Shown in pieces: positions 1-64,000 of a stretch of DNA of 64,000 nucleotides (position 1 is the stretch's first letter; each line of letters opens with the position of its first letter). The notes beneath the pieces are model-generated. The model did not search any database. It saw only the letters and a list, made by a program, of their open reading frames with translations, and was not told the origin of the DNA. This DNA comes from Ramlibacter agri (GTDB lineage Bacteria; Pseudomonadota; Gammaproteobacteria; Burkholderiales; Burkholderiaceae_C). The DNA is taken from positions 1,054,001-1,118,000 of the forward strand of contig NZ_JABBFX010000003.1 in the NCBI RefSeq assembly GCF_012927085.1. The letters are read 5' to 3'. The position numbers and the translations under genes were made by a program.

Positions 1-675
1 GGCCCAATAGCCTTGATCGGGCTTTATCGAACCCGTCCGCATACCCGTGCCGGCGGCCGCTAAGGGTGCCAAGTCTTCGCTTCTAACGGCGGACTGCGGA
101 ACGGGAAAAGTCTCCGCGGCCGTACTCCACACTTCACCGCCCTGGAAGTTGGATCCCACCACGTAAGGCACTGTGGGCGCAAGTGAGACACTACTGCTGC
201 CGCCCGTGTCGCCGATCGCGCCCTCGATTGGGGGTTCTGCGGTTATCGTGACCGGAGTCAGCCATGCGTCTCCATTTCCATCGAAGTAGCCGGTTCCGTG
301 CCCGGGGCTGGATGGAGCAGTTCGCTGGACTAGATCGGTGGCGGCAGTTGGCGCGAGTGGATTCGTAGCCGACAGGGAAGATCCTCCGAGGCTATATCCT
401 TGGCCTGCGGCAATACGCACGCCCGGCGAGCGATCGACGGATGTGCGCCCGAAAACGTCAACGACTCTGTCGTAAGTCTCTTGGCGCTGCTCCCACGCTG
501 GCAGATTTTTTTCAATAAAGTCGCCGAGCGGGTCGTCGCTGCGTGAACTGCGAGCGATGCTTTCCCCCAGAGCGTTGCCAAATGCATCGGGTCGCTCACC
601 AAATGCATTCAGCGCACGGACCGATCCGCTGGCCGCGCGACTCCACCGTGCAGTCCGTTTCGATTTCCTCGCCAT
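1..675 (-). CDS. Unrecognised protein, 3' end beyond the left edge
   Basis: An open frame of 225 codons starts at ATG 675-673 and reaches the window edge without a stop; I checked every triplet. An in-frame TGA lies a few codons upstream of the ATG and no other start lies between, so the start is forced. The visible product begins MARKSKRTARWSRAASG, then has an acidic/aromatic stretch near residues 45-65 (WEQRQETYDRVVDVFG) and a long Ser/Thr/Gly/Pro-rich part with no signal peptide or membrane segment. I do not recognise a family. Codon use differs from the neighbours: of the 40 codons nearest the edge 26 end in G or C, while the resident genes are close to 90 percent. No good ribosome site is visible. 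It diverges from the recombinase at 746 and could be accessory cargo. Confidence 0.6.
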   Translation of the reverse strand, partial: MARKSKRTARWSRAASGSVRALNAFGERPDAFGNALGESIARSSRSDDPLGDFIEKNLPAWEQRQETYDRVVDVFGRTSVDRSPGVRIAAGQGYSLGGSSLSATNPLAPTAATDLVQRTAPSSPGHGTGYFDGNGDAWLTPVTITAEPPIEGAIGDTGGSSSVSLAPTVPYVVGSNFQGGEVWSTAAETFPVPQSAVRSEDLAPLAAAGTGMRTGSIKPDQGYWA

Positions 676-745
676 CCAAGCGTACGTTGAATGTCGCGAT
701 CAGCGACGATTCGGCCGCTCGGTCGCGCCTCTCGTAGGAGTGATC

Positions 746-1822
746 ATGGAACAGACTTCCTATAGCCTTCTGCATCGCGCCCCTCAGGCGGGGGCGTCGT
801 CGGGGCAGGGCGACGTGCCTTGCACCATCGCCATCGACGACGCGATCCAGCGCTATCTGACCTTCCGCGCGATGAAGGGCGGTACTGTGCAGAGCCTTTG
901 CGACCTGAGGCGCTACTTGAACGATTTCGCCAAGTGGGCCGTGCTGCTACATGTTGAAGATCTGGCCGGCCTGAACCCCGACCTTCTCAAGAAGTACCAG
1001 TGTTTCCTCTTCGAGTACCGGAAGCGTGACGGCCAGCCGCTCGCCACAGCCAGCAAACTTGCCAAGCTCGTTCCCTTGCGTGGCTGGTTGCGATGGCTGA
1101 CGACGCTGGGAGTCGCCGCGAACCTGGTGGACGCCATCGAACTGCCCGCCGCCGATCAGGCGTTGCCGCGGCGTTTGCTCTCGGCCGCGGAGATCGAGGC
1201 AGTCATGGCGATGCCGCGGACAGACACGCCGCTCGGGCTGCGCGATCGTGCGATGCTCGAGTTGCTGTACGCCACCGGAATCAGGCGCATGGAGATCGGC
1301 CAGTTGGACATCAACGACGTCGACCTGAGCCGCGCCATTCTCTGCGTGCGAAACGGGAAGGGGCGCAAGGACAGGCGCATTCCGATGGGGCCACGCGCGC
1401 AGCACTGGCTGGTGACGTATCTGGAACAAGGTCGGCCAGCCTTGTCGGGGGCCTCGAGCTCGCTGGCACTCTTTCCGGGCCGGGAGGGACCACGCCTCAA
1501 CATCAACTGGCTGTCCACGGTGATCTCAGGTTACGTGCGTCGCTCGGGTGTGGGTCGGGCTGGTGCGTGCCACTTGTTCCGGCATTCGATGGCGACCCTG
1601 ATGCTCGATGGCGGCGCCGATATCCGGTACATCCAGGCGATGCTGGGGCATGCGCAGTTGTCGACGACGCAGATCTACACGCACGTGTCGACGGCGCGGC
1701 TGGAGCAGGTTTACCTGGCGACGCATCCCGGAGCGAAGGGGTATGGTGCAGGTGGGAGCGTTGAGGGTGTGCGCGTGGAAAGCCGCGAACAGGAGGACGA
1801 GCTTTCGGTGTGGGTTGCGTAG
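746..1822 (+). CDS. Tyrosine recombinase / phage-type integrase
   Basis: The 358-residue product has an N-terminal SAM-like core-binding domain (about 25-125) and a C-terminal catalytic domain. The full tyrosine recombinase set is present: Arg180 (TGIRRMEI), Lys205 (GKGRKDRR), His276 and Arg279 (HLFRH), His302 (LGHAQ) and the nucleophile Tyr311 (TTQIYTHV). It should therefore be active in DNA strand exchange. I chose ATG 746 because TAGGAG lies 5 nt upstream; an open extension back to 557 lacks a ribosome site and overlaps the divergent gene. It is not XerC, which is at 40.6 kb. No flanking direct repeats or tRNA gene mark an integration boundary here, so whether it belongs to an island, a transposon or a solitary recombinase is open. 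Confidence 0.9.
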   Translation: MEQTSYSLLHRAPQAGASSGQGDVPCTIAIDDAIQRYLTFRAMKGGTVQSLCDLRRYLNDFAKWAVLLHVEDLAGLNPDLLKKYQCFLFEYRKRDGQPLATASKLAKLVPLRGWLRWLTTLGVAANLVDAIELPAADQALPRRLLSAAEIEAVMAMPRTDTPLGLRDRAMLELLYATGIRRMEIGQLDINDVDLSRAILCVRNGKGRKDRRIPMGPRAQHWLVTYLEQGRPALSGASSSLALFPGREGPRLNINWLSTVISGYVRRSGVGRAGACHLFRHSMATLMLDGGADIRYIQAMLGHAQLSTTQIYTHVSTARLEQVYLATHPGAKGYGAGGSVEGVRVESREQEDELSVWVA

Positions 1823-1860
1823 AGGCCGCAGGTGCGCGGCGTTTGGGGGCGTCCTCGCGC

Positions 1861-1882
1861 GGTGCGCAGCGAGCTGCGCACC
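1861..1882. repeat. Perfect palindrome after the recombinase gene
   Basis: A 9-bp perfect stem (GGTGCGCAG / CTGCGCACC) with a 4-nt loop lies between two convergent genes. There is no T-tract on either strand, so it is more like a REP-type intergenic palindrome than a classical terminator, though it may still block transcripts from both sides. Confidence 0.6.
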
Positions 1883-1959
1883 CTACGAGATGCATCGCGG
1901 AGCGGAAGCAGTAGCGAGCAGCCGCCAGAGCGAATCCTGGACCCGCCCATGAGCGCGAT

Positions 1960-3381
1960 TCAACCCACCCGCGAGAGCAAAGCCTTCACCGCTGCCCGGC
2001 TCTGCGCGCCCAGCTCCGCCACATCCAGGTTCGGCACGCGCCCATCGCGCACTACTTCCTTGCCGCCGACGAACAGGTAGCGCAGGTCCGCCGTGCCGCC
2101 GCTGGCCACCGGCCCGATCGCCGGATCGTGCAGGCCGAAGTAGCGCGGGTCGCGGTCGAGGCCGAAGATGGAGAAGTCCGCGGCCTGGCCGACCTCCAGC
2201 GTGCCGATGGCAGAGAGGCCCAGGACTTCGGCGCCACCTGCCGTGCCCCAGCGCACCACATCCTCCACGGTCGTCGAAGCCGCATCGCCTTCGCCCTTGC
2301 CGCCGCGGTAGTGCGCGACGGCCTCGTAGCCGCCCCGCGCACGCGCCATCAGCCATGCCGCATGCGTCTCCGACAGCATGTCCGCCGCCTCGTTGGACGC
2401 CGCGCCATCGACACCGATGGAGATCCGCGCCCCCGCTGCTTCCAGTGCGCGCACCGGCGCGATGCCGCTACCGAGGCGCCCATTGCTCTGCGGGCAATGC
2501 GCGATGCCAGTCCGCGTGCGCCCCAGCAAGGCGATCTCGTCCTCGTCCAGCTTCACCAGGTGCGCGAACCAGACATCCGGCCCCACCCAGTCGATGGTCT
2601 GGCAGAACTCGATGGGCTTCATCCGGTGCTTCTCCCACACTGTGTCGTGGTAGTGCACGGTCTCGGACAGGTGCGAATGCAGCATCAGCCCCAGCTCGCG
2701 CGCCACCTTCGCCGTCTCGCGCATTTCCTCGGGACGCATCGAGTGCGGCGGCGTCGTGGGCGCCATCACGACGCGCTGCGTCGCATCCGGCGACGGGTCG
2801 TGATAGAGCTTGGCCAGCCGGCGCATGTCGGCGAGATAGCCCTCCAGCGTCTCCGGGCGCGAGCCCGGTGCCGTGTCCTTGGTCTCCAGCCGCGTCAGCG
2901 TGCCGCCACCGCGGCACAGCACGAAGCGGATGCCCAGCTTCGCCGCTTCCTCGAACAGGATGGACGAACTGTCGTACGGCATGTCCGGGTAGTAGTGGTA
3001 GTTGTGGTCGGCCACCGTGCCGCAACCGGAAAGCACCAGCTCCAGCAGGCCGACGCGCGCGGCCAGCCGGAACTCGTGCTCGTTCATCAGCGGCCGCAGG
3101 CGCATCGGCGTGGCGGTCAGCCACGGCGTCAAGGTCGAATTCAGGCCCTGCGGATCGCCTTTCAGCAGCGACTGGAACAGGTGGTGGTGCGTGTTCACCC
3201 AGGACGGGTAGACCACGCAGCCGCTGGCATCGATCGTCCGCTCGCCCGGCTCGGGAGTGAGCGAACCGATGGCGGCGATCCTGCCATCGCGCACCCGCAG
3301 GTCGCTGCCGGCCGAACGCGCCTGCGCGCCCTTCAACCCGGTGAGGATGGCCGTGGCGTTGCGAATCAGCAGGCTGGTCAT
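1960..3381 (-). CDS. Amidohydrolase, 8-oxoguanine deaminase / chlorohydrolase type
   Basis: The 473-residue protein is a metal-dependent hydrolase of the cytosine-deaminase-like amidohydrolase superfamily (TrzN/AtzA/SsnA/8-oxoguanine deaminase group). The metal-binding NTHHHLFQS motif is at about 63-71. Further motifs are HSHLSET near the middle, the HCPQSNGRLG segment, and IGVDGAASNE, which carries the catalytic Asp. Such enzymes hydrolytically remove an amino group from a purine, pyrimidine or triazine ring in the cytoplasm. It is the last gene of the operon, and its ATG overlaps the stop of the Rieske gene (ATGA). The exact substrate cannot be read; the company of Rieske oxygenases and a THI5-type importer points to an N-heterocycle. 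Confidence 0.85.
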   Translation of the reverse strand: MTSLLIRNATAILTGLKGAQARSAGSDLRVRDGRIAAIGSLTPEPGERTIDASGCVVYPSWVNTHHHLFQSLLKGDPQGLNSTLTPWLTATPMRLRPLMNEHEFRLAARVGLLELVLSGCGTVADHNYHYYPDMPYDSSSILFEEAAKLGIRFVLCRGGGTLTRLETKDTAPGSRPETLEGYLADMRRLAKLYHDPSPDATQRVVMAPTTPPHSMRPEEMRETAKVARELGLMLHSHLSETVHYHDTVWEKHRMKPIEFCQTIDWVGPDVWFAHLVKLDEDEIALLGRTRTGIAHCPQSNGRLGSGIAPVRALEAAGARISIGVDGAASNEAADMLSETHAAWLMARARGGYEAVAHYRGGKGEGDAASTTVEDVVRWGTAGGAEVLGLSAIGTLEVGQAADFSIFGLDRDPRYFGLHDPAIGPVASGGTADLRYLFVGGKEVVRDGRVPNLDVAELGAQSRAAVKALLSRVG

Positions 3382-4430
3382 GCAGGCACCTTCTTGATGT
3401 TGATCACGTTGCCGCGATGCACTTCCTCTTCACCATGCGCGCGCAGCAGGTCCAGCAACTGCTTGCGGATCACGAGGCCGGGCTTGTCCGAGGCCATGTG
3501 GAATTCGACCTTGCGCGTGGTGTCGATGCACGCGTCGGGGTCCGTGGCTTCCAGGATGTCGCGGTCTTCGAGGGTGATGGCCTTGTCCCAGGCGATCAGT
3601 TCCTCGGTGCTGCACTGCTCCTCGGTGTCATTGCGGTACAGCCACTGCACCAGCATCATGCGGTCGTCGTCGATGGGCGTCGCGCAGTTGTAGATGATGT
3701 GGGCCCGGCCGCTGGCGGGGTAGGTGCAGCCGAAGCGCCGGCTGAAGGGCAGGTAGTAGCGGTTGACGAGGTGCCGGTGCGTGACCGGCTCGTCGGTGCC
3801 CGTGATGCGATAGCTCTCCTGCGGGTTCTTGATCGGCACCAGCGTCTCCGCCTCGAAGCCATAGTCGGTTTCGCGGAATTCGTAGGGCGCCGGTTTGGGC
3901 TGGTCGATCAGCCCGAAGTTCGCCTTGTGCACGAAGGAGAAGTGCGAGTTGTCGAAGGAGTTCTCCATCATGCGCAGCGGCGCCGTCTTCCATTCTTCGT
4001 AGAACTGGAAGATGCGGCGGTAGCCGGGCCGGCCGTCCTCGGGGAAATCGGGGATGGGCCGGATCGGGTCTTCCAGCGCCACCCACACGTAGCCGTACTT
4101 CTCCTGCGCGCGGTACGCCGGCACGCGGGCGTTGGGCGGGATGGGCGCTTCGGCCTGCTGCTGCGGGATCTTCACGCAGGCGCCGGTGCAGTCGTAGGTC
4201 CAGCCGTGGTAGCCGCAGGTGAGGTTGCCGTTCTCGACGAAACCTTTCGACAGCTTGGCGGTGCGGTGGCAGCAGCGGTCGGCGACGGCCGCGGGCGTGC
4301 CGTCGGCCTGCTTCCACAGCACGATGTCCTCGCCCATGAGGCGGAAGGGCTTGGGGCCTTCGTCCAGGAAGGACATGGGCATCAGCGCGTACCAGAAGCG
4401 GCGCAGGACTTTCTGTTGGGTGGTCAGCAT
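3378..4430 (-). CDS. Rieske non-heme iron oxygenase, first of two paralogues
   Basis: The 350-residue oxygenase subunit is of the VanA/PobA-like single-component class. The Rieske [2Fe-2S] ligands are Cys53/His55 and Cys72/His75 (DRCCHRTAK and CGYHGW). The mononuclear iron site begins with ENSFDNSHFSFVH, giving His163 and His168 plus the bridging Asp160. These enzymes insert oxygen into, or O-/N-demethylate, small ring compounds using electrons from a separate reductase. No reductase with a ferredoxin domain is encoded nearby; the flavodoxin-like protein at 11.9 kb is the only visible candidate donor. The gene overlaps its paralogue upstream by 7 nt. Confidence 0.9.
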   Translation of the reverse strand: MLTTQQKVLRRFWYALMPMSFLDEGPKPFRLMGEDIVLWKQADGTPAAVADRCCHRTAKLSKGFVENGNLTCGYHGWTYDCTGACVKIPQQQAEAPIPPNARVPAYRAQEKYGYVWVALEDPIRPIPDFPEDGRPGYRRIFQFYEEWKTAPLRMMENSFDNSHFSFVHKANFGLIDQPKPAPYEFRETDYGFEAETLVPIKNPQESYRITGTDEPVTHRHLVNRYYLPFSRRFGCTYPASGRAHIIYNCATPIDDDRMMLVQWLYRNDTEEQCSTEELIAWDKAITLEDRDILEATDPDACIDTTRKVEFHMASDKPGLVIRKQLLDLLRAHGEEEVHRGNVINIKKVPA

Positions 4431-5443
4431 GCTTCGTGTTCTCCGTGTTCTCCGTGTTCTTGCAGCAGCGCCAGCAGGCGCTTGCGCATCAGCAGGCCGG
4501 GGCGGTCCGAGGCCATGCTCTGTTCCTCCCGGCGGCTCACGTCCACCGGCGCGTTGGGGTCGACGCCGCGGTCCAGGATGTCCTTGTCCTCGGCGACCAC
4601 GCGCATGTCCCAGTCGTTCAGCAGGGCCGCGGGGCAGTCCTGCTCGCTGTCATTGCGGTACAGCCACTGGATCAACTGGATGCGGCCATCGTCGATGGGC
4701 GTGGCGCAGGTGTAGATCGTGTGGCGGATGCCGCTCGGGTAGGCCAGCCCCAGCTTGCGCAGGAAGGGCAGGTGCCACTGGTTGGAGAAGCTGCGCGTCG
4801 TCACCGGGTCGGTGGTGCCGGTGATGCGGTGCGACTCCGGCGGGTTGTTGATCTCCAGCAGCACGCGCGCCTCGAAGCCGTAGGCGGTCTCGTCCAGCGC
4901 GAAGTGCTTCGGCTTCGGCTGGTCGCCCTGGCCGAAGGTGCCGGCGTGGACGAAGGCGAAGTGCGCGGTGTCGAAGGAGTTTTCCATCAGCCGCAAGGCG
5001 CCGGTGTTCCAGGTCTCGTCGAACTGGTGGATGCGGCGGTGGCCCTGCGCTTCCTCCTCGGTTTCCAGCAGCGGCATCAGCGGGTCGTCCAGCGCCACCC
5101 AGGCGTAGCCGAAGCGCTCGGCGCAGTGGTAAGCCGGCACGCGGGCGCCGGGCGGGATGGCCTGCGTGTCCTGCTGCGGGATCTTCACGCAGGCGCCGCT
5201 GCAGTCGTACTGCCAGCCGTGGTAGCCGCAGGCGATGTGGTCGCCTTGTACGAAGCCTTTCGACAGCTTCGCGGTGCGGTGGCAGCAGCGGTCTTTCACC
5301 GCGGCAGGCTGGCCGTCGGTCTTCTTCCACAGCACGATGTCTTCGCCCAGCAGGGTGAAGGGCTGCGGGCCGGCAGCCAGCTTGGACATCGGCATGACGG
5401 CGTACCAGAAGCGCCGCAGCACGGGTTGCTTCGTGACCAGCAT
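4424..5443 (-). CDS. Rieske non-heme iron oxygenase, second of two paralogues
   Basis: The 339-residue protein is colinear with the downstream Rieske protein over its whole length. It has the same Cys53/His55 and Cys72/His75 ligands and the iron site MENSFDTAHFAFVH (His161, His166). The start ATG 5443-5441 shares one base with the stop of the binding-protein gene (TGATG); a longer frame reaching 6418 merely reads the binding-protein gene out of frame. The C-terminus ends in an EHG repeat created by a 9-bp tandem repeat. The pair looks like a local duplication that diverged. The two could form a hetero-oligomer or oxidise successive positions. Confidence 0.9.
   Translation of the reverse strand: MLVTKQPVLRRFWYAVMPMSKLAAGPQPFTLLGEDIVLWKKTDGQPAAVKDRCCHRTAKLSKGFVQGDHIACGYHGWQYDCSGACVKIPQQDTQAIPPGARVPAYHCAERFGYAWVALDDPLMPLLETEEEAQGHRRIHQFDETWNTGALRLMENSFDTAHFAFVHAGTFGQGDQPKPKHFALDETAYGFEARVLLEINNPPESHRITGTTDPVTTRSFSNQWHLPFLRKLGLAYPSGIRHTIYTCATPIDDGRIQLIQWLYRNDSEQDCPAALLNDWDMRVVAEDKDILDRGVDPNAPVDVSRREEQSMASDRPGLLMRKRLLALLQEHGEHGEHEAC
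4438..4464. repeat. Short 9-bp tandem repeat in the Rieske gene end
   Basis: Two exact copies and one imperfect copy of GTTCTCCGT lie at the 3' end of the upstream Rieske gene. On the minus strand they encode the Glu-His-Gly repeat at its C-terminus. The array touches the region where the two Rieske genes overlap. Confidence 0.7.
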
Positions 5444-6393
5444 CAGTGCGCCTTCAGGAAGTCCAGCGTGTAGGCTTGTTGCCAGTTGGCGTTGGGTTTC
5501 AACAGGCCGCTGGACACCATCAGCTCGTAGGTCTGCTTCCAGCGCGCGTCGGTCATCACGCCCGGGCCCTGCCTGGCGGCGTCGCCGCCGTCGAAGAAGT
5601 GCAGGGCGTTCATCTGCTTGACGCCGAAGGCGAGCGTGTCGTCGTCCATCTTCGGGTTGTCCTGCTTGATCAGGGCATTGCCCGGCGCCGGGTTGGCCAG
5701 GTAGCTCTTCCAGCCTTCCAGCGTGGCCTTGACGAAGCGCTGCACCAGTTCCGGCTTCTCCTTCACCGTCTTCTGCATCGCGACGATGGTGTTGCCGTAG
5801 GGCGGGTAGCCGTCGTCGGCGAACAGGAAGAAGTTGACCTTCTGGCCTTCCTTCTGCGCAGTGAAGGGCTCGGAGCCGGGGAAGCCCTGCTGCGCCACCT
5901 TGGGGTCGGCGAAGAAGGGCTGCAGGTTGAAGGTGTAGGGGCGGGTCTGTTCCGGCTTCAGCTTGTACTTGGCGGACAGCCAGGGCCACCAGCTGGTGTA
6001 GCCGCTCGAGGCGACCAGGATTGTCTTGTCCTTCAGGTCGGCGAGCCTGGTGACGTCGGCGTGCGTCATCATGCCTTGCGGATCCTTCTGGAACACCGCG
6101 GCCACCGTGACGGAGGGAATGCCTTGCTCCAGGCCGGACAGCACCTGGAAGTCCTTGCCCATGACGAAGTCGGCCTGGCCGGCGGCCAGCACCTGCATCA
6201 GGTTGACCTGGGGGCCGCCCATCTTGATGGCGACGTCGAGCCCGTACTTCTTGTAGATGCCGGTGGCCACGGCCTGGTAGTAGCCGCCGTGTTCGGCCTG
6301 GGCGTACCAGCTGGTGAGGAAAGTGACCTTGTCGTCGGCGTGCGCCAGCAAGGTGGCCGCCGCGAGGGCGATGGCAGTGAGTGCAGATTTCAT
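5443..6393 (-). CDS. ABC importer binding protein, NMT1/THI5 type (copy 1)
   Basis: The 316-residue periplasmic substrate-binding protein has an N-terminal signal peptide (cleavage likely after LLAHA). The mature part starts KVTFLTSWYAQAEHGGYYQA, the hallmark of the NMT1/THI5-like family, which binds pyrimidine-, taurine- or nitrate-like ligands. GGPQVNLMQVLAAGQADF forms the ligand pocket region. It is clearly paralogous to the protein at 9998-10978, including matching blocks (YAQAEHGG, GIYKKYGLDV, IKMGGPQVN, KATxEGWKSYL). It has no own permease next to it and probably shares the permease and ATPase at 8.4-10.0 kb. Confidence 0.9.
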   Translation of the reverse strand: MKSALTAIALAAATLLAHADDKVTFLTSWYAQAEHGGYYQAVATGIYKKYGLDVAIKMGGPQVNLMQVLAAGQADFVMGKDFQVLSGLEQGIPSVTVAAVFQKDPQGMMTHADVTRLADLKDKTILVASSGYTSWWPWLSAKYKLKPEQTRPYTFNLQPFFADPKVAQQGFPGSEPFTAQKEGQKVNFFLFADDGYPPYGNTIVAMQKTVKEKPELVQRFVKATLEGWKSYLANPAPGNALIKQDNPKMDDDTLAFGVKQMNALHFFDGGDAARQGPGVMTDARWKQTYELMVSSGLLKPNANWQQAYTLDFLKAH

Positions 6394-6480
6394 GGTGATT
6401 CTCCGGTTGGGAAAGCATTTGGAAAATCAGAGCAATGACCCGCGGCTTGCGCCGTTGCCTGCTTCTACTCTGCGCGGAAC

Positions 6481-6936
6481 TCAGGGGAGGTGGATCGTCG
6501 CCTCCACCTCGATGACTGCTGCGTCTCCAGGCATGAACCGTGCCACCTCCACCACCGTGCTGGCCGGCGGCTGGGTGGGGTAGAACAGGCCGCGGACGCG
6601 GTTGTAGAAGGGGTAATGGCGCAGGTCGCGGAAGTACTGCGCCAGCTTGATCGCCTGCTCCATGTCCGCACCGTGTTCGCGCGCGATGGTGCGGATGCGG
6701 TCCAGCACGAACCAGCTCTGGGCGACGATGGGCGCTTCGTAGATGTCCACCGTCATCTGGCCCGTGTCGTAGCCCAGTGTCTTCAACTGCTCGCGGGCGT
6801 GCGCGGGCAGTTCCTCGTAAGAAGAGACCACGGCCTTGCGCGCCGGGTCCACGGCCACCACGCCGCTGACGAACAGGAAGTCTCCTGCGCGCCTGGCCGC
6901 GGCGTAGTTGGCCATGGGTGTGCCCATTGCGCTCAT
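6481..6936 (-). CDS. Rid family protein (YjgF/UK114), lacking the RidA arginine
   Basis: The 151-residue protein has the Rid fold signatures LFVSGVVAVDP near 21-31 and VVEVARF...AVIEVEATI at the C-terminus. In true RidA enamine/imine deaminases the C-terminal motif reads ARSCVEVA, whose Arg holds the substrate carboxylate. Here the aligned stretch is ASTVVEVA, so that Arg is replaced. It therefore belongs with the non-RidA subgroups, whose members often sit in catabolic operons and hydrolyse or bind other intermediates. The start ATG 6936 overlaps the stop of the FAD oxidase gene (ATGA); longer frames upstream are out-of-frame readings of that gene. Confidence 0.85.
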   Translation of the reverse strand: MSAMGTPMANYAAARRAGDFLFVSGVVAVDPARKAVVSSYEELPAHAREQLKTLGYDTGQMTVDIYEAPIVAQSWFVLDRIRTIAREHGADMEQAIKLAQYFRDLRHYPFYNRVRGLFYPTQPPASTVVEVARFMPGDAAVIEVEATIHLP

Positions 6937-8285
6937 TGCCACGCCCGGGTCTTGCCGGGGTTCAACAGCTTCAACGGATCGAAGCGCCGCTTCACTTCGG
7001 AGACAGCAGGCGACAGCTCGCCGCCCGCCTTGCCGTCCTCGACGATGAACACGTGCGGATCGTTGATGCGGACACCGTTGTCGCGGTAGGTCTGCATGAT
7101 TTCCTGCAAGCGCTCCTCGGTCGAGAACTTCACGATCTGCAGCGCCGTGCAGGTCAGTTGGCCGTCCAGGCCGCGGATCCACTCGGCGTGCATTTGCACC
7201 TCGGGCGACAGCAGCTTTTCCATGTGCCGCACCTGCTGCAAATGCTGGCCCGGCACGAAAGCGCTTTGCAGGTAGGTGATGGTCTTGTCCACCTTGAAGG
7301 CCGCCAGCGTGGTGTGGTTCCACGTGTATTCCAGCAGGGTGCGGCCGGTGCGGGCGATTTCCTCGGCGTTCTTCGAGTACGTGACCTCGCCACGCCACTG
7401 CGCCGCCAGTTCGCGCACCGCCGCTTCGCTGGAGGGCGCAATGGCCAGGATGATCGCGTGGCAGCCGGGCGGCAGGTGCTCGCCATGGCCCCTGAGGTAG
7501 GCCGGGATCGGATCCGCCAGCAAAGCTACTTCACGCTTGACGATGCCGGGCCCACCGGCCACCGCATTGCCGAACTCCAGTGCGTCGTCGAAGGACGAGA
7601 ACACGACGAAGTGCTCCTGCCAGTCATAGGCAGGCGCCAGCGCCAGTTCCACTTCCAGCACCAGGCCGTTGGTGCCCCACAGGTGGTGCATCAGCAGCGC
7701 TTCCGGGCCGCGCAGTTCCACCACCTGCGGTTCTTCCTCGATGGTGAGGGCCTTGATGCCCAGCACGTTGCCGCGCGCCGCGAGCGGTCCGTAGTTGATG
7801 GAGCCGATGCCACCGAAGCCGCCGCCGAACAGGCCGCCCAGCGTGGCGCTGCGGTAGGTGGAGGGCATGCAGCGCAGTTCCATGCCGCAAGCCGCGCGCG
7901 TCTCGCGCTCCAGGTCGAACAGGCGGATTCCGGCCTGCGCCCGCGCCGCGCCGCCGCGCGCCCACAGGAACTGGTTGTAGCCGCTCATGTCCACCAGCAC
8001 GCCGCCTTGCAGCGGCACGGACTGGCCGTAGTTGCCGGTGCCGCTGCCGCGGATGGTGATGGGCAGGCGCAGCTTCGCGCACAGCGCCACCAGCTGCTTG
8101 ACCTCGTCTTCGTTGCGCGGGCGGACGACGGCGTCGGCGGCCTTGCCGGCCAGTTGCCGCTTCAGCACCGGGCTGAACCAGGAGAAGTCCTGCGACAGGC
8201 GGGCGATGCGGGCGGAGTCGGTCACCCAGTCCAGGTCGGGCAGGGCGATCTGCAGTTGTTCGATGGAGGAAACAGGTGCGTTCAT
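6933..8285 (-). CDS. FAD-binding oxidoreductase, GlcD / PCMH-type
   Basis: The 450-residue flavoprotein has an FAD_binding_4 (PCMH/VAO-type) domain at about 40-215. ITIRGSGTGNYGQSVP and the glycine-rich ATLGGLFGGGFGGIGS bind the FAD pyrophosphate. The C-terminal half ends with RRFDPLKLLNPGKT, the conserved end of D-lactate/glycolate-oxidase-like enzymes. It would oxidise a hydroxy acid or an alcohol-like intermediate in the cytoplasm. There is no iron-sulfur domain. It follows a 115-bp gap with a palindromic repeat after the permease gene and couples by ATGA overlap to the Rid gene. Confidence 0.85.
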   Translation of the reverse strand: MNAPVSSIEQLQIALPDLDWVTDSARIARLSQDFSWFSPVLKRQLAGKAADAVVRPRNEDEVKQLVALCAKLRLPITIRGSGTGNYGQSVPLQGGVLVDMSGYNQFLWARGGAARAQAGIRLFDLERETRAACGMELRCMPSTYRSATLGGLFGGGFGGIGSINYGPLAARGNVLGIKALTIEEEPQVVELRGPEALLMHHLWGTNGLVLEVELALAPAYDWQEHFVVFSSFDDALEFGNAVAGGPGIVKREVALLADPIPAYLRGHGEHLPPGCHAIILAIAPSSEAAVRELAAQWRGEVTYSKNAEEIARTGRTLLEYTWNHTTLAAFKVDKTITYLQSAFVPGQHLQQVRHMEKLLSPEVQMHAEWIRGLDGQLTCTALQIVKFSTEERLQEIMQTYRDNGVRINDPHVFIVEDGKAGGELSPAVSEVKRRFDPLKLLNPGKTRAWQ

Positions 8286-8350
8286 GGTGCTTCAGGTCGG
8301 CCGGGCTTGTTCGCGGGCCACCGCGGAACCGGCTTTGCCGGGCCGCTGGT

Positions 8351-8391
8351 GGCGCCCCCTTGAGGGGGAAGCGCCGAAGGCGCTTCGGGGG
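8351..8391. repeat. Composite palindromic intergenic repeat (REP-like)
   Basis: Two adjacent hairpins fill the only sizeable gap inside the operon. The first is CCCCCT/AGGGGG with a TG loop (8355-8368). The second is AAGCGCC/GGCGCTT around GAA (8369-8385), followed by a G-rich tail. I recognise this kind of double palindrome from other Comamonadaceae intergenic regions, but cannot search for copies. It may attenuate expression between the transport and enzyme halves of the operon. Confidence 0.6.
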
Positions 8392-8400
8392 TGGGCCATA

Positions 8401-9183
8401 TCAATCACGGGAGAGCTCGCTTGCGTGCCAGGAGCCGAGGGCGATCTTCGACAGCCACGCCATCAGCACGAACAGGCCGACGCCGGTGAGCGAAATCAGC
8501 AGCAGGGCCGCGAACATGCGCGGGATGTTCAGCTGGTAGCCGGCAAAGAGGATCTGGTAGGCCAGGCCGGTGCTGGTGCCGCCGGTGCCGGCCACGAACT
8601 CCGCCACCACGGCGCCGATCAGCGCCAGGCCGCTGGAGATGCGCAGCCCGCCGAAGAAGTAGGGCAGCGCGCTCGGGATCCGCAGGCGCAGCAGGGTCTG
8701 CGCGCGGCTGGCCCGGTTCATGGCGAAGTAGCTTTGCAGGTCAGGGTCGATGCTGCGCAGCCCCAAGGTGGTGTTGCTGATGATGGGGAACAGCGCCACC
8801 AGGGTCGCGCAGATCACCAGCGAGGCCGTCGGGTTCTTGACCCAGATGATGATCAGCGGCGCCACCGCCACGATGGGCGTTACCTGCAGCAGCACGGCGT
8901 AGGGGAACAGCGCGGTCTCCACCTGCCGGCTCTGCACGAACAGGAAGGAGACCAGCACGCCCACCACCACCGCGGTCAGGAAGGACAGCAGCGTGATCTT
9001 CAGCGTGAACAGCAGCGACAGGCCCAGCGGCTGCCAGTCGGTCACCAGCGTCTGCAGCATCAGGATGGGCGAGGGCACCAGGTAGGGCGGCAGCTTGAAG
9101 CCGGTGACGAGGCCCTGCCAGACCGTCAGCAGGATGACGGCGACGATGGCCGGATAGAGCACCTTGGCGGTATGCGGCTTCAT
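8401..9183 (-). CDS. ABC transporter permease (SsuC/TauC/ThiX-like)
   Basis: The 260-residue membrane protein has about six hydrophobic segments and the BPD_transp_1 domain. The EAA loop region reads RASRAQTLLRLRIPSALPYFFGGLRIS, ending in the usual ALPYFFxGL motif. It is the permease of the NMT1/THI5-type importer. The start ATG 9183 overlaps the stop of the ATPase gene (ATGA). The longer frame extending to 9426 is the ATPase gene read in a wrong frame. Confidence 0.9.
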   Translation of the reverse strand: MKPHTAKVLYPAIVAVILLTVWQGLVTGFKLPPYLVPSPILMLQTLVTDWQPLGLSLLFTLKITLLSFLTAVVVGVLVSFLFVQSRQVETALFPYAVLLQVTPIVAVAPLIIIWVKNPTASLVICATLVALFPIISNTTLGLRSIDPDLQSYFAMNRASRAQTLLRLRIPSALPYFFGGLRISSGLALIGAVVAEFVAGTGGTSTGLAYQILFAGYQLNIPRMFAALLLISLTGVGLFVLMAWLSKIALGSWHASELSRD

Positions 9184-9998
9184 GACAGCGCCTCCTCGTC
9201 GTTCTCCTGGCTGGCGCGCAGCAGGCTGTCCTGCAAATGCTTGGCGTACTGCGCGAAGCGCGGCGTCACCATGAAGTCCGGCGTGCGCGGGTAGGGCTCG
9301 TCGATGGTCACCTGCTCCACGATGCGTCCCGGCCGCGCGGCCATCATCACCACCTTGTTCGACAGGTACACCGCCTCGTGGATCGAGTGCGTCACGAAGA
9401 TCACCGTCAGCTTCTTGCTGCGCCACAGCTCCAGCAGGTCGCTATCGAGCTTGTGGCGGGTGATCTCGTCCAGCGCGCCGAAGGGCTCGTCCATCAGCAG
9501 CAGCTGCGGCTGCACCACCAGGCTGCGGGCGATGGACACCCGCATCTGCATGCCGCCCGACAGGTTGCGCGGCAAGGCCTTGGCGAACTTCGCCAGGCCC
9601 ACCAGCGCCAGCGCGTCGGCGACGCGCGGCGCCGCTTCGGCGCGCGGCACGCCGGCCAGGTCCAGCGGCAGCCGCACGTTGCTTTCCACGCTGGCCCAGG
9701 GCATCAGCGTGGGCGCCTGGAAGACGAAAGCCATCTTCTTGCCGGCTTCCTCCAGTTGCGCCACGGGCTTGCGCCACAGCAGCAGGCGGCCGTCGGTGGG
9801 CTCCAGCAGGCCGGCCACCATCTTCAGCAAGGTGCTCTTGCCGCAGCCCGAGGGACCGAGCAGCGTGATGAACTCGCCTTCCTGGATGGCCAGGTCCACC
9901 GGCTGCAGGGCGACGGTGCCATTGGGGTAGGTCTTGTGCGCCGACAGAACCTCCACCGCGGGTGGAGATTCGACCAGCACGGAAGGGGGTTCGCGCAT
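9180..9998 (-). CDS. ABC transporter ATP-binding protein (SsuB/TauB-like)
   Basis: The 272-residue ATPase of the importer has Walker A GPSGCGKST at about 48-56, Q-loop VFQAPTLMPW, signature LSGGMQMRVSIAR, Walker B LLLMDEPFGALD and H-loop FVTHSIHEA. The WASVxSNVRLPL spacing is typical of the taurine/nitrate/pyrimidine-precursor ATPases. The start is ATG 9998, which shares one base with the stop of the upstream binding-protein gene; a GTG one codon earlier is an alternative. Confidence 0.93.
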   Translation of the reverse strand: MREPPSVLVESPPAVEVLSAHKTYPNGTVALQPVDLAIQEGEFITLLGPSGCGKSTLLKMVAGLLEPTDGRLLLWRKPVAQLEEAGKKMAFVFQAPTLMPWASVESNVRLPLDLAGVPRAEAAPRVADALALVGLAKFAKALPRNLSGGMQMRVSIARSLVVQPQLLLMDEPFGALDEITRHKLDSDLLELWRSKKLTVIFVTHSIHEAVYLSNKVVMMAARPGRIVEQVTIDEPYPRTPDFMVTPRFAQYAKHLQDSLLRASQENDEEALS

Positions 9999-10978
9999 CA
10001 CGGCAGCACCTTGGCGTCGCGGGCAAAGGAGAAGTCGTAGGCGTCGGCGGTCGACACCTTGCCCGGCTCGATCAGCTTGTTATCGAGCAGGAACTTGAAG
10101 TTGGCGGCGACGCGCTTGTCGTCCATCGTGCCGAGGCCCGCCTTGGCGGCTTCGCCGCTGCTGACGATGCCCATCTCCTTGAGCTTCTGCACGCTGTACG
10201 CGAGCTGCTCGTCGGTCATGTTCGGGTTGTCCTTCTTGATCAGCGCGTTGGCGGGCGCCGGGTCGGCCAGGTAGCTCTTCCAGCCTTCCATCGTCGCCTT
10301 CACGAAGGAAGCGACGGCGGCCTTGCGCTGCTTCACCGTGGTGTCCATGCAGGTGATGGTGGTGGCGTAGGAGGTCCAGCCCTGGTCGGCGAACAGGTGC
10401 GCCTTCGCCTTGACGCCGGCCTTCTGGATGGCGAAGGGCTCGCTCGTGAGGTAGCCCTGCTGCACGGCGTTCTTGTCCGCCACGAAGGGCTGGATGTTGA
10501 AGGTGTAGGGGCGCGTCTGGGCGTCGGTGAAACCGTACTTCTGCTTCAGCCACAGCCAGTAGCCGCGCTGCGCGGTCGGCGCGATGAGGATGGTCTTGTC
10601 CTTCATCTGCTCGAAGCCGGCGACGTCGTCGTGCGAGATCAGGACCTGCGGGTCCTTCTGGAACACCGCGGCGACGGTGGTGACGGGCAGGCCGCCGGCG
10701 CGGGTGATGACGGCCTGCATGTCGCTGCTGCCCATGACGCAGTCGGTCTGGCCGGCGGCCATCAGCTGGTAGATGTTGACCTGCGGGCCGCCCATCTTGA
10801 TGGTGACGTCCAGGCCGTACTTCTTGTAGATGCCGGTGGCCACCGCCTGGTAGAAGCCGCCGTGTTCGGCCTGCGCGTACCAGTTGGTCATGTACGTGAA
10901 CTTCTCTTCGGCGTGGGCGCCGGCGCAGAGGGCCAGCGTGGCGGCGGCGAACAGGGTGCGGGAGAACAGGTTCTTCAT
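9998..10978 (-). CDS. ABC importer binding protein, NMT1/THI5 type (copy 2)
   Basis: The 326-residue periplasmic protein has a clear signal peptide (MKNLFSRTLFAAATLALCAG) and mature start EEKFTYMTNWYAQAEHGGFY. It is paralogous to the protein at 5443-6393. It sits immediately before the ATPase and permease genes, so it is the primary binding protein of this importer. Two receptors for one translocator would broaden the ligand range, for example parent compound and partly degraded product. Confidence 0.9.
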   Translation of the reverse strand: MKNLFSRTLFAAATLALCAGAHAEEKFTYMTNWYAQAEHGGFYQAVATGIYKKYGLDVTIKMGGPQVNIYQLMAAGQTDCVMGSSDMQAVITRAGGLPVTTVAAVFQKDPQVLISHDDVAGFEQMKDKTILIAPTAQRGYWLWLKQKYGFTDAQTRPYTFNIQPFVADKNAVQQGYLTSEPFAIQKAGVKAKAHLFADQGWTSYATTITCMDTTVKQRKAAVASFVKATMEGWKSYLADPAPANALIKKDNPNMTDEQLAYSVQKLKEMGIVSSGEAAKAGLGTMDDKRVAANFKFLLDNKLIEPGKVSTADAYDFSFARDAKVLP

Positions 10979-11028
10979 GGCTACCTCGAATGGAATGGGT
11001 GGGAGGGCTGTTGCAAGTTGCGCGCCGG

Positions 11029-11886
11029 TCAGTGGGTGCCGCTTTCGATGTGCCCGCGCTGGTGCCCGTGGCCCCAGGAAGCGACATCGCGCACCACCCA
11101 CTGCATGCGGTACAGGTCGGTGATGGCCTGCACCCAGCTGTCGGAGAGCGTGTCCAGGATTTCCTTGCCTTGTTCCGGCGTGGCGCCGAACGGGTCGCCG
11201 ATGACGCCGCTGGGGCCGAAGTCGCGCGCCGTCCAGGCGCAGGCGGGGCGGCCGTCCTGCGACAGCAGCTTGCTGGGGAACACCGGCGGGAAGTTCTTCA
11301 CCGCGCGCTCCATGTGCACCGTTTCGGGGGCCAGCGCCATCATCAGCGCCGTTTCGGAGTGGCCGGCGTGCATGGCCAGCTTCTTCTCCTGCTCGCTCAC
11401 GTACTTGCCGCTGGCATTGGGCAGGCGCGAGACGTGGAAGGGCACGATGACGAAGTCGCCGTGGCGGATGCGCAGCTCGCGCGCCGCCATCTCCAGCACC
11501 TGCGGCTGGCCGCCGTGGCCGTTGGGGAGCAGCAGCTTGCGAAAGCCGGCGCGATACACCGACTCGCCGATCTCCTGCACCACGTTCAGCAGCGTGGTCC
11601 CGGTCAGGGTCATGGTGCCGGGGAAGTGCAGGTGCTCGTCGCTCTTGCCGTAGGTGATGGGCGCCATGCCGAAGGCGCGCACGTCGGCGGGCAGCTTCTC
11701 CAGCGCCTTGCCGATCACGCCGGCGGAAATGACGCTGTCGACCGCGCAGGGCAGGTGCGGGCCGTGCTGCTCGATGGCGCCGACCGGCAGCACGATGACC
11801 GTGTTCTCGCGGTCGGGCAGCGCGTTGATCTCCGTCCAGCTCAGGTAAGGCAGGAAGCGGTGCGGGGGGATGTAGCCGTGCATCAT
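11029..11886 (-). CDS. Creatininase-family amidohydrolase
   Basis: The 285-residue protein is of the creatinine amidohydrolase fold. The metal-binding motif IEQHGPHLP is at about 38-46 (Glu, His), with Asp in CAVDSVIS, the glycine-rich NGHGGQ, and a second acidic/His site HAGHSET. Family members hydrolyse cyclic amides, N-formyl groups or peptide-like bonds; mycofactocin and riboflavin/F420 pathway enzymes also belong here. In this operon it is a plausible ring-opening hydrolase. Two consecutive ATG codons start the gene; the upstream one is used here. Confidence 0.88.
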   Translation of the reverse strand: MMHGYIPPHRFLPYLSWTEINALPDRENTVIVLPVGAIEQHGPHLPCAVDSVISAGVIGKALEKLPADVRAFGMAPITYGKSDEHLHFPGTMTLTGTTLLNVVQEIGESVYRAGFRKLLLPNGHGGQPQVLEMAARELRIRHGDFVIVPFHVSRLPNASGKYVSEQEKKLAMHAGHSETALMMALAPETVHMERAVKNFPPVFPSKLLSQDGRPACAWTARDFGPSGVIGDPFGATPEQGKEILDTLSDSWVQAITDLYRMQWVVRDVASWGHGHQRGHIESGTH

Positions 11887-11904
11887 GGTTTGCGGTCCTC
11901 TGTC

Positions 11905-12492
11905 TCAGGCAAAGCGGGCCATCGCCTCGGCCACGCGGCGCTTGAATTGCGCGAGGCGCGGCTCGGTGGCGACGTTCATGTGGTAGTACGCGTGGTAGTC
12001 GGCGCGGGCGCGGTTGCCGGTGAGGCGGCGCAGGTAGCGCGTGACCATCTTGCGCGGCGGGTCGCCCATGTACCAGGCCATCCAGCGCGGCCGGCCGTAG
12101 GTGACCACGGCCGAGATGCGCTTGATGTGCGTGAGCATGGGCTTGACGTCGGCGGGGTCGCTGATGTCGAAGGCCACGCCGGGCATGAAGAGGCGGTCGA
12201 AGAAGCCTTTCAGCATGGCCGGCAGGCCGAAGCACCAGGTGGGAAAGCAGAAGACCAGGGCTTCGGCGCGTTGCAGGCGGATCACGTACTCCTGCATGGG
12301 CGCGCGGTTGCGGGGCACGTCGTGGTAGCCCAGCCGCTCCGTGCGCGACATCACCGGGTTGAAGCCTTCGGCGTAAAGGTCGCAGTCGTCGACCTCGTGG
12401 CCGGCGGCGCGCAGGTTGCGCAGCACTTCCTGGTGCAGCGCCGAGCCGAAGCTGGTTTCGACCGGGTGGCAGTAGACGACGAGGACGCGCAT
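11905..12492 (-). CDS. NAD(P)H-dependent flavin oxidoreductase (Flavodoxin_2 fold)
   Basis: The 195-residue protein is of the NQO1/KefF/MdaB type. It starts MRVLVVYCHPVETSFGSAL, the FMN/FAD-binding loop, has the FCFPTWCFGLPAMLKGFFDR motif near 80-100 and ends with a helical tail. It would reduce flavin or quinone with NAD(P)H and might feed electrons to the Rieske oxygenases, which otherwise lack a partner in the operon. It is the first gene after the operator, so its promoter probably drives everything down to 1960. Confidence 0.85.
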   Translation of the reverse strand: MRVLVVYCHPVETSFGSALHQEVLRNLRAAGHEVDDCDLYAEGFNPVMSRTERLGYHDVPRNRAPMQEYVIRLQRAEALVFCFPTWCFGLPAMLKGFFDRLFMPGVAFDISDPADVKPMLTHIKRISAVVTYGRPRWMAWYMGDPPRKMVTRYLRRLTGNRARADYHAYYHMNVATEPRLAQFKRRVAEAMARFA

Positions 12493-12564
12493 GGTGCGGT
12501 TGTCCTCAGGCGTGCACCGCTTTGGCGCGGCGGGAGTCGTTGGCGGCAGTTTGGTGCTTCATCC

Positions 12565-12591
12565 TGACCAATCAATTTGATCGATTGGTCA
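12565..12591. promoter_or_regulatory. Inverted-repeat operator of the catabolic operon
   Basis: TGACCAATC and its perfect reverse complement GATTGGTCA flank a 9-nt spacer in the gap between the TetR gene and the operon. On the minus strand the right arm contains TTGACC, a possible -35 element, so a bound repressor would block the operon promoter. The half-site TTGACCA/TGGTCAA is the same as in the E. coli RutR box as I remember it, but the arms are further apart here. Confidence 0.7.
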
Positions 12592-12621
12592 AGTTCAGCA
12601 AGGGGCATGCCAGCCCCGGGG

Positions 12622-13263
12622 TTATTCGATGCCGCAGCCCCGCAGCACGAAGGCCGTCAGCTCTTCCACCAGTGCGTCCGGCGCCGGCGTCCAGCCGGGC
12701 TGCCGGGGTTGCCGCAGCTGCTGCACCTGCAGCGCCGAATCGGCATAGAACTGGGTCATGGCCCAGATGGAGAACAGCAAGGTGTGGGCGTCCACCGGCT
12801 GCATCAGGCCGCGGGCGATCCAGCCGTTGATGGCGTCCACCTTGTTACGCGTGCGCAGCTGCGCGTCGGGCCAGAACTTTTGCAGGTAAGGGCCGCCATC
12901 GAGCACCTCGCGGGTGAAGATGCGCGAGATCTCCGGCTTGTCGAACGCGAGCCGCACCTTGGCGCGGACGTAGTCGCCCAGGACCCGGCCGGGGTCGGTG
13001 GAGCCGGCATCGAACATGTCGCGCCAGTCCGCCACCACCGACATCAGGAGCTCCTCGTAGAGTTCCTCCTTGCCGCGGATGTAGTAGTGCAGCTGCGGCT
13101 TGGTGAGGCCGGCCCGCTCGGCGATGGCCTGGGTGGAGGTGCCGCTCAGGCCTTTCTCGCTGAACTCCGCGATGGCCGCCGCGCGGATGGCCGCCAGTAC
13201 GCGTTCGCGGTTCTGGCGCGGGTTGCGGGGGGCAACAGCTTCGGCCTGCTTCATGGGGCGCAT
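12622..13263 (-). CDS. TetR-family regulator, RutR (YcdC)-like
   Basis: The 213-residue protein has an N-terminal helix-turn-helix at about 38-60 (GTSTQAIAERAGLTKPQLHYYI). Its C-terminal ligand domain has the features of the YcdC/RutR group (FTREVLDGGPYL and IWAMTQFYADSALQ). RutR of E. coli senses uracil or thymine and controls pyrimidine catabolism. This one lies just upstream of, and in the same direction as, the catabolic operon, with the inverted repeat in between, so it most likely represses it until a ring compound binds. It begins only 22 nt after the permease gene at 13286. Confidence 0.88.
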   Translation of the reverse strand: MRPMKQAEAVAPRNPRQNRERVLAAIRAAAIAEFSEKGLSGTSTQAIAERAGLTKPQLHYYIRGKEELYEELLMSVVADWRDMFDAGSTDPGRVLGDYVRAKVRLAFDKPEISRIFTREVLDGGPYLQKFWPDAQLRTRNKVDAINGWIARGLMQPVDAHTLLFSIWAMTQFYADSALQVQQLRQPRQPGWTPAPDALVEELTAFVLRGCGIE

Positions 13264-13285
13264 GCTAGCAGCCGCGCCGGCACGC

Positions 13286-14374
13286 TTATTTGCCCGGCGT
13301 CACGGATTGCTGCTGCCGCACGCTGGCCAGCATCTCCCAGCTGACCAGGAACACCGCCGCGATCACGGGCCCGATGACGAAGCCATTGAGGCCGAACACC
13401 ACGATGCCGCCCAAGGTGGCGACCAGCACCAGGTAGTCCGGCATGCGGGTGTCCTTGCCGACCAGGATGGGGCGCAGCACGTTGTCGACCAGGCCGATGA
13501 CGATGCCGCCCCAGACGATGAGGCCCACGCCTTTGACGATCTCGCCGGTGAAGAGATAGAACAGCGCCACCGGTCCCCACACCAGCGCCGCGCCCACGGC
13601 CGGCAGCAGGGACAGCAGCGCCATCATCGCGCCCCACAGCACGGCCCCCGGCAGCCCGAGGACCCAGAAGGCCAGCGCGCCCAGGACGCCCTGCACCAGC
13701 GCGACGGCGATGTTGCCCTTGACGGTGGCGCGCACGACGATGGCGAACTGCTGCAGCAGCCGGCGCGTGTGCTGCGCGTCCAGCGGGATCGCGCGCGCGA
13801 TGCTCTGCGACAGGCGCTCGCCGTCGCGGAACAGGAAGAACAGCACGTAGAGCATCAGGAAGAAGCCGACCACGAAGTTCATCGTCACCTGGCCGATGCC
13901 GACCACGCGCGAGGTCACCTCCTGCGTGCTGTTGCCCAGCGTCGCCATCACCTTTTCCTGCAGCAGGCCGAGGTCGCCCATGCCGAAGCGCAGCAGGACG
14001 GCCTGCAGCCACCGCGGCAGCGCGTGCACCATGCGCTGGTAGTAGGCGCCGATCTCGATCTGGCCGGTGCGCAGCTTCTCGACCAGCACCGAGGCTTCCT
14101 GCGTGATGTTGGCCGCGATCATGGCCAGCGGCAGGATCACGATGATGAGGATCACCGTCAGCGACGCGGCCGCCGCCATGTTCTGCTTGCCGTGGCTGCC
14201 CTGCAGGAAGCGCTGGTGCAGCGGCCAGAACACGATGGCGATGAAGACCGACCAGCAGACGGCGCCGAAGAAGGGCCAGATGATCAGCGCGAACAGCACG
14301 GTGGCGATGCACACCAGCGCGAGCAGCGACTTGAACTCCAGCTCCGGCGTGCGGAGCGGGTTGGGAGAGGGCAT
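13286..14374 (-). CDS. AI-2E transporter family (PerM/TqsA-like) membrane protein
   Basis: The 362-residue integral membrane protein has paired hydrophobic segments at the N-terminus (about 15-50), one near 70-90, and a cluster in the C-terminal half. The conserved GxIVIGLVDNVLRPILVG block near 300 and the PDYLVLVATLGGI segment define the AI-2E/UPF0118 family. Proposed roles range from signal or ion export to general permease; no specific substrate can be assigned. Its start region abuts the terminator of the liv operon, so its promoter must overlap that sequence. Confidence 0.88.
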   Translation of the reverse strand: MPSPNPLRTPELEFKSLLALVCIATVLFALIIWPFFGAVCWSVFIAIVFWPLHQRFLQGSHGKQNMAAAASLTVILIIVILPLAMIAANITQEASVLVEKLRTGQIEIGAYYQRMVHALPRWLQAVLLRFGMGDLGLLQEKVMATLGNSTQEVTSRVVGIGQVTMNFVVGFFLMLYVLFFLFRDGERLSQSIARAIPLDAQHTRRLLQQFAIVVRATVKGNIAVALVQGVLGALAFWVLGLPGAVLWGAMMALLSLLPAVGAALVWGPVALFYLFTGEIVKGVGLIVWGGIVIGLVDNVLRPILVGKDTRMPDYLVLVATLGGIVVFGLNGFVIGPVIAAVFLVSWEMLASVRQQQSVTPGK

Positions 14375-14391
14375 CCACCAAGCCTACCAAC

Positions 14392-14415
14392 AAAAAGGCC
14401 GCCCATGGGGCGGCC
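14392..14415 (-). terminator. Rho-independent terminator of the liv operon
   Basis: On the minus strand an 8-bp perfect stem GGCCGCCC/GGGCGGCC with a 3-nt loop is followed directly by TTTTT. It lies about 20 nt after the stop of the binding-protein gene at 14434. Confidence 0.9.
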
Positions 14416-14433
14416 AGCGGTGCATGCCGGTGC

Positions 14434-15603
14434 CTACGGCTTCACGTAATCGCTGACCACTTTCCAGCGGCCGTCCTGGATCTGCGAGAGGCGGGACGCA
14501 TCGTTGCCAAGCCGCTTCTTGGCGCTGAAGGTCATCTCCGGGCTGCCGAACATGTCGGGCGGGAAGGTCATGCTGTCCATGGCCTGGATGAAGCTGTCGG
14601 TGTTGAGGCCGGCCCCGGCCTTGCGCGCGGCGGCGGCGAAGCAGTCGATGACCTCGTAGCCGTAGACGGAGAACACCGCCGGGTCGTCGCCGAACCTGGT
14701 CTTGTACTTGTTGGCCCAGAAGCGGATGGCCTGCGAGGCTTCGTCCAGGTAGGGCTGCTGCGCGGTGTGGGTGGCGTAGAAGCCGTCCATGGCCTTGCCG
14801 CCCAGCTTGTGGATCAACTCGGTGTAGGCGGCGCTGGAGCCGATGAAGGCGGGGCTGTAGCCGGTCTTGCGCGCCTCGCCGATGGCGCCGATGGTCTCGC
14901 GGATGATCGTGCCCAGCACCACCACCTCGCAACCCGAGGCCTTGAGCTTGGCGACCTGCGAGGAGAAGTCGGTGGCGCCGCGCTTGTAGGTGGTCTTCTC
15001 GGTCAGCTCCATGCCGGCGGCCTTGAGGCCGGCCTCGGCGCCGCGCATCACTTCGAGCCCGAACTCGTCGTCCTGGTACAGCGTGCAGACCTTCCTGGCG
15101 CCCTTGTCCTTGGCCAGCTTGGGAACGGCGATGCGCATCTGGTCGTAGTAGGTGGCGGCGAAGGAGTACTTCAGCCGGTGCAGCGGCTCGTACATCTCGC
15201 GCGCGGCGGTGAGCGGGAAGAAGTTGATGACGTTCTTCTCGAACTGCACCGGCATGGCCGCCATGTTCTGCGCCGTGCCGATGTGGCCGACCATCGCGAA
15301 GATCTTGTCCTGGTTCACCAGCTTCTGCGCCGCCAGCACCGCCTTCTTGGGGTCGTAGCCGGAGTCCTCGACCAGCAGCCTGAGCTTGCGGCCGTTGATG
15401 CCGCCCTGCTCGTTGATCTCGTCCACCCGCAGCTGCATGCCTTGCTTCAGCTGCTTGCCGAAACCGGCGATGGGCCCCGACAGGTCCTGGATGGAGCCGA
15501 GGACGATCTCGTCCTTCGTCACCCCCTGGTTCGAGTTCTGGGCGGCGGCGCTGCCCGCCGCGAGGGCGAGGGCAGCCAGGACGGCGGCGCGAGACAACTT
15601 CAT
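14434..15603 (-). CDS. Branched-chain-amino-acid-type ABC binding protein (Peripla_BP_6)
   Basis: The 389-residue periplasmic protein has signal peptide MKLSRAAVLAALALAAGSAAAQ. The mature part starts with the LivJ-type block EIVLGSIQDLSGPIAGFGKQ, followed by GGINGRKLRLLVEDSGYDPKKA. A good ribosome site (AAGGAG) precedes the ATG. It is the last gene of the liv operon, after an acyl-CoA synthetase gene. This combination is common for importers of aromatic or fatty acids rather than Leu/Ile/Val, so the ligand may be a carboxylic acid that the ligase then activates. Confidence 0.9.
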   Translation of the reverse strand: MKLSRAAVLAALALAAGSAAAQNSNQGVTKDEIVLGSIQDLSGPIAGFGKQLKQGMQLRVDEINEQGGINGRKLRLLVEDSGYDPKKAVLAAQKLVNQDKIFAMVGHIGTAQNMAAMPVQFEKNVINFFPLTAAREMYEPLHRLKYSFAATYYDQMRIAVPKLAKDKGARKVCTLYQDDEFGLEVMRGAEAGLKAAGMELTEKTTYKRGATDFSSQVAKLKASGCEVVVLGTIIRETIGAIGEARKTGYSPAFIGSSAAYTELIHKLGGKAMDGFYATHTAQQPYLDEASQAIRFWANKYKTRFGDDPAVFSVYGYEVIDCFAAAARKAGAGLNTDSFIQAMDSMTFPPDMFGSPEMTFSAKKRLGNDASRLSQIQDGRWKVVSDYVKP

Positions 15604-15673
15604 GGCGGTCTCCTTGCAGGATGGCCTGAGTTGGGGGGATTCTTGCCGGGGTGCCGCCCGGCTCCATGCGTGT

Positions 15674-17536
15674 TTACACCGAGACGTACATCGCCTCGAT
15701 CTGCAGCGCGTACTTGGCCTGCACCAGCTTGCGTTTCAGCTTCATCGTGGGCGTGAGCTCCTCGTCTTCGGCGGACAACTGCGTGTCCAGCAGGTAGAAG
15801 CGCTTCACCTGCTCCACGCGGGCGAACTTGCGGTTGACGCGGTCGATCTCGGACTGGATCAGCGCGTGCACCTCGGGCGCGCGCGTCAGGCTGCCATAGC
15901 TGGAGAAGGGCACGTCATGGTCCTGCGCGTACTTCTCCACGTTCTCCTGGTCGATCATGACGATCGCCGTCAGGTAAGGCCGCTGGTCGCCGATGACGAC
16001 CGCGTCGGTGATGTAGGGCGAGAACTTCAGCTCGTTCTCGAATTCGCTGGGCGTGACGTTCTTGCCGCCGGCCGTGATGATGATGTCCTTCATGCGGTCG
16101 GTTATGCGGAAGAAGCCGTCGGCGTCTACCGCGCCGACGTCGCCGGTGCGCAGCCAGCCGTCGGCGGTGAAGGTCTCGCGGGTCTTCTCCGGCTGGTTCA
16201 GGTAGCCTAGGAAGACGTTGGGCCCTTTCACCTGGATCTCGCCGGTGGCGGCGTCGATGCGCACTTCGTTGTAGCTGGCGGCCGGGCCGATCGAGCCGGG
16301 ACGCATGAGCGCGGCCGGAATGCCGGTGGACGCGCCGCAGGTCTCGGTCATGCCCCACACCTCCAGCATCGGCACGCCCAGCGCCAGGTACCACTTCACC
16401 AGCTCCGGCGAGATGGGCGCGGCGCCGGTGACGAGGAAGCGGGCGCGGTCGATCCCGATCATCTTGCGGACGTTGGCCAGGGCCAGGCCGTTCGCCAGCG
16501 CGTACTGCGCCTTCAGCGCGGGGCCGACCGGCTGGCCGGCCAGCACCTGGTCCGCGATGCGCGTTCCCACGCCGATGGACCAGCCGTAGGCCGCCTGCTG
16601 CAGGCGGCTGGCTTCCTTCAGCGCGATGGTGACGGCGGAATAGAACTTCTCCCAGACCCGCGGCACGGCGGCGAACACGGTGGGCGAGATCTCGCGCACG
16701 TTCTCGGGCACCGTCTCCGGGTTCTCGACGAAATTGAGCCGGTTGCCGGTGTAGAGCGAGAAGTACTCGCCGCCCAGCCGCTCGGCGATGTGGCACAGCG
16801 GCAGGAAGCACATGCACTCGTCGTTTTCGTCGCGGGCGACCAAGGTGTTGTAGCCGCGGACCGTGTAGGCCAGTCCCGCATGCGAATGCATCGCGCCCTT
16901 GGGCTTGCCGGTGGTGCCGGAGGTGTAGACCAGGATGGCGAGGTCTTCGGGGCGGACGGCGGCGGCGTGCTGCGCCACGGCGTCGGGATGGGCCGCGTTG
17001 TAGTCGCGGCCCAGGCGGCGCAGTTCGTCGAGGGCGATGACATCCGGGTCGTGCAGGTCGCGCAGGCCTTCCATGTCGAAGACCACGATCTTGCGCAGCC
17101 GCGGCAGCCGCTCGCGCACTTCCAGCGCCTTGTCCAACTGCTCGTCGTCCTCGACGAAGAGGATGCTGGTGCCGGAGTCCTCGCACAGGTACTGCACCTG
17201 CGCCGGCGCGTCGGTCGGGTAGATGCCGTTGGCGACGCCGCCGCAGGAGAGCACGGCCAGGTCGGCGAGCACCCATTCGACGACGGTGTTGGAGAGGATG
17301 GAAGCCGTGTCACGCGGCGCGAAGCCCAGGGCCAGCAGGCCGCCCGCGATCTCGCGCACGGCCTCGCCGGTGCGCTGCCAGGTCCAGTTGCGCCAGATGC
17401 CCAGGTCCTTCTGCCGCAGCCACACCTTGGGCCCGCGCTGTGCCACCGCGTTCCAGAACATCGCGGGAATGGTGTCGCCTTCGAGCACGATGCGCGTCTC
17501 GGGGCGGATGTGGGAGAGGTTCCAGAGTTGCTTCAT
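15674..17536 (-). CDS. Long-chain acyl-CoA synthetase (AMP-forming)
   Basis: The 620-residue cytoplasmic ligase of the ANL superfamily has the AMP-binding P-loop YTSGTTGKPKGAM near 180, the A5-type motif VWGMTETCGASTG near 335-350, and the TGD hinge region GWLRTGDVGAVDADGFF. ITDRMKDIIITAGGKNVTPSE then carries the domain hinge and CoA-site residues. The activation reaction is carboxylate + ATP + CoA to acyl-CoA. ATG 17536 is chosen because it overlaps the livF stop (ATGA) and gives the usual family N-terminus; a GTG 8 codons upstream is less likely. It sits inside a liv operon, which suggests activation of the imported acid. Confidence 0.92.
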   Translation of the reverse strand: MKQLWNLSHIRPETRIVLEGDTIPAMFWNAVAQRGPKVWLRQKDLGIWRNWTWQRTGEAVREIAGGLLALGFAPRDTASILSNTVVEWVLADLAVLSCGGVANGIYPTDAPAQVQYLCEDSGTSILFVEDDEQLDKALEVRERLPRLRKIVVFDMEGLRDLHDPDVIALDELRRLGRDYNAAHPDAVAQHAAAVRPEDLAILVYTSGTTGKPKGAMHSHAGLAYTVRGYNTLVARDENDECMCFLPLCHIAERLGGEYFSLYTGNRLNFVENPETVPENVREISPTVFAAVPRVWEKFYSAVTIALKEASRLQQAAYGWSIGVGTRIADQVLAGQPVGPALKAQYALANGLALANVRKMIGIDRARFLVTGAAPISPELVKWYLALGVPMLEVWGMTETCGASTGIPAALMRPGSIGPAASYNEVRIDAATGEIQVKGPNVFLGYLNQPEKTRETFTADGWLRTGDVGAVDADGFFRITDRMKDIIITAGGKNVTPSEFENELKFSPYITDAVVIGDQRPYLTAIVMIDQENVEKYAQDHDVPFSSYGSLTRAPEVHALIQSEIDRVNRKFARVEQVKRFYLLDTQLSAEDEELTPTMKLKRKLVQAKYALQIEAMYVSV

Positions 17537-18330
17537 CGCCAGGTTTTTTTCTTCTTCCACCGCCGCTCCCCGCGCACCCCGGCTTCCTTCATGCCCAGGT
17601 AGAACTCCTGGATGTCTTCCTTCTCGCGCAGCCGGGCGCAGGTGTCCTCCATGACGATGCGGCCGTTTTCCAGCACATAGCCGTAGTCGGCGACGGTCAG
17701 CGCCATGTGGGCGTTCTGCTCCACCAGCAGGATGGTCGTGCCGCGTTCGCGGTTGATGCGCACGACGATCTCGAAGATCTCGCGCGTCAGCTTGGGGCTC
17801 AAGCCCAGGCTGGGTTCGTCCAGCAGCACCAGGTGCGGCGCGGCCATCAGCGCGCGCGAGATCGCCAGCATCTGCTGCTGGCCGCCGGAGAGCAGGCCGG
17901 CGTCCTGCGTCGCGCGCTCCTTCAGGATCGGGAAGTAGCGGTACACCGCCTCCAGGTCCTGCGCGACGCCGTCGCGGTCATCGCGCGTGTAGGCGCCCAT
18001 CAGCAGGTTGTCGCGCACCGACAGCAGCGGGAACACTTCGCGGCCTTCCGGCACGTGCGACAGGCCTTGCTGCACGATATGGGCCGGGTCGCGGGCCGTG
18101 ATGTCCTCGCCCTTGAACTCGATGCTGCCCTTGCGCGGGTCGATGATGCCGGAGATGGTCTTCAGGATCGTCGTCTTGCCCGCGCCGTTGGAGCCCAGCA
18201 CGGTGGCCACCTCGCCGCGCCGCACCTGCAGGCTGACCCCGCGGATCGCCTTGATCGGGCCGTAGGAACTCTCCACGTTGGAGAGCTTCAGCACGGGCAG
18301 GTCGCTGACCGCGGGCGGATTGGAAGTCAT
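17533..18330 (-). CDS. livF: LivF-type ABC ATPase
   Basis: The 265-residue ATPase has Walker A GSNGAGKTT, signature LSGGQQQMLAISRAL, Walker B LVLLDEPSLGLSP and H-loop LVEQNAH, the pattern of LivF. The C-terminus has an additional basic tail (RRWKKKKTWR) encoded over a T-run. The start ATG overlaps the stop of livG (ATGA). With LivG it forms the heterodimeric motor of the importer. Confidence 0.93.
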   Translation of the reverse strand: MTSNPPAVSDLPVLKLSNVESSYGPIKAIRGVSLQVRRGEVATVLGSNGAGKTTILKTISGIIDPRKGSIEFKGEDITARDPAHIVQQGLSHVPEGREVFPLLSVRDNLLMGAYTRDDRDGVAQDLEAVYRYFPILKERATQDAGLLSGGQQQMLAISRALMAAPHLVLLDEPSLGLSPKLTREIFEIVVRINRERGTTILLVEQNAHMALTVADYGYVLENGRIVMEDTCARLREKEDIQEFYLGMKEAGVRGERRWKKKKTWR

Positions 18331-19127
18331 GCCAACTCCCTGCGCAAGCCCGCCACGCCTTCAGCGGTGCCCAGGTACGCCTCGATCACGCCCGGATGCG
18401 ACTGCACTTCCGCCGGCGTGCCCAGCGCCAGCACCTCGCCCTGGTTCATGGCCAGCACGCGGTCGCTGACCTTGCTGACCAGCGCCATGTCGTGCTCCAC
18501 CATCAGCACGGTGATGCCCAGCTCATGGCGGATGTCCTGGATCCAGAAAGCCATGTCCTCCGTCTCTTCCACGTTCAGGCCGGAGGAGGGCTCGTCCAGC
18601 AGCAAGAGCTTGGGCTCGGTGCACAGGGCGCGGGCCAGCTCCACCACCTTGCGCACGCCATAGGGCAGGCCGGCCACCAGCGCATCGCGGTGGTGCTGCA
18701 GGTCCAGCAGGTCGATGACGCGTTCCACCTGCTCGCGCGCGGCGACCTCGGCGGCGCGGACACGGCGCGTGAAAAACAACTCGCTGAACACGTTGCTGGA
18801 GCGGTGCACGTGCCGGCCGACCAGCAGGTTGTGCAGCACCGAGGCATGCTCGAACAGCTCGATGTTCTGGAAGGTGCGGGCGATGCCCAGCTTCGCCACG
18901 CGATGCGGCGGTTGGCCGGTCAGCGGCCGGCCCTCGAATTCGAGGCTGCCCGTGCTGGGCTCGTAGATGCGGCTGATCAGGTTGAAGACGGTCGTCTTGC
19001 CCGCGCCGTTCGGCCCGATCAGCGTGAACACCTCGCCGCGCTTCACGTCGAAGCTGACGCCATTGACGGCCAGCACGCCGCCGAAGCGCACGCCCAGGTT
19101 GCGAGCCGAGAGCAGAACCTCCTTCAA
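18327..19127 (-). CDS. livG: LivG-type ABC ATPase
   Basis: The 266-residue protein has Walker A GPNGAGKTTVFNLI, the LivG-specific KLGIARTFQNIELF Q-loop segment, a slightly changed signature LPYGVRKVVELARAL (LSGG replaced by LPYG, usual for LivG), Walker B LLLLDEPSSGLN and H-loop MVEHDM. I place the start at TTG 19127, embedded in the livM stop as TTGA with GGAG 8 nt upstream. No ATG gives a sensible N-terminus, and an open extension further upstream is livM out of frame. Confidence 0.9.
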   Translation of the reverse strand: MKEVLLSARNLGVRFGGVLAVNGVSFDVKRGEVFTLIGPNGAGKTTVFNLISRIYEPSTGSLEFEGRPLTGQPPHRVAKLGIARTFQNIELFEHASVLHNLLVGRHVHRSSNVFSELFFTRRVRAAEVAAREQVERVIDLLDLQHHRDALVAGLPYGVRKVVELARALCTEPKLLLLDEPSSGLNVEETEDMAFWIQDIRHELGITVLMVEHDMALVSKVSDRVLAMNQGEVLALGTPAEVQSHPGVIEAYLGTAEGVAGLRRELA

Positions 19128-20200
19128 CGCAGGCGCTCCGATTTCTGGAAGGATTTCTGCCGCCGGAACAAGCCCTTGCGGTAGAACGGAAAGAGCTGGA
19201 GATACGCGCGCACCTTCAGCCAGCGTCCGTACAGGCCCAGTGGCTCGAACAGCACGAAGCCCACCAGCACGGCGCCGTACACCACGGCCTTCAGGCCCGG
19301 CGCCTGGCCGATCGCTTGCGGCAGATAGTCCTTCACCGCGCTGATCGCCTGCGGCAGGCCGATGAGGAAGATCGCGCCGAGGAAAGCGCCGTGGATGGAG
19401 CCCAGGCCGCCGATCACCACCATCAGCAGCAGGTCGATGGACTGCACGATGTCGAACTGGTCCGGCGACAGGAAGCGGATCTGGTGCGCATAGAGTGCGC
19501 CGCCAATGCCGGCCAGCGCCGCGGAGATGGCGAAGCTGAGCGTCTTGTAGCGCGCCAGGTGGATGCCCATGCTCTGGGCCGAGATCTCCGAATCGCGGAT
19601 GGCGACGAAGGCGCGGCCGGTCGGCGAGCGCAGCAGGTTCAGGCAGGCCAGAGTGGCCAGCACCGCCACCACCAGGCAGACGAAGTAGAAGGACGCGGCG
19701 CTGTCGGCGGTCCAGCCGAACATCTTCACCGCGCCCACGGTTTTGCCCGCGTTGCCGCCGGTGACGCTTTCCCAGCGCGAGAACACTTCGGCGACGATGA
19801 AGCCGAAGGACAAGGTGGCGATGCCCAGGTAGATGCCCTTCACGCGCAGGGCCGGCAGACCCACCACCACGCCCACCGCCGCCGACAAGGCCGCGCCGGC
19901 CAGCAGCGCGAAGGGAAAGGGCCAGCCGTAGCCGGTGAGCACGGCCTGCGCATAGGCGCCCACGCCGAAGAAGGCGGCGTGCCCGATGGAGAACAGGCCC
20001 GTGAAGCCGGCCAGCAGCATGAGCCCCAGGCCGACGACGCCGTAGATCAGGATGAAGGTGAGCTGGGCCAGCAGGTATTCGGACAGCAGCCAGGGCGCGG
20101 CGAGCAGCCACAGGCACAGCAGGCCGTACCAGAAGACGTGGCCGCCATGCTTGGCGAGGCGGATGTCCTGGCCGTAGTCGGTCTTGAACAGGAAGCGCAT
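19124..20200 (-). CDS. livM: LivM-type ABC permease
   Basis: The 358-residue polytopic membrane protein has about eight to ten hydrophobic segments. Family blocks include GLFSIGHAAFFGVGAYA near 80, the VGLPALRVKGIYLGIATL loop, and the EAA-like region ISAQSMGIHLARYKTLSFAIS. The C-terminus carries an unusually basic extension (FRRQKSFQKSERLR). The start ATG 20200 shares one base with the livH stop (TGATG). Confidence 0.93.
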   Translation of the reverse strand: MRFLFKTDYGQDIRLAKHGGHVFWYGLLCLWLLAAPWLLSEYLLAQLTFILIYGVVGLGLMLLAGFTGLFSIGHAAFFGVGAYAQAVLTGYGWPFPFALLAGAALSAAVGVVVGLPALRVKGIYLGIATLSFGFIVAEVFSRWESVTGGNAGKTVGAVKMFGWTADSAASFYFVCLVVAVLATLACLNLLRSPTGRAFVAIRDSEISAQSMGIHLARYKTLSFAISAALAGIGGALYAHQIRFLSPDQFDIVQSIDLLLMVVIGGLGSIHGAFLGAIFLIGLPQAISAVKDYLPQAIGQAPGLKAVVYGAVLVGFVLFEPLGLYGRWLKVRAYLQLFPFYRKGLFRRQKSFQKSERLR

Positions 20201-21075
20201 CAGACCTTCTTCCTGAGCTTCTCGCCAAAGAGCCCGTTCGGCATCACCCATAGCATCACCAGCACGACGACGTAGGGCGCGACATCCTTGAAGCCCTCCG
20301 GCAGGTAGAAGCCCGCCAGCGACTCCACCAAGCCGATCACGAGCCCGCCGACGATCGCACCAGGCAGGCTGCCGAAGCCGCCCACCACGGCTGCCGGAAA
20401 GGCCTTGAGCCCGATGAAGCCCATGTTGGCATGCACGAAGGTGATGGGCGCGAGCAGCAGGCCGGCGACGGCCGCCACGCCGGAGGCCAGGCCCCAGGCG
20501 AGGCCGTTCAAGCGCTTGACCGGGATGCCCATGTAGTACGCGGCCAGCTGGTTCTGCGACGCGGCCTGCATCGCGATGCCGACCTTGCTGTACCTGAACA
20601 CCGCGAAAAGCAGGACGCACAGCACGGCGGTCGCGGCGATCACCACCATCTGTTCCACCGCCAGCACCAGGCCGCCGGCGTTCCACACCTGGTCCTTGTA
20701 GGGCACGGGCAGCGTGTGCGTTTCGGTGCCGATGCCGGGCAGCATGGTGACCAGCCCGCGCGCCACGTAGCCGATGCCGATGGTGAGCATCACGATGGAG
20801 AAGGCCGGCTGGCCGAGGATGGGCCGGATGACGAGGGCTTCCAGCACGATGCCGAACAGCGCCATGCCGGCGACGGCTGCCAGCACCGAGAGCCAGAAGG
20901 GAAGGCCCAGGAGCGTCATCGCGGCCAGGCCGAAGAAGGCGCCCAGCATCATCAGCTCGCCCTGGGCGAAGCTGACGGTTTCGGTGGCCTTGTAGACCAG
21001 CACGAAGCCCAGCGCGATGAGCCCGTAGATGCAGCCCTGGGCGACGCCGGTGATCACCAGTTGCAGGAATTGCAA
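20200..21075 (-). CDS. livH: LivH-type ABC permease
   Basis: The 291-residue polytopic protein has the typical start QLVITGVAQGCIYGLIALGFVLVYKATETVSFAQGELMMLGAF and the GLKAFPAAVVGGFGSLPGA block near 220. The start codon is TTG 21075; it is convincing because GAGGAGAG stands 6 nt upstream and the protein begins as LivH proteins do. It is the first gene of the livHMGF-ligase-binding protein operon. Confidence 0.93.
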   Translation of the reverse strand: MQFLQLVITGVAQGCIYGLIALGFVLVYKATETVSFAQGELMMLGAFFGLAAMTLLGLPFWLSVLAAVAGMALFGIVLEALVIRPILGQPAFSIVMLTIGIGYVARGLVTMLPGIGTETHTLPVPYKDQVWNAGGLVLAVEQMVVIAATAVLCVLLFAVFRYSKVGIAMQAASQNQLAAYYMGIPVKRLNGLAWGLASGVAAVAGLLLAPITFVHANMGFIGLKAFPAAVVGGFGSLPGAIVGGLVIGLVESLAGFYLPEGFKDVAPYVVVLVMLWVMPNGLFGEKLRKKV

Positions 21076-21103
21076 GCCGCGCTCTCCTCGAGTGCTCGCG
21101 GTC

Positions 21104-21109
21104 GTTATA
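21104..21109 (-). promoter_or_regulatory. Candidate -10 element of the liv operon
   Basis: TATAAC on the minus strand lies about 30 nt before the livH start, leaving room for the strong GAGGAGAG ribosome site. No convincing -35 hexamer is visible at the right distance, so an activator may be needed. Confidence 0.4.
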
Positions 21110-21168
21110 GCCCCGCATCCGGCGGACGGGCTCAGGGCAAGCCCCTAGACCGGGGAAACGCGCAGGCG

Positions 21169-21174
21169 TCTAAT
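21169..21174 (+). promoter_or_regulatory. Candidate -10 element touching the crotonase start
   Basis: TCTAAT is followed by 7 nt and then the ATG at 21182. TAGACC 17 nt upstream could be a weak -35. With this geometry the transcript would begin at or next to the A of the ATG, and there is no Shine-Dalgarno, so a leaderless mRNA is likely. Confidence 0.4.
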
Positions 21175-21181
21175 CCGCCGG

Positions 21182-21973
21182 ATGGACAGCGTACGCAGTG
21201 AAACGATCGGTGAGGTCACGGTGGTCACCCTGGACCGTGCGGAGGTGAGGAATGCGGTCGACGGCGACACCGCGCGCCGCCTGCACGCGGCTTTCCTCGC
21301 CTTCGACGCCGACCCGCAAGCGCGGGTGGCCGTGTTCCACGGCGCAAACGGGCATTTCTGCGCGGGCTGGGACCTGCTGGCCGGCGCGCGCCTGGCGGCC
21401 GAAGGCGCGGATGCGCTGGCGCCGCTGGAATTCCGGCCGGACGATGTGCAGCCGGCCGGGCCGATGGGGCCGTCGCGCCTGTTGCTGTCCAAGCCGGTGA
21501 TCGCCGCCGTCAGCGGCGCCGCGGTGGCGGGCGGAATGGAGCTGGCGCTGTGGTGCGACCTGCGCGTGATGGAGGAGGACGCGTACTTCGGCGTCTACTG
21601 CCGCCGCTTCGGCGTGCCGCTGATCGACGGTGGCACGGTGCGCCTGCCGCGGCTGGTCGGCATGGGGCATGCCATGGACCTGATCCTCACCGGGCGCAAG
21701 GTGGAGGCACAGGAAGCCTTGCGCATGGGGCTCGCGAACCGCGTGGTGCCTACCGGCCAGGCGCGCGAAGCCGCGATCGCGCTGGCGCAGCAGCTGGCCA
21801 AATTCCCGCAGGAGACGATGCGCGCGGACCGCCTGAACGCCTACGAACAATGGGGCAAGCCCTTGCCCGAAGCACTGCACGCCGAATGGGAGCGCAGCAA
21901 GCGGCGCATCGCGGACGGCCTGGAAGGCGCGCTGCGCTTCGCCGGCGGCGAGGGCCGGCACGGGAAGTTCTAA
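21182..21973 (+). CDS. Crotonase-family protein (enoyl-CoA hydratase-like)
   Basis: The 263-residue crotonase fold has the oxyanion-hole segments NGHFCAGWDL near 59-68 and SGAAVAGGMELALWCD near 112-127. The first catalytic Glu of hydratases is present in GGMEL. The second one, normally in GQPEI, is replaced: the aligned stretch is GVYCRRFGVPLIDGG. Classical hydration is therefore doubtful, and isomerase, hydrolase or another CoA-ester reaction is possible. It diverges from the liv/acyl-CoA ligase operon and may act on the same CoA esters. Its 3' end overlaps the convergent thioesterase gene by 4 bp. Confidence 0.9.
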   Translation: MDSVRSETIGEVTVVTLDRAEVRNAVDGDTARRLHAAFLAFDADPQARVAVFHGANGHFCAGWDLLAGARLAAEGADALAPLEFRPDDVQPAGPMGPSRLLLSKPVIAAVSGAAVAGGMELALWCDLRVMEEDAYFGVYCRRFGVPLIDGGTVRLPRLVGMGHAMDLILTGRKVEAQEALRMGLANRVVPTGQAREAAIALAQQLAKFPQETMRADRLNAYEQWGKPLPEALHAEWERSKRRIADGLEGALRFAGGEGRHGKF

Positions 21974-22398
21974 CGCGTGATCTCCCGCGGCTTCCCCTCG
22001 TCGTCGATCGCGACGTAGGTCACCAGCGCTTCCGTCACTTTCACGAAGCGGCCCTGGTTGCCGAAGCTTTCGGCGTAGACCTCGACGTCCACCGTGATCG
22101 ACGTGCGGCCGATGCGCGTGACGGAGGAATAGAAGCTGAGGATGTCGCCCACCCGCACCGGCTGCTTGAAGACGAACTCCTTCACGGCCACGGTCGCCAT
22201 GCGGCCGCGGATGATGCGCGCGGGCAGCACCGAGCCGGCCAGGTCGACCTGGGCCATCACCCAGCCGCCGAAGATGTCGCCGTTGCCGTTGGTGTCCGCG
22301 GGCATCGGAATGACTTTCAGCACCAGCTCCTTCTCCGTGGGGGCGGCGGCGGGTGGTGGGGTCATCTGCGCGGCAGGGGCGCTTGCATTCACGGACAT
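21970..22398 (-). CDS. Acyl-CoA thioesterase, YciA-type hotdog
   Basis: The 142-residue protein has a 20-residue Pro/Ala-rich lead and a hotdog domain. The YciA motif PMPADTNGNGDIFGGWVMAQ (about 31-50) includes the catalytic Asp, and the C-terminus reads ATEALVTYVAIDDEGKPRE with small changes. It hydrolyses acyl-CoA to free acid and CoA in the cytoplasm. The start ATG 22398 is the only one giving the family N-terminus; the frame reaching to 24378 is antisense to the ABC gene. Confidence 0.9.
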   Translation of the reverse strand: MSVNASAPAAQMTPPPAAAPTEKELVLKVIPMPADTNGNGDIFGGWVMAQVDLAGSVLPARIIRGRMATVAVKEFVFKQPVRVGDILSFYSSVTRIGRTSITVDVEVYAESFGNQGRFVKVTEALVTYVAIDDEGKPREITR

Positions 22399-22437
22399 GG
22401 GCACAATCTCTCGGGTTTCCACACCGGATTGTCCCTC

Positions 22438-24294
22438 ATGCGCCGCGGCGGTGAATCGAGCTCTTCCCATATCCCCATGCCGTCCCCGGCCGGTGGCAAG
22501 GCGCAGCCCCGCTCCGACTGGAAAACGCTGAAGCGCCTGACGCCCTACCTGTGGGACTACAAGTGGCGCGTGATGGCCGCCCTGGCCTTCATGATCGGCG
22601 CCAAGCTGGCCAACGTGGCCGTCCCCATGCTGCTGAAGGAGCTGGTGGACGCCATGAACATCAAGCCCGGCGATCCCAAGGCCGTGCTGGTGGTCCCGGT
22701 CGGCCTGCTGCTGGCCTACGGGCTGCTGCGGCTGTCGACGTCGCTCTTCACCGAACTGCGCGAACTGGTGTTCGCCAAGGCCACGCAGGGCGCGGCGCGC
22801 AGCATCGCGCTGGCCACCTTCCGGCACCTGCATTCGCTGTCCTTGCGCTTCCACCTCGAGCGCCAGACCGGCGGCATGACGCGCGACATCGAGCGCGGCG
22901 TGCGCGGCATCGAGTCGCTGATCTCGTATTCGCTGTACAGCATCGTGCCCACGCTGATCGAGGTGGCGATGGTGCTGACCATCCTGGCGGTGAAGTTCGA
23001 CGTCTGGTTCGCCTGGATCACGATCGCGGCGCTGGTGGTCTACATCTTCTTCACCGTCAGCATCACCGAGTGGCGCACGCAGTACCGCCGCCTGGCCAAC
23101 GAGTTCGATTCCGCGGCCCACACCAAGGCGGTCGATTCGCTGCTGAACTACGAGACGGTCAAGTACTTCAACAACGAGAATTTCGAGGCCGGCCGCTACG
23201 ACCAGAGCCTCGAGAAGCTGCGCATGGCGCGCCTGAAGGCGCAGACCACGTTGTCGATGCTGAACACCGGGCAGCAGCTGATCATCGCCATCGGCCTCGT
23301 GGCCATGCTGTGGCGCGCCACCGAGGGCGTGGTGGACCACCGCATGACCTTGGGCGACCTGGTGATGATCAACGCCTACATGATCCAGCTGTACATCCCG
23401 CTCAACTTCCTGGGCGTGTTGTACCGCGAGATCAAGCAGAGCCTGACCGACCTGGAGAAGATGTTCACCCTGATGGAGCGCGAGCGCGAAGTCGAGGACA
23501 AGGCCGGCGCGCAGCCGCTGCCGGAAGAAGCGGACTGGAGCGTGAAGTTCGAGCACGTCAGCTTTGCCTACGAACCGGCGCGGCCCATCCTGCACGACGT
23601 CAGCTTCGAGATCCCGGCCGGCAAGACGGTCGCCGTGGTCGGCCCGTCCGGCTCCGGCAAGTCGACGCTGGCGCGCCTGCTGTACCGCTTCTACGACGTG
23701 CAGCAGGGCCGCATCGCCATCGCCGGCCGCGACGTGCGCGACGTCACCCAGGGCAGCGTGCGCCAGGCCATCGGCATCGTGCCGCAGGATACGGTGCTGT
23801 TCAACGATACGGTCGAATACAACATCGCCTACGGCCGGCCCGGCGCGGGCCGCGCCGTGGTCGAAGCCGCGGCGCGCGCGGCCCACATCCACAGCTTCAT
23901 CGCCTCCACGCCCAAGGGCTACGAGACCATGGTGGGCGAGCGCGGCCTGAAGCTGTCCGGCGGCGAGAAGCAGCGGGTGGCCATCGCCCGCACCCTGCTG
24001 AAGAACCCGCCCATCCTGATCTTCGACGAGGCCACGTCGGCCCTGGACAGCGCCAACGAGCGCGCGATCCAGGCGGAGCTGAAGAGCGCGGCGCAGAACA
24101 AGACGGCGCTGGTCATCGCACACCGCCTGTCCACGGTGGTCGATGCGCACCAGATCCTCGTGATGGAGCTGGGGCGCATCATCGAGCGTGGCACGCACCA
24201 GGAGCTGCTGGCGCGCGGCGGCCGCTACGCCGACATGTGGGCCCTGCAGCAAAGCGTCGAAGGCGAGGCCTTGGCCGAAGTGATCGGGATGTAA
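22438..24294 (+). CDS. Atm1/HMT1-like ABC exporter (membrane domain + ATPase)
   Basis: The 618-residue half-transporter has a six-helix ABC membrane domain at about 45-330 and an ATPase domain from 350. The latter has Walker [10 protein letters not shown], signature LSGGEKQRVAIARTLL, Walker B ILIFDEATSALD and H-loop ALVIAHRLSTV. The DSLLNYETVKYFNNE segment in the membrane domain is the signature of the Atm1/HMT1/ABCB7 branch, which exports glutathione-conjugated or persulfide cargo linked to Fe-S and metal homeostasis. The ATG is 22438; an earlier frame through the crotonase is a shadow. No Fe-S or metal genes are adjacent. Confidence 0.92.
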   Translation: MRRGGESSSSHIPMPSPAGGKAQPRSDWKTLKRLTPYLWDYKWRVMAALAFMIGAKLANVAVPMLLKELVDAMNIKPGDPKAVLVVPVGLLLAYGLLRLSTSLFTELRELVFAKATQGAARSIALATFRHLHSLSLRFHLERQTGGMTRDIERGVRGIESLISYSLYSIVPTLIEVAMVLTILAVKFDVWFAWITIAALVVYIFFTVSITEWRTQYRRLANEFDSAAHTKAVDSLLNYETVKYFNNENFEAGRYDQSLEKLRMARLKAQTTLSMLNTGQQLIIAIGLVAMLWRATEGVVDHRMTLGDLVMINAYMIQLYIPLNFLGVLYREIKQSLTDLEKMFTLMEREREVEDKAGAQPLPEEADWSVKFEHVSFAYEPARPILHDVSFEIPAGKTVAVVGPSGSGKSTLARLLYRFYDVQQGRIAIAGRDVRDVTQGSVRQAIGIVPQDTVLFNDTVEYNIAYGRPGAGRAVVEAAARAAHIHSFIASTPKGYETMVGERGLKLSGGEKQRVAIARTLLKNPPILIFDEATSALDSANERAIQAELKSAAQNKTALVIAHRLSTVVDAHQILVMELGRIIERGTHQELLARGGRYADMWALQQSVEGEALAEVIGM

Positions 24295-24376
24295 AGCCCC
24301 TCCTAAGGCGAAGGTCCAATGGGCGCGGCCGGGCCGGGGCGGGAAGAATGGCCCAGCCCTGCGAGAAAGGCTGAAC

Positions 24377-25201
24377 ATGAAGGAAGCTCAACCGCATCGC
24401 GCCTTCGACTGGCCCGTGGACACGGAGCTGGCCGGCCACGCCCCGCTGCTGGCCGATTTGCCGCCCCTGCCGCAGCCAGCGCCCCTCACTCCGCCATCGT
24501 TCGCGCGCGCGCCGCGCCCGATCCCGCTGTGGCCGTTGCCTGTCATCGCGGCGCTGCTGCCCGCGATCGCGGTCGCCTTCGCGCTGGCGATGTACCGCAA
24601 CGCCGACGGCAGCTTCTGCAACCCCTTCTACGACGACTGCGTCTCCATCAGCCGCATGGCGAAGTACGGCGCGCCGAACGAGATGTTCCGCGTGTTCGTG
24701 CTGCCCGGGGCCGTGCTGCAGGCGCTGACCTGGCTGGCAGCCACGCGCGCCTTCGCGACGGCCGGCCTGCCCCGGCGCGAACGTTCGCTGCTGGCGGTGG
24801 TGGGCCTGCTGGCCGGCTGCGCCCTGGTGGTGTACGCCTCCTTCCTCGGCACCGATGGCGCCGCCTATGCCTGGCTGCGCAAGAACGGCACCTTGCTGTA
24901 TTTCGGCGGCACCTATGTCGCGATGCTGCTGTTCGTGCGCGGCCTGCAGCGGCTGGAAGCGCGCGAGCTGCTGGTCGTGCCGCCCAGCCGGCACCGGCTG
25001 CTGGTGGGCCTGCTGCTGTTCATCACCGGCATCTGCCTGGTGCACGGCTTCGCTTCGCTGCTGAACCTGCACGACCTGGTCGTCCGCATCCAGAACCTGA
25101 CGGAGTGGTGGGGCTCGCTGGCGCTGACCTTCGCCTTCGGCACCATCGCGTCGCTGTGGCGCGGCTGGGAGCTGGCGCTGAACCTGGAACTCGGCGCCTA
25201 G
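24377..25201 (+). CDS. Integral membrane protein, possibly Frag1/DRAM/Sfk1-like
   Basis: The 274-residue protein has a Pro-rich cytoplasmic N-terminus (about 1-50) and six hydrophobic segments. A conserved-looking extracytoplasmic loop after the first helix reads RNADGSFCNPFYDDCVSISR. The order helix, Ser-rich acidic loop, then five helices resembles the Frag1/DRAM/Sfk1 family, but I cannot confirm it. AAAGG precedes the ATG. Function unknown. Confidence 0.75.
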   Translation: MKEAQPHRAFDWPVDTELAGHAPLLADLPPLPQPAPLTPPSFARAPRPIPLWPLPVIAALLPAIAVAFALAMYRNADGSFCNPFYDDCVSISRMAKYGAPNEMFRVFVLPGAVLQALTWLAATRAFATAGLPRRERSLLAVVGLLAGCALVVYASFLGTDGAAYAWLRKNGTLLYFGGTYVAMLLFVRGLQRLEARELLVVPPSRHRLLVGLLLFITGICLVHGFASLLNLHDLVVRIQNLTEWWGSLALTFAFGTIASLWRGWELALNLELGA

Positions 25202-25290
25202 GGTTTTTCCGGGCCGCCGCCTGTCGATCTTGACCGGCCCCGTGCGTCGTGCATGCTGAGGGCCCTTCCTCGGCAACCGGAAACCAGACC

Positions 25291-25734
25291 ATGAGCAATA
25301 CCGTCCGCCTGCACCGTGTCCTGCGCGCGCCACCGCAACGCGTGTTCCGCGCCTTCACCGAACCCGATGCGATGCTGCGCTGGCTGCCGCCCTTCGGCTT
25401 CACCGCCAAGGTGTTCGAGATGGATCCCAAGGTCGGCGGCAGCTGGCGCATGTCCTTCAGCAACTTCGGCACCGGCAACGGCCACTCCTTCGGCGGCAAG
25501 TACCTCGAGGTGGTGCCGGGCGAGCGCCTGCGCTACACGTCCGTCTTCGACGATCCCAACCTGCCGGGCGAGATGGTGACCTCGGTGACGCTGCGTGCGG
25601 TGTCCTGCGGCACCGAGATGACCGTGGTGCAGGAAGGTATTCCCGCCGTCATCCCCACCGAGGCCTGCTACCTGGGCTGGCAGGAGTCGCTGAAGCAGCT
25701 GGCGCAGCTGGTCGAGCCCGAGATCCCGGGTTGA
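25291..25734 (+). CDS. SRPBCC / AHSA1-type protein
   Basis: The 147-residue START/AHSA1 fold has HRVLRAPPQRVFRAFTEPDAMLRWLPP at the N-terminus. The middle block is GGSWRMSFSNFGTG and the C-terminus LGWQESLKQLAQLVEP. These domains bind hydrophobic ligands or modulate other proteins. The start ATG 25291 gives the standard N-terminus; the open frame from 25249 adds 14 residues not seen in the family. It is translationally coupled to the cupin gene by a TTGA overlap. Confidence 0.85.
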   Translation: MSNTVRLHRVLRAPPQRVFRAFTEPDAMLRWLPPFGFTAKVFEMDPKVGGSWRMSFSNFGTGNGHSFGGKYLEVVPGERLRYTSVFDDPNLPGEMVTSVTLRAVSCGTEMTVVQEGIPAVIPTEACYLGWQESLKQLAQLVEPEIPG

Positions 25735-26120
25735 ACGCCTTCGCCACCTCGCGCCTGCCCGCGGAGCCGACCGTCATCGCCCCGGACGGCTCCGACGTGC
25801 GCGTGCTGCTGGGCCTGGCCGGCGGCGGCATGGCCTGTTTCTCCCTCGGGCCGGGGCAGGTGGCGCACGCCGTGATGCATCGCACGGTCGAAGAGATCTG
25901 GTACGTGGTGTCCGGGCGCGGCGAGATGTGGCGCCGCCAGGGCGAGCGTGAAGAAGTTGTCACCCTGGAAGCCGGCGTCTGCGCCACCATTCCCGTGGGC
26001 ACGCGCTTCCAGTTCCGCGCCCATGCAGCCGAAAGTTTGCAGGTGGTGGCGGTGACGATGCCACCCTGGCCGGGCGAAGGCGAGGCGGTTTTCGTCGACG
26101 GCGCCTGGCCGGCCACCTGA
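25731..26120 (+). CDS. Small cupin-domain protein
   Basis: The 129-residue single-domain cupin has motif 1 around HRTVEEIWYVVSGRGEMWRR (about 50-69) and motif 2 around VCATIPVGTRFQFRA. One metal-binding His of motif 1 aligns with Thr/Val and motif 2 has no His, so metal binding is uncertain. The start codon is TTG inside the stop of the preceding gene (TTGA). Confidence 0.8.
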   Translation: MNAFATSRLPAEPTVIAPDGSDVRVLLGLAGGGMACFSLGPGQVAHAVMHRTVEEIWYVVSGRGEMWRRQGEREEVVTLEAGVCATIPVGTRFQFRAHAAESLQVVAVTMPPWPGEGEAVFVDGAWPAT

Positions 26121-26244
26121 ATCGGCTTGCACCCGCGCAACACTCCGCAAGCTTGCCGTCCGGGTTCGCCGGCCGCGGGCGCTATAGTCGCCCCGACGGC
26201 TCCCACGGCCGTGCAGAACGAACAAGAGGGGGAGTGCAAGCACC

Positions 26245-26718
26245 ATGCCGCGTGCGGTGATTTACGTCCAGGTCTCGCCGCACCGGCTGACCCTGCGCAA
26301 CGCGATGACCGGCGCGTCCGCGACGACCACGCCCGAAGTGGCGCTGGCCAAGGGCGCGAAGCCGAGGGTCGTGGCCATCGGCGCCAAGGCGCGCAAGCAG
26401 GAGTCGCGCACGGTGCAGGTGCTCAACCCGTTCTCCCATCCCCGCACCCTGCTGGCCGATTTCGGCGCGGCGCAGCTGCTGCTGCAGGTGCTGGTGAAGC
26501 AGGTGCACAAGCGCAAGCTGCTGGGCGGGGCGCCCGCCATGGTGGTGCACCTGCAGGAAGACCCCACCGGCGGCTTCACCCAGCTGGAGATTCGCGGCTT
26601 CCAGGAGCTCGGCGCGGGCGCCGGCGCGACGCCGGTGGTCGTCTGGCAGGGCCCCAACCTCACGGACGAGCAACTGGCCGCGCTGCAGTTCCCCAAGGAG
26701 GGCCGGGTTCTTTCATGA
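26245..26718 (+). CDS. MreB-like N-terminal-domain protein
   Basis: The 157-residue protein matches the pattern of the first actin-like subdomain of MreB: IYVQVSPHRLTLRN, then RVVAIGAKA, then HPRTLLADFGAAQLLLQVLVKQVHKR, then APAMVVHLQ, and finally LGAGAGATPVVVWQGP. It stops where MreB would continue for about 190 residues. The phosphate-binding LGTAN loop at the start of MreB is absent, so ATP hydrolysis is unlikely. It could bind MreB or be a diverged remnant kept under selection. A TATAGT box lies about 60 nt upstream. Confidence 0.6.
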   Translation: MPRAVIYVQVSPHRLTLRNAMTGASATTTPEVALAKGAKPRVVAIGAKARKQESRTVQVLNPFSHPRTLLADFGAAQLLLQVLVKQVHKRKLLGGAPAMVVHLQEDPTGGFTQLEIRGFQELGAGAGATPVVVWQGPNLTDEQLAALQFPKEGRVLS

Positions 26719-26725
26719 TGCGCGC

Positions 26726-27181
26726 ATGTTGCGCATCGGCCTGATCTCGGACACCCACGGCTTGCTGCGCCCGCCGGTGCTGGACTTCCTGCGGGGCAGC
26801 GACCACATCATCCACGCCGGCGACATCTGCAGCGAAGACATCCTGCAGGCGCTGGCCGCCATCGCGCCGCTCAGCGCCGTGCGCGGCAACAACGACCGCG
26901 GCCCCTGGGCCGACCGGCTGCCGGAGGCGCAGACGCTGCGCTTCGAGGACGTGCGCCTGCACGTGCTGCACGACTTGTCCGGGCTGGCGCTGGACCCCGC
27001 GCAAGAGGGCATCGCCGCCGTCATCACCGGCCATTCGCACAAGCCGCGCGTGGAGCAGCGCGGGCCCGTGCTGTTCGTGAACCCGGGCAGCGCCGGGCCG
27101 CGGCGCTTCACGCTGCCCATCGCGGCCGGCGAGCTGCGGGTGGACGGCAGCGCCGTGTCGGCGCGGATCGTCGAGTTCTGA
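26726..27181 (+). CDS. YfcE/MJ0936-type metallophosphoesterase
   Basis: The 151-residue calcineurin-like phosphodiesterase has the full metal set: SDTHG (8-12), HAGDI (30-34), GNND (55-58), and ITGHSHKP followed by NPGSAGPRR. It would hydrolyse phosphodiesters in the cytoplasm; the physiological substrate is unknown. It starts 8 nt after the MreB-like gene stops and is probably cotranscribed with it. Confidence 0.92.
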   Translation: MLRIGLISDTHGLLRPPVLDFLRGSDHIIHAGDICSEDILQALAAIAPLSAVRGNNDRGPWADRLPEAQTLRFEDVRLHVLHDLSGLALDPAQEGIAAVITGHSHKPRVEQRGPVLFVNPGSAGPRRFTLPIAAGELRVDGSAVSARIVEF

Positions 27182-27230
27182 GCCTTTCGACTACAGACAG
27201 CGGCCCGCGGCGCTTTCGACAATCGCCGCC

Positions 27231-27590
27231 ATGACCCAGCCCCGCCGCTCCCGCACCCTGTCCCGCCAGGCCACCGAACTCGCCGTCGCCGTGCCGCAAG
27301 TGGTGGCACACCGCCTCACGCGCATGGCCCTGGCCGGGCCGAACCCGAGCGCGCGCGACCGGCGCGAGTTCCACGGCATGGGCGCCGAAAAGGTGGTGGC
27401 GTTCTGGCAATCGTGGTTCGCCATGGGCTGGGCGACGGTGGAGTCCATGCAGAAGATGTGGATCGCGGGCCTGCAGGGCGCGCGGGTGCCCTTGATCGAC
27501 GTGCAGCAGGTGATGGCGCGCGGCATGGCGCCGGTGCACCGCAAGGCGACTTCGAACGCGCGTCGATTGGCACGAACCCGCATGCGCTGA
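27231..27590 (+). CDS. Polyhydroxyalkanoate granule-associated phasin
   Basis: The 119-residue basic protein has the block AVAVPQVVAHRLTRMALAGPNPSARDRREFHGM followed by EKVVAFWQSWFAMG, which I recognise from Comamonadaceae PHA granule phasins. It would coat storage granules. GACAAT ends 7 nt before the ATG and there is no Shine-Dalgarno, which suggests a leaderless transcript. Confidence 0.8.
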   Translation: MTQPRRSRTLSRQATELAVAVPQVVAHRLTRMALAGPNPSARDRREFHGMGAEKVVAFWQSWFAMGWATVESMQKMWIAGLQGARVPLIDVQQVMARGMAPVHRKATSNARRLARTRMR

Positions 27591-27608
27591 CCCGACATAA
27601 TCCCGGCC

Positions 27609-28544
27609 ATGGAAACCAAGTGGCTGGAAGATTTCGTCAGCCTCGCGGAGACGCGCAGCTTCAGCCGCTCGGCGCAGCTGCGGCATGTCACGCAACCGGC
27701 CTTCTCGCGCCGCATCCAGGCGTTGGAAGCCTGGGCCGGCACGGACCTCGTGGACCGCAGTTCCTACCCGACCCGGCTGACCGCGGCCGGCGAGACGCTG
27801 TACACGCAGTCCCTTGAAATGCTGCAGGCGCTGCAAAGCACGCGCGCCATGCTGCGCGGCCACGCTGCCGCGGGCCAGGACGTGATCGAGTTCGCGGTGC
27901 CGCACACGCTGGCCTTCACCTTCTTCCCCGCCTGGGTGTCGAGCCTGCGCGAGAAGTTCGGCCCCATCAAGAGCCGCCTGATCGCGCTGAACGTGCACGA
28001 CGCGGCGATGCGCCTCGTGGAAGGAAGCTGCGACCTGCTCATTGCGTACCACCACGCGTCGCAGCCGCTGCAGCTGGACCCGGAACGTTTCCAGTGGGTG
28101 CTGCTGGGCGAGGAATCGCTGGCGCCGTACTGCAAGGCCGATGCGAACGGCCAGCCGCAGTTCCGTTTGCCAGGCCGCGCGAGCCAGCCCTTGCCCTATC
28201 TCGGTTACGCCCCGGGCGCCTACCTGGGGCGCGTCGCCGATCTCGCGCTGAAGCAGGCCGGCACCGCCATCCACCTCGATCGCGTCTACGAGACCGACAT
28301 GGCCGAAGGCCTGAAGGTGATGGCGCTCGAAGGCCACGGCATCGCCTTCCTGCCGCATAGCGCGGTGAAGAAGGAACTGCGCGCGCGGCGCCTGGTGGAT
28401 GCCGCGCCGCCGGAGTTGCCCGGCCTGGAGATCGTCATGGAAGTGCGGGCCTACCGCGAGAAGCCCGGCGCGCGCGAAGCGCACAAGGGCCAGGCGCAGG
28501 CGCTGTGGGACTTCCTGGCCGCAGGCAAGCCCGACCGGGCATAA
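27609..28544 (+). CDS. LysR-type regulator, HypT (YjiE)-like
   Basis: The 311-residue LysR protein starts METKWLEDFVSLAETRSFSRSAQLRHVTQPAFSRRIQALE, close to HypT, the hypochlorite-responsive regulator of E. coli. The helix-turn-helix is at about 17-40 and the effector domain at 90-300. CATAAT ends 7 nt before the ATG and there is no ribosome site. The next gene is the glutamate/aspartate binding protein, so it may regulate that operon instead; the name rests only on N-terminal similarity. Confidence 0.85.
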   Translation: METKWLEDFVSLAETRSFSRSAQLRHVTQPAFSRRIQALEAWAGTDLVDRSSYPTRLTAAGETLYTQSLEMLQALQSTRAMLRGHAAAGQDVIEFAVPHTLAFTFFPAWVSSLREKFGPIKSRLIALNVHDAAMRLVEGSCDLLIAYHHASQPLQLDPERFQWVLLGEESLAPYCKADANGQPQFRLPGRASQPLPYLGYAPGAYLGRVADLALKQAGTAIHLDRVYETDMAEGLKVMALEGHGIAFLPHSAVKKELRARRLVDAAPPELPGLEIVMEVRAYREKPGAREAHKGQAQALWDFLAAGKPDRA

Positions 28545-28582
28545 ACCCTGCTTACAGGGTGCATTCCCGGGGGCTAAGCTTT

Positions 28583-28602
28583 GGCCCGCATGCGTGCGGG
28601 CC
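28583..28602. repeat. Hairpin in the gltI leader region
   Basis: An 8-bp perfect stem GGCCCGCA/TGCGGGCC with a 4-nt loop lies between the LysR gene and gltI. It has no T-tract. It may terminate the LysR transcript weakly or be part of the gltI control region. Confidence 0.5.
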
Positions 28603-28670
28603 CAGCGGTTCGCGTTCCGCACCATAGAATCCCCGCTTTGTTCCACCCGGATTCGCAACAGGAGATTTTG

Positions 28671-29558
28671 ATGAAGAAGAAACATCTGCTGGCATTTGCC
28701 GTTGCAGCAGCTGCAGCCACGGGTGCTTTCGCCCAGGCGAACGACACGATCGCCAAGGTCAAGGCCGGCGGCAAGGTGGTGATGGGTACGCGCGAGTCTT
28801 CCGCGCCCCTGGCGTACACGCTGGGCAACAACCAGTTCGTGGGCTACCACGTGGAACTGTGCCAGCGCATCCTGAAGTCCATCTTCCCCGGCGTGCCGGT
28901 CGAATACGTGGCCGTCACCTCCGCCAACCGGATCCCGCTGGTGCAGAACGGCACCGTGGACATCGAGTGCGGCTCCACCACCAACAACGAAGCGCGCCAG
29001 AAGGACGTCGCCTTCGGCCTGACCACCTACGTGACCGAAGTGCGCACCGCCGTGAAGGTCGGCTCCCCGGTCAAGTCGGTTGCCGACCTGAACGGCAAGA
29101 CCGTGGCCACCACCACCGGCACCACCTCGGTGGCGCTGCTGCGCAAGAACAAGCGCGCCCAGGGCATCACCTTCAACGAGGTGTACGGCAAGGACCACGC
29201 CGACAGTTTCCTGCTGCTGGAGTCCGGCCGGGCCGACGCCTTCGTGATGGACGACAACATCCTGGCCGGCCTGATCGCCGGTTCCAGCAACCCGAAGGGC
29301 TTCAAGATCGTCGGCGAGACGCTGAACGTCGAGCCGATCGCGGTCATGATCCGCAAGGACGACCCGAAGTTCAAGGCGGCCGTGGACGACTACATCCGCA
29401 AGGCCTTCAAGGACGGCGAGATCAAGCTGCTGTACAAGAAGTGGTTCCTGGACCCGATCCCGCCGAAGAACGTGGCCGTGAACCTGCCCATGGGCTCCGT
29501 GCTGACCGAGCTGTCGAAGAACCCCAACGACAAGCCCGCCGAGGCCTTCAACAAGTAA
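28671..29558 (+). CDS. gltI: Glutamate/aspartate ABC binding protein
   Basis: The 295-residue periplasmic protein has signal peptide MKKKHLLAFAVAAAAATGAFAQ and an SBP_bac_3 domain. Its RESSAPLAYTLGNNQFVGYHVELCQRI start is typical of GltI-type proteins; the C-terminus is KKWFLDPIPPKNVAVNLPMG. The ribosome site GGAG stands 6 nt before ATG 28671; an open extension to 28581 lacks one. It is followed by the two permease genes and the ATPase gene. Confidence 0.93.
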   Translation: MKKKHLLAFAVAAAAATGAFAQANDTIAKVKAGGKVVMGTRESSAPLAYTLGNNQFVGYHVELCQRILKSIFPGVPVEYVAVTSANRIPLVQNGTVDIECGSTTNNEARQKDVAFGLTTYVTEVRTAVKVGSPVKSVADLNGKTVATTTGTTSVALLRKNKRAQGITFNEVYGKDHADSFLLLESGRADAFVMDDNILAGLIAGSSNPKGFKIVGETLNVEPIAVMIRKDDPKFKAAVDDYIRKAFKDGEIKLLYKKWFLDPIPPKNVAVNLPMGSVLTELSKNPNDKPAEAFNK

Positions 29559-29636
29559 CCTGAACGGCCAGCCGGCCGCCCGTGACGGCAAGAGTACGGG
29601 CGGCCGGTCGCAACAACAACGAGCGAGGAGGGCGCC

Positions 29637-30401
29637 ATGGCGCTGGATTGGCAGGTTTTCTGCCAGGACACGATCGACAAGACGGTGGTCAAGGGTTGCT
29701 TCGGCACCGGCGGCGCCACCGGCACGCAGACCTACCTGGACTGGCTGCTCCAGGCCTGGGGTCAGACCATCATCGTGGCCGGCCTTTCGCTCATCGTCGC
29801 CCTCGTCGTGGGCGCCATCATCGGCACCATCCGCACGCTGCCGGACAACCCCTGGCTGGCGCGCATCGGCAACTGGTGGGTGGAACTGTTCCGCAACATC
29901 CCGCTGCTGGTGCAGATCTTCCTCTGGTACCACGTGGTGCCGGTCCTCATCCCCGCCTTCGCCAAGACGCCCAAGCTGGCGCTGGTGGTCTTCGGCCTGG
30001 GCCTGTTCACCTCCGCGCGCGTCGCGGAGCAGTTGCGCGCCGGCATCCAGGCGCTGCCGCGCGGCCAGCGTTACGCAGGCATGGCGCTGGGCTTCACCAC
30101 GCTGCAGTACTACCGCTACGTGCTGCTGCCCATGGCGTTCCGCATCATCATCCCGCCGCTCACCAGCGAGGCGATGAACATCTTCAAGAATTCCTCGGTG
30201 GCCTTCGCGGTGTCGATCACCGAACTGACCTTCTTCGCCCAGCAGGCGGGCGAGGAAACCGCCCGCGGCATCGAGATCTACATGGCCGTGACGGTGCTGT
30301 ACGTCATCTCCGCCTTCGCCATCAACCGCATCATGGCCTTCATCGAGAAGCGCTCGCGCGTGCCCGGCCTCGTGGCATCGACGGGCGGGGGAGGCCACTG
30401 A
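29637..30401 (+). CDS. gltJ: Glutamate/aspartate ABC permease GltJ
   Basis: The 254-residue membrane protein has a periplasmic N-terminal part with two Cys residues (Cys8 and Cys22) before the first transmembrane helix, and a HisM-type permease core. The core has NWWVELFRNIPLLVQIF, the EAA loop EQLRAGIQALPRGQRYAGMALG and the IIPPLTSEAMNIFKNSSVA segment. GAGGAGGG lies shortly before the ATG. It pairs with GltK. Confidence 0.93.
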   Translation: MALDWQVFCQDTIDKTVVKGCFGTGGATGTQTYLDWLLQAWGQTIIVAGLSLIVALVVGAIIGTIRTLPDNPWLARIGNWWVELFRNIPLLVQIFLWYHVVPVLIPAFAKTPKLALVVFGLGLFTSARVAEQLRAGIQALPRGQRYAGMALGFTTLQYYRYVLLPMAFRIIIPPLTSEAMNIFKNSSVAFAVSITELTFFAQQAGEETARGIEIYMAVTVLYVISAFAINRIMAFIEKRSRVPGLVASTGGGGH

Positions 30402-31063
30402 TGCTGGACTTCTCCTTCTTCACCGGCGAGGTCTTCCGCGGCTACATCCTGCAGGGCCTGTACTTCAGCCTGGCGCTGACGGCCGTCTCCACGCTGGGCG
30501 GCACCGTGTTCGGCACCGTGCTGGCGCTGATGCGCCTCTCGGGCAAGGGCTTCCTGGCGTGGCCGGCCACCGTGTACGTGAACGGCATGCGCTCCATCCC
30601 GCTGCTGATGGTGCTGTTGTGGTTCTTCCTGCTGGTGCCTTTCATCATCGGCCGGCCGATCGGCGCCGAACTCACCGCGGTGATCACCTTCATCGCTTTC
30701 GAGGCGGCCTACTTCTCCGAGATCGTGCGCGCCGGCATCCAGTCCATTGCGCGCGGACAGATCTTCGCCGGCCAGGCCCTGGGCATGAGCTACGGCCAGA
30801 ACATGCGGCTGGTGATCCTGCCGCAGGCCTTCCGCAACATGACCCCGGTGTTCCTGACGCAGACCATCATCCTGTTCCAGGACACCTCGCTCGTCTACAT
30901 CATCACGGCGCACGACCTGCTGCACGGCTTCACCGTCGCCGGCAACAACCTGAGCCATCCGCGCGAGAGTTTCATCCTCGCCGCCGTCTTCTATTTCGTC
31001 ATCTGCTTCAGCCTGTCCTGGGCCGTGAAGAAGCTGCAGGCGAAGATCGCCATCATCCGCTGA
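30401..31063 (+). CDS. gltK: Glutamate/aspartate ABC permease GltK
   Basis: The 220-residue permease has five or so hydrophobic segments. The core blocks are [21 protein letters not shown], the EAA loop [22 protein letters not shown], and [21 protein letters not shown]. The start ATG shares one base with the gltJ stop (TGATG). It forms the heterodimeric channel with GltJ. Confidence 0.93.
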
Positions 31064-31073
31064 GGGACACGCC

Positions 31074-31826
31074 ATGAGCGACAAACCCATGATCGATATC
31101 CGCAACGTGTCCAAGTGGTACGGCCCGGTGCAGGTGCTGAACGACTGCAACGTGCAGATCAACAAGGGCGACGTGGTCGTCGTCTGCGGGCCTTCGGGCT
31201 CCGGCAAGTCCACGCTGATCAAGACCGTCAACGGCCTGGAGCCGATCCAGAAGGGCGAGATCTTCGTCGACGGCGTCCAGGTGAACGGCAAGTCCACCGA
31301 CCTGCCCAAGCTGCGCAGCCGCGTGGGCATGGTGTTCCAGCACTTCGAGCTGTTCCCGCACCTGTCGGTGACCGAGAACCTGACCATCGCGCAGGTGAAG
31401 GTGCTGGGGCGCAGCGCCGACGACGCCAAGTCCCGCGGCCTGAAGATGCTGGACCGCGTGGGCCTGATGGCGCACAAGGACAAGTATCCCGGCCAGCTGT
31501 CCGGCGGCCAGCAGCAGCGCGTGGCGATCGCCCGCGCATTGTCCATGGACCCCATCGTCATGCTGTTCGACGAGCCGACCTCCGCGCTCGACCCCGAGAT
31601 GGTGGGCGAAGTGCTGGACGTGATGGTGAACCTGGCCAAGGAAGGCATGACCATGATGGTGGTCACGCACGAGATGGGCTTCGCCCGCAAGGTGGCCAAC
31701 CGCGTGATCTTCATCGACGTCGGCGGCCGCATCCTGGAGGACTGCTCGAAGGACGAGTTCTTCGGCAACCCGGAAGCACGGCAGCCGCGGACGAAGGATT
31801 TCCTGAACAAGATCCTCAGTCACTGA
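31074..31826 (+). CDS. gltL: Glutamate/aspartate ABC ATPase GltL
   Basis: The 250-residue ATPase has Walker [20 protein letters not shown]-loop [14 protein letters not shown], signature [15 protein letters not shown], Walker [17 protein letters not shown] and H-loop VVTHEMGFA. The [19 protein letters not shown] block is characteristic of polar amino acid importers. It lies 10 nt after gltK and ends the operon; no strong terminator is seen before pyrC. Confidence 0.94.
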
Positions 31827-31876
31827 AGGCGGGAACGGGAACGGCTGTCCGCTTTCTCTCGGTGGGACAATAGCGA

Positions 31877-32911
31877 ATGTCCCAGACTCTCACCATCACC
31901 CGCCCCGACGACTGGCACCTGCACGTGCGCGACGGCGCGGCCATGGCCTCGGTGGTGCCGCACTCGGCGGCCCAGTTCGCCCGGGCGCTGATCATGCCCA
32001 ACCTGAAGCCGCCGGTGACCACCGCCGCGCTGGCCGCCGCCTACCGCGACCGCATCCTGGCTGCTGTGCCGAAGGGCGTGAGCTTCCAGCCGCTGATGTC
32101 GCTGTACCTCACCGACAACCTGCCGCCGGAGGAGATCTCCCGCGCGAAGCAGGCCGGGGTGGTCGCCTTGAAGCTCTACCCGGCCGGCGCCACCACCAAC
32201 AGCGATGCCGGTGTCACCGACCTCCGCAAGACCTACAAGACGCTGGAAGCGATGCAGCGCGAAGGCCTCCTGCTGCTGGTGCACGGCGAAGTGACGGACC
32301 CGGGCGTCGACCTGTTCGACCGCGAGGCGGTGTTCATCGAGCAGCAGCTGATCCCGCTGCGCCGCGACTTCCCCGAGCTGAAGATCGTGATGGAGCACCT
32401 GACGACCCGCGAGGGCGCGCACTATGTGCGGGACGGTGGCCAGTACATCGCCGGCACCATCACCGCGCACCACCTGCTGTACAACCGCAATGCGATTTTC
32501 ATGGGTGGGATCCGCCCGCACTTCTACTGCCTGCCGGTGCTCAAGCGCGAAACGCACCGCGTCGCGCTGGTGGAAGCCGCCACCAGCGGCAGCCCGCGCT
32601 TCTTCCTGGGCACCGACAGTGCGCCGCACCCGGCGCTGCTGAAGGAGCACGCGCTGGGTTGCGCCGGCTGCTACACGGCGCTGTCGGCGATGGAGCTGTA
32701 TGCCGAGGCTTTCGACAACGTCGGCGCGCTGGACCAGCTGGAAGGCTTCGCCAGCTTCCACGGCGCCGACTTCTACGGCCTGCCGCGCAATACCGGCAAG
32801 CTGACGCTGAAGAAGGAGCCGTACACGCTGCCCGAGAGCGTGCCCTTCGGCGAAACGCAGCTGAAGCCGCTGCGCGGTGGCGAGACGCTGCCGTGGCGGG
32901 TGGTCGTATGA
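31877..32911 (+). CDS. pyrC: Dihydroorotase, class II
   Basis: The 344-residue zinc enzyme of pyrimidine synthesis (carbamoyl-aspartate to dihydroorotate) has RPDDWHLHVRDG (metal His pair), the carboxylated Lys in ALKLYPAGATTNSD, HGEV and EHLTT metal ligands, NPH-equivalent GIRPHFYCLPVLKR, and the catalytic Asp in FLGTDSAPH. Length fits the E. coli type. GACAAT ends 5 nt before the ATG; GGTGGG could serve as a distant ribosome site. Confidence 0.95.
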   Translation: MSQTLTITRPDDWHLHVRDGAAMASVVPHSAAQFARALIMPNLKPPVTTAALAAAYRDRILAAVPKGVSFQPLMSLYLTDNLPPEEISRAKQAGVVALKLYPAGATTNSDAGVTDLRKTYKTLEAMQREGLLLLVHGEVTDPGVDLFDREAVFIEQQLIPLRRDFPELKIVMEHLTTREGAHYVRDGGQYIAGTITAHHLLYNRNAIFMGGIRPHFYCLPVLKRETHRVALVEAATSGSPRFFLGTDSAPHPALLKEHALGCAGCYTALSAMELYAEAFDNVGALDQLEGFASFHGADFYGLPRNTGKLTLKKEPYTLPESVPFGETQLKPLRGGETLPWRVVV

Positions 32912-33651
32912 CCGGCAAGCCGCGCGTTGCGCTGCTGATCGACGCTGACAACTCGCCGGCGTCCAAGATCGGCCTGATCCTCAACGAGTTGTCCACGTTC
33001 GGCGAGACCAACGTGCGCCGTGCCTATGGCAACTGGAAGAAGAACGAGCTGAAGGGTTGGGAAGAGCAGCTGCACGAGCACGCCATCCGGCCCATGCAGC
33101 AGTTCGACTACAGCAAGGGCAAGAACGCCAGCGACATGGCGATGGTGATCGACGCCCTCGACCTGCTGTACACCGACAAGCCGGATGCCTTCGGCATCGT
33201 CTCGTCCGATTCGGACTTCACGCCGCTGGTGATGCACCTGCGCGCGAAGGGCGCCGCGGTGTACGGCTTCGGCGCCCGCAAGACGCCGGAGCCCTTCGTC
33301 AACGCCTGCTCCCGCTTCCTGTTCCTGGACGACCTGCGGGCGGCCGAAAGCGATGACGCGCCGGACGCCGAGCGCGCGGCCCCGCTGCGGTGGTCGAAGG
33401 CGGAACTGCAGAAGGACAAGAAGCTGGTGCAGTTGCTGCGCAATGCCGTCTACTCGGCCGAGGACGACGAAGGCTGGTCGCGCGTGCAGGCGGTGCGCCA
33501 GCAGATCGGCAACCAGGCCTCGTTCGACCACCGCAACTACGGCTATTCGACGCTGACCAAGCTGCTGGCGGCCACCGACCTGTTCGAGCTGGTCGACGAA
33601 GGGACCTCGAACGTGTCGGTGCGCGAAAAGCGGCAGCGCCGCGGGAAGTGA
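32908..33651 (+). CDS. NYN domain ribonuclease-like protein with LOTUS (OST-HTH) domain
   Basis: The 247-residue protein has an N-terminal NYN/PIN-like nuclease domain. Its acidic residues are in LLIDADNSP (near 10-14), KNASDMAMVIDALDL and VSSDSDFTPLV. The C-terminal OST-HTH/LOTUS-like domain (about 165-235) reads KKLVQLLRNAVYSAEDDEGWSRVQAVRQQI, then YGYSTLTKLLAATDLFELV. This pairing suggests an RNA-processing enzyme, with LOTUS domains known to bind RNA G-quadruplexes. It is coupled to pyrC by an ATGA overlap and to the next gene by GTGA. Confidence 0.88.
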   Translation: MTGKPRVALLIDADNSPASKIGLILNELSTFGETNVRRAYGNWKKNELKGWEEQLHEHAIRPMQQFDYSKGKNASDMAMVIDALDLLYTDKPDAFGIVSSDSDFTPLVMHLRAKGAAVYGFGARKTPEPFVNACSRFLFLDDLRAAESDDAPDAERAAPLRWSKAELQKDKKLVQLLRNAVYSAEDDEGWSRVQAVRQQIGNQASFDHRNYGYSTLTKLLAATDLFELVDEGTSNVSVREKRQRRGK

Positions 33652-34415
33652 AGCCGCTCTCCTGGGACGCTCCTTGGTACGCGCCCTGGCGCGCCCAGGG
33701 CGAACCAGTGGCGGTGGCGGTGGAATCGGGGGCGTCGCCGGCGGCCGCGCTGAACGCGATGGGGCCGGCGCCCGTGCGCTTCGTCGACCAGGACGAACTG
33801 CCGGCAGGAACTGCCTACGAGCAATTCATCTTCTCCACCGGCTGCTGCCCGGTGCGGCCCGGCCTGCACGACTTCTTCAACGGCCTCGTCTGGCGGCGCT
33901 TCCCGCAGGCCAAGCGCGCGCTGAACCGGCTGCAGGCGACCGAGATCGCGCGGGACGGCATCGGCGCGCGCCGCGGCCCGGTGCGCGACGCCATCACCGT
34001 GTTCGACGAGAACGGCGCGCTGCTGGACGCCCCGCAGCCGCTCTGGGACGCATTGGAGCAACGCGAATGGCAGCGCCTGTTCGTGGAGCTGCGGCCGCTC
34101 TGGCGCGAGGCGCGCCTGTTGATCTTCGGCCACGCGCTGCTCGAACAACTGGCGAACCCGCGCAAGGGCCTGACGGCCCACGTCTGGCGGGCGCAGTGCG
34201 CGCTCCCGGAAGACGCCGACGCCTGGCTGGCGGCGCGCTGCACCGCCGAAGCGCTGGCGGCCAAGCCCTTCACGCCGCTGCCGGTGCTGGGCGTGCCCGG
34301 CTGGTGGGCAGGAAACGAGAACTTTTCCTTTTATGATGACTCTCTCGTATTCCGTCCACGCAAGAACAAGAACCACTCCAGCGCGGAATCACCGTCCACC
34401 AGCGTGCGCACTTGA
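33648..34415 (+). CDS. DUF3025-type protein
   Basis: The 255-residue protein contains a block typical of DUF3025 proteins of beta/gammaproteobacteria: YEQFIFSTGCCPVRPGLHDFFNGLVWRRFPQAK and RDAITVFDENGALL, near residues 55-125. Function is unknown. It begins with GTG inside the stop of the NYN gene. The C-terminal 25 residues after SFYDDSLVFRP are basic and Ser/Thr-rich and encoded in more AT-rich DNA. Confidence 0.75.
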   Translation: MKPLSWDAPWYAPWRAQGEPVAVAVESGASPAAALNAMGPAPVRFVDQDELPAGTAYEQFIFSTGCCPVRPGLHDFFNGLVWRRFPQAKRALNRLQATEIARDGIGARRGPVRDAITVFDENGALLDAPQPLWDALEQREWQRLFVELRPLWREARLLIFGHALLEQLANPRKGLTAHVWRAQCALPEDADAWLAARCTAEALAAKPFTPLPVLGVPGWWAGNENFSFYDDSLVFRPRKNKNHSSAESPSTSVRT

Positions 34416-34485
34416 TATCGGCTGAGCCAGGCCCCATTTGCCGCGCGAGGGTGAACCTCTTTCCACCCTTCGGAGTCTTCAGACA

Positions 34486-35355
34486 ATGAAACGCATCGCT
34501 CTCTTCCTGGTAACCAACCTCGCGGTCGTCGTCGTCCTCGGCGTCGTGGCGAGCCTGCTGGGAGTCAACCGCTTCCTGACGGCGAACGGCCTGAACCTGG
34601 GCGCGCTGCTCGTCTTCTCGTTCATCATGGGTTTCGGCGGCGCCATCATCTCGCTGCTGCTGTCCAAGACCATCGCCAAGTGGAGCTCGGGCGTGCAGGT
34701 GATCGACGGCACCGGCAGCGCCGACGAAGCCTGGATCGTCAATACCGTGCGCCAGTTCGCCGACAAGGCCGGCATCGGCATGCCCGAAGTCGGCATCTTC
34801 CAGGGCGAGCCCAACGCCTTCGCCACCGGCGCGTTCAAGAACAGCGCGCTGGTCGCCGTCTCCACCGGCCTGCTGCAAGGCATGACGCGCGAGGAAGTCG
34901 AGGCCGTCATCGGCCACGAGGTCGCGCACATCGCCAACGGCGACATGGTCACCATGACCCTGATCCAGGGCGTGATGAACACCTTCGTGGTCTTTGCGTC
35001 GAGGGTGATCGGCTACCTGGTGGACAGCTTCCTGTCGCGCGGCGAGCAGCGCTCCGGCCCCGGCATCGGCTACTTCGTGACCACCATCGTGCTGGACATC
35101 GTGTTCGGCTTCCTGGCGGCCATCATCGTGGCCTGGTTCTCGCGCCAGCGCGAGTTCCGCGCCGACCGCGGCTCCACCCAGCTGATGGGGAACAAGCAGC
35201 CCATGATCCACGCGCTGGCCCGCCTGGGCGGCATGGTCCCCGGCGAACTGCCCAAGAGCCTGCAGGCCATGGGCATCACCTCCGGCGTCGGCAAGCTGTT
35301 CTCGACGCACCCGCCGATCGAGGAACGGATTGCGGCGCTGCAGAACGCGGCTTGA
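34486..35355 (+). CDS. htpX: Membrane protease HtpX
   Basis: The 289-residue M48 zinc metalloprotease has two N-terminal transmembrane segments (about 4-28 and 35-58), the zinc motif [13 protein letters not shown] near 140, two further hydrophobic segments, and the third zinc ligand Glu in [14 protein letters not shown]. It degrades misfolded membrane proteins. ATG 34486 gives the standard [14 protein letters not shown] start; the upstream in-frame extension is not family-like. Confidence 0.95.
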
Positions 35356-35373
35356 GCGACACGCGACACTTTC

Positions 35374-35398
35374 AAGGGCCGCCTTCGGGCGGCCTTTG
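35374..35398 (+). terminator. Rho-independent terminator of htpX
   Basis: A 7-bp GGCCGCC/GGCGGCC stem closed by a TTCG tetraloop is extended by A-T pairs and followed by TTTGCTTTTG. It separates htpX from rnpB. Confidence 0.85.
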
Positions 35399-35409
35399 CT
35401 TTTGCAGGG

Positions 35410-35415
35410 GATAAT
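35410..35415 (+). promoter_or_regulatory. -10 element of rnpB
   Basis: GATAAT lies 7 nt before the expected first base of the RNase P RNA. The -35 would overlap the htpX terminator and no consensus hexamer is evident there. Confidence 0.6.
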
Positions 35416-35422
35416 CCCTTCC

Positions 35423-35752
35423 GTGAAGCCCGCCAGGCCGCCGCTGGTGCAATCGCCGAAAGGCCGCACTGGAGGAACGTCCGGACTGCAAAGGGCAGCG
35501 TAGCAGGTAACACCTGTCCGCCGTGAGGCGAGGATCAGAGCAACAGAGACGAGTCCTGCATTCGAAAGGGTGTGGGGGTGAAACGGGCAATCTCTACGCG
35601 CAGCAATACCAAATAGGCCAGCGTTGATGTGGCTCCGCGGAGCTGGCGGGTAGGTAGCATCGAGCCGGTGGCGCGAGCCCCGGCCCAGAAGAATGGCGGT
35701 CACGTGTGGGCGACCACACGCACAAAATCCGGCGTATCGGCGGGCTTCACAC
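35423..35752 (+). ncRNA. rnpB: RNase P RNA (class A)
   Basis: This is the catalytic RNA that trims tRNA 5' ends. Conserved regions are in order: GAGGAACGTCCGGACT (CR I), ACAGAGACGAG (CR II/III area), AGAAGAATGGCGGTCAC and the 3' segment AATCCGGCGTATCGGCGGGC. The first and last bases pair as GTGAAGCCCGCC with GGCGGGCTTCAC, which defines the P1 helix and both ends within a few bases. No protein-coding frame fits the region. Confidence 0.95.
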
Positions 35753-35764
35753 TTATTCGAGACA

Positions 35765-35791
35765 GCTGGGTTCGGCTGCGCCGAACCCAGC
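35765..35791. repeat. Perfect 12-bp palindrome after rnpB
   Basis: GCTGGGTTCGGC, a TGC loop and the exact reverse complement form a very stable hairpin between rnpB and the convergent NUDIX-lactamase gene. It has no T-run. It resembles REP-type elements and may also stop transcription from both sides. Confidence 0.65.
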
Positions 35792-35818
35792 CTGCATGGG
35801 CAGGCGCGAACCCAGGAT

Positions 35819-37453
35819 TCAACGCGCCAGCTGCAGCGCCTCGATGCGCTGCACGTGCGCCAGCAGCGAGCGCTTCGCCACCGGCCACATCCGCGGCGGG
35901 ACGTCGGCGTAGGCGAGTTCCACCCAGTCTTCCAGCGTGCCCGTGGGGCGCTCGCGCATGGCGGCGACGATGCGCGCCTCGCGCTGCAGCCGGTGCGCCT
36001 TCAGGTGCGCGATGGCCAGCGGCGCGAAGCCCAGCACGTAGCCGTGCGCCGGCAGGATGAACTCGATGCCGTGCCGCGCGCAGGCGGCGCTCAGGGCGTC
36101 CAGCGACTCCAGGTAGGCCGTCATGTCGCCGTCCGGCGGGTCCACCACCGTGGTGCTGCCATTGAGCACGTGGTCGCCCGAGAACAGCAGCCCGTCTTCC
36201 AGCAAGACCAGGCACAGGTGGTTGGCCGCATGGCCGGGGGTGTGCATCACCTGCAGGCTGTGCGAGGCGCCGCCGCCTTCCACCTTCACCACTTCGCCAT
36301 CGGCAAGCGCGCGGTCCGGCGTGAACTCGCTGGCGGGTCGCGCCGTCGGCAGCGAAGCCAGGCCAAGGATGGGTGGCTTGCCCTTGCACAGCGCCTGCAG
36401 GGGCCGCGCGCCGGGCGAGTGGTCCGCGTGCGAATGGGTGCAGACGATGAAGCGCACGTCGCCGCCGGTGGCGCGCCAGGTGCGCTCCTGGTGCTCCGGG
36501 TCCAGCGGGCCCGGGTCGATGACGATGTAGCCGCTGTCCGGCGTGCCGACGATGTAGGTGTTGGTGCCCGGGCCGGTCATCACGCCGGGGTTGGGCGCGG
36601 TGAGGCGCGTGACGTTCTTCAGCAGCGCCACGGGCTGGTCGGTGCGCCAGTCCAGGTGGTGCACGATCTGGCCGTCGGGCGAGGTGAGGGCGAGTTCGCC
36701 ATAGGGCGACTCGTGCTCCATGTAGCGCACTTCCGCGCCCTGCAGCAGGCCGGCGCGCGGGCAGCTGGTCCACAGCGGCTTTTCGCTGGCGCAGGCGGCG
36801 AGCACCGCATCGACCGTGTCGAACTTCTGCAGCCGCTCCAGCGTGCGGATGGTCGGAAAGATGATGAAGAAGTTGCCCGCCGCATGGCGCTGCAGCGCGT
36901 CGGCGGGGCGCACCCACACCGGCTCGAACTGCTCCGCCTCGTCGGCCACCGGGCGCTGGCCTTCGGGCATGCGCGCCACCAGGAAGGGCACGTCGAAGCG
37001 GCGCGGCAGGTCGCGGTCGGTGATCCAGTGCGCGAGCAGGAAGACCTGGTCGGCGGCCAGCACGAGCCTGCGCCCGGCGCATTGCGCGGCGAAGGGCGCC
37101 TTGCGATCGAGCCCGGCGATGTCCTCGGCTGAGACCGGCCGGCCATCGGCCCGGCGGGCCAGCAGCACGCCCAGCTCCTCGAAGCTTTCGCGGATGGCGG
37201 CGATGGCTTGCGTCAGGCGCTGGTCATCCTGCGTCGGGCGGCGCGCGGCGAGGCCGTGCGCCTGCGCGTCGGCGGCGTCGATGCCGCCACCGGGGAAGAC
37301 ATAGGCGCCGGGGGCGAAGCTCGCGGTGGCGGAGCGGCGCGTCATCAGCACTTCGACGCCCTGGGGCCCGTCGCGCAGCAGCAGTACGGTGGCGGCGGGG
37401 CGCGGGACTGCGGGTTCGCGCTGAGGGTGAAGCAGCTGGCTGGCTCGTACCAT
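35819..37453 (-). CDS. NUDIX hydrolase fused to metallo-beta-lactamase fold hydrolase
   Basis: The 544-residue two-domain protein has an N-terminal NUDIX domain at about 15-245, with FPGGGIDAAD and the Nudix-box AIRESFEELGVLL. The C-terminal MBL domain (LACTB2/RNase Z-like) spans about 270-540, with THSHADHS (metal site), MHTPGHAANHLC, SGDHVLNGS and FILPAHG. In animals LACTB2-like enzymes cleave RNA; the NUDIX half would hydrolyse nucleoside-diphosphate-linked or CoA-type substrates. The ATG 37453 is preceded by TGTAAT 6 nt upstream and no ribosome site. Confidence 0.9.
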   Translation of the reverse strand: MVRASQLLHPQREPAVPRPAATVLLLRDGPQGVEVLMTRRSATASFAPGAYVFPGGGIDAADAQAHGLAARRPTQDDQRLTQAIAAIRESFEELGVLLARRADGRPVSAEDIAGLDRKAPFAAQCAGRRLVLAADQVFLLAHWITDRDLPRRFDVPFLVARMPEGQRPVADEAEQFEPVWVRPADALQRHAAGNFFIIFPTIRTLERLQKFDTVDAVLAACASEKPLWTSCPRAGLLQGAEVRYMEHESPYGELALTSPDGQIVHHLDWRTDQPVALLKNVTRLTAPNPGVMTGPGTNTYIVGTPDSGYIVIDPGPLDPEHQERTWRATGGDVRFIVCTHSHADHSPGARPLQALCKGKPPILGLASLPTARPASEFTPDRALADGEVVKVEGGGASHSLQVMHTPGHAANHLCLVLLEDGLLFSGDHVLNGSTTVVDPPDGDMTAYLESLDALSAACARHGIEFILPAHGYVLGFAPLAIAHLKAHRLQREARIVAAMRERPTGTLEDWVELAYADVPPRMWPVAKRSLLAHVQRIEALQLAR

Positions 37454-37480
37454 CGTTCGATTACAACACGGAGACCCAGC

Positions 37481-38452
37481 ATGCAACGCCGGCTTGCCCT
37501 TGCCCTTGCAGCAGCAGTCCTCGCCGCGGCCGCGGCGCCCGCCAGCCTGGCGCAGGCCTGGCCCGGCAAGCAGCCGATCCGGCTGATCGCCGTGTTCCCG
37601 CCCGGCGGCTCCGTGGACCAGGTGGCGCGCATCCTGGCGCCGCAACTGCAGCAGCAGCTGGGGCAGACCGTGATCGTGGAAAACCGGGGCGGCGCGTCCG
37701 GCACCATCGGCACGGCCTACGTGGCCAACGCGCCGGCCGATGGCTACACCTATGCGGTGGTGTTCGACACCCATGGCGTCAACCCCAGCCTCATCCCCAA
37801 CCTGCCGTACGACAGCCACAAGGACCTGGCGCCGGTGGTGCTGGTGGGCACGTCCGCCATGGTGCTGGCCACCTTCGCCGGCTCGGAGTACAAGAATTTC
37901 GGCGACGTCGTGGCCGCCGCGCGCGCGAACAAGAACGTCAGCTACGGCTCCATCGGCTCCGGCAGCCTCGGCCACCTCGCAATGGCGCTGCTGGCGAAGA
38001 ACGCGGGGCTGGAGATGACGCACGTGCCGTACAAGGGCGGCGGGCCGTTGATGCAGGACGCGATCGCGGGCCATGTGCCGCTGTCCATCGGCTCGGTGTT
38101 CGTGAGCAAGCCGCACATCGACAGCAAGCGGCTGCGCCCGCTGGCGGTGACCACCAGCAAGCGCTCGCCCGAGCTGCCGGATGTGCCGACCGTCGCCGAG
38201 AGCGGCTACCCCGGCTTCGACGCGCCGGCCTGGTGGGCGGTGCTGGCGCCGGCGAAGACGCCGCCGGAGCTCGTGCGGCGCATGAACGAGGAGTTGAACA
38301 AGGCGCTGCGGGTCCCCGACATCGCCAACAAGCTGGCCAGCCAGGGCATCGCCCTCGTCGGCGGCACGCCCGAAACGGCCCGCACCTTCATCGACCGCCA
38401 GATCGACACCTGGGCTCAGGTCGTGAAGGAGAACAACATCAAGGCCGATTAA
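37481..38452 (+). CDS. Bug/TctC-type periplasmic binding protein
   Basis: The 323-residue protein has signal peptide MQRRLALALAAAVLAAAAAPASLAQ. The Bug-family core has IRLIAVFPPGGSVDQVARILAPQL, VIVENRGGASGTIG, and VPYKGGGPLMQDAIAGHVPL. Such proteins bind carboxylates for tripartite tricarboxylate transporters, but no TctA/TctB genes are near, so it is an orphan, as most Bug proteins in this group are. It diverges from the NUDIX fusion gene with only 27 nt between starts. Confidence 0.92.
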   Translation: MQRRLALALAAAVLAAAAAPASLAQAWPGKQPIRLIAVFPPGGSVDQVARILAPQLQQQLGQTVIVENRGGASGTIGTAYVANAPADGYTYAVVFDTHGVNPSLIPNLPYDSHKDLAPVVLVGTSAMVLATFAGSEYKNFGDVVAAARANKNVSYGSIGSGSLGHLAMALLAKNAGLEMTHVPYKGGGPLMQDAIAGHVPLSIGSVFVSKPHIDSKRLRPLAVTTSKRSPELPDVPTVAESGYPGFDAPAWWAVLAPAKTPPELVRRMNEELNKALRVPDIANKLASQGIALVGGTPETARTFIDRQIDTWAQVVKENNIKAD

Positions 38453-38988
38453 GCCTCGGGAGCTACCCCCAGCGCCACCAGGAAGCGCGCGACCATGTTG
38501 TAGGTGGCGATCGCCGCGGTGATCTCCACCAGTTCCGTCGTGTCGAAGCGTGCCTGCAGCTGCGCGAACAGGCCCTCGTCGACCTTCACGTCGCGCGTCA
38601 TCTGCGCGGCATAGCGCACGACCAGGGCCTCGTCGCCCGCCAGGCCTGCCACCGCGGCGCCGGGCGGCGCCTTCACGAAGGCCTGCAGCGCGTCCAGTTC
38701 GGCCTGCGCGCCGCCGGCGGCCAGGAAATCAGGCGCGTGGTGGTGGTACTCGTAGTGGGCGCCGGTGATCAGGGCCACGGTGCAGATGCCCAGCTCGCGC
38801 AGCTTGCGGCTGGCGCCCAGGCCGGTGCGCACGGCGCCCAGGTAGGTGTTCCAGCCGCGGGCCAGCGGCTCGCTCCAGAGCAGGGCCTTGTCCAGGTTGA
38901 TCAGGGTGCCGCCACGGCGGGCCAGGATGGCCTGCACCAGGTCCTGCGGCTGCGGCTTGTTCTCGGGGGTCCAGTCGGGAATGCGCAT
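38449..38988 (-). CDS. Carboxymuconolactone decarboxylase / AhpD-like protein
   Basis: The 179-residue all-helical protein has the CMD motif region RKLRELGICTVALITGAHYEYHHHAP (about 72-97). The AhpD redox pair CxxC is absent and replaced by a His-rich stretch, so it should be of the decarboxylase-like branch and not a peroxidase. ATG 38988 is the family start. Its 3' end overlaps that of the Bug gene by 4 bp. Confidence 0.82.
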   Translation of the reverse strand: MRIPDWTPENKPQPQDLVQAILARRGGTLINLDKALLWSEPLARGWNTYLGAVRTGLGASRKLRELGICTVALITGAHYEYHHHAPDFLAAGGAQAELDALQAFVKAPPGAAVAGLAGDEALVVRYAAQMTRDVKVDEGLFAQLQARFDTTELVEITAAIATYNMVARFLVALGVAPEA

Positions 38989-39037
38989 GTGTCTTTCCGG
39001 TTGCGAGCCCGGAGCATAAAGCGCCGATAATCCGGCC

Positions 39038-39910
39038 ATGCGCATCCGCTTCACCAAGATGCAGGGCGCGGGCAACGATTTCGTGGTGCTGGACGAAACC
39101 CGCCAGCGCCTCGACCTCAGCGCCGCGCAGTACCGGCAGCTGGCCGACCGCCACTTCGGCGTCGGCGCCGACCAGATCCTCTCCGTCCGGCCCGCTCCCG
39201 CCCCCGGCATCGATTTCGAATACGTCATCCACAACGCCGACGGCGGCGAGGTGGAACAGTGCGGCAATGGCGCGCGCTGCTTCGCCCGCTTCGTCGTCGA
39301 CAAGGGCCTCGCCGGCGCCAGGCGCAGCATCAAGGTCAAGACGCTCTCCGGCGTGATCGAGCCGCGCCTGAACGAGGACGGCCGCATCACCGTGGACATG
39401 GGCCCGCCCGTGTTCGAGCTGGCCGACATCCCCTTCGACGCCGCGGGCCTCAGCCCGCATCCCTTCGGCGGCTGGCAGCAGTGGCACATCGCGCTGGGCA
39501 CGCACGCCGAATACGCGCTGGTGCACATCGCCGTGCTGTCCATGGGCAACCCGCACGCGGTGCAGCTGGTGGACGACGTCGACGCGGCGCCGGTCGCCAA
39601 GGTTGGCCCCCTGGTCGAGAACCACAACCGCTTCCCCAAGCGCGTCAACGCCGGCTTCATGCAGGTGGTGGACCGCGGCCGCATCAAGCTGCGGGTGTGG
39701 GAGCGTGGCGCCGGCGAAACGCTGGCGTGCGGAACCGGCGCCTGTGCCGCCGTGGTGGCGGGCATCCGCCTCGGGAAGCTGGATCATCGGGTGGACGTGG
39801 AAACGCGGGGCGGCCTGCTCACCATCGAATGGGCCGGCGGCGCCGCGCCCGTCTACATGACCGGCCCGGCGGTGACGGTGTTCGAAGGCGAAATGGAACT
39901 GCAGGAATGA
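39038..39910 (+). CDS. dapF: Diaminopimelate epimerase
   Basis: The 290-residue enzyme converts LL- to meso-diaminopimelate for lysine and peptidoglycan. Both catalytic cysteines are present, in [16 protein letters not shown] (Cys about 76) and [14 protein letters not shown] (Cys about 231). The N-terminus [12 protein letters not shown] is typical. GATAAT ends 6 nt before the ATG and no ribosome site is visible. It supplies the meso-DAP used by murE at 54.5 kb. Confidence 0.96.
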
Positions 39911-40608
39911 CGACGACGGGGACCAACCAGATGCATCCGATCACGGAAGACGACATCGCCAACTACCTGGCGAACAGCCCGGATTTCTTCGCCCGGCACG
40001 CGCAGCTGCTGGCGTCGGTGCAGCTGACCAGCCCGCACGGCAACCGCGCCGTCAGCCTGCAGGAGCGGCAGGCCGAGATGCTGCGCGAGAAGATCAAGGC
40101 GCTGGAGCACCGCATCATGGAGATGGTGCGGCACGGCAACGAGAACATGGTGATCAGCGAGCGCATCCAGCGCTGGGCGCGCAACCTGCTGCTGGTGCAG
40201 TCCTCGCGCGCGCTGCCGGCCACGCTGGTGACGGAGCTGCAGGCGCAGTTCATGGTGCCGCGGGTGGCGCTGAAGGTGTGGGACGTCGACGAGCGCTACG
40301 CCCAGGAGCCGTTCGCGCAGGGCGTGAGCGAGGACGCCAAGACCTTCGCTTCCTCGCTGACGCAGCCCTATTGCGGCGTGAACAGCGGCATCGAGGCCGC
40401 CGGCTGGCTGGACGAGCCGGCCACCGTGCTGTCCCTCGCGCTGATCCCGCTGCGTCCCGGCCCGCTCGCGGGCACCGCCAAGGCCTTCGGCATGCTGGTG
40501 CTGGGCTCGCCCGACCCGCAGCGTTACCAGGCGGGCATGGGCACCGACTTCCTCGAGCACATCGCCGAACTGGCCGCGGCGGCGCTGTCGCGTTTGCGCC
40601 CCCGCTGA
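39907..40608 (+). CDS. DUF484 family protein (GAF-like)
   Basis: The 233-residue protein starts with [29 protein letters not shown] and [14 protein letters not shown], the DUF484 signature, followed by a GAF-like domain. It lies between dapF and xerC, as in many proteobacteria. Its role is unknown. Start ATG 39907 overlaps the dapF stop (ATGA); an internal ATG at 39931 is an alternative. Confidence 0.88.
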
Positions 40609-41537
40609 TGGACGCGAGCGACACGGGCCTGGTCGAGCGCTACCTCGAGCACGTCCGCGTCGAGAAGCGGCTGGCCCAGCGGACGGTGGAGCTCTATGCG
40701 CTCGACCTGCAGAAGCTGTCCGAGAACGCCCTCAAGGCGAGCGTGCCGCTCCTGCGCGTGCAGAACGCGCACATCCGGCGCTGGGTGGCGCAGATGCATG
40801 GGGCCGGACGCAGCGGCCGCGGCATCGCGCTGATCCTTTCCGGCTGGCGCGGCTTCTACGCCTGGCTGGGCCGCGAGGGCCTGGTCACCAGCAACCCCGT
40901 GCAGGACGTGCGCCCCCCCAAAGCGCCCAAGCCGCTGCCCAAGGCACTGAGCGTCGACGACGCCGTGCAGCTGGCCGAATTCACCCACGATGACGGCGAC
41001 CCGTGGGTCGAAGCCCGCGATGCGGCCATCGTCGAACTGCTCTATGGCTGCGGCCTGCGCGTGGGCGAGCTGGTCGGCCTGGACGCGCAGGCCAGCAATG
41101 CGGCCAAGGGCTGGGTCGACCTGGATGCCGGCGAGGCCCACGTACTGGGTAAAGGCAGCAAGCGGCGCAGCGTGCCGGTGGGCGCGAAGGCGCTGGAGGC
41201 CTTGCGCCACTGGCTGGCCGTACGCGCGCTGGCGCCGAATGCGGGGGCCGCAGCGCTTTTCACGGGCAAGCAGGGCGGTCGCCTGAGCGCGCAATCGGTG
41301 TGGGCACGCCTCAAGGTGCGCAGCCTGCAGGCCGGCCTGGCGACGCCGGTGCACCCGCACATGCTGCGGCACTCCTTTGCCAGCCACGTGCTGCAATCCA
41401 GCGGCGACCTGCGCGCGGTGCAGGAGCTGCTGGGCCACGCGAACATCGGCACCACGCAGGTCTATACCCGGCTGGACTTCCAGCACCTGGCCAAGGCCTA
41501 CGACGCGGCGCATCCGCGGGCCTTGCGGAAGAAATAA
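40608..41537 (+). CDS. xerC: Site-specific recombinase XerC
   Basis: The 309-residue tyrosine recombinase resolves chromosome dimers at dif with XerD. Catalytic residues are Arg in YGCGLRVGEL, Lys in VLGKGSKRRSVPV, HMLRHSFASH (His and Arg), LLGHANIGTTQ (His) and Tyr in QVYTRLD. The start ATG shares a base with the DUF484 stop (TGATG). The dapF-DUF484-xerC order supports XerC over other integrases. Confidence 0.95.
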   Translation: MDASDTGLVERYLEHVRVEKRLAQRTVELYALDLQKLSENALKASVPLLRVQNAHIRRWVAQMHGAGRSGRGIALILSGWRGFYAWLGREGLVTSNPVQDVRPPKAPKPLPKALSVDDAVQLAEFTHDDGDPWVEARDAAIVELLYGCGLRVGELVGLDAQASNAAKGWVDLDAGEAHVLGKGSKRRSVPVGAKALEALRHWLAVRALAPNAGAAALFTGKQGGRLSAQSVWARLKVRSLQAGLATPVHPHMLRHSFASHVLQSSGDLRAVQELLGHANIGTTQVYTRLDFQHLAKAYDAAHPRALRKK

Positions 41538-41550
41538 AGCTGTTCTGACT

Positions 41551-43308
41551 TCAGGAAGTCGCCGCCGGGAACCGCGGCGCGATCGCCTGTGGCCGCGAGA
41601 GGTTGAAGACCGCTCGCTTGCCGTCTTGCGGGTGGCTCGCCAGCAGCGCTTCCAGCTGCGCGATCAGTTGCTCCGGGTCGGTGCCGTCCATGGGGATCAG
41701 GGCCTGCGCCACCCGCACCTGCGCCGACCAGCCCAGGGGCCGGTTGCGGAAGGGCATCAGGCAGCGCGCCACGATGCGCGGCGCCGCTTCGGCCACCTCG
41801 TCGGCCTTCAGCGGACCTTCCAGCAGGATGCCGAAGCGGTGGTCCGACAGCCGCGCCACGCTGTCGATCTCGCGTGCCGCCGACAGCAGCCGGCCGGCCA
41901 CGCGCAGCGGCAGTTCCTGCGCCGCCTGCCGGTCGAAGTCCTTGCGGATCTGCTCCAGGTTGGTGATGTCCACCAGCAGGATGGCGCTGCGGAACTTCAG
42001 CCGCACCGAGCGCGCGATCAGGCGCACCAGGCGCTCGTGGAACACGGCGGCGTTCAACAGGCCGGTGGCCGGGTCGATGCGGTCCAGGCCCTTCACGCGG
42101 CGGATGTAGTCGCGCCGCTGCTGGCTGCGCCGCAGCAGCATCACCATCAGGATCGGCAGTTCCAGCGCCAGCCCGAACTGCATGCTGTACGTGGTGAGGA
42201 AACTGGCCGGCAGCATGCCGGCGGTGCGCGCCACCGGGAACAGGGCGCCGACCGCCACCGGGATGTTGCCGGCCAGCAGCCAGGGCGCGTAACGGTCGCC
42301 GCGGCGCAGCGCCCACAGCATCACGCCGACCACCGAGGGGATGATCGCCAGCACGTAGGGCAGCATCAGGCGGAAGCGCGTGGACGGATCGGTCAGCAGG
42401 ATGGCGACGGTCAGCGGGATGGCCAGCAGTGCCAGCCCGTTCACCAGCTTCTGCATCAGCGCGGAACGTTCGCCCAGCGAGACCACCTCGCTGATGAAAC
42501 CGAGCATGCAGCCGCCGGCGATCACCGGCAGCACAAAGGGCGACATGTCGTTCCACCACGGGAACTCGCCCCACAAGTGCAGCGCGCCGATGCCGGTGAG
42601 CGCCGCCTGCGTCAAGGTCATGCTCAGCACCGTGAGCGCGTACAGGGCGAAGCCCAGGTCCTTCAGGGTCACGGCGCCGTGCACCGCCATCACGAAGGCG
42701 AGCGCCGCGAGGCCGAAGTAGATGCCCAGCATCAGGGCGATCTGCTGCTCGCCCAGGCTCTGGAAGCTCTCGCTGACGAAGTGCAGCGGCGCGCTGAAGC
42801 TGGTGGTGTTCTGCACCTTCACGTAGAAGGTCTGGTCGGCGCCGGCGGTCAGCGCCAGCGGCAGCAGCGGGTGCCGGTGCGGCACCGGCCACTGCGACAC
42901 CGGCAGCAGGTCGCCGGCGCTGCTGGTGCGCCAGTCCTTGCCGGCCTGGGTGAAGAGCGTGACCTTGTCGACCGCGGCGCTGGGCACCTCCAGGTACCAG
43001 CGGTCGCTGGCGGCCCGGGCGTCGGCGCGCACGGTGAAGCGGATCCAGAGCGAGCGGCCCCGCTGCAGCAGGAAGATCTCGCTGGCGGAGATGGTTTTCC
43101 AGGGCACGCCCTTGTCCTGCGTCACCTGCGCGATGGTGGAGTCGCCGGACGGGTCGAGCCAGAACTCGCCGGCGCCCAGCAGGCGCTGCGGCTGCTGGGC
43201 CGGGTCGAGCATGACGGTGGTGGTGGCACCCCACGAGAGCGACGCGAACAGCCAGGCAGCCAGTCCGAGCAGGACAGCTGCAAACTGGCTGGCACGGGCG
43301 TGTCGCAT
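41551..43308 (-). CDS. 7TM-DISM membrane protein with degenerate GGDEF domain
   Basis: The 585-residue protein has a signal peptide, a periplasmic 7TMR-DISMED2-like sensor (about 30-180), seven transmembrane helices (about 190-395) and a cytoplasmic GGDEF-fold domain (about 410-575). DPATGLLNAAVFHERL keeps the fold signature, but the active-site loop that should read GGDEF is SDHRF in VARLSDHRFGILLEG. It cannot be a normal diguanylate cyclase and may be a receptor or scaffold. The gene converges on xerC. Confidence 0.88.
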   Translation of the reverse strand: MRHARASQFAAVLLGLAAWLFASLSWGATTTVMLDPAQQPQRLLGAGEFWLDPSGDSTIAQVTQDKGVPWKTISASEIFLLQRGRSLWIRFTVRADARAASDRWYLEVPSAAVDKVTLFTQAGKDWRTSSAGDLLPVSQWPVPHRHPLLPLALTAGADQTFYVKVQNTTSFSAPLHFVSESFQSLGEQQIALMLGIYFGLAALAFVMAVHGAVTLKDLGFALYALTVLSMTLTQAALTGIGALHLWGEFPWWNDMSPFVLPVIAGGCMLGFISEVVSLGERSALMQKLVNGLALLAIPLTVAILLTDPSTRFRLMLPYVLAIIPSVVGVMLWALRRGDRYAPWLLAGNIPVAVGALFPVARTAGMLPASFLTTYSMQFGLALELPILMVMLLRRSQQRRDYIRRVKGLDRIDPATGLLNAAVFHERLVRLIARSVRLKFRSAILLVDITNLEQIRKDFDRQAAQELPLRVAGRLLSAAREIDSVARLSDHRFGILLEGPLKADEVAEAAPRIVARCLMPFRNRPLGWSAQVRVAQALIPMDGTDPEQLIAQLEALLASHPQDGKRAVFNLSRPQAIAPRFPAATS

Positions 43309-43377
43309 CGTGTTACACCTTTCGCCGCATTGTCGTGCTGAAACGGAATACGTGCCACAAAGGCCGACAATCCGGTC

Positions 43378-44562
43378 ATGAAAGTTGTTCGTTTGCACCA
43401 CGGGCGCGAGCGCTCGTTGCTGCGCCGCCACCCGTGGATCTTCGATTCCGCCATTGCCAAGGGGGGCGCCGACCCCGGCGAGACCGTGCGGGTGGAGGGT
43501 TCGGACGGCCAGTTCCTGGCCTGGGCCGCCTTCAGTCCGGCCTCCCGCATCCGGGCCCGCGCCTGGAGCTTTTCCGAAGGGGATCGCATCGATGCGGCCT
43601 TCTTCCTGCGCCGGCTCGAGGCGGCCGTCGCCCTGCGCCGGCGGCTGGCGGTAGGCAGCGACGGCGTGCGCCTGGTCCACGGCGAGTCGGACGGCCTGCC
43701 GGGCTTCGTCGTCGATTGCTACGGAGAAACCCTCGTTGCGCAATTCCTCTCCGCCGGGGCGGAGCGCTGGAAGGCGGTGCTGGCCGACGGCCTGCTGAAA
43801 GCGACGGGCTTGCAGCGCCTCTACGAGCGCTCCGATGCCAACGCCCGCGGCCTCGAAGGCCTGCCCGAGACCACGGGCTGGCTGCGCGGGGAGGGCGCGA
43901 CCGAAATCGTGATCCACGAGCACGGCTGGAAGTACCGCCTGGACATCGCCACCGGCCACAAGACCGGCTTCTACCTGGACCAGCGGGACAGCCGCGCGCG
44001 CTTCGCCGACTGGGTGAAGCGCCTCGGCGCGAAGCGGATCCTGAACTGCTACTGCTACACCGGCGGCTTCACCGTGGCGGCGCTCGCGGGCGGCGCCTCC
44101 GAGGTGACCTCCATCGACTCCTCCGGCCCCGCGCTGGAGCGGGCGCAGGCCAACGTGCGCCTCAACGGTTTCGAGGGCGCCCTCACCGAGTTCGTCGATG
44201 CCGACGTCAACCAGATGCTGCGCCGCTACGGCGAGGCCGGCCGCCAGTTCGATGCGATCGTGCTGGACCCGCCCAAGCTGGCGCCGACGGCGGCCCACGC
44301 GGAACGCGCCGCGCGCGCCTACAAGGACATCAACCGGCTGGCGCTGAAGCTGCTGGCGCCGGGCGGCGTCCTGTTCACCTACTCGTGCTCGGGTGGCATT
44401 TCAGCCGACCTGTTCCACAAGATCGTCGCCTCGGCCGGCACCGACAGCGGCGTGGACGGCTACATCGCGGGCCACATGGGCGCCGCGCCGGACCACCCGA
44501 TGACGCTGGCCTTCCCCGAGGGCGAGTATCTGAAGGGATTGGTCGTGCTGCGCAAGGAATAG
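43378..44562 (+). CDS. Class I rRNA (cytosine-C5)-type methyltransferase, RlmI-like
   Basis: The 394-residue protein has an N-terminal PUA domain (about 1-75, RRHPWIFDSAI) and a C-terminal Rossmann methyltransferase: NCYCYTGGFTVAAL (SAM motif I), IDSSGPALERA, VLDPPKLA (motif IV) and YSCSGG (motif VI with Cys). This layout is that of RlmI (23S rRNA m5C1962). GACAAT ends 6 nt before the ATG without a Shine-Dalgarno. Confidence 0.9.
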   Translation: MKVVRLHHGRERSLLRRHPWIFDSAIAKGGADPGETVRVEGSDGQFLAWAAFSPASRIRARAWSFSEGDRIDAAFFLRRLEAAVALRRRLAVGSDGVRLVHGESDGLPGFVVDCYGETLVAQFLSAGAERWKAVLADGLLKATGLQRLYERSDANARGLEGLPETTGWLRGEGATEIVIHEHGWKYRLDIATGHKTGFYLDQRDSRARFADWVKRLGAKRILNCYCYTGGFTVAALAGGASEVTSIDSSGPALERAQANVRLNGFEGALTEFVDADVNQMLRRYGEAGRQFDAIVLDPPKLAPTAAHAERAARAYKDINRLALKLLAPGGVLFTYSCSGGISADLFHKIVASAGTDSGVDGYIAGHMGAAPDHPMTLAFPEGEYLKGLVVLRKE

Positions 44563-44599
44563 CCGCCCTCCGTAAACTGTCGGATTCCCAGGAGTTCCC

Positions 44600-45655
44600 A
44601 TGAGCCTCATCCCCACGACCATCCTCACCGGCTTTCTCGGGTCGGGCAAGACGACCCTGCTCAAGCGCGTGCTGAGCGAGGCCCACGGCGAGAAGATCGC
44701 CGTCATCGAGAACGAGTTCGGCGAGGAGAACATCGACAACGACATCCTCGTCACCGAGACCAAGGAGCAGATCGTCCAGATGAGCAACGGCTGCATCTGC
44801 TGCACGATCCGCGAAGACCTGCGCGCGACCCTGCAGCTGCTGGCCGCCAAGAAGCGCAAGGGCCTGCTCGATTTCGAGCGCGTGGTCATCGAAACCACCG
44901 GCCTGGCGGACCCCGGCCCGGTGGCCCAGACCTTCTTCATGGACGACGAGATCGCCGAGAGCTTCCTGCTCGATTCCATCCTGACGCTGGTGGACGCCAA
45001 GCACGCCGACAAGCAGCTCGATGACCGCCAGGAGGCGCGCCGCCAGGTGGGCTTCGCCGACCAGATCTTCATCTCCAAGACCGACCTGGTCTCCAAGGAC
45101 GAAGTCGACGCCCTGGTGCACCGCCTGAAGCACATGAACCCGCGCGCGCCGCAGAAGCAGGTGCACTTCGGCGACGTGCCGCTGACGGAGGTGTTCGACC
45201 TGCGGGGCTTCAACCTCAACGCCAAGCTCGACATCGACCCGGACTTCCTGAAGGAGGAGGACGAGCACGACCACGAGCACCACGCGCACGGCCATGACCA
45301 CGATCATGACCACGAGCACGGCGAGCATTGCGACCACCCGCACCACCATGCCCACGACGACGACGTCAAGAGCTTCGTCTTCCGCGCCGACCGGGCCTTC
45401 GACCCGATGAAGCTGGAAGACTTCCTGGGCGCTATCGTCAACATCTACGGCCCCCGCATGCTGCGGTACAAGGGCGTGCTGAACATGAAGGGCACCGAGC
45501 GCAAGGTGATCTTCCAGGGCGTGCACCAGCTGATGGGAAGCGACCTGGGCCCGCAATGGGCCGAGGGCGAGGCGCGCGTGAGCAAGATGGTCTTCATCGG
45601 CATTGACCTGCCGAAGGACATCTTCCTTCAGGGGCTCGAGCAGTGCCTCGTCTGA
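44600..45655 (+). CDS. CobW/COG0523 GTPase with His-rich metal-binding loop
   Basis: The 351-residue G3E GTPase has the P-loop GFLGSGKTTLL (9-19), the metal site GCICCTIR (CxCC), IETTGLADP, SKTD and a CobW_C domain at about 255-345. Between the two domains (about 218-254) is a dense His/Asp/Glu stretch, consistent with Zn, Co or Ni handling. Such proteins are metallochaperones. AGGAG lies 6 nt before the ATG. The neighbour is dksA, a link also known from zinc-starvation loci; no Zur-like box is seen. Confidence 0.93.
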   Translation: MSLIPTTILTGFLGSGKTTLLKRVLSEAHGEKIAVIENEFGEENIDNDILVTETKEQIVQMSNGCICCTIREDLRATLQLLAAKKRKGLLDFERVVIETTGLADPGPVAQTFFMDDEIAESFLLDSILTLVDAKHADKQLDDRQEARRQVGFADQIFISKTDLVSKDEVDALVHRLKHMNPRAPQKQVHFGDVPLTEVFDLRGFNLNAKLDIDPDFLKEEDEHDHEHHAHGHDHDHDHEHGEHCDHPHHHAHDDDVKSFVFRADRAFDPMKLEDFLGAIVNIYGPRMLRYKGVLNMKGTERKVIFQGVHQLMGSDLGPQWAEGEARVSKMVFIGIDLPKDIFLQGLEQCLV

Positions 45656-45809
45656 CAGCGCCCGGCGGCGCGGTCTGAGCCGCGACCGCCTGGCCCCCGG
45701 GTAGGCTGGCCCCTTCGCAACCAGCCCTTGGCCCGGTCCCATGTTTGTCTCGCTTCCGCAACTGAATGCAAATGGCTTCAACAGGGGCGGGGACCTGCCT
45801 ATGGATGAA

Positions 45810-45852
45810 AAGGAGGTCCACGGCCGTGCAGCACGGGACAATCAGGGTATAA
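45810..45852 (+). CDS. Possible 8-codon leader ORF before dksA
   Basis: AAGGAGGT, a near-perfect ribosome site, stands 8 nt before a GTG that opens an 8-residue frame ending in TAA; the frame itself occupies 45826-45852. The stop overlaps a TATAAA box that could be a -10 for dksA. It is only translated if transcription comes through from upstream. Coding status is unproven. Confidence 0.3.
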
Positions 45853-45854
45853 AT
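45849..45854 (+). promoter_or_regulatory. Candidate -10 element of dksA
   Basis: TATAAA in the 292-bp gap between the CobW gene and dksA would give a leader of about 85 nt. No clear -35 is visible 17 nt upstream. The rest of the gap holds an open but unconvincing in-frame extension of dksA and a weak GC-rich hairpin just after the CobW stop. Confidence 0.4.
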
Positions 45855-45947
45855 CGCGGTCATGACGGCGCTCCAGACCATACGAAAGGCAGGCCGGCGG
45901 GGTTCGACCCCGCGGCCGCCGGCGCCGTTCGCGCGAGGAGACGGGAA

Positions 45948-47015
45948 GTGAAGGCTCAGCCCAAAGTCGCTGCCAAGACCAAGACCGCAGCGAAAGCCCC
46001 AGCCAAGGCCAAGCCGGCCAAGCCTGCCGCCAAGGCAGTCAAGCCGGTTGCGAAGGCGCCGGCGAAGAAGGCAGCCCCCAAGCCCGCACCCAGACCCGCA
46101 GCGAAAGCCCCCGTAAAACCCCCCAAGGCGGCCGCCAAGGCCGCCCCGGCGAAGACGCCGGCCAAATCTGCGGCACAATCCGCGGCCCCGGCCAAGGCGA
46201 CAAAGACAGCGGCGAAGGTGGCCTCCACGGCCGCCGGCAAGGCATTGGGAGTGGTGGCGAAGGCCGTCGCTACCAGTGCCAAGGCTGTCGTCGCCGCCGC
46301 CAGGAAGCTCCCTGCCAAGGCAGCCGCCGCTCCCGCGAAGAGCCCGGCCGCCCCGGCAGCCCCCAACACCGCAGTGCCGCCAGTCGCGGCGCCGGTGCAG
46401 TCGGCCAAAGCGCCGGCCCGACCCGTGCAGCAGGCCCAGCCTGTCGTGCGGAGCGTGCCGCCCGCCGCCCCTGTACCGGCCGCACCGGCCGCTGCAAAGG
46501 CAACCTACACTCCCATGGCAACCCAATCCGTACTGACGCCGCCTCCGGTCGTCGCCATCAAGAAGGACCCGAAGCTGGCGAACAACTGGAAGACCAAGAC
46601 CGCCGAAGAGCTCACGGACGCCGAAGTGCTGGCCATGCCGGACTCGGAGTACATGAACGAGAAGCAGATGGCGTTCTTCCGCCTGAAGCTGCAGCAGCTC
46701 AAACAGGAAATCCTGAACAGCGCCGGCGAGACGACGGAGCACCTGCGCGAGGACACCGTCATCGTCCCCGATCCCGCGGACCGCGCGACGATCGAGGAGG
46801 AGCACGCGCTGGAACTGCGCACCCGCGACCGCGAGCGCAAGCTGCTGAAGAAGATCGAGCAGTCGATCGGGCGCATCGACGCCGGCGACTACGGCTACTG
46901 CGACGAGACCGGCGAGCCGATCGGCGTGGGCCGCCTGCTGGCGCGCCCCACGGCGACGCTGTCGCTCGAGGCGCAGCAGCGCCGCGAACTCAAACAGAAG
47001 ATGTTCGGCGACTGA
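45948..47015 (+). CDS. dksA: DksA with long Lys/Ala/Pro-rich N-terminal extension
   Basis: The 355-residue product has a C-terminal DksA unit (about 195-355). The coiled-coil tip DPADRA (DxxDxA) that reaches the RNA polymerase secondary channel is intact. The zinc finger is degenerate: YCDETG keeps one Cys, and the other three positions are Thr, Ser and Ala. The first 185 residues are histone-H1/AlgP-like Lys-Ala-Pro repeats. GTG 45948 has GAGGAG 7 nt upstream; a shorter start at ATG 46515 would give a normal 166-residue DksA, so two forms are possible. Confidence 0.85.
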   Translation: MKAQPKVAAKTKTAAKAPAKAKPAKPAAKAVKPVAKAPAKKAAPKPAPRPAAKAPVKPPKAAAKAAPAKTPAKSAAQSAAPAKATKTAAKVASTAAGKALGVVAKAVATSAKAVVAAARKLPAKAAAAPAKSPAAPAAPNTAVPPVAAPVQSAKAPARPVQQAQPVVRSVPPAAPVPAAPAAAKATYTPMATQSVLTPPPVVAIKKDPKLANNWKTKTAEELTDAEVLAMPDSEYMNEKQMAFFRLKLQQLKQEILNSAGETTEHLREDTVIVPDPADRATIEEEHALELRTRDRERKLLKKIEQSIGRIDAGDYGYCDETGEPIGVGRLLARPTATLSLEAQQRRELKQKMFGD

Positions 47016-47045
47016 TCGCCGGACTCGCAGCGGACAGAAGCACGC

Positions 47046-48962
47046 ATGGCGCAAAAGGACGAATCCACACCCGGCGGATTGCTGTCCAGGGTGGTGCGGT
47101 TCGTCAAGAACCCCACCACGACCTGGGGCGACGACCAGGGGGACACCGACCGCGAGAGCTCGTACTCCAAGCAGATGCTCAAGGAGATGATCGAGCGCAA
47201 GCGGCGCAACGACTTCGTGCGCAAGCGCGAGTTCGACATGCTGCGCAAGATGCGGCGCAGCGAGGTGCTGGCAGGGCAGGACGCGATGGCGCGTCCTTCG
47301 TTCTTCCAGAGCTCGATGCCCTCCAAGCCGGATGACCGCGCCACCACGCTGAAGAAGATCGACGAGATCGAGGCGCAGATGTCCATGCAGTGGTGGAAGA
47401 CCAAGCATGGCGGCACGCAGGCCGGCGGCGTGAGCGGCTTCGCGGTGTCCTCGCACATGCCGCCCGACCAGATGCGCCAGGCTGGCGTCGCTGCGCCGGC
47501 GGCCACGAGCTATTCGCGCACCTCGCCGCAGCCGCTGACTGATGCGGTGATCCCCGCCGATGCGGCTTCCGGCCTCGGCGCCGTCCCGCCCGACGCCACG
47601 ACGCAGAACCTGGGCCTGGTGCCGGAACGCGAAGGCACGCGCGAACTGCCGCCGCTGGAATTCTCTTCTTCCGTCAAGCAGCCGCTCGCGGCCACGCAGC
47701 CTCCCGCGCCCGCGGCGCGTGCCCCGCAGCGCGGCGCGCCGGTGCCCCCGCGCGCGGCCGCGCCCGTGCCTGCACCCGCGCCTTCGAGCAAGCAGGACGG
47801 CCCGCCCAGCGGTCCGCCCAGCAGCATCTTCTCGCTGTCCAAGCAGGACGCGATCGAGATCGAGGAATTCGCGCACGACCCCGAGCTGGAGGAAGCCTCG
47901 ATCCGCTTCGCCAATGGCGACGACGAGGGCGCCGAAGCGGGCCTGCTGGACGTGCTGGGCCCCGCCGGCACGCGCGTGAACCACGAGGAGACCTGGCTCA
48001 CGCTGTTCGACCTGTACCGCGCCTCCGGCAAGCAGGATCGCTACGAGCCGGCCGCGATCGAGTTCGCCAGCCGCTTCGGCCGCTCGGCGCCGCAGTGGTT
48101 CTCGCTGCCCGAGATCGTGGGCCGCATGAACTCGCCGGCGCAGCAGGCCGCCGCGAGCGGCGCGAACATCGCCGACTGGACGTCGCCCGCGGTCTTCGGC
48201 ACGCAGACCGTCGCCGCCATGAACGCGGCGCTGGCCAAGGCGCAGCAGCCCTGGCGCCTGAACTGGAGCAAGCTCACCACGCTGGCCGAAGCCGCCGTGG
48301 AGCCGCTGACCAAGCTGTTCACGCAGTGGGCGGGCCAGACGGTGCAACTGCGCTTCATCGGCGCCGACAACCTGGACCGCGTGCTGCGCGATGCCACGCC
48401 TTCAGGCGACCGCAACGTCGCCGCCGCCTGGTGGAAGCTGCGCATGGAGTTCCTGCGCGTGATCCACCGGCCCGACGAATTCGAGCTGGTGGCGCTGGAC
48501 TACTGCGTGACCTACGAGGTCTCGCCGCCGTCGTGGGACAGCTCGCGCTGCGAATACAAGCCGCTGCAGGCCGACGGCACCTATGCCGGCGGCCACACCA
48601 TCGTCGGCGAGTCGGTGATGTCCAGCATCCTCACCGGCTATGGCGACAGCCAGGCGCCGGGCATGACGTCGCAGCTGTCCACGGTGGCGACCGTCGAGCT
48701 TTCCGGGCTGATCCTCGGGGACGGCAAGGAAGCGCTGGACGTGCTGGACGCCAAGCTCGGCGAAGCCGACGTGATGGTGATCTCCTGCGCGCGCCTGATG
48801 CGCATCGACTTCACCGCCGCCGGCACGCTGCTGAACTGGGTGACCGCGCGCGTGGCCGAAGGCCGGCAAGTGCAGTTCATCGAAGTGCACCGCCTCGTCG
48901 CCGCGTTCTTCAACGTCATCGGCATCAGCGAGCACGCCCGCGTGGGCATGCGCAACGAGTAA
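47046..48962 (+). CDS. Large protein with C-terminal STAS-like domain
   Basis: The 638-residue protein has no signal peptide or membrane segment. The N-terminal 110 residues are highly charged and helical, about 190-265 is Pro/Ala-rich and disordered, 275-400 looks like helical repeats, and the C-terminus (about 570-635) resembles a STAS domain (VMVISCARLMRIDFTAAGTLLNWV). It starts 30 nt after dksA and is probably cotranscribed. The function is unknown; a scaffold or anti-anti-sigma-like adaptor is possible. Confidence 0.75.
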   Translation: MAQKDESTPGGLLSRVVRFVKNPTTTWGDDQGDTDRESSYSKQMLKEMIERKRRNDFVRKREFDMLRKMRRSEVLAGQDAMARPSFFQSSMPSKPDDRATTLKKIDEIEAQMSMQWWKTKHGGTQAGGVSGFAVSSHMPPDQMRQAGVAAPAATSYSRTSPQPLTDAVIPADAASGLGAVPPDATTQNLGLVPEREGTRELPPLEFSSSVKQPLAATQPPAPAARAPQRGAPVPPRAAAPVPAPAPSSKQDGPPSGPPSSIFSLSKQDAIEIEEFAHDPELEEASIRFANGDDEGAEAGLLDVLGPAGTRVNHEETWLTLFDLYRASGKQDRYEPAAIEFASRFGRSAPQWFSLPEIVGRMNSPAQQAAASGANIADWTSPAVFGTQTVAAMNAALAKAQQPWRLNWSKLTTLAEAAVEPLTKLFTQWAGQTVQLRFIGADNLDRVLRDATPSGDRNVAAAWWKLRMEFLRVIHRPDEFELVALDYCVTYEVSPPSWDSSRCEYKPLQADGTYAGGHTIVGESVMSSILTGYGDSQAPGMTSQLSTVATVELSGLILGDGKEALDVLDAKLGEADVMVISCARLMRIDFTAAGTLLNWVTARVAEGRQVQFIEVHRLVAAFFNVIGISEHARVGMRNE

Positions 48963-48974
48963 CGCTCTCGCCAT

Positions 48975-48990
48975 CCCCGCGCGAGCGGGG
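48975..48990. repeat. Short REP-like palindrome before hslV
   Basis: CCCCGC/GCGGGG with a GCGA loop, in the context ATCCCCGCGCGAGCGGGGAC, lies just after the STAS-like gene. It lacks a T-tract. Confidence 0.5.
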
Positions 48991-49020
48991 ACCCAGGGCG
49001 TTCTTGCAATTCCCCTCGGA

Positions 49021-49040
49021 AGCCCCAAGCTGCTGGGGCT
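49021..49040 (+). promoter_or_regulatory. Hairpin abutting the hslV start codon
   Basis: AGCCCCA, a 6-nt loop and TGGGGCT form a perfect 7-bp stem whose last base is directly before the ATG at 49041. The only purine-rich stretch that could bind the ribosome is inside the stem, so folding would limit hslV translation. Temperature-dependent opening would suit a heat-shock protease, but this is inference. Confidence 0.5.
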
Positions 49041-49592
49041 ATGGAACAATTTCACGGAACGACCATCGTCAGCGTGCGCCGGCAGTTGCCGGATGGACGC
49101 TGGCAGGTGGCCATTGGCGGCGATGGGCAGGTGACCCTGGGCAACATCGTCGTCAAGGGCACGGCCCGCAAGGTGCGCAAGCTCTACCACGACAAGGTGC
49201 TGGCCGGTTTCGCCGGCGCCACCGCCGATGCCTTCACGCTGTTCGAGCGCTTCGAAGGCAAGCTGGAGAAGCACCAGGGCCATCTGGTCCGCGCCGCGAT
49301 CGAGCTCACCAAGGACTGGCGCACCGACCGCGTGCTGCGCCGGCTCGAAGCGATGTTGGCGGTGGCCGACCGCGAGTCGTCGCTCATCATCACCGGCAAC
49401 GGCGACGTGCTGGAGCCGGAGCAGGGCATCGTCTCCATCGGTTCCGGCGGCGGCTACGCGCAGGCCGCGGCCAAGGCCCTCCTGGACAACACCGAACTCG
49501 GTGCCCGTGACGTCGTCAAGAAGTCGCTGGAGATCGCCGGCGCCCTGTGCATCTACACCAACATGAACCACACGATCGAGGTGTTGGAATGA
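49041..49592 (+). CDS. hslV: ATP-dependent protease peptidase subunit HslV (ClpQ)
   Basis: The 183-residue threonine protease precursor has a 6-residue propeptide (MEQFHG) before the nucleophile in [31 protein letters not shown] and [16 protein letters not shown] are family blocks. It forms double hexamers capped by HslU. It is coupled to hslU by an ATGA overlap. Confidence 0.96.
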
Positions 49593-50905
49593 GCAGCATG
49601 ACGCCCCAGGAGATCGTGTCGGAGCTGGACCGCCACATCGTGGGCCAGAAGGACGCCAAGCGCGCAGTAGCCATCGCGCTGCGCAACCGCTGGCGCCGCC
49701 AGCAGGTGGACGAGAAGCTGCGCTTCGAGATCACGCCGAAGAACATCCTGATGATCGGCCCCACCGGCGTCGGCAAGACCGAGATCGCGCGGCGGCTGGC
49801 GCGCTTGGCCGATGCGCCCTTCATCAAGGTGGAAGCGACCAAGTTCACCGAGGTCGGCTACGTCGGCAAGGACGTCGACTCCATCGTGCGCGACCTGGCC
49901 GAGATGGCCGTCAAGCAGACCCGCGTGGACGAGATGCGCAAGGTGCGCGCCCGCGCCGAGGACGCGGCCGAGGAGCGCGTGCTGAACGCGCTGATCCCGC
50001 CCGCGCGCGGCGAGGAGCCCGCGGGCGACAGCGCGACCCGCCAGGTCTTCCGCAAGAAGCTGCGCCAGGGCGAACTGGACGACAAGGACATCGACATCGA
50101 AGTCGCCGAGCCGAAGGCGCAACTGGAGATCATGGGGCCGCCCGGCATGGAAGAAATGACCGAGCAATTGCGCGGCATGTTCAGCCAGGTGGGCGGCGCG
50201 CGCCGCAAGTCGCGCAAGCTCAGGATCCGCGAGGCGATGAAGCTGCTGGTGGAAGAGGAAGCGGCCGGCCTGGTGAACGAGGAAGAGATCCGTGCCGCCG
50301 CCATCCAGAACGCCGAGCAGAACGGCATCGTCTTCATCGACGAGATTGACAAGGTGGCGTCGCGCAGCGAAGCCTCGGGCGCCGACGTCTCGCGCCAGGG
50401 CGTGCAGCGCGACCTGCTGCCGCTGGTGGAAGGCACGACGGTGTCCACCAAGTACGGCCCGATCAAGACCGACCACATCCTGTTCATCGCGAGCGGCGCC
50501 TTCCACCTGTCCAAGCCCAGCGACCTCATTCCCGAACTGCAGGGCCGCTTCCCGATCCGCGTCGAGCTGGGCTCGCTGTCGGTGCAGGACTTCGAAGCCA
50601 TCCTCACGACCACGCATGCCTCGCTGGTCAAGCAGTACGAGGCGCTGCTGGCCACCGAGAACGTGAAGCTGGAGTTCACGCCGGAGGGCATCACGCGCCT
50701 GGCGCAGATCGCCTACGACGTGAACGAGCGCACCGAGAACATCGGCGCCCGGCGCCTCTCCACCGTCATGGAAAGGCTGCTGGACGAGGTGAGCTTCGAA
50801 GCCACCAGGCTCGAGGGCCAGACGGTGACCGTGGACGGCGCTTACGTGGACGCGCGGCTGAAGGAACTCAGCCGGGATGAGGACTTGTCCCGATACATCC
50901 TCTGA
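49589..50905 (+). CDS. hslU: ATPase subunit HslU (ClpY)
   Basis: The 438-residue AAA+ unfoldase has Walker [10 protein letters not shown] (about 56-64), the pore-loop region [12 protein letters not shown], an inserted I-domain (about 110-230), Walker [12 protein letters not shown] and sensor II in [15 protein letters not shown]. It feeds unfolded proteins to HslV. The ATG 49589 overlaps the hslV stop. Confidence 0.96.
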
Positions 50906-50961
50906 CGCGCGCTCAAGGAACACATGCAGAGCACCACGTAAGTGCTTGCTGCGCAAAGGAA

Positions 50962-50990
50962 TTCGGAGGCCTCGGCCTCCGAAGTCGTTT
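50962..50990 (+). terminator. Terminator of the hslVU operon
   Basis: A 10-bp perfect stem TTCGGAGGCC/GGCCTCCGAA with a 2-nt loop is followed by GTCGTTTCT. It separates hslU from the promoter of the cell wall cluster. Confidence 0.8.
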
Positions 50991-51031
50991 CTAAGTCCTT
51001 GATTTCATTGCCAAAAATTACCGGAGCCCGC

Positions 51032-51059
51032 TTGCGCCTCTGCGGTTTCCTGCTACAGT
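51032..51059 (+). promoter_or_regulatory. Candidate promoter of the mra/dcw cluster
   Basis: TTGCGC and TACAGT are spaced 16 nt apart in an AT-richer stretch. Transcription would start near 51066, upstream of the MraZ-type repeats and about 75 nt before mraZ. Confidence 0.55.
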
Positions 51060-51078
51060 GCAAAAAAGTGCAATTAGG

Positions 51079-51093
51079 TGGTGGAAAGTGGGC
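51079..51093 (+). promoter_or_regulatory. Candidate MraZ-binding repeats
   Basis: TGGTG and TGGGC are spaced 10 bp apart by GAAAG. MraZ is known to bind direct TGGG-type repeats with this period in its own promoter region; here only two repeats are obvious and one is imperfect. Binding would autoregulate the whole cluster. Confidence 0.55.
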
Positions 51094-51139
51094 TCAAGGC
51101 CCGTTCTCAATCCGTTCGTAGCAGTGAGGTTCAAACAAG

Positions 51140-51568
51140 GTGTTCCAGGGCGCGTCGTCGCTGAGTCTCGATGCCAAGGGTCGGCTTTCCATGCCGACCC
51201 GGCATCGCGACGTCCTGGCCGCCACGGCAGCGAACCAGCTCACCATCACCAAGCACCCGCATGGCTGCCTGATGATCTTCCCGCGGCCGGAATGGGAAAA
51301 ATTTCGTGAACGCATCGCGGCGCTCCCCATGAGTGCCCAGTGGTGGAAGAGAATCTTCCTGGGCAACGCGATGGACGTGGAGCTCGATGGCACGGGCCGC
51401 ATGCTCGTCTCGCCCGAACTGCGGGCGGCAGCGGGCATAGCCAAGGACGTGATGCTGCTCGGGATGGGCAACAACTTCGAGCTCTGGGACAAGGCGACTT
51501 ACGAGGCCAAGGAGGCCGAGGCGATGCAAGCGGGGATGCCCGAGGCCTTCCAGGACTTTTCATTCTGA
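51140..51568 (+). CDS. mraZ: Transcriptional regulator MraZ
   Basis: The 142-residue protein has two SpoVT/AbrB-like halves: [24 protein letters not shown] with DAKGR at 11-15, and [20 protein letters not shown]. It represses the division cluster by binding repeats upstream of its own gene. The start is GTG 51140. Confidence 0.95.
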
Positions 51569-51577
51569 GAGCGAGCG

Positions 51578-52492
51578 GTGGCAGGCGAATGGCAACACAC
51601 CACCGTCTTGTTGAACGAAGCAGTCGACGCCCTCGTCACCAAGCCGGATGGAAACTACGTAGACGCGACCTTCGGTCGCGGCGGGCACTCGCGCCTGCTG
51701 CTTTCGCAGCTGGACGAGCGGGGCCGGCTCATTGCTTTCGACAAGGACCCCGAAGCGGTCGCGGTGGGCAATGCCATCGAGGACCCGCGCTTCGAGATCC
51801 GGCACCAGGGCTTCGCGGCCCTGGGCGAGCTGGAAGCGGGCAGCGTCACCGGCATCCTGATGGACCTGGGCGTGAGCTCGCCGCAGATCGACAACCCCGC
51901 GCGCGGCTTCTCGTTCCGCGGCGACGGGCCTCTGGACATGCGCATGGACCCGACGCGCGGCACGAGCGCGGCGGACTGGCTGGCCACCGCGTCGGTGGCG
52001 CAGATGGCGGAGGTGATCCGTGACTATGGCGAAGAACGGTTTGCTGTTCAGATTGCAAAGGCGGTTGCAGCTCGCCGACAGGAACGGGGCCCTCTTGCAA
52101 CCACCTCCGAGCTGGCCGAACTCGTGGCTCGTACGGTCAAAACCCGCGAGCCGGGCCAGGACCCTGCAACGCGCACATTTCAGGCTCTTCGGATTTTCGT
52201 CAACGCCGAGCTTGAAGAGCTGCAGGCGGCACTCGAGGCCAGCCTGAACGTGCTGGCACCGCAAGGCCGCCTGGTGGTGATCAGCTTCCACTCGCTGGAA
52301 GACCGGATCGTCAAGCAATTCATCGCGAAGCATTCCCGCGAGGAGTTCGACCGCCGCGCGCCCTTTGCCGCCCCGAAGCCCACGAAGCTGAAGTCGCTGG
52401 AGCGGGTGAAGCCCACCGCCGCCGAAGTGCAGGCCAACCCGCGTTCGCGCAGCGCCATCATGCGCGTGGCCGAACGGACGGAGGTGCTGTGA
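51578..52492 (+). CDS. rsmH: 16S rRNA m4C1402 methyltransferase RsmH (MraW)
   Basis: The 304-residue SAM methyltransferase has [13 protein letters not shown], the SAM motif [15 protein letters not shown], the [10 protein letters not shown] motif near 90 and the [16 protein letters not shown] block. The C-terminus [14 protein letters not shown] is conserved. The start is GTG 51578 with GAGCGAG upstream. Part of the gene (about 52020-52200) has visibly less GC than the surroundings but remains in frame. Confidence 0.95.
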
Positions 52493-52779
52493 TCCTGCGC
52501 GTGAACCTGCTGCTGCTCGTCGCCGTCATCGCCAGTGCGCTGTACCTGGTGCGGGTGCAGTACGAGTCGCGCGCGCTCTATGCCGAGATCGACAAGGCGC
52601 ACTCCGAGGCGCGCAAGCTCGAAGTGGAGAACGAGCGGCTGCAGGTGGAAAAGCGCGAGCAGGCGACGCCGGCGCGGGTGGAAAAGCTCGCACGCGAGCA
52701 ACTGCAGATGCGCGCGGCCACGCCCGCGATCACGCAGTACGTCACGCTCAAGGGCGTGGCGAAGGAGCCGCAACCATGA
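52489..52779 (+). CDS. ftsL: Cell division protein FtsL
   Basis: The 96-residue bitopic membrane protein has a transmembrane helix at about 3-21 and then a heptad-rich coiled coil (about 25-70), which pairs with FtsB. It starts with GTG inside the rsmH stop (GTGA). Size and position fit FtsL. Confidence 0.92.
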
Positions 52780-54515
52780 AGCGGGCTCCTTCGGTCACCT
52801 ACGCCTCCAGCCCGCTGCTGGCCAGCCGCACGCCGGTGTGGCGCAGCAAGCTGATCGTGGCCGGCATCGCCCTCGGTTTCCTGGGCCTGGCGGGCCGCGC
52901 AGCCTGGGTGCAGGTGTTCGCCAACGACTTCTACCTGCACCAGGGCGAAGTGCGCTTCGCCCGCACGCTGGAGCTGCCCGCCAACCGCGGCCGCATCTTC
53001 GACCGCAACGGCCTGCTGCTCGCCAGCAGCGTGCCGGTGCCCAGCATCGCCGCCATCCCGGAAGCGATCGACCGCGACCCCGCCAAGCTGGCGCAGCTGG
53101 CCAAGGTGCTGCAGATGCCGCTGGCGGAGTTGAACAAGCGGCTGGAGGACGAGGAGCGCAGCTTCGTCTGGCTCAAGCGGCAGGTGGACGACACCGTGTC
53201 CAAGCAGGTCGCCGCGCTGGACATCAAGGGCGTGTACGAGCGCAAGGAATACCGCCGCCAGTACCCCGAGGGCGAGGCCGCCGCGCACATCGTCGGCTTC
53301 ACCAACGTCGAGGACAAGGGCCAGGAAGGCCTGGAGCTCGCCTTCAACAAGGACCTGGCCGGCCGGCCCGGCTCGCGCCGCGTCATCAAGGACCGCCTGG
53401 GCCGCATCGTCGAGGACGTGCGCGAACAGGTGCCGCCGGTGGACGGCAAGGACCTGCAGCTGTCGATCGACAGCAAGGTGCAGTTCTTCGCCTACCAGCA
53501 GCTGCGCGACTCGGTGCTGCAGAACAAGGCCAAGGCAGGCAGCGCCGTGGTGCTGGACGCGCTCACCGGCGAGGTGCTGGCGCTGGCCAACTACCCCAGC
53601 TACGACCCGGGCCGGCGCGAAAACCTCACCGGCTCGCAGCTGCGCAACCGCGCGCTCACCGACAGCTTCGAGCCCGGCTCCACGATGAAGCCGATCGTGG
53701 TGTCGCTGGCGCTGCAGAAGGGCCTGGTCACGCCCGAGACGGTGATCCAGACCAACGGCGGCCACATCACCATCAGCGGCTCGACGATCCACGACGACGG
53801 CCCCAGCCAGCAGCTGACCGTCAGCCAGGTGATCCAGAAGTCCAGCAACGTCGGCGCGACCAAGATCGCGCTGCAGATGCCGCCCAAGGACATGTGGGAG
53901 ATGTACACGGAGCTGGGCTTCGGCCAGCGCCCGCAGGTGCCTTTCCCCGGCGCGGTCAGTGGGCGGCTGCGCCCCTACAAGACCTGGCGCCCGATCGAGC
54001 AGGCCACCATGGCCTACGGCTACGGCCTGTCGGTCAGCCTGTTCCAGCTGGCGCATGCCTATGCGGCCTTCGCCCGCGATGGCCAGCTGCCGCCCGTGAG
54101 CCTGCTGAAGACCGGCACCGAAGTGGCCGGCGTGCGCGTGTTCGACGAGAAGGTCGCGCAGCAGATGCGCGCCATGCTGCACCTGGTGACGCAGAACGGC
54201 GGCACCGCGCCGCGGGCGCAGGTCATGGGCTACTCGGTGGGCGGCAAGACTGGCACCGCGCACAAGCAGGAAGGCCGCGGCTACGCGGCCAACAAGTACC
54301 GCGGCGTGTTCGTGGGCATGGCGCCCATCGACAAGCCGCGCATCGTGGTGGCCGTGATGATCGACGAGCCCAGCGCCGGCCGCTACTTCGGCGGCGACGT
54401 CGCCGCCCCGGTGTTCAGCGCCGTGACGCAGCAGAGCCTGCGCATCCTGGGCGTGCAGCCGGACATGAACGTGAAGCCGCAGATCGCGGTGGAGCGGGTG
54501 GAGGAGTCGTTCTGA
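52776..54515 (+). CDS. ftsI: Septal peptidoglycan transpeptidase FtsI (PBP3)
   Basis: The 579-residue class B penicillin-binding protein has one N-terminal transmembrane helix (about 25-45), the dimerisation domain with RGRIFDRNG, and the transpeptidase domain. The latter has STMK (nucleophile Ser302), SSN at 356-358 and KTG at 491-493. It cross-links septal peptidoglycan with FtsW. ATGA overlap with ftsL. Confidence 0.96.
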   Translation: MKRAPSVTYASSPLLASRTPVWRSKLIVAGIALGFLGLAGRAAWVQVFANDFYLHQGEVRFARTLELPANRGRIFDRNGLLLASSVPVPSIAAIPEAIDRDPAKLAQLAKVLQMPLAELNKRLEDEERSFVWLKRQVDDTVSKQVAALDIKGVYERKEYRRQYPEGEAAAHIVGFTNVEDKGQEGLELAFNKDLAGRPGSRRVIKDRLGRIVEDVREQVPPVDGKDLQLSIDSKVQFFAYQQLRDSVLQNKAKAGSAVVLDALTGEVLALANYPSYDPGRRENLTGSQLRNRALTDSFEPGSTMKPIVVSLALQKGLVTPETVIQTNGGHITISGSTIHDDGPSQQLTVSQVIQKSSNVGATKIALQMPPKDMWEMYTELGFGQRPQVPFPGAVSGRLRPYKTWRPIEQATMAYGYGLSVSLFQLAHAYAAFARDGQLPPVSLLKTGTEVAGVRVFDEKVAQQMRAMLHLVTQNGGTAPRAQVMGYSVGGKTGTAHKQEGRGYAANKYRGVFVGMAPIDKPRIVVAVMIDEPSAGRYFGGDVAAPVFSAVTQQSLRILGVQPDMNVKPQIAVERVEESF

Positions 54516-55975
54516 TGCGCGTCCTCCGCACGCCGCAGGAAGCCGCCGCCTGGCTGGCCAGCCGCCAGGTCGCCGAACTGCATTGCGACAGCCGCAAGGT
54601 CGGCGCGGGCGACGGCTTCGTCGCCTGGCCCGGCGCCGCCACCGACGGCCGCAAGTTCGTGCCGACGGCGCTGCAGCAGGGCGCCCGCGCCGTGCTGGTG
54701 GAAGCGGCAGGCAGCGAAGCGTTCAATTTCAGCGGCGACACGGTCGCCGCCTACGAGGGCCTGAAGGCCGCCACCGGCCCGATCGCGGCGCTGTTCTACG
54801 GCGATCCGAGCCAGGTGCTCGACGTGCTGGCCATCACCGGCACCAACGGCAAGACTTCCACCGCCTGGTGGCTGGCGCAGGCGCTGTCCGCCGCCGGCCT
54901 GCCCTGCGGCGTGATCGGCACGCTGGGCGTGGGCCAGCCGCCGAATGTGGAGCACACCGGCCTGACGACGCCGGATCCGGTGCTGCTGCAGCGGCAGTTC
55001 CGCAAGTTCCTGCAGCAAGGGCTCAAGGCCTGCGCGATCGAGGCCAGCTCCATCGGCATCGTCGAACGCCGCATGGACGGCATGCGCGTGCGCGTGGCCG
55101 GCTTCACCAATTTCACCCAGGACCACCTGGATTACCACGGCAGCATGGAAGCCTACTGGCAGGCGAAGGCGGAGCTGTTCCGCTGGCCTGGCCTGCAGGC
55201 CGCGGTGCTGAACGTGGACGACGCCAAGGGCGAGCAACTGGCGTGCGAGCTGCAGGGCCTGGACCTGTGGACCGTCTCCTGCGAGCGCGACGCACGGTTG
55301 CGCGCCCTGGACATCGGCTACACCGAGCAGGGCCTGCGCTTCGTGCTCGCCGAAGGCGGCGAGCGGCACGAGCTGCGCACGGGCCTGATCGGCCAGTACA
55401 ACGTCTCCAACCTGCTGGGCGTCGTGGGGATGATGCGCGCCATCGGCGTGCCGCTGGCGCAGGCGGTGGCGGCTTGCGCGAACCTGCTGCCCGTGCCGGG
55501 CCGCATGGAAAGACTCAATGTACCGGGCCAGCCGCTGGTGGCGGTGGATTACGCGCACACGCCCGATGCGCTGGACAAGGGCCTGCAGGCGCTGCGTCCG
55601 CTCGCCGCGCAGCGCGGCGGCCAGCTGTGGTGCGTGTTCGGCTGCGGCGGCGACCGCGACGCGACCAAGCGCCCGCTGATGGCCGCGGTGGCGGAGAAGG
55701 ATGCCGACCGCGTGGTCGTCACCAGCGACAACCCGCGCAGCGAGAAGCCCGAGGCGATCATCAGCCAGATCCTGCTGGGGCTGTCGCACGCGGACGTGGT
55801 GGAGGTGCAGGCCGATCGCGCCCGCGCCATCGCCGAAACGGTGGCCGCCGCCGCGCCGCAGGACGTGATCCTGCTGGCCGGCAAGGGCCACGAGGATTAC
55901 CAGGAGGTCGCGGGCGTGAAGCATGCGTTCTCCGACCAGGCGCACGCGAAGCGTGCACTGGAGGCCCGGAAATGA
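54515..55975 (+). CDS. murE: UDP-MurNAc-tripeptide synthetase MurE
   Basis: The 486-residue ligase adds meso-diaminopimelate to UDP-MurNAc-Ala-Glu. ATP site ITGTNGKTSTAWW is near residue 108-120; the carbamylated-Lys region and HLDYHGSMEAYWQAK follow. The C-terminal SDNPRSEKP motif is the meso-DAP specificity signature. TGATG overlap with ftsI. Confidence 0.96.
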   Translation: MRVLRTPQEAAAWLASRQVAELHCDSRKVGAGDGFVAWPGAATDGRKFVPTALQQGARAVLVEAAGSEAFNFSGDTVAAYEGLKAATGPIAALFYGDPSQVLDVLAITGTNGKTSTAWWLAQALSAAGLPCGVIGTLGVGQPPNVEHTGLTTPDPVLLQRQFRKFLQQGLKACAIEASSIGIVERRMDGMRVRVAGFTNFTQDHLDYHGSMEAYWQAKAELFRWPGLQAAVLNVDDAKGEQLACELQGLDLWTVSCERDARLRALDIGYTEQGLRFVLAEGGERHELRTGLIGQYNVSNLLGVVGMMRAIGVPLAQAVAACANLLPVPGRMERLNVPGQPLVAVDYAHTPDALDKGLQALRPLAAQRGGQLWCVFGCGGDRDATKRPLMAAVAEKDADRVVVTSDNPRSEKPEAIISQILLGLSHADVVEVQADRARAIAETVAAAAPQDVILLAGKGHEDYQEVAGVKHAFSDQAHAKRALEARK

Positions 55976-57363
55976 GCATGTTCACTCTCGAACAAGCGCA
56001 CAAGTGGCTGCCCGGCTCCGTGCTGCGCGGCGACGCGCGGGCGCAGGTGCAGCGCGTCAACAGCGACACCCGCAGCCTGCAGCCCGGCGACCTGTTCGTC
56101 GCGCTGAAGGGCGAGCGCTTCGACGCCAACGACTTCATCGGCGACGCGCTGAACAAGGGTGCCGTGGCGGCGCTGGCGCACCCTGGCCGCATCCCGGCCG
56201 GCGGCAACGGCCTGGAAGTGGCGGACACCAAGCTCGCCCTCGGTGCGCTGGCGCGCGCCTGGCGCCGCCAGCACCGGCTGCCGCTGATCGCGGTGACCGG
56301 CAGCAACGGCAAGACCACCGTGACGCAGATGATCGCGTCCATCCTGCGCGCCTGGCAGCCGGACCGGCACTTGGCCACGCAGGGCAACCTGAACAACGAG
56401 ATCGGCCTGCCGCTGACGCTGCTGCGCCTGCAGCCGCATCACTGCGTCGGCGTGATCGAGCTGGGCATGAACCATCCGGGCGAGATCGGCTACCTGTCCG
56501 GCGTCGCCGAGCCCACTGTCGCCGTGGTCAACAACGCCCAGCGCGAACACCAGGAATTCATGGCCACCGTGCAGGCGGTGGCCGAGGAAAACGGCAGCGT
56601 GTTCAAGGCGCTGCCGGCGGACGGCGTGGCGGTGTTCCCCGCCGGCGACGAGTTCACCGCGCTGTGGACCCGGCTGGCCGCCGGCCGCAAGTGCATGACT
56701 TTCGGCGCCGACGCGGACGGCGCCACCATCGGTTTGGCCGGGTCTGAATGGAAAGCCCAGGGGCACTGGGAGGTGGACGCAAAGTCGCCCGCCGGACGTT
56801 TGTGCTTCCGACTCCATATCGCCGGCCGCCACAACGTGCGCAACGCCCTGGCCGCCGCGGCTTGCGCCATCGCGGCGGGCGTGCCTGCCTGGGCCGTGGC
56901 CAAGGGCCTGGAAAGCTTCGAGCCGGTCAAGGGCCGGTCGCGGGCGCTGGGTGTAACGGTAAGCCAGCGCACGCTCACGCTGGTCGATGACACCTACAAT
57001 GCCAATCCCGATTCCGCCCGGGCCGCCATCGATGTGTTGGCGGAATTGCCCGGCCCGCGCCTCCTGGTGCTGGGCGACATGGGCGAGGTGGGCAACCAGG
57101 GGCCGGCCTTCCACGAGGAGGTGGGCGCCTACGCGCGCGAGCGCGGCATCGAGCAGCTCTTCACTTTGGGTGACCTGGCCGTGTCCATGCAGGGCCGGCA
57201 TTTCGCCACGATCGACGAACTCAACGCCGCCGTGCTGGCCGCCTTGCCCGCGGTTTCCAGCGTGCTGGTGAAGGGTTCCCGCTTCATGAAGATGGAACGG
57301 GTGGTGGAAGCCATCACGGCACGCGCGCAGCAACATACCAAGGAGATTCCCGATGCTGCTTAG
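55972..57363 (+). CDS. murF: UDP-MurNAc-pentapeptide synthetase MurF
   Basis: The 463-residue ligase adds D-Ala-D-Ala. ATP site [14 protein letters not shown] near 103-116, [21 protein letters not shown] and the [11 protein letters not shown] block define MurF. It overlaps murE by ATGA and mraY by 11 nt. Confidence 0.96.
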
Positions 57364-58531
57364 CCTGGCCGGATGGCTGCAGACGCTCGGTCCCGAATTC
57401 GGCTGGCTGCGGGTGGTGCAGTACCTCACCTTCCGCGCTGTCTTTGCCGCCATGACCGCCCTGATGATCGGCATCGTCGCCGGCCCCTGGGTGATCCGGC
57501 GCCTCACCGAACTCAAGATCGGCCAGCCCGTGCGCGGGTATGGCATGCAGTCGCACCTGCAGAAAAGCGGCACGCCCACCATGGGTGGCGTGCTGGTGCT
57601 GATGGCCATCGCCATCAGCACGCTGCTGTGGTTCGACCTGACCAACCGCTTCGTCTGGATCGTGCTCGTCGTCACGCTGGGCTTCGGCGCGATCGGCTGG
57701 GCCGACGACTGGCGCAAGGTGGTGAACAAGGACCCCGAGGGCATGCCCTCGAAAGAGAAGTACATCTGGCAATCGCTGATCGGCCTGCTGGCGGCGCTGT
57801 ACCTGGTGTTCAGCATCTCGGAAAGCTCCAACTACCGCGTGATGGAGCTGTTTTTCAAGTGGGTCTGGTCCGGCTTCGACCTGAGCCTGCCGCCCAAGGC
57901 CGGCCTGATGCTGCCCTTCTTCAAGGAGATCAGCTATCCGCTGGGCGTGTTCGGCTTCGTGACCATGAGCTACCTCGTGATCGTCGGTTCGAGCAACGCG
58001 GTGAACCTGACCGACGGCCTGGATGGCCTGGCGATCATGCCGGTGGTGATGGTGGCCTCGGCGCTGGGCGTGTTCGCGTACGTGACCGGCAGCGCGGTCT
58101 ACTCCAAGTACCTGCTGCTGCCCTACATCCCGGGCGCCGGCGAGCTGCTGGTGTTCTGCGCTGCGATGGCGGGGGCGGGCCTGGCCTTCCTCTGGTTCAA
58201 CGCGCATCCGGCCCAGGTGTTCATGGGCGACGTCGGCGCGCTGGCGCTGGGCGGCGCGCTGGGCACGATCGCGGTGATCGTGCGGCAGGAGATCGTGCTG
58301 GCCATCATGGGCGGCATCTTCGTCGTCGAGGCGCTGTCGGTGATGGCGCAGGTGATGTACTTCAAGTACACGAAGAAGAAGTACGGCGAGGGCCGGCGCA
58401 TCCTGAAGATGGCGCCGCTGCACCACCATTTCGAGAAGTCGGGCTGGAAGGAGACGCAGGTGGTCGTGCGTTTCTGGATCATCACGATGCTGCTGTGCCT
58501 GATCGGCCTGTCCACGCTGAAGCTGCGCTGA
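57353..58531 (+). CDS. mraY: Phospho-MurNAc-pentapeptide transferase MraY
   Basis: The 392-residue polytopic membrane enzyme has about ten transmembrane helices. It makes lipid I on the cytoplasmic face. Motifs include [32 protein letters not shown] (Asp pair), [35 protein letters not shown] and [13 protein letters not shown]. The ATG lies within the end of murF. Confidence 0.97.
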
Positions 58532-60228
58532 TGGAAGAACTGGAACACCAAGCGCAACCCGAAGAGCAGCTGCCGCAGGAGCAGCTGCCGCAGGAGCAGG
58601 TGCCGCAGGAGCAACTGCCTGCGGAGCCGGTGCCCGAGGCTGCGGCTCCCGCGGACGCCGAAGGCGAAGCGCCGCCGCCGGTGGTCGCGCCCGAACCGGC
58701 GCCGCCGCCGGTGCCGCTGCCGCCCGTGCCCCAGCGCGTGCTGGTGCTGGGTTGCGGCCTCTCCGGCCTGGCGATGGCGCGCTGGTGCGCGAGCCAGGGC
58801 TCCGAAGTGGTCGTCGCCGACACGCGCGCCGAGCCGCCGCAGCTGGCGCAACTGCGCGCCGAAGTGCCCGCTGCCCGCTTCGTCAGCGGCGAGTTCAGCG
58901 CCGACCTGCTCGAGGGCATGGAGCAGGTGCTGCGCAGCCCCGGCCTGTCGCCGGCGCAAGTGGCCGTCGTCGTGGACGCCGCACGCTCACGCGATATCGC
59001 GGTGCGCGGTGAACTGAGCCTCTTCAACGACGCGCTCACGGTGCTGCGCGCGCAGCAGGGCTACCACCCCGCGGTGCTGGCCGTGACCGGCACCAACGGC
59101 AAGACGACTGTGACTTCGCTGACCGGCCAGCTGGTCGAGCGCAGCGGCAAGACCGTGGGCGTGGCCGGCAACATCGGGCCGAGCCTGCTGGACACGCTGG
59201 CGCAGAAACGCGACGCCGGCGCGCTGCCGCAGGTCTGGGTGCTGGAACTGTCGTCCTTCCAGCTGGAAGGCATCAGCGACTTCGAGCCGACGGCCGCGAC
59301 CGTCCTCAACATCTCGCAGGACCACCTGGACTGGCACGGCAGCATGGAAGCCTATGCCGCGGCCAAGGCGCGCATCTTCGGCCAGAAGGGCGTGATGGTC
59401 CTGAACCGGGACGACCCGGTGGTGCTGAAGATGCTGCCCGCGCCGGTGCGCCTGAAGGGCGGCAAGTATTCGCAGCGCGCCTGCATGACCTTTGGCGGCG
59501 ACCTGCCGCCGCGGCCGGGCGACTTCGGCCTCGAGGTCGTGCACGGCATGGCCTGGCTGGTGCGCGCGCACGAAGCCGACGAAACCGAGAAGCGCCGCAA
59601 GGACGAAGAGCCGGAAATCCACCTGCAGCGCCTGATGCCGGCCGACGCGCTGCGCATCCGCGGCCGCCACAACGCGATCAACGCGCTGTCGGCGCTGGCG
59701 CTGGCCACCGCGGCCGGCTGCCAGCTCGCGCCCATGCTGTACGGCCTGCGCGAATACCGCGGCGAGCCGCACCGCGTGGAACCGGTCGGCAGCGTCAACG
59801 ACATCGAATATTTCGACGACAGCAAGGGCACCAACGTGGGGGCCACGGTTGCCGCGCTGCTGGGCCTGGGCGCCGAGCGCAAGCTGGTCGTCATCCTCGG
59901 TGGCGACGGCAAGGGCCAGGACTTCAGCCCGCTGGCCGCGCCGGTGGCGCGCCATGCGCGTGCCGCGGTGCTGATCGGCCGCGATGCGCCGCAGATCCGC
60001 GCCGTGCTGGAGCCGGAAGGCGTGCTGCTGCTGGAAGCCGCCAGCATGGAAGAGGCCGTGCGCATGGCGACCGAGCGCGCCCATGCCGGCGACGCCGTGC
60101 TGATGTCGCCGGCCTGCGCCAGCTTCGACATGTTCCGCAATTACGAGCACCGTGCGCAGGTCTTCCAGGCCGCCGTGCAGGCGGTGGCGGACGACGCCGG
60201 CGCAATGCTGGATGGGAGCGAGGGATGA
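58531..60228 (+). CDS. murD: UDP-MurNAc-L-Ala-D-Glu ligase MurD with N-terminal extension
   Basis: The 565-residue protein is longer than the usual 440-450. The Rossmann start [16 protein letters not shown] appears only at about residue 70; ATP site [29 protein letters not shown] and [11 protein letters not shown] follow. The first 68 residues are Glu/Gln/Pro/Ala-rich and partly encoded by a 15-bp tandem repeat. A charged insert ([17 protein letters not shown]) adds further length. TGATG overlap with mraY fixes the start, so the extension should be translated. Confidence 0.94.
58564..58638. repeat. 15-bp tandem repeat in the murD 5' end
   Basis: Five units of GAGCAGCTGCCGCAG, the first two identical and the later ones with one to several changes, encode Glu-Gln-Leu/Val-Pro-Gln/Ala repeats. 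Variation in copy number would keep the frame. Confidence 0.85.
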
Positions 60229-61433
60229 GCATCGCCGCCGTCCTCGGAAGCTGGACGCGCCGCCGCGACGACGCGGCCCGGCGCCAGGCGCCCGTGGGCC
60301 TGCATGCCTTCGACCCCGCGCTGCTGTGGCTCACCGTGGCCCTGCTGGCCTGGGGCCTGGTGATGGTCTATTCCGCATCGATCGCGATGCCGGACAACCC
60401 GCGCTTCGGCAACTACGCGCACACCTTCTTCCTGACGCGCCACTCGCTGTTCCTGGTGCTGTCGTTCGCCGCCGGCCTGCTGGCCTTCCAGGTGCCTCTC
60501 GCGACCTGGGAGCGCCTGGCGCCGTGGCTGTTCGTCGTCTCGCTGCTGCTGCTGGTGATCGTGCTGATCCCGCACATCGGCAAGGGCGTCAACGGCGCCC
60601 GGCGCTGGCTGGCGCTGGGGCCGATCTCGTTCCAGCCTTCCGAGCTCGCCAAGTTCGCGGTGCTGCTCTACGCCGCCAACTACATGGTGCGCAAGATGGA
60701 GGTGAAGGAGCGCTTCTTCCGCGCCGTGCTGCCGATGGCCGCCGCGGTGGCCGTCGTCGGCGTGCTGCTGCTGGCCGAGCCCGACATGGGCGCCTTCATG
60801 GTGATCGCGGTGATCGCCATGGGCATCCTGTTCCTGGGCGGCGTCAACGCGCGCATGTTCTTCCTGATCGCGACGGTGATGGTGTTCGCCTTCGTGCTGA
60901 TGATCGCCTTCTCCGACTGGCGGCGCGAACGCATCTTCGCCTACCTCGACCCGTGGAACGACAAGTACACGCTGGGCAAGGGCTACCAGCTGTCGCACTC
61001 GCTCATCGCCATCGGCCGCGGCGAGATCTTCGGCGTGGGCCTGGGCGGCAGCGTGGAGAAGCTGCACTGGCTGCCGGAGGCGCACACCGACTTCCTGCTG
61101 GCGGTGATCGGCGAGGAATTCGGCCTGGTCGGCGTGCTGACCGTGATCGGCTGCTTCCTCTGGATGACCCGCCGCATCATGCACATCGGCCGCCAAGCGA
61201 TCGCGCTGGACCGCGTGTTCGCGGGGCTGGTGGCGCAGGGCGTGGGCATCTGGATGGGCTTCCAGGCCTTCATCAACATGGGCGTGAACCTGGGCGCGCT
61301 GCCGACCAAGGGGCTGACGCTGCCGCTGATGTCGTATGGCGGCTCCGCGGTGCTGATGAACGTGGTGGCCATCGCGGTGGTGCTGCGCATCGATTTCGAG
61401 AACCGCACGCTGATGAAGGGAGGCCGGGCATGA
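60225..61433 (+). CDS. ftsW: Septal peptidoglycan polymerase FtsW
   Basis: The 402-residue SEDS-family polytopic protein has ten predicted helices. Typical blocks are [35 protein letters not shown], the catalytic-loop Asp region [27 protein letters not shown] and [14 protein letters not shown]. It polymerises glycan with FtsI. ATGA overlaps on both sides. Confidence 0.96.
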
Positions 61434-62487
61434 CGCGTACGGCCCTCGTCATGGCGGGCGGCACCGGCGGCCACATCTTCCCGGGCCTCGCGGTCGCGGA
61501 AGCGCTGCGCGCGCGCGGCTGGGACGTGCACTGGCTGGGCGGCCCCAACAGCATGGAAGCGCAGTTGGTGCCCCCGCGCGGTTTCCCGCTGGAAACCATC
61601 GCCTTCGGCGGCGTGCGCGGCAAGGGCATCAAGACCCTGGCCTTGCTGCCGCTGAAGATCCTGCGCGCCTTCTGGCAAAGCCTCCAGGTGGTGCGCCGCG
61701 TCAAGCCGAACGTCGTCGTCGGCCTGGGCGGCTACATCACCTTCCCGGGCGGCATGATGAGCGTGCTGCTCGGCAAGCCGCTGGTGCTGCACGAACAGAA
61801 CTCGGTGGCCGGCATGGCCAACAAGGTGCTGGCCGGCGTCGCCGACCGCGTGTACAGCGCGTTCCCGGAAGCCATCAAGAAGGGCGAGTGGGTCGGCAAC
61901 CCGCTGCGCGAAGCCTTCATGCGCCAGCCGGCGCCGGAGCAGCGCTTCGCCGGCCGCAGCGGCCCGCTGAAGCTGCTGGTGGTGGGTGGCAGCCTGGGCG
62001 CCAAGGCGCTGAATGACATCGTGCCGCAGGCGCTGGCCCGCATTCCCGCGGCGCAGCGCCCGCAGGTGCTGCACCAGAGTGGCGCCAAGCAGATCGACGA
62101 GCTGCGCGCCAACTATGCAGCGGCTGGTGTGCAGGCCCAACTGACGCCCTTCATCGACGACACGGCGCAAGCCTTCGCCGAGGCGGACCTCGTGATCTGC
62201 CGGGCCGGTGCCAGCACCGTCACCGAGATCGCAGCCGTTGGCGCTGCGGCGCTGTTCGTGCCTTTCCCGCACGCAGTGGACGACCACCAGACCACCAACG
62301 CGAAATTCCTGGTCGACGCGGGCGGCGGCTGGCTGCTGCAGCAATCCGCGCTGACTCCCGACAAGCTGGCCACCATGCTGATCACGCTGCAGCGCTCCGA
62401 ACTGCTGCAGCGCGCGCAGGCGGCCAAGAAGATGCAGAAAACCCAGGCGACCGAACAGATGGTCGCCGCTTGCGAGGCCCTCGCAAA

Positions 62488-62491
<4 letters not shown>
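61430..62491 (+). CDS. murG: N-acetylglucosaminyl transferase MurG
   Basis: The 353-residue GT28 enzyme converts lipid I to lipid II at the inner face of the membrane. It has [16 protein letters not shown] at the N-terminus, [36 protein letters not shown] and the UDP-GlcNAc site [19 protein letters not shown] overlaps on both sides. Confidence 0.97.
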
Positions 62492-63896
<1,405 letters not shown>

Positions 63897-63900
<4 letters not shown>

Positions 63901-64000
63901 CCATTCACCAGGACTTCGGGAAAGTGGCCGTCCTCATGGGCGGCAAGTCGGCGGAGCGCGAGGTCTCGCTGATGTCCGGCAGCGGCGTGCTGAAGGCGCT
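63897..64000 (+). CDS. ddl: D-alanine--D-alanine ligase, 5' end only
   Basis: The first 34 codons are visible; the window edge cuts the rest. [20 protein letters not shown] with [14 protein letters not shown] after it is the conserved N-terminus of Ddl, and the place after murC is the DdlB position. The ATG overlaps the murC stop (ATGA). Confidence 0.9.

Follow-up and report, generated by a model that had tools for sequence, protein, structure and literature searches.

Gene content and layout of the cluster

In a 64,000-nt window (the whole stretch of DNA that was analyzed) of Ramlibacter agri, a soil-type bacterium, we found a gene cluster with the following features:

12622..13263, minus strand: TetR-family regulator, RutR-like (TetR_N and TetR_C_3, with a YcdC-type C-terminal domain; Pfam)
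12564..12591, no strand assigned: candidate TetR operator, inverted repeat TGACCAAT...ATTGGTCA, between the regulator and the first operon gene
11905..12492, minus strand: Flavodoxin_2/quinone-reductase-like protein (NQO) (Pfam; NCBIfam below cut-offs)
11029..11886, minus strand: creatininase-family hydrolase, under the creatininase cut-off (PF02633, 238 bits)
9998..10978, minus strand: NMT1/THI5-type substrate-binding protein (receptor 1; Pfam)
9180..9998, minus strand: ABC ATPase (Pfam)
8401..9183, minus strand: ABC permease (Pfam)
6933..8285, minus strand: FAD-dependent oxygenase/oxidase (FAD_binding_4)
6481..6936, minus strand: Rid-family enamine/imine hydrolase (PF01042)
6425..6475, minus strand: xanthine (NMT1) riboswitch aptamer, inside the 87-nt gap before receptor 2 (RF03054)
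5443..6393, minus strand: NMT1/THI5-type substrate-binding protein (receptor 2; Pfam)
4424..5443, minus strand: Rieske oxygenase 2 (Rieske and VanA_C; Pfam; 60% identity to Rieske 1)
3378..4430, minus strand: Rieske oxygenase 1 (Rieske and VanA_C; Pfam; best PDB matches SxtDIOX, SxtT and NdmA)
1960..3381, minus strand: isoxanthopterin/pterin-deaminase-type amidohydrolase (PRK12393; NF009059; 61% to 2paj)

All genes that the initial annotation had placed in one operon were recovered at their positions on the minus strand, confirming the gene set, although its inventory had missed the Flavodoxin_2 gene (11905-12492) and the xanthine riboswitch (6425-6475). Six neighboring gene pairs overlap (at 3378/3381, 4424/4430, 5443, 6933/6936, 9180/9183, and 9998), and the remaining five intergenic gaps measure 129, 18, 50, 115, and 87 nt. 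A search of positions 1800-13500 found no sigma-70-like promoters. We divide the cluster into module 1 (13263-6481), with the RutR-like repressor, flavodoxin-fold reductase, creatininase-family hydrolase, importer, flavin oxygenase, and Rid protein, and module 2 (6475-1960), with the riboswitch, receptor 2, Rieske 2, Rieske 1, and the amidohydrolase. Each module has its own receptor, and the riboswitch precedes module 2 only. The gene families, their order, the riboswitch, and the candidate operator, like the conservation described below, are read directly from sequence.

The riboswitch covers the whole of model RF03054 (1-56 of 56) at 42 bits (gathering threshold 36, E 2.1e-6); another Rfam match, to Retro_dr1 at 3468-3555, reached 25.7 bits against a gathering threshold of 42 and was taken as chance. 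Across 21 aligned riboswitch sequences, 19 columns are invariant, the stems pair in 90.9% of cells versus 34-50% in slid controls, and the covariation score of the stems was equalled in none of 500 shuffles, while 35 of 500 reached the observed number of pairs with both partners changed. In R. agri, the base of P2b carries a single A.C mismatch, and the hairpin predicted over the ribosome-binding site was no better than shuffles (z -0.32). Available passages of Yu and Breaker (PMC7373994) describe a riboswitch class that is switched off by xanthine and already associate it with PRK12393 and Rieske genes, the use of the monitored xanthine being "currently not readily apparent"; its known ligands are purines in these passages and in the accessible text of PMC8266621. 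Isoxanthopterin was among the compounds purchased for the tests of PMC7373994.

Conservation across genomes

Among 41 amidohydrolase-bearing loci, a THI5-type receptor is present in 27, the ATPase in 26, a Rieske gene in 15, the FAD enzyme in 11, and the creatininase homolog in 8. At the same score cut-offs, none of these cluster genes occurs in 398 kb of control sequence, made up of 20 windows from as many of these genomes; the riboswitch model gave one 20-bit match in a control window (L201). The genes thus co-occur more than by chance, as the initial annotation had proposed to check (up to 27/41 loci versus 0/20). The association is patchy, with 28 of the 41 loci lacking the riboswitch, 26 a Rieske gene, 30 the FAD enzyme, and 33 the creatininase homolog. 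The candidate operator, allowing at most three mismatches, also lies between the TetR gene and its neighbor in L001, L004, L007, L008, L010, and L078; it matched with three mismatches at two unrelated places (L006, L099) and had no match in the 398 kb of control windows.

Conservation of the cluster extends to Klebsiella pneumoniae (L176) and Rahnella (L178), where the deaminase is 62% and 60% identical, the creatininase homolog 64% and 65%, and the ATPase 70% and 71%; the FAD enzyme is 56% identical in K. pneumoniae L182, and the riboswitch is present in L176-L178. These data bear on whether the two modules belong together. It is conceivable, but quite improbable, that they are unrelated neighbors, module 2 serving a purine or pterin and module 1, through an importer and regulator of its own, another compound (e.g., a hydantoin or a creatinine-like lactam). 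The separate receptors and the placement of the riboswitch would suit such a division, as would the many deaminase loci without the FAD enzyme or the creatininase homolog, and the Hydrogenophaga loci L007 and L008 (21-kb stretches), which have module 1 without the deaminase and, in L007, a hydantoinase-B gene upstream of it. However, the modules adjoin in both Burkholderiales and Enterobacterales, and in L162 module 1 goes together with a Rieske gene linked to the riboswitch.

The riboswitch also occurs apart from the deaminase: in the family sample, 45 of 56 riboswitch-bearing genomes have no amidohydrolase of PRK12393 type at E <= 1e-100. Of these deaminase-free riboswitch loci, 20 were examined; all 20 have a Rieske or 2OG gene (L168 by a short Rieske match only) and 14 have a TadA-like cluster member, a content that would also fit purines.

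Enzymes and the predicted pathway

The amidohydrolase scores 711 bits with NF009059 (PRK12393; cut-off 543), a model that carries only the name "amidohydrolase family protein". It is 61% identical across 468 residues to 2paj, which we take to be the isoxanthopterin deaminase of Hall et al. 2010, compared with 39% to 3hpa, presumably of the 8-oxoguanine-deaminase type, and 37% to 7ww2. Gln, Tyr, Thr, and Thr (HHLFQ, ADHNY, RGGGT, APTT), which are taken as pocket residues, are retained as in 2paj, and both Thr are absent from 3hpa and 7ww2. With NF006055 (8-oxoguanine deaminase) it reaches 381 bits against a cut-off of 532, and 8-oxoguanine was set aside as a substrate. Judged by these comparisons, the enzyme appears to belong with 2paj and not, as the label "purine-deaminase-type" in the initial annotation would imply, with the 8-oxoguanine deaminases. 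The closest orthologs of 2paj in our survey are in L040 (90%) and L039 (83%), in operons ordered riboswitch, receptor, Rieske, ATPase, permease, and deaminase. One review, in the part available, cites Hall 2010 for isoxanthopterin deaminase, and another, likewise in part, credits Hall with the discovery of Sargasso Sea amidohydrolases that act as deaminases of isoxanthopterin and pterin-6-carboxylate.

The FAD enzyme shares its fold along the full length with its nearest structure, 6v42, titled a flavin oxygenase of folate catabolism, at 37% identity, which allows for another substrate; our literature search found no publication on 6v42/6v43. Rieske 1 matches SxtDIOX (126 bits), SxtT (122), NdmA (119), and NdmB (91) in the PDB; it is only ~30% identical to annotated hpxD (one such record among 25 listed of 562), and HpxD was not adopted as its identity. 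The operon has no Rieske reductase, and an orphan VanB-type reductase was discounted elsewhere in the genome, where three clear matches each lie beside another Rieske gene and one match is weak. The weak PDB matches of receptor 1 include THI5, THI13, and a formyl-aminopyrimidine-binding protein.

Two independent enzymes, the 2paj-like amidohydrolase and the 6v42-like FAD enzyme, thus seem to point to pterins, which were among the ligands listed in the initial annotation. Its broader reading of an N-heterocycle catabolic operon holds with respect to heterocycle catabolism, a two-receptor importer, oxygenation and deamination, and RutR-like regulation, whereas the deaminase and creatininase labels do not. 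Overall, the cluster is probably a two-module operon for the catabolism of pterins (folate fragments), for which we infer the substrate, the order of steps, and the riboswitch ligand in the cell as follows. Module 2 would take up a pterin, the Rieske oxygenases would hydroxylate its ring or oxidize its side chain, and the amidohydrolase would strip the 2-amino group to yield a lumazine. The riboswitch would shut module 2 at translation at high levels of the 2,4-dioxo product, be it xanthine or a look-alike. Module 1 may then oxidize the deaminated ring, with Rid hydrolyzing the resulting imine or enamine and the creatininase homolog cleaving the exposed amide. Counted against the pterin reading were the purine ligands of the riboswitch, the deaminase-free riboswitch genomes, the patchy deaminase loci, the P2b mismatch, the missing operon Rieske reductase, a pterin-to-xanthine link that goes back to 1960s biochemistry, and the 37% identity to 6v42, at which the substrate may differ.

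A possible but doubtful extension is that the NMT1 "xanthine" riboswitch, at least in this clade, is a feedback sensor of pterin catabolism, either because pterins are ring-contracted to xanthine or because its native ligand is a lumazine, mimicked by xanthine at micromolar affinity. Biochemical work of the 1960s reportedly described a pterin-to-xanthine route through tetraoxypteridine and xanthine-8-carboxylate, and we know of no gene assigned to its cycloisomerase (EC 5.5.1.3); the operon would, in that case, carry genes for the orphan ring-contraction steps. Pterins, which form the ring portion of folate-like vitamins and pigments, reach soils and guts from folates, biopterin, and animal pigments, and to our knowledge few genes for breakage of the pteridine ring have been assigned. 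The cluster, kept from Comamonadaceae to Klebsiella, supplies candidate genes for oxygenating, deaminating, oxidizing, and opening the ring, and the pterin reading offers a testable answer to the question, raised in the passages of PMC7373994, of what the monitored xanthine serves.

Of the alternatives based on purines, the catabolism of N-methylguanine from RNA/DNA turnover is unlikely. Here, N-demethylation by the Rieske enzymes and deamination by the amidohydrolase, acting as a guanine-type deaminase, would give xanthine in two steps, for which the gene content of the small operons in L039, L040, and L083 (receptor, Rieske, importer, and deaminase, with no module-1 enzyme at the cut-offs used) would suffice. 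Rieske 1 does match the methylxanthine demethylases NdmA and NdmB, and one 2OG enzyme under the riboswitch elsewhere is nearest to thymine dioxygenase, which oxidizes the methyl group of a base. Xanthine, the end product, would also shut the riboswitch off, as described in part of PMC7373994. However, NdmA is one of several equally distant relatives, with SxtDIOX and SxtT scoring as high and hpxD at 30%; the deaminase has 61% identity to 2paj, with a pocket unlike the 8-oxoguanine-deaminase type; and the operon's FAD enzyme appears to point to folate catabolism. A route from guanine to urate, by Rieske hydroxylation at C8 and deamination of 8-oxoguanine to uric acid, is very improbable: urate is bound by the riboswitch (~seven-fold more weakly than xanthine, in the available text of PMC8266621) and the amidohydrolase obtains 381 bits with NF006055, but this is below the cut-off, whereas PRK12393 passes its own, and neither pocket Thr is shared with 3hpa or 7ww2.

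Relation to known systems

Catabolism of pyrimidines or creatinine, of Rut or creatininase type, might be suggested by the RutR-like regulator, the Rid protein, and the creatininase family, but it is extremely improbable, as the scores fall far short of the equivalog cut-offs and both the riboswitch and the deaminase speak for a bicyclic ring. The regulator resembles RutR, as annotated initially, without reaching the RutR equivalog (TIGR03613, 117 versus 368 bits), the Rid protein scores 37 bits with the RutC equivalog (TIGR03610, cut-off 169), and the gene initially called a creatininase scores 101.5 bits with TIGR04448 (cut-off 235) and 137 with MftE (cut-off 172); creatinine and uracil were rejected as substrates on the TIGR04448, RutR, and RutC scores. 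The Rut pathway shares a RutR-like regulator and a Rid protein with the cluster, but no RutA-, RutB-, or RutD-type protein was found by Pfam and NCBIfam among the twelve genes scanned. Homarine catabolism was also set aside; a literature search for it listed three papers with one or two mentions each.

The initial annotation knew of no characterized pathway with exactly this set, which stands within the literature searched. Text searches found neither a published set of creatininase, Rieske, amidohydrolase, and Rid nor pteridine catabolism with a Rieske and an ABC transporter; pairings of creatininase family, RidA, and FAD-binding oxidoreductase gave one match, unrelated by title; and of the terms looked for in PMC13054789, PMC12828455, and PMC6186785, only "8-oxoguanine" occurred, in a lone mention of no relevance to pterins. 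The claim needs qualifying, in that two enzymes have relatives tied to pterin/folate catabolism and the riboswitch-PRK12393-Rieske link appears in the available part of PMC7373994.

HpxD and NdmA/NdmB are likewise Rieske oxygenases, acting on purines, and Rieske 1 is about equally distant from both. The isoxanthopterin deaminase 2paj is similar in sequence and pocket, and its orthologs in L039 and L040 share the importer, Rieske, and riboswitch; Hall et al. 2010 reportedly described only the deaminase. The 6v42 flavin oxygenase is alike in fold throughout, and at its distance the R. agri enzyme may act on another substrate. Variovorax sp. F1, a folic acid degrader of the same bacterial family, also deaminates the pterin ring, but with carboxypeptidase G and an Arad3529-type deaminase, and the accessible text of PMC9513972 describes no such operon. 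Finally, the xanthine/NMT1 riboswitch class has the same aptamer and downstream gene types, namely NMT1 receptors, Rieske or 2OG oxygenases, and PRK12393; Yu and Breaker 2020 (PMC7373994, as available) read this regulon as purine oxidation, whereas two of the R. agri enzymes suggest that the cluster most likely imports and dismantles pterins under a xanthine RNA sensor, by a route predicted throughout.

A conserved twelve-gene operon

All 12 genes at 13263-1960 of the Ramlibacter agri window (genome size 7.2 Mb) lie on the minus strand, with overlaps in six neighbouring pairs. Pfam and NCBIfam identify a TetR regulator with a YcdC-like C-terminus, a flavodoxin-fold reductase and a creatininase family protein, followed in order by an NMT1/THI5 receptor with its ABC ATPase and permease, FAD_binding_4, Rid, a further NMT1/THI5 receptor, a pair of Rieske/VanA_C oxygenases and an amidohydrolase. 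The initial annotation, which described an operon for nitrogen heterocycles, had this gene set right and overlooked the flavodoxin-fold reductase and a riboswitch RNA, the latter at the start of module 2 (6475-1960), downstream of module 1 (13263-6481). The Rieske proteins share 60% identity, and the next best-scoring Rieske in the genome reaches 29%. A phage-integrase-family recombinase gene (557-1822, plus strand) faces the operon end. Upstream, on the same strand (13286-18330, minus), lie genes for an AI-2E transporter, a branched-chain-type receptor, an AMP-binding enzyme and an ABC ATPase; the first two also lie upstream in the related loci L001, L003 and L010 and were not found upstream in L004, so that the upstream border is probably the TetR gene.

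The closest relatives of the FAD protein among named genomes are in Ramlibacter and Caenimonas. Among the 10 loci from this search, L001 and L004 carry all twelve genes in identical order, L003 lacks only TetR, L010 keeps the order in broken pieces, and L002 and L005 hold as much of the set as their contigs cover. Rieske and deaminase are missing from L006, L007 and L008, which do carry module-1 genes, and L009 differs in gene order and has a gene for a 2OG oxygenase. In the Hydrogenophaga loci L007 and L008, a VanB-type reductase and a cytosine-deaminase-like amidohydrolase sit beside module 1, deaminase and Rieske being absent from the stretch examined, and L007 has a hydantoinase-B gene upstream.

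The amidohydrolase (E <= 1e-100) occurs in 18/399 order, 18/299 family and 10/398 phylum genomes sampled, each count including R. agri itself. We compared 41 deaminase neighbourhoods, some on short contigs, from 39 other genomes; the order supplied 19 (three of them belonging to a single genome), the family 17 and the phylum search five more. At fixed score cut-offs, these contain receptor (27), ATPase (26), permease (26), Rieske (15), FAD (11), 2OG (10), flavodoxin-fold (10), creatininase homologue (8), Rid (5) and TetR (3) genes, compared with 0/20 control windows for each of them.

The best plasmid-collection matches of the deaminase are in Klebsiella, Rahnella and Pantoea. Two of the Klebsiella records are about 120 kb long; the other two measure 1.0 Mb and 5.4 Mb. 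Klebsiella pneumoniae L176 and Rahnella L178 carry importer, creatininase homologue, RidA, an amidohydrolase (45-48% identical to the cytosine-deaminase-like one of L007) and VanB-type reductase, next a LysR gene and then receptor, PRK12393 and 2OG oxygenase. L176 proteins match those of the window at 62% (deaminase), 64% (creatininase homologue), 49% (Rid), 70% (ATPase) and 50% and 58% (receptors). In K. pneumoniae L177 and L182, where several genes are without annotation, the FAD gene adjoins the importer (56% for the L182 enzyme). The riboswitch precedes the receptor and PRK12393 genes in L176, L177 and L178, and Pantoea L179 and L181 have it as divergent pairs. The gene set thus did not come together by accident in one place: it is an ancient unit, a mobile one or one that was retained repeatedly. 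Overall, the catabolic unit is real, conserved and well delimited.

Identity of the deaminase

The amidohydrolase scores 711 bits with the PRK12393 model (cut-off 543); 8-oxoguanine deaminase was rejected as its identity (381 bits, below the cut-off of 532). Of the solved relatives, PDB entry 2paj is best (627 bits; 61% identity over 468 residues), followed by 3hpa (265 bits; 39%), presumably of 8-oxoguanine-deaminase type, and 7ww2 is 37% identical. We take 2paj to be Sgx9339a, the enzyme described as isoxanthopterin deaminase by Hall et al. (2010), in which Gln, Tyr and two Thr would contact the pterin. All four residues are kept in the window protein, and both Thr are absent from 3hpa and 7ww2. 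The first Thr is kept in 45/49 non-PDB alignment rows (the window counted, L009 and L090 being one contig) and absent from L053, L054, L098 and the second L086 copy. In a FastTree phylogeny of the deaminases from the surveyed loci and others, the clade with 2paj and the window protein has 17 tips (support 0.74), with the riboswitch in 13 of the 16 other than 2paj. A passage of one review credits Hall 2010 with isoxanthopterin deaminase, and a passage of another names isoxanthopterin and pterin-6-carboxylate as substrates of Sargasso Sea amidohydrolases.

Deaminase homologues of two other branches accompany a Xan_ur permease in L085, L087, L088 and L098, with a UbiD decarboxylase nearby in L087 and L098 and Bmp receptors in L087 and L088. 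The Xan_ur/UbiD loci could be a decarboxylation route for pterin-6-carboxylate or xanthine-8-carboxylate. L098 also has guanidine-I and guanidine-II riboswitches (13248-13346 and 17869-17916) within 9 kb of the deaminase homologue.

The xanthine riboswitch and regulation

Two candidate regulatory features were located:
6475-6425, minus strand: xanthine riboswitch aptamer RF03054 (Rfam, 42 bits against a gathering threshold of 36), within the 87-nt gap preceding receptor 2
12564-12591, plus-strand sequence: candidate TetR operator, inverted repeat CTGACCAATCAATTTGATCGATTGGTCA, between TetR and the next gene

A genome-wide scan with strict filters, which weak matches can escape, listed no further RF03054 copy. 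Our alignment comprises 21 of a first 22 sites and omits the weakest (L093:10666-10735). The alignment has 19 invariant columns, standard pairs in 90.9% of pair cells (34-50% in slid versions) and a covariation score of 0.526 equalled by 0/500 shuffles; 9/12 pairs are altered on both sides somewhere, a count that 35/500 shuffles attain. Columns 17-58 are G-C or U-A in all sequences, and columns 18-57 are G-U, U-A or C-G, unpaired in 3/21. These P2a pairs (columns 17-18 with 57-58) vary by operon group (UA/UA, GC/UA, GC/CG, GC/GU) and possibly mark ligand or host subtypes. Only the window copy has an A.C mismatch at the P2b base. The Shine-Dalgarno-like GGAG of receptor 2 lies within a predicted hairpin directly after the aptamer, but this hairpin does not surpass shuffled sequences (z -0.32).

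The riboswitch occurs in 13/41 deaminase loci (12 by Rfam, L045 by our own model alone, L090 counted via L009 on the same contig), and the model gave a single 20-bit match (L201) and none stronger in 20 control windows. Among 299 family genomes, 56 have the riboswitch, 18 the deaminase and 11 both (Fisher odds 8.2, p 4.5e-5, kinship uncorrected), the two lying >9 kb apart in three of the 11 (G399, G506, G537). Passages of Yu and Breaker (2020; PMC7373994) list NMT1/THI5 receptors, 2OG and Rieske oxygenases, PRK12393 amidohydrolases and, rarely, tadA as associated genes, interpret these as purine oxidation, call the use of the monitored xanthine "not readily apparent", and include isoxanthopterin among purchased compounds. 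Parts of the structure paper (PMC8266621) give affinities of 3.6-4.4 uM for xanthine and 20 uM for urate, with bound ligand solvent-open at the C8 position only.

The operator repeat recurs (<=3 mismatches) at the equivalent position of L001, L004, L007, L008, L010 and L078 and elsewhere in L006 and L099 (23 sources scanned), and is found in 0 of 20 control windows. Its halves TGACCA/TGGTCA, in our estimation, resemble the RutR box; therefore, a RutR-like repressor probably governs module 1, and module 2 probably responds additionally to xanthine.

Substrate and proposed pathway

From 45 family genomes with the riboswitch and without the deaminase, we fetched 20 loci (L151-L170), in which riboswitches are often in divergent pairs adjoining receptor genes. 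A Rieske-1 homologue (54-59%) is present in 10/20, with a short match in L168 in addition, and a 2OG oxygenase in 10/20, L162 having both, so that one or the other is present in 20/20. TadA-like cluster members occur in 14/20 (six scanned, all nearest TadA and below its cut-off), and a cluster with a UreD (urease accessory protein) match, one member tested, in 7/20. These gene sets are also compatible with an oxidation of purines or methylpurines to xanthine, and we therefore keep methylguanine catabolism, in which Rieske N-demethylases and a guanine-type deaminase would yield xanthine, as an unlikely explanation of the window operon. Its parts, read from sequence, point to pterins, and pterin catabolism is the best explanation and a fairly probable one.

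From the gene content, which alone is observed, we infer as most likely a pathway from import to ring cleavage. Both receptors would most likely import pterins through one common ATPase-permease pair. The Rieske enzymes may add a hydroxyl group to the pyrazine ring, turning pterin into isoxanthopterin or violapterin into tetraoxypteridine, or they may oxidize a side chain. The three clear VanB-type reductases of the genome (C2:531981, C1:2730194, C3:584285) each adjoin another Rieske gene and include no obvious partner for the window enzymes, which for this reason would have to borrow a reductase. The deaminase product would be the corresponding lumazine, the flavin oxygenase may oxidize the deaminated ring, and Rid may hydrolyze imines or enamines formed on the way. 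Cyclic amides and formamido-pyrimidines are cleaved by some members of the creatininase family, and the bond cut by this homologue might be that of a lactam or of an oxamoyl amide. Quinone-like pyrimidines might be reduced by the flavodoxin-fold enzyme. The Alcaligenes route, by way of isoxanthopterin, violapterin, tetraoxypteridine and xanthine-8-carboxylate, would end at xanthine, the riboswitch ligand, and feedback by the riboswitch would thus be sensible.

Three elements of the operon were each known singly, namely the deaminase, the flavin oxygenase and the occurrence of the riboswitch with Rieske and PRK12393 genes, and we found no report joining them in the open-licence literature searched. 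What appears new here is that all three are brought together in one unit.
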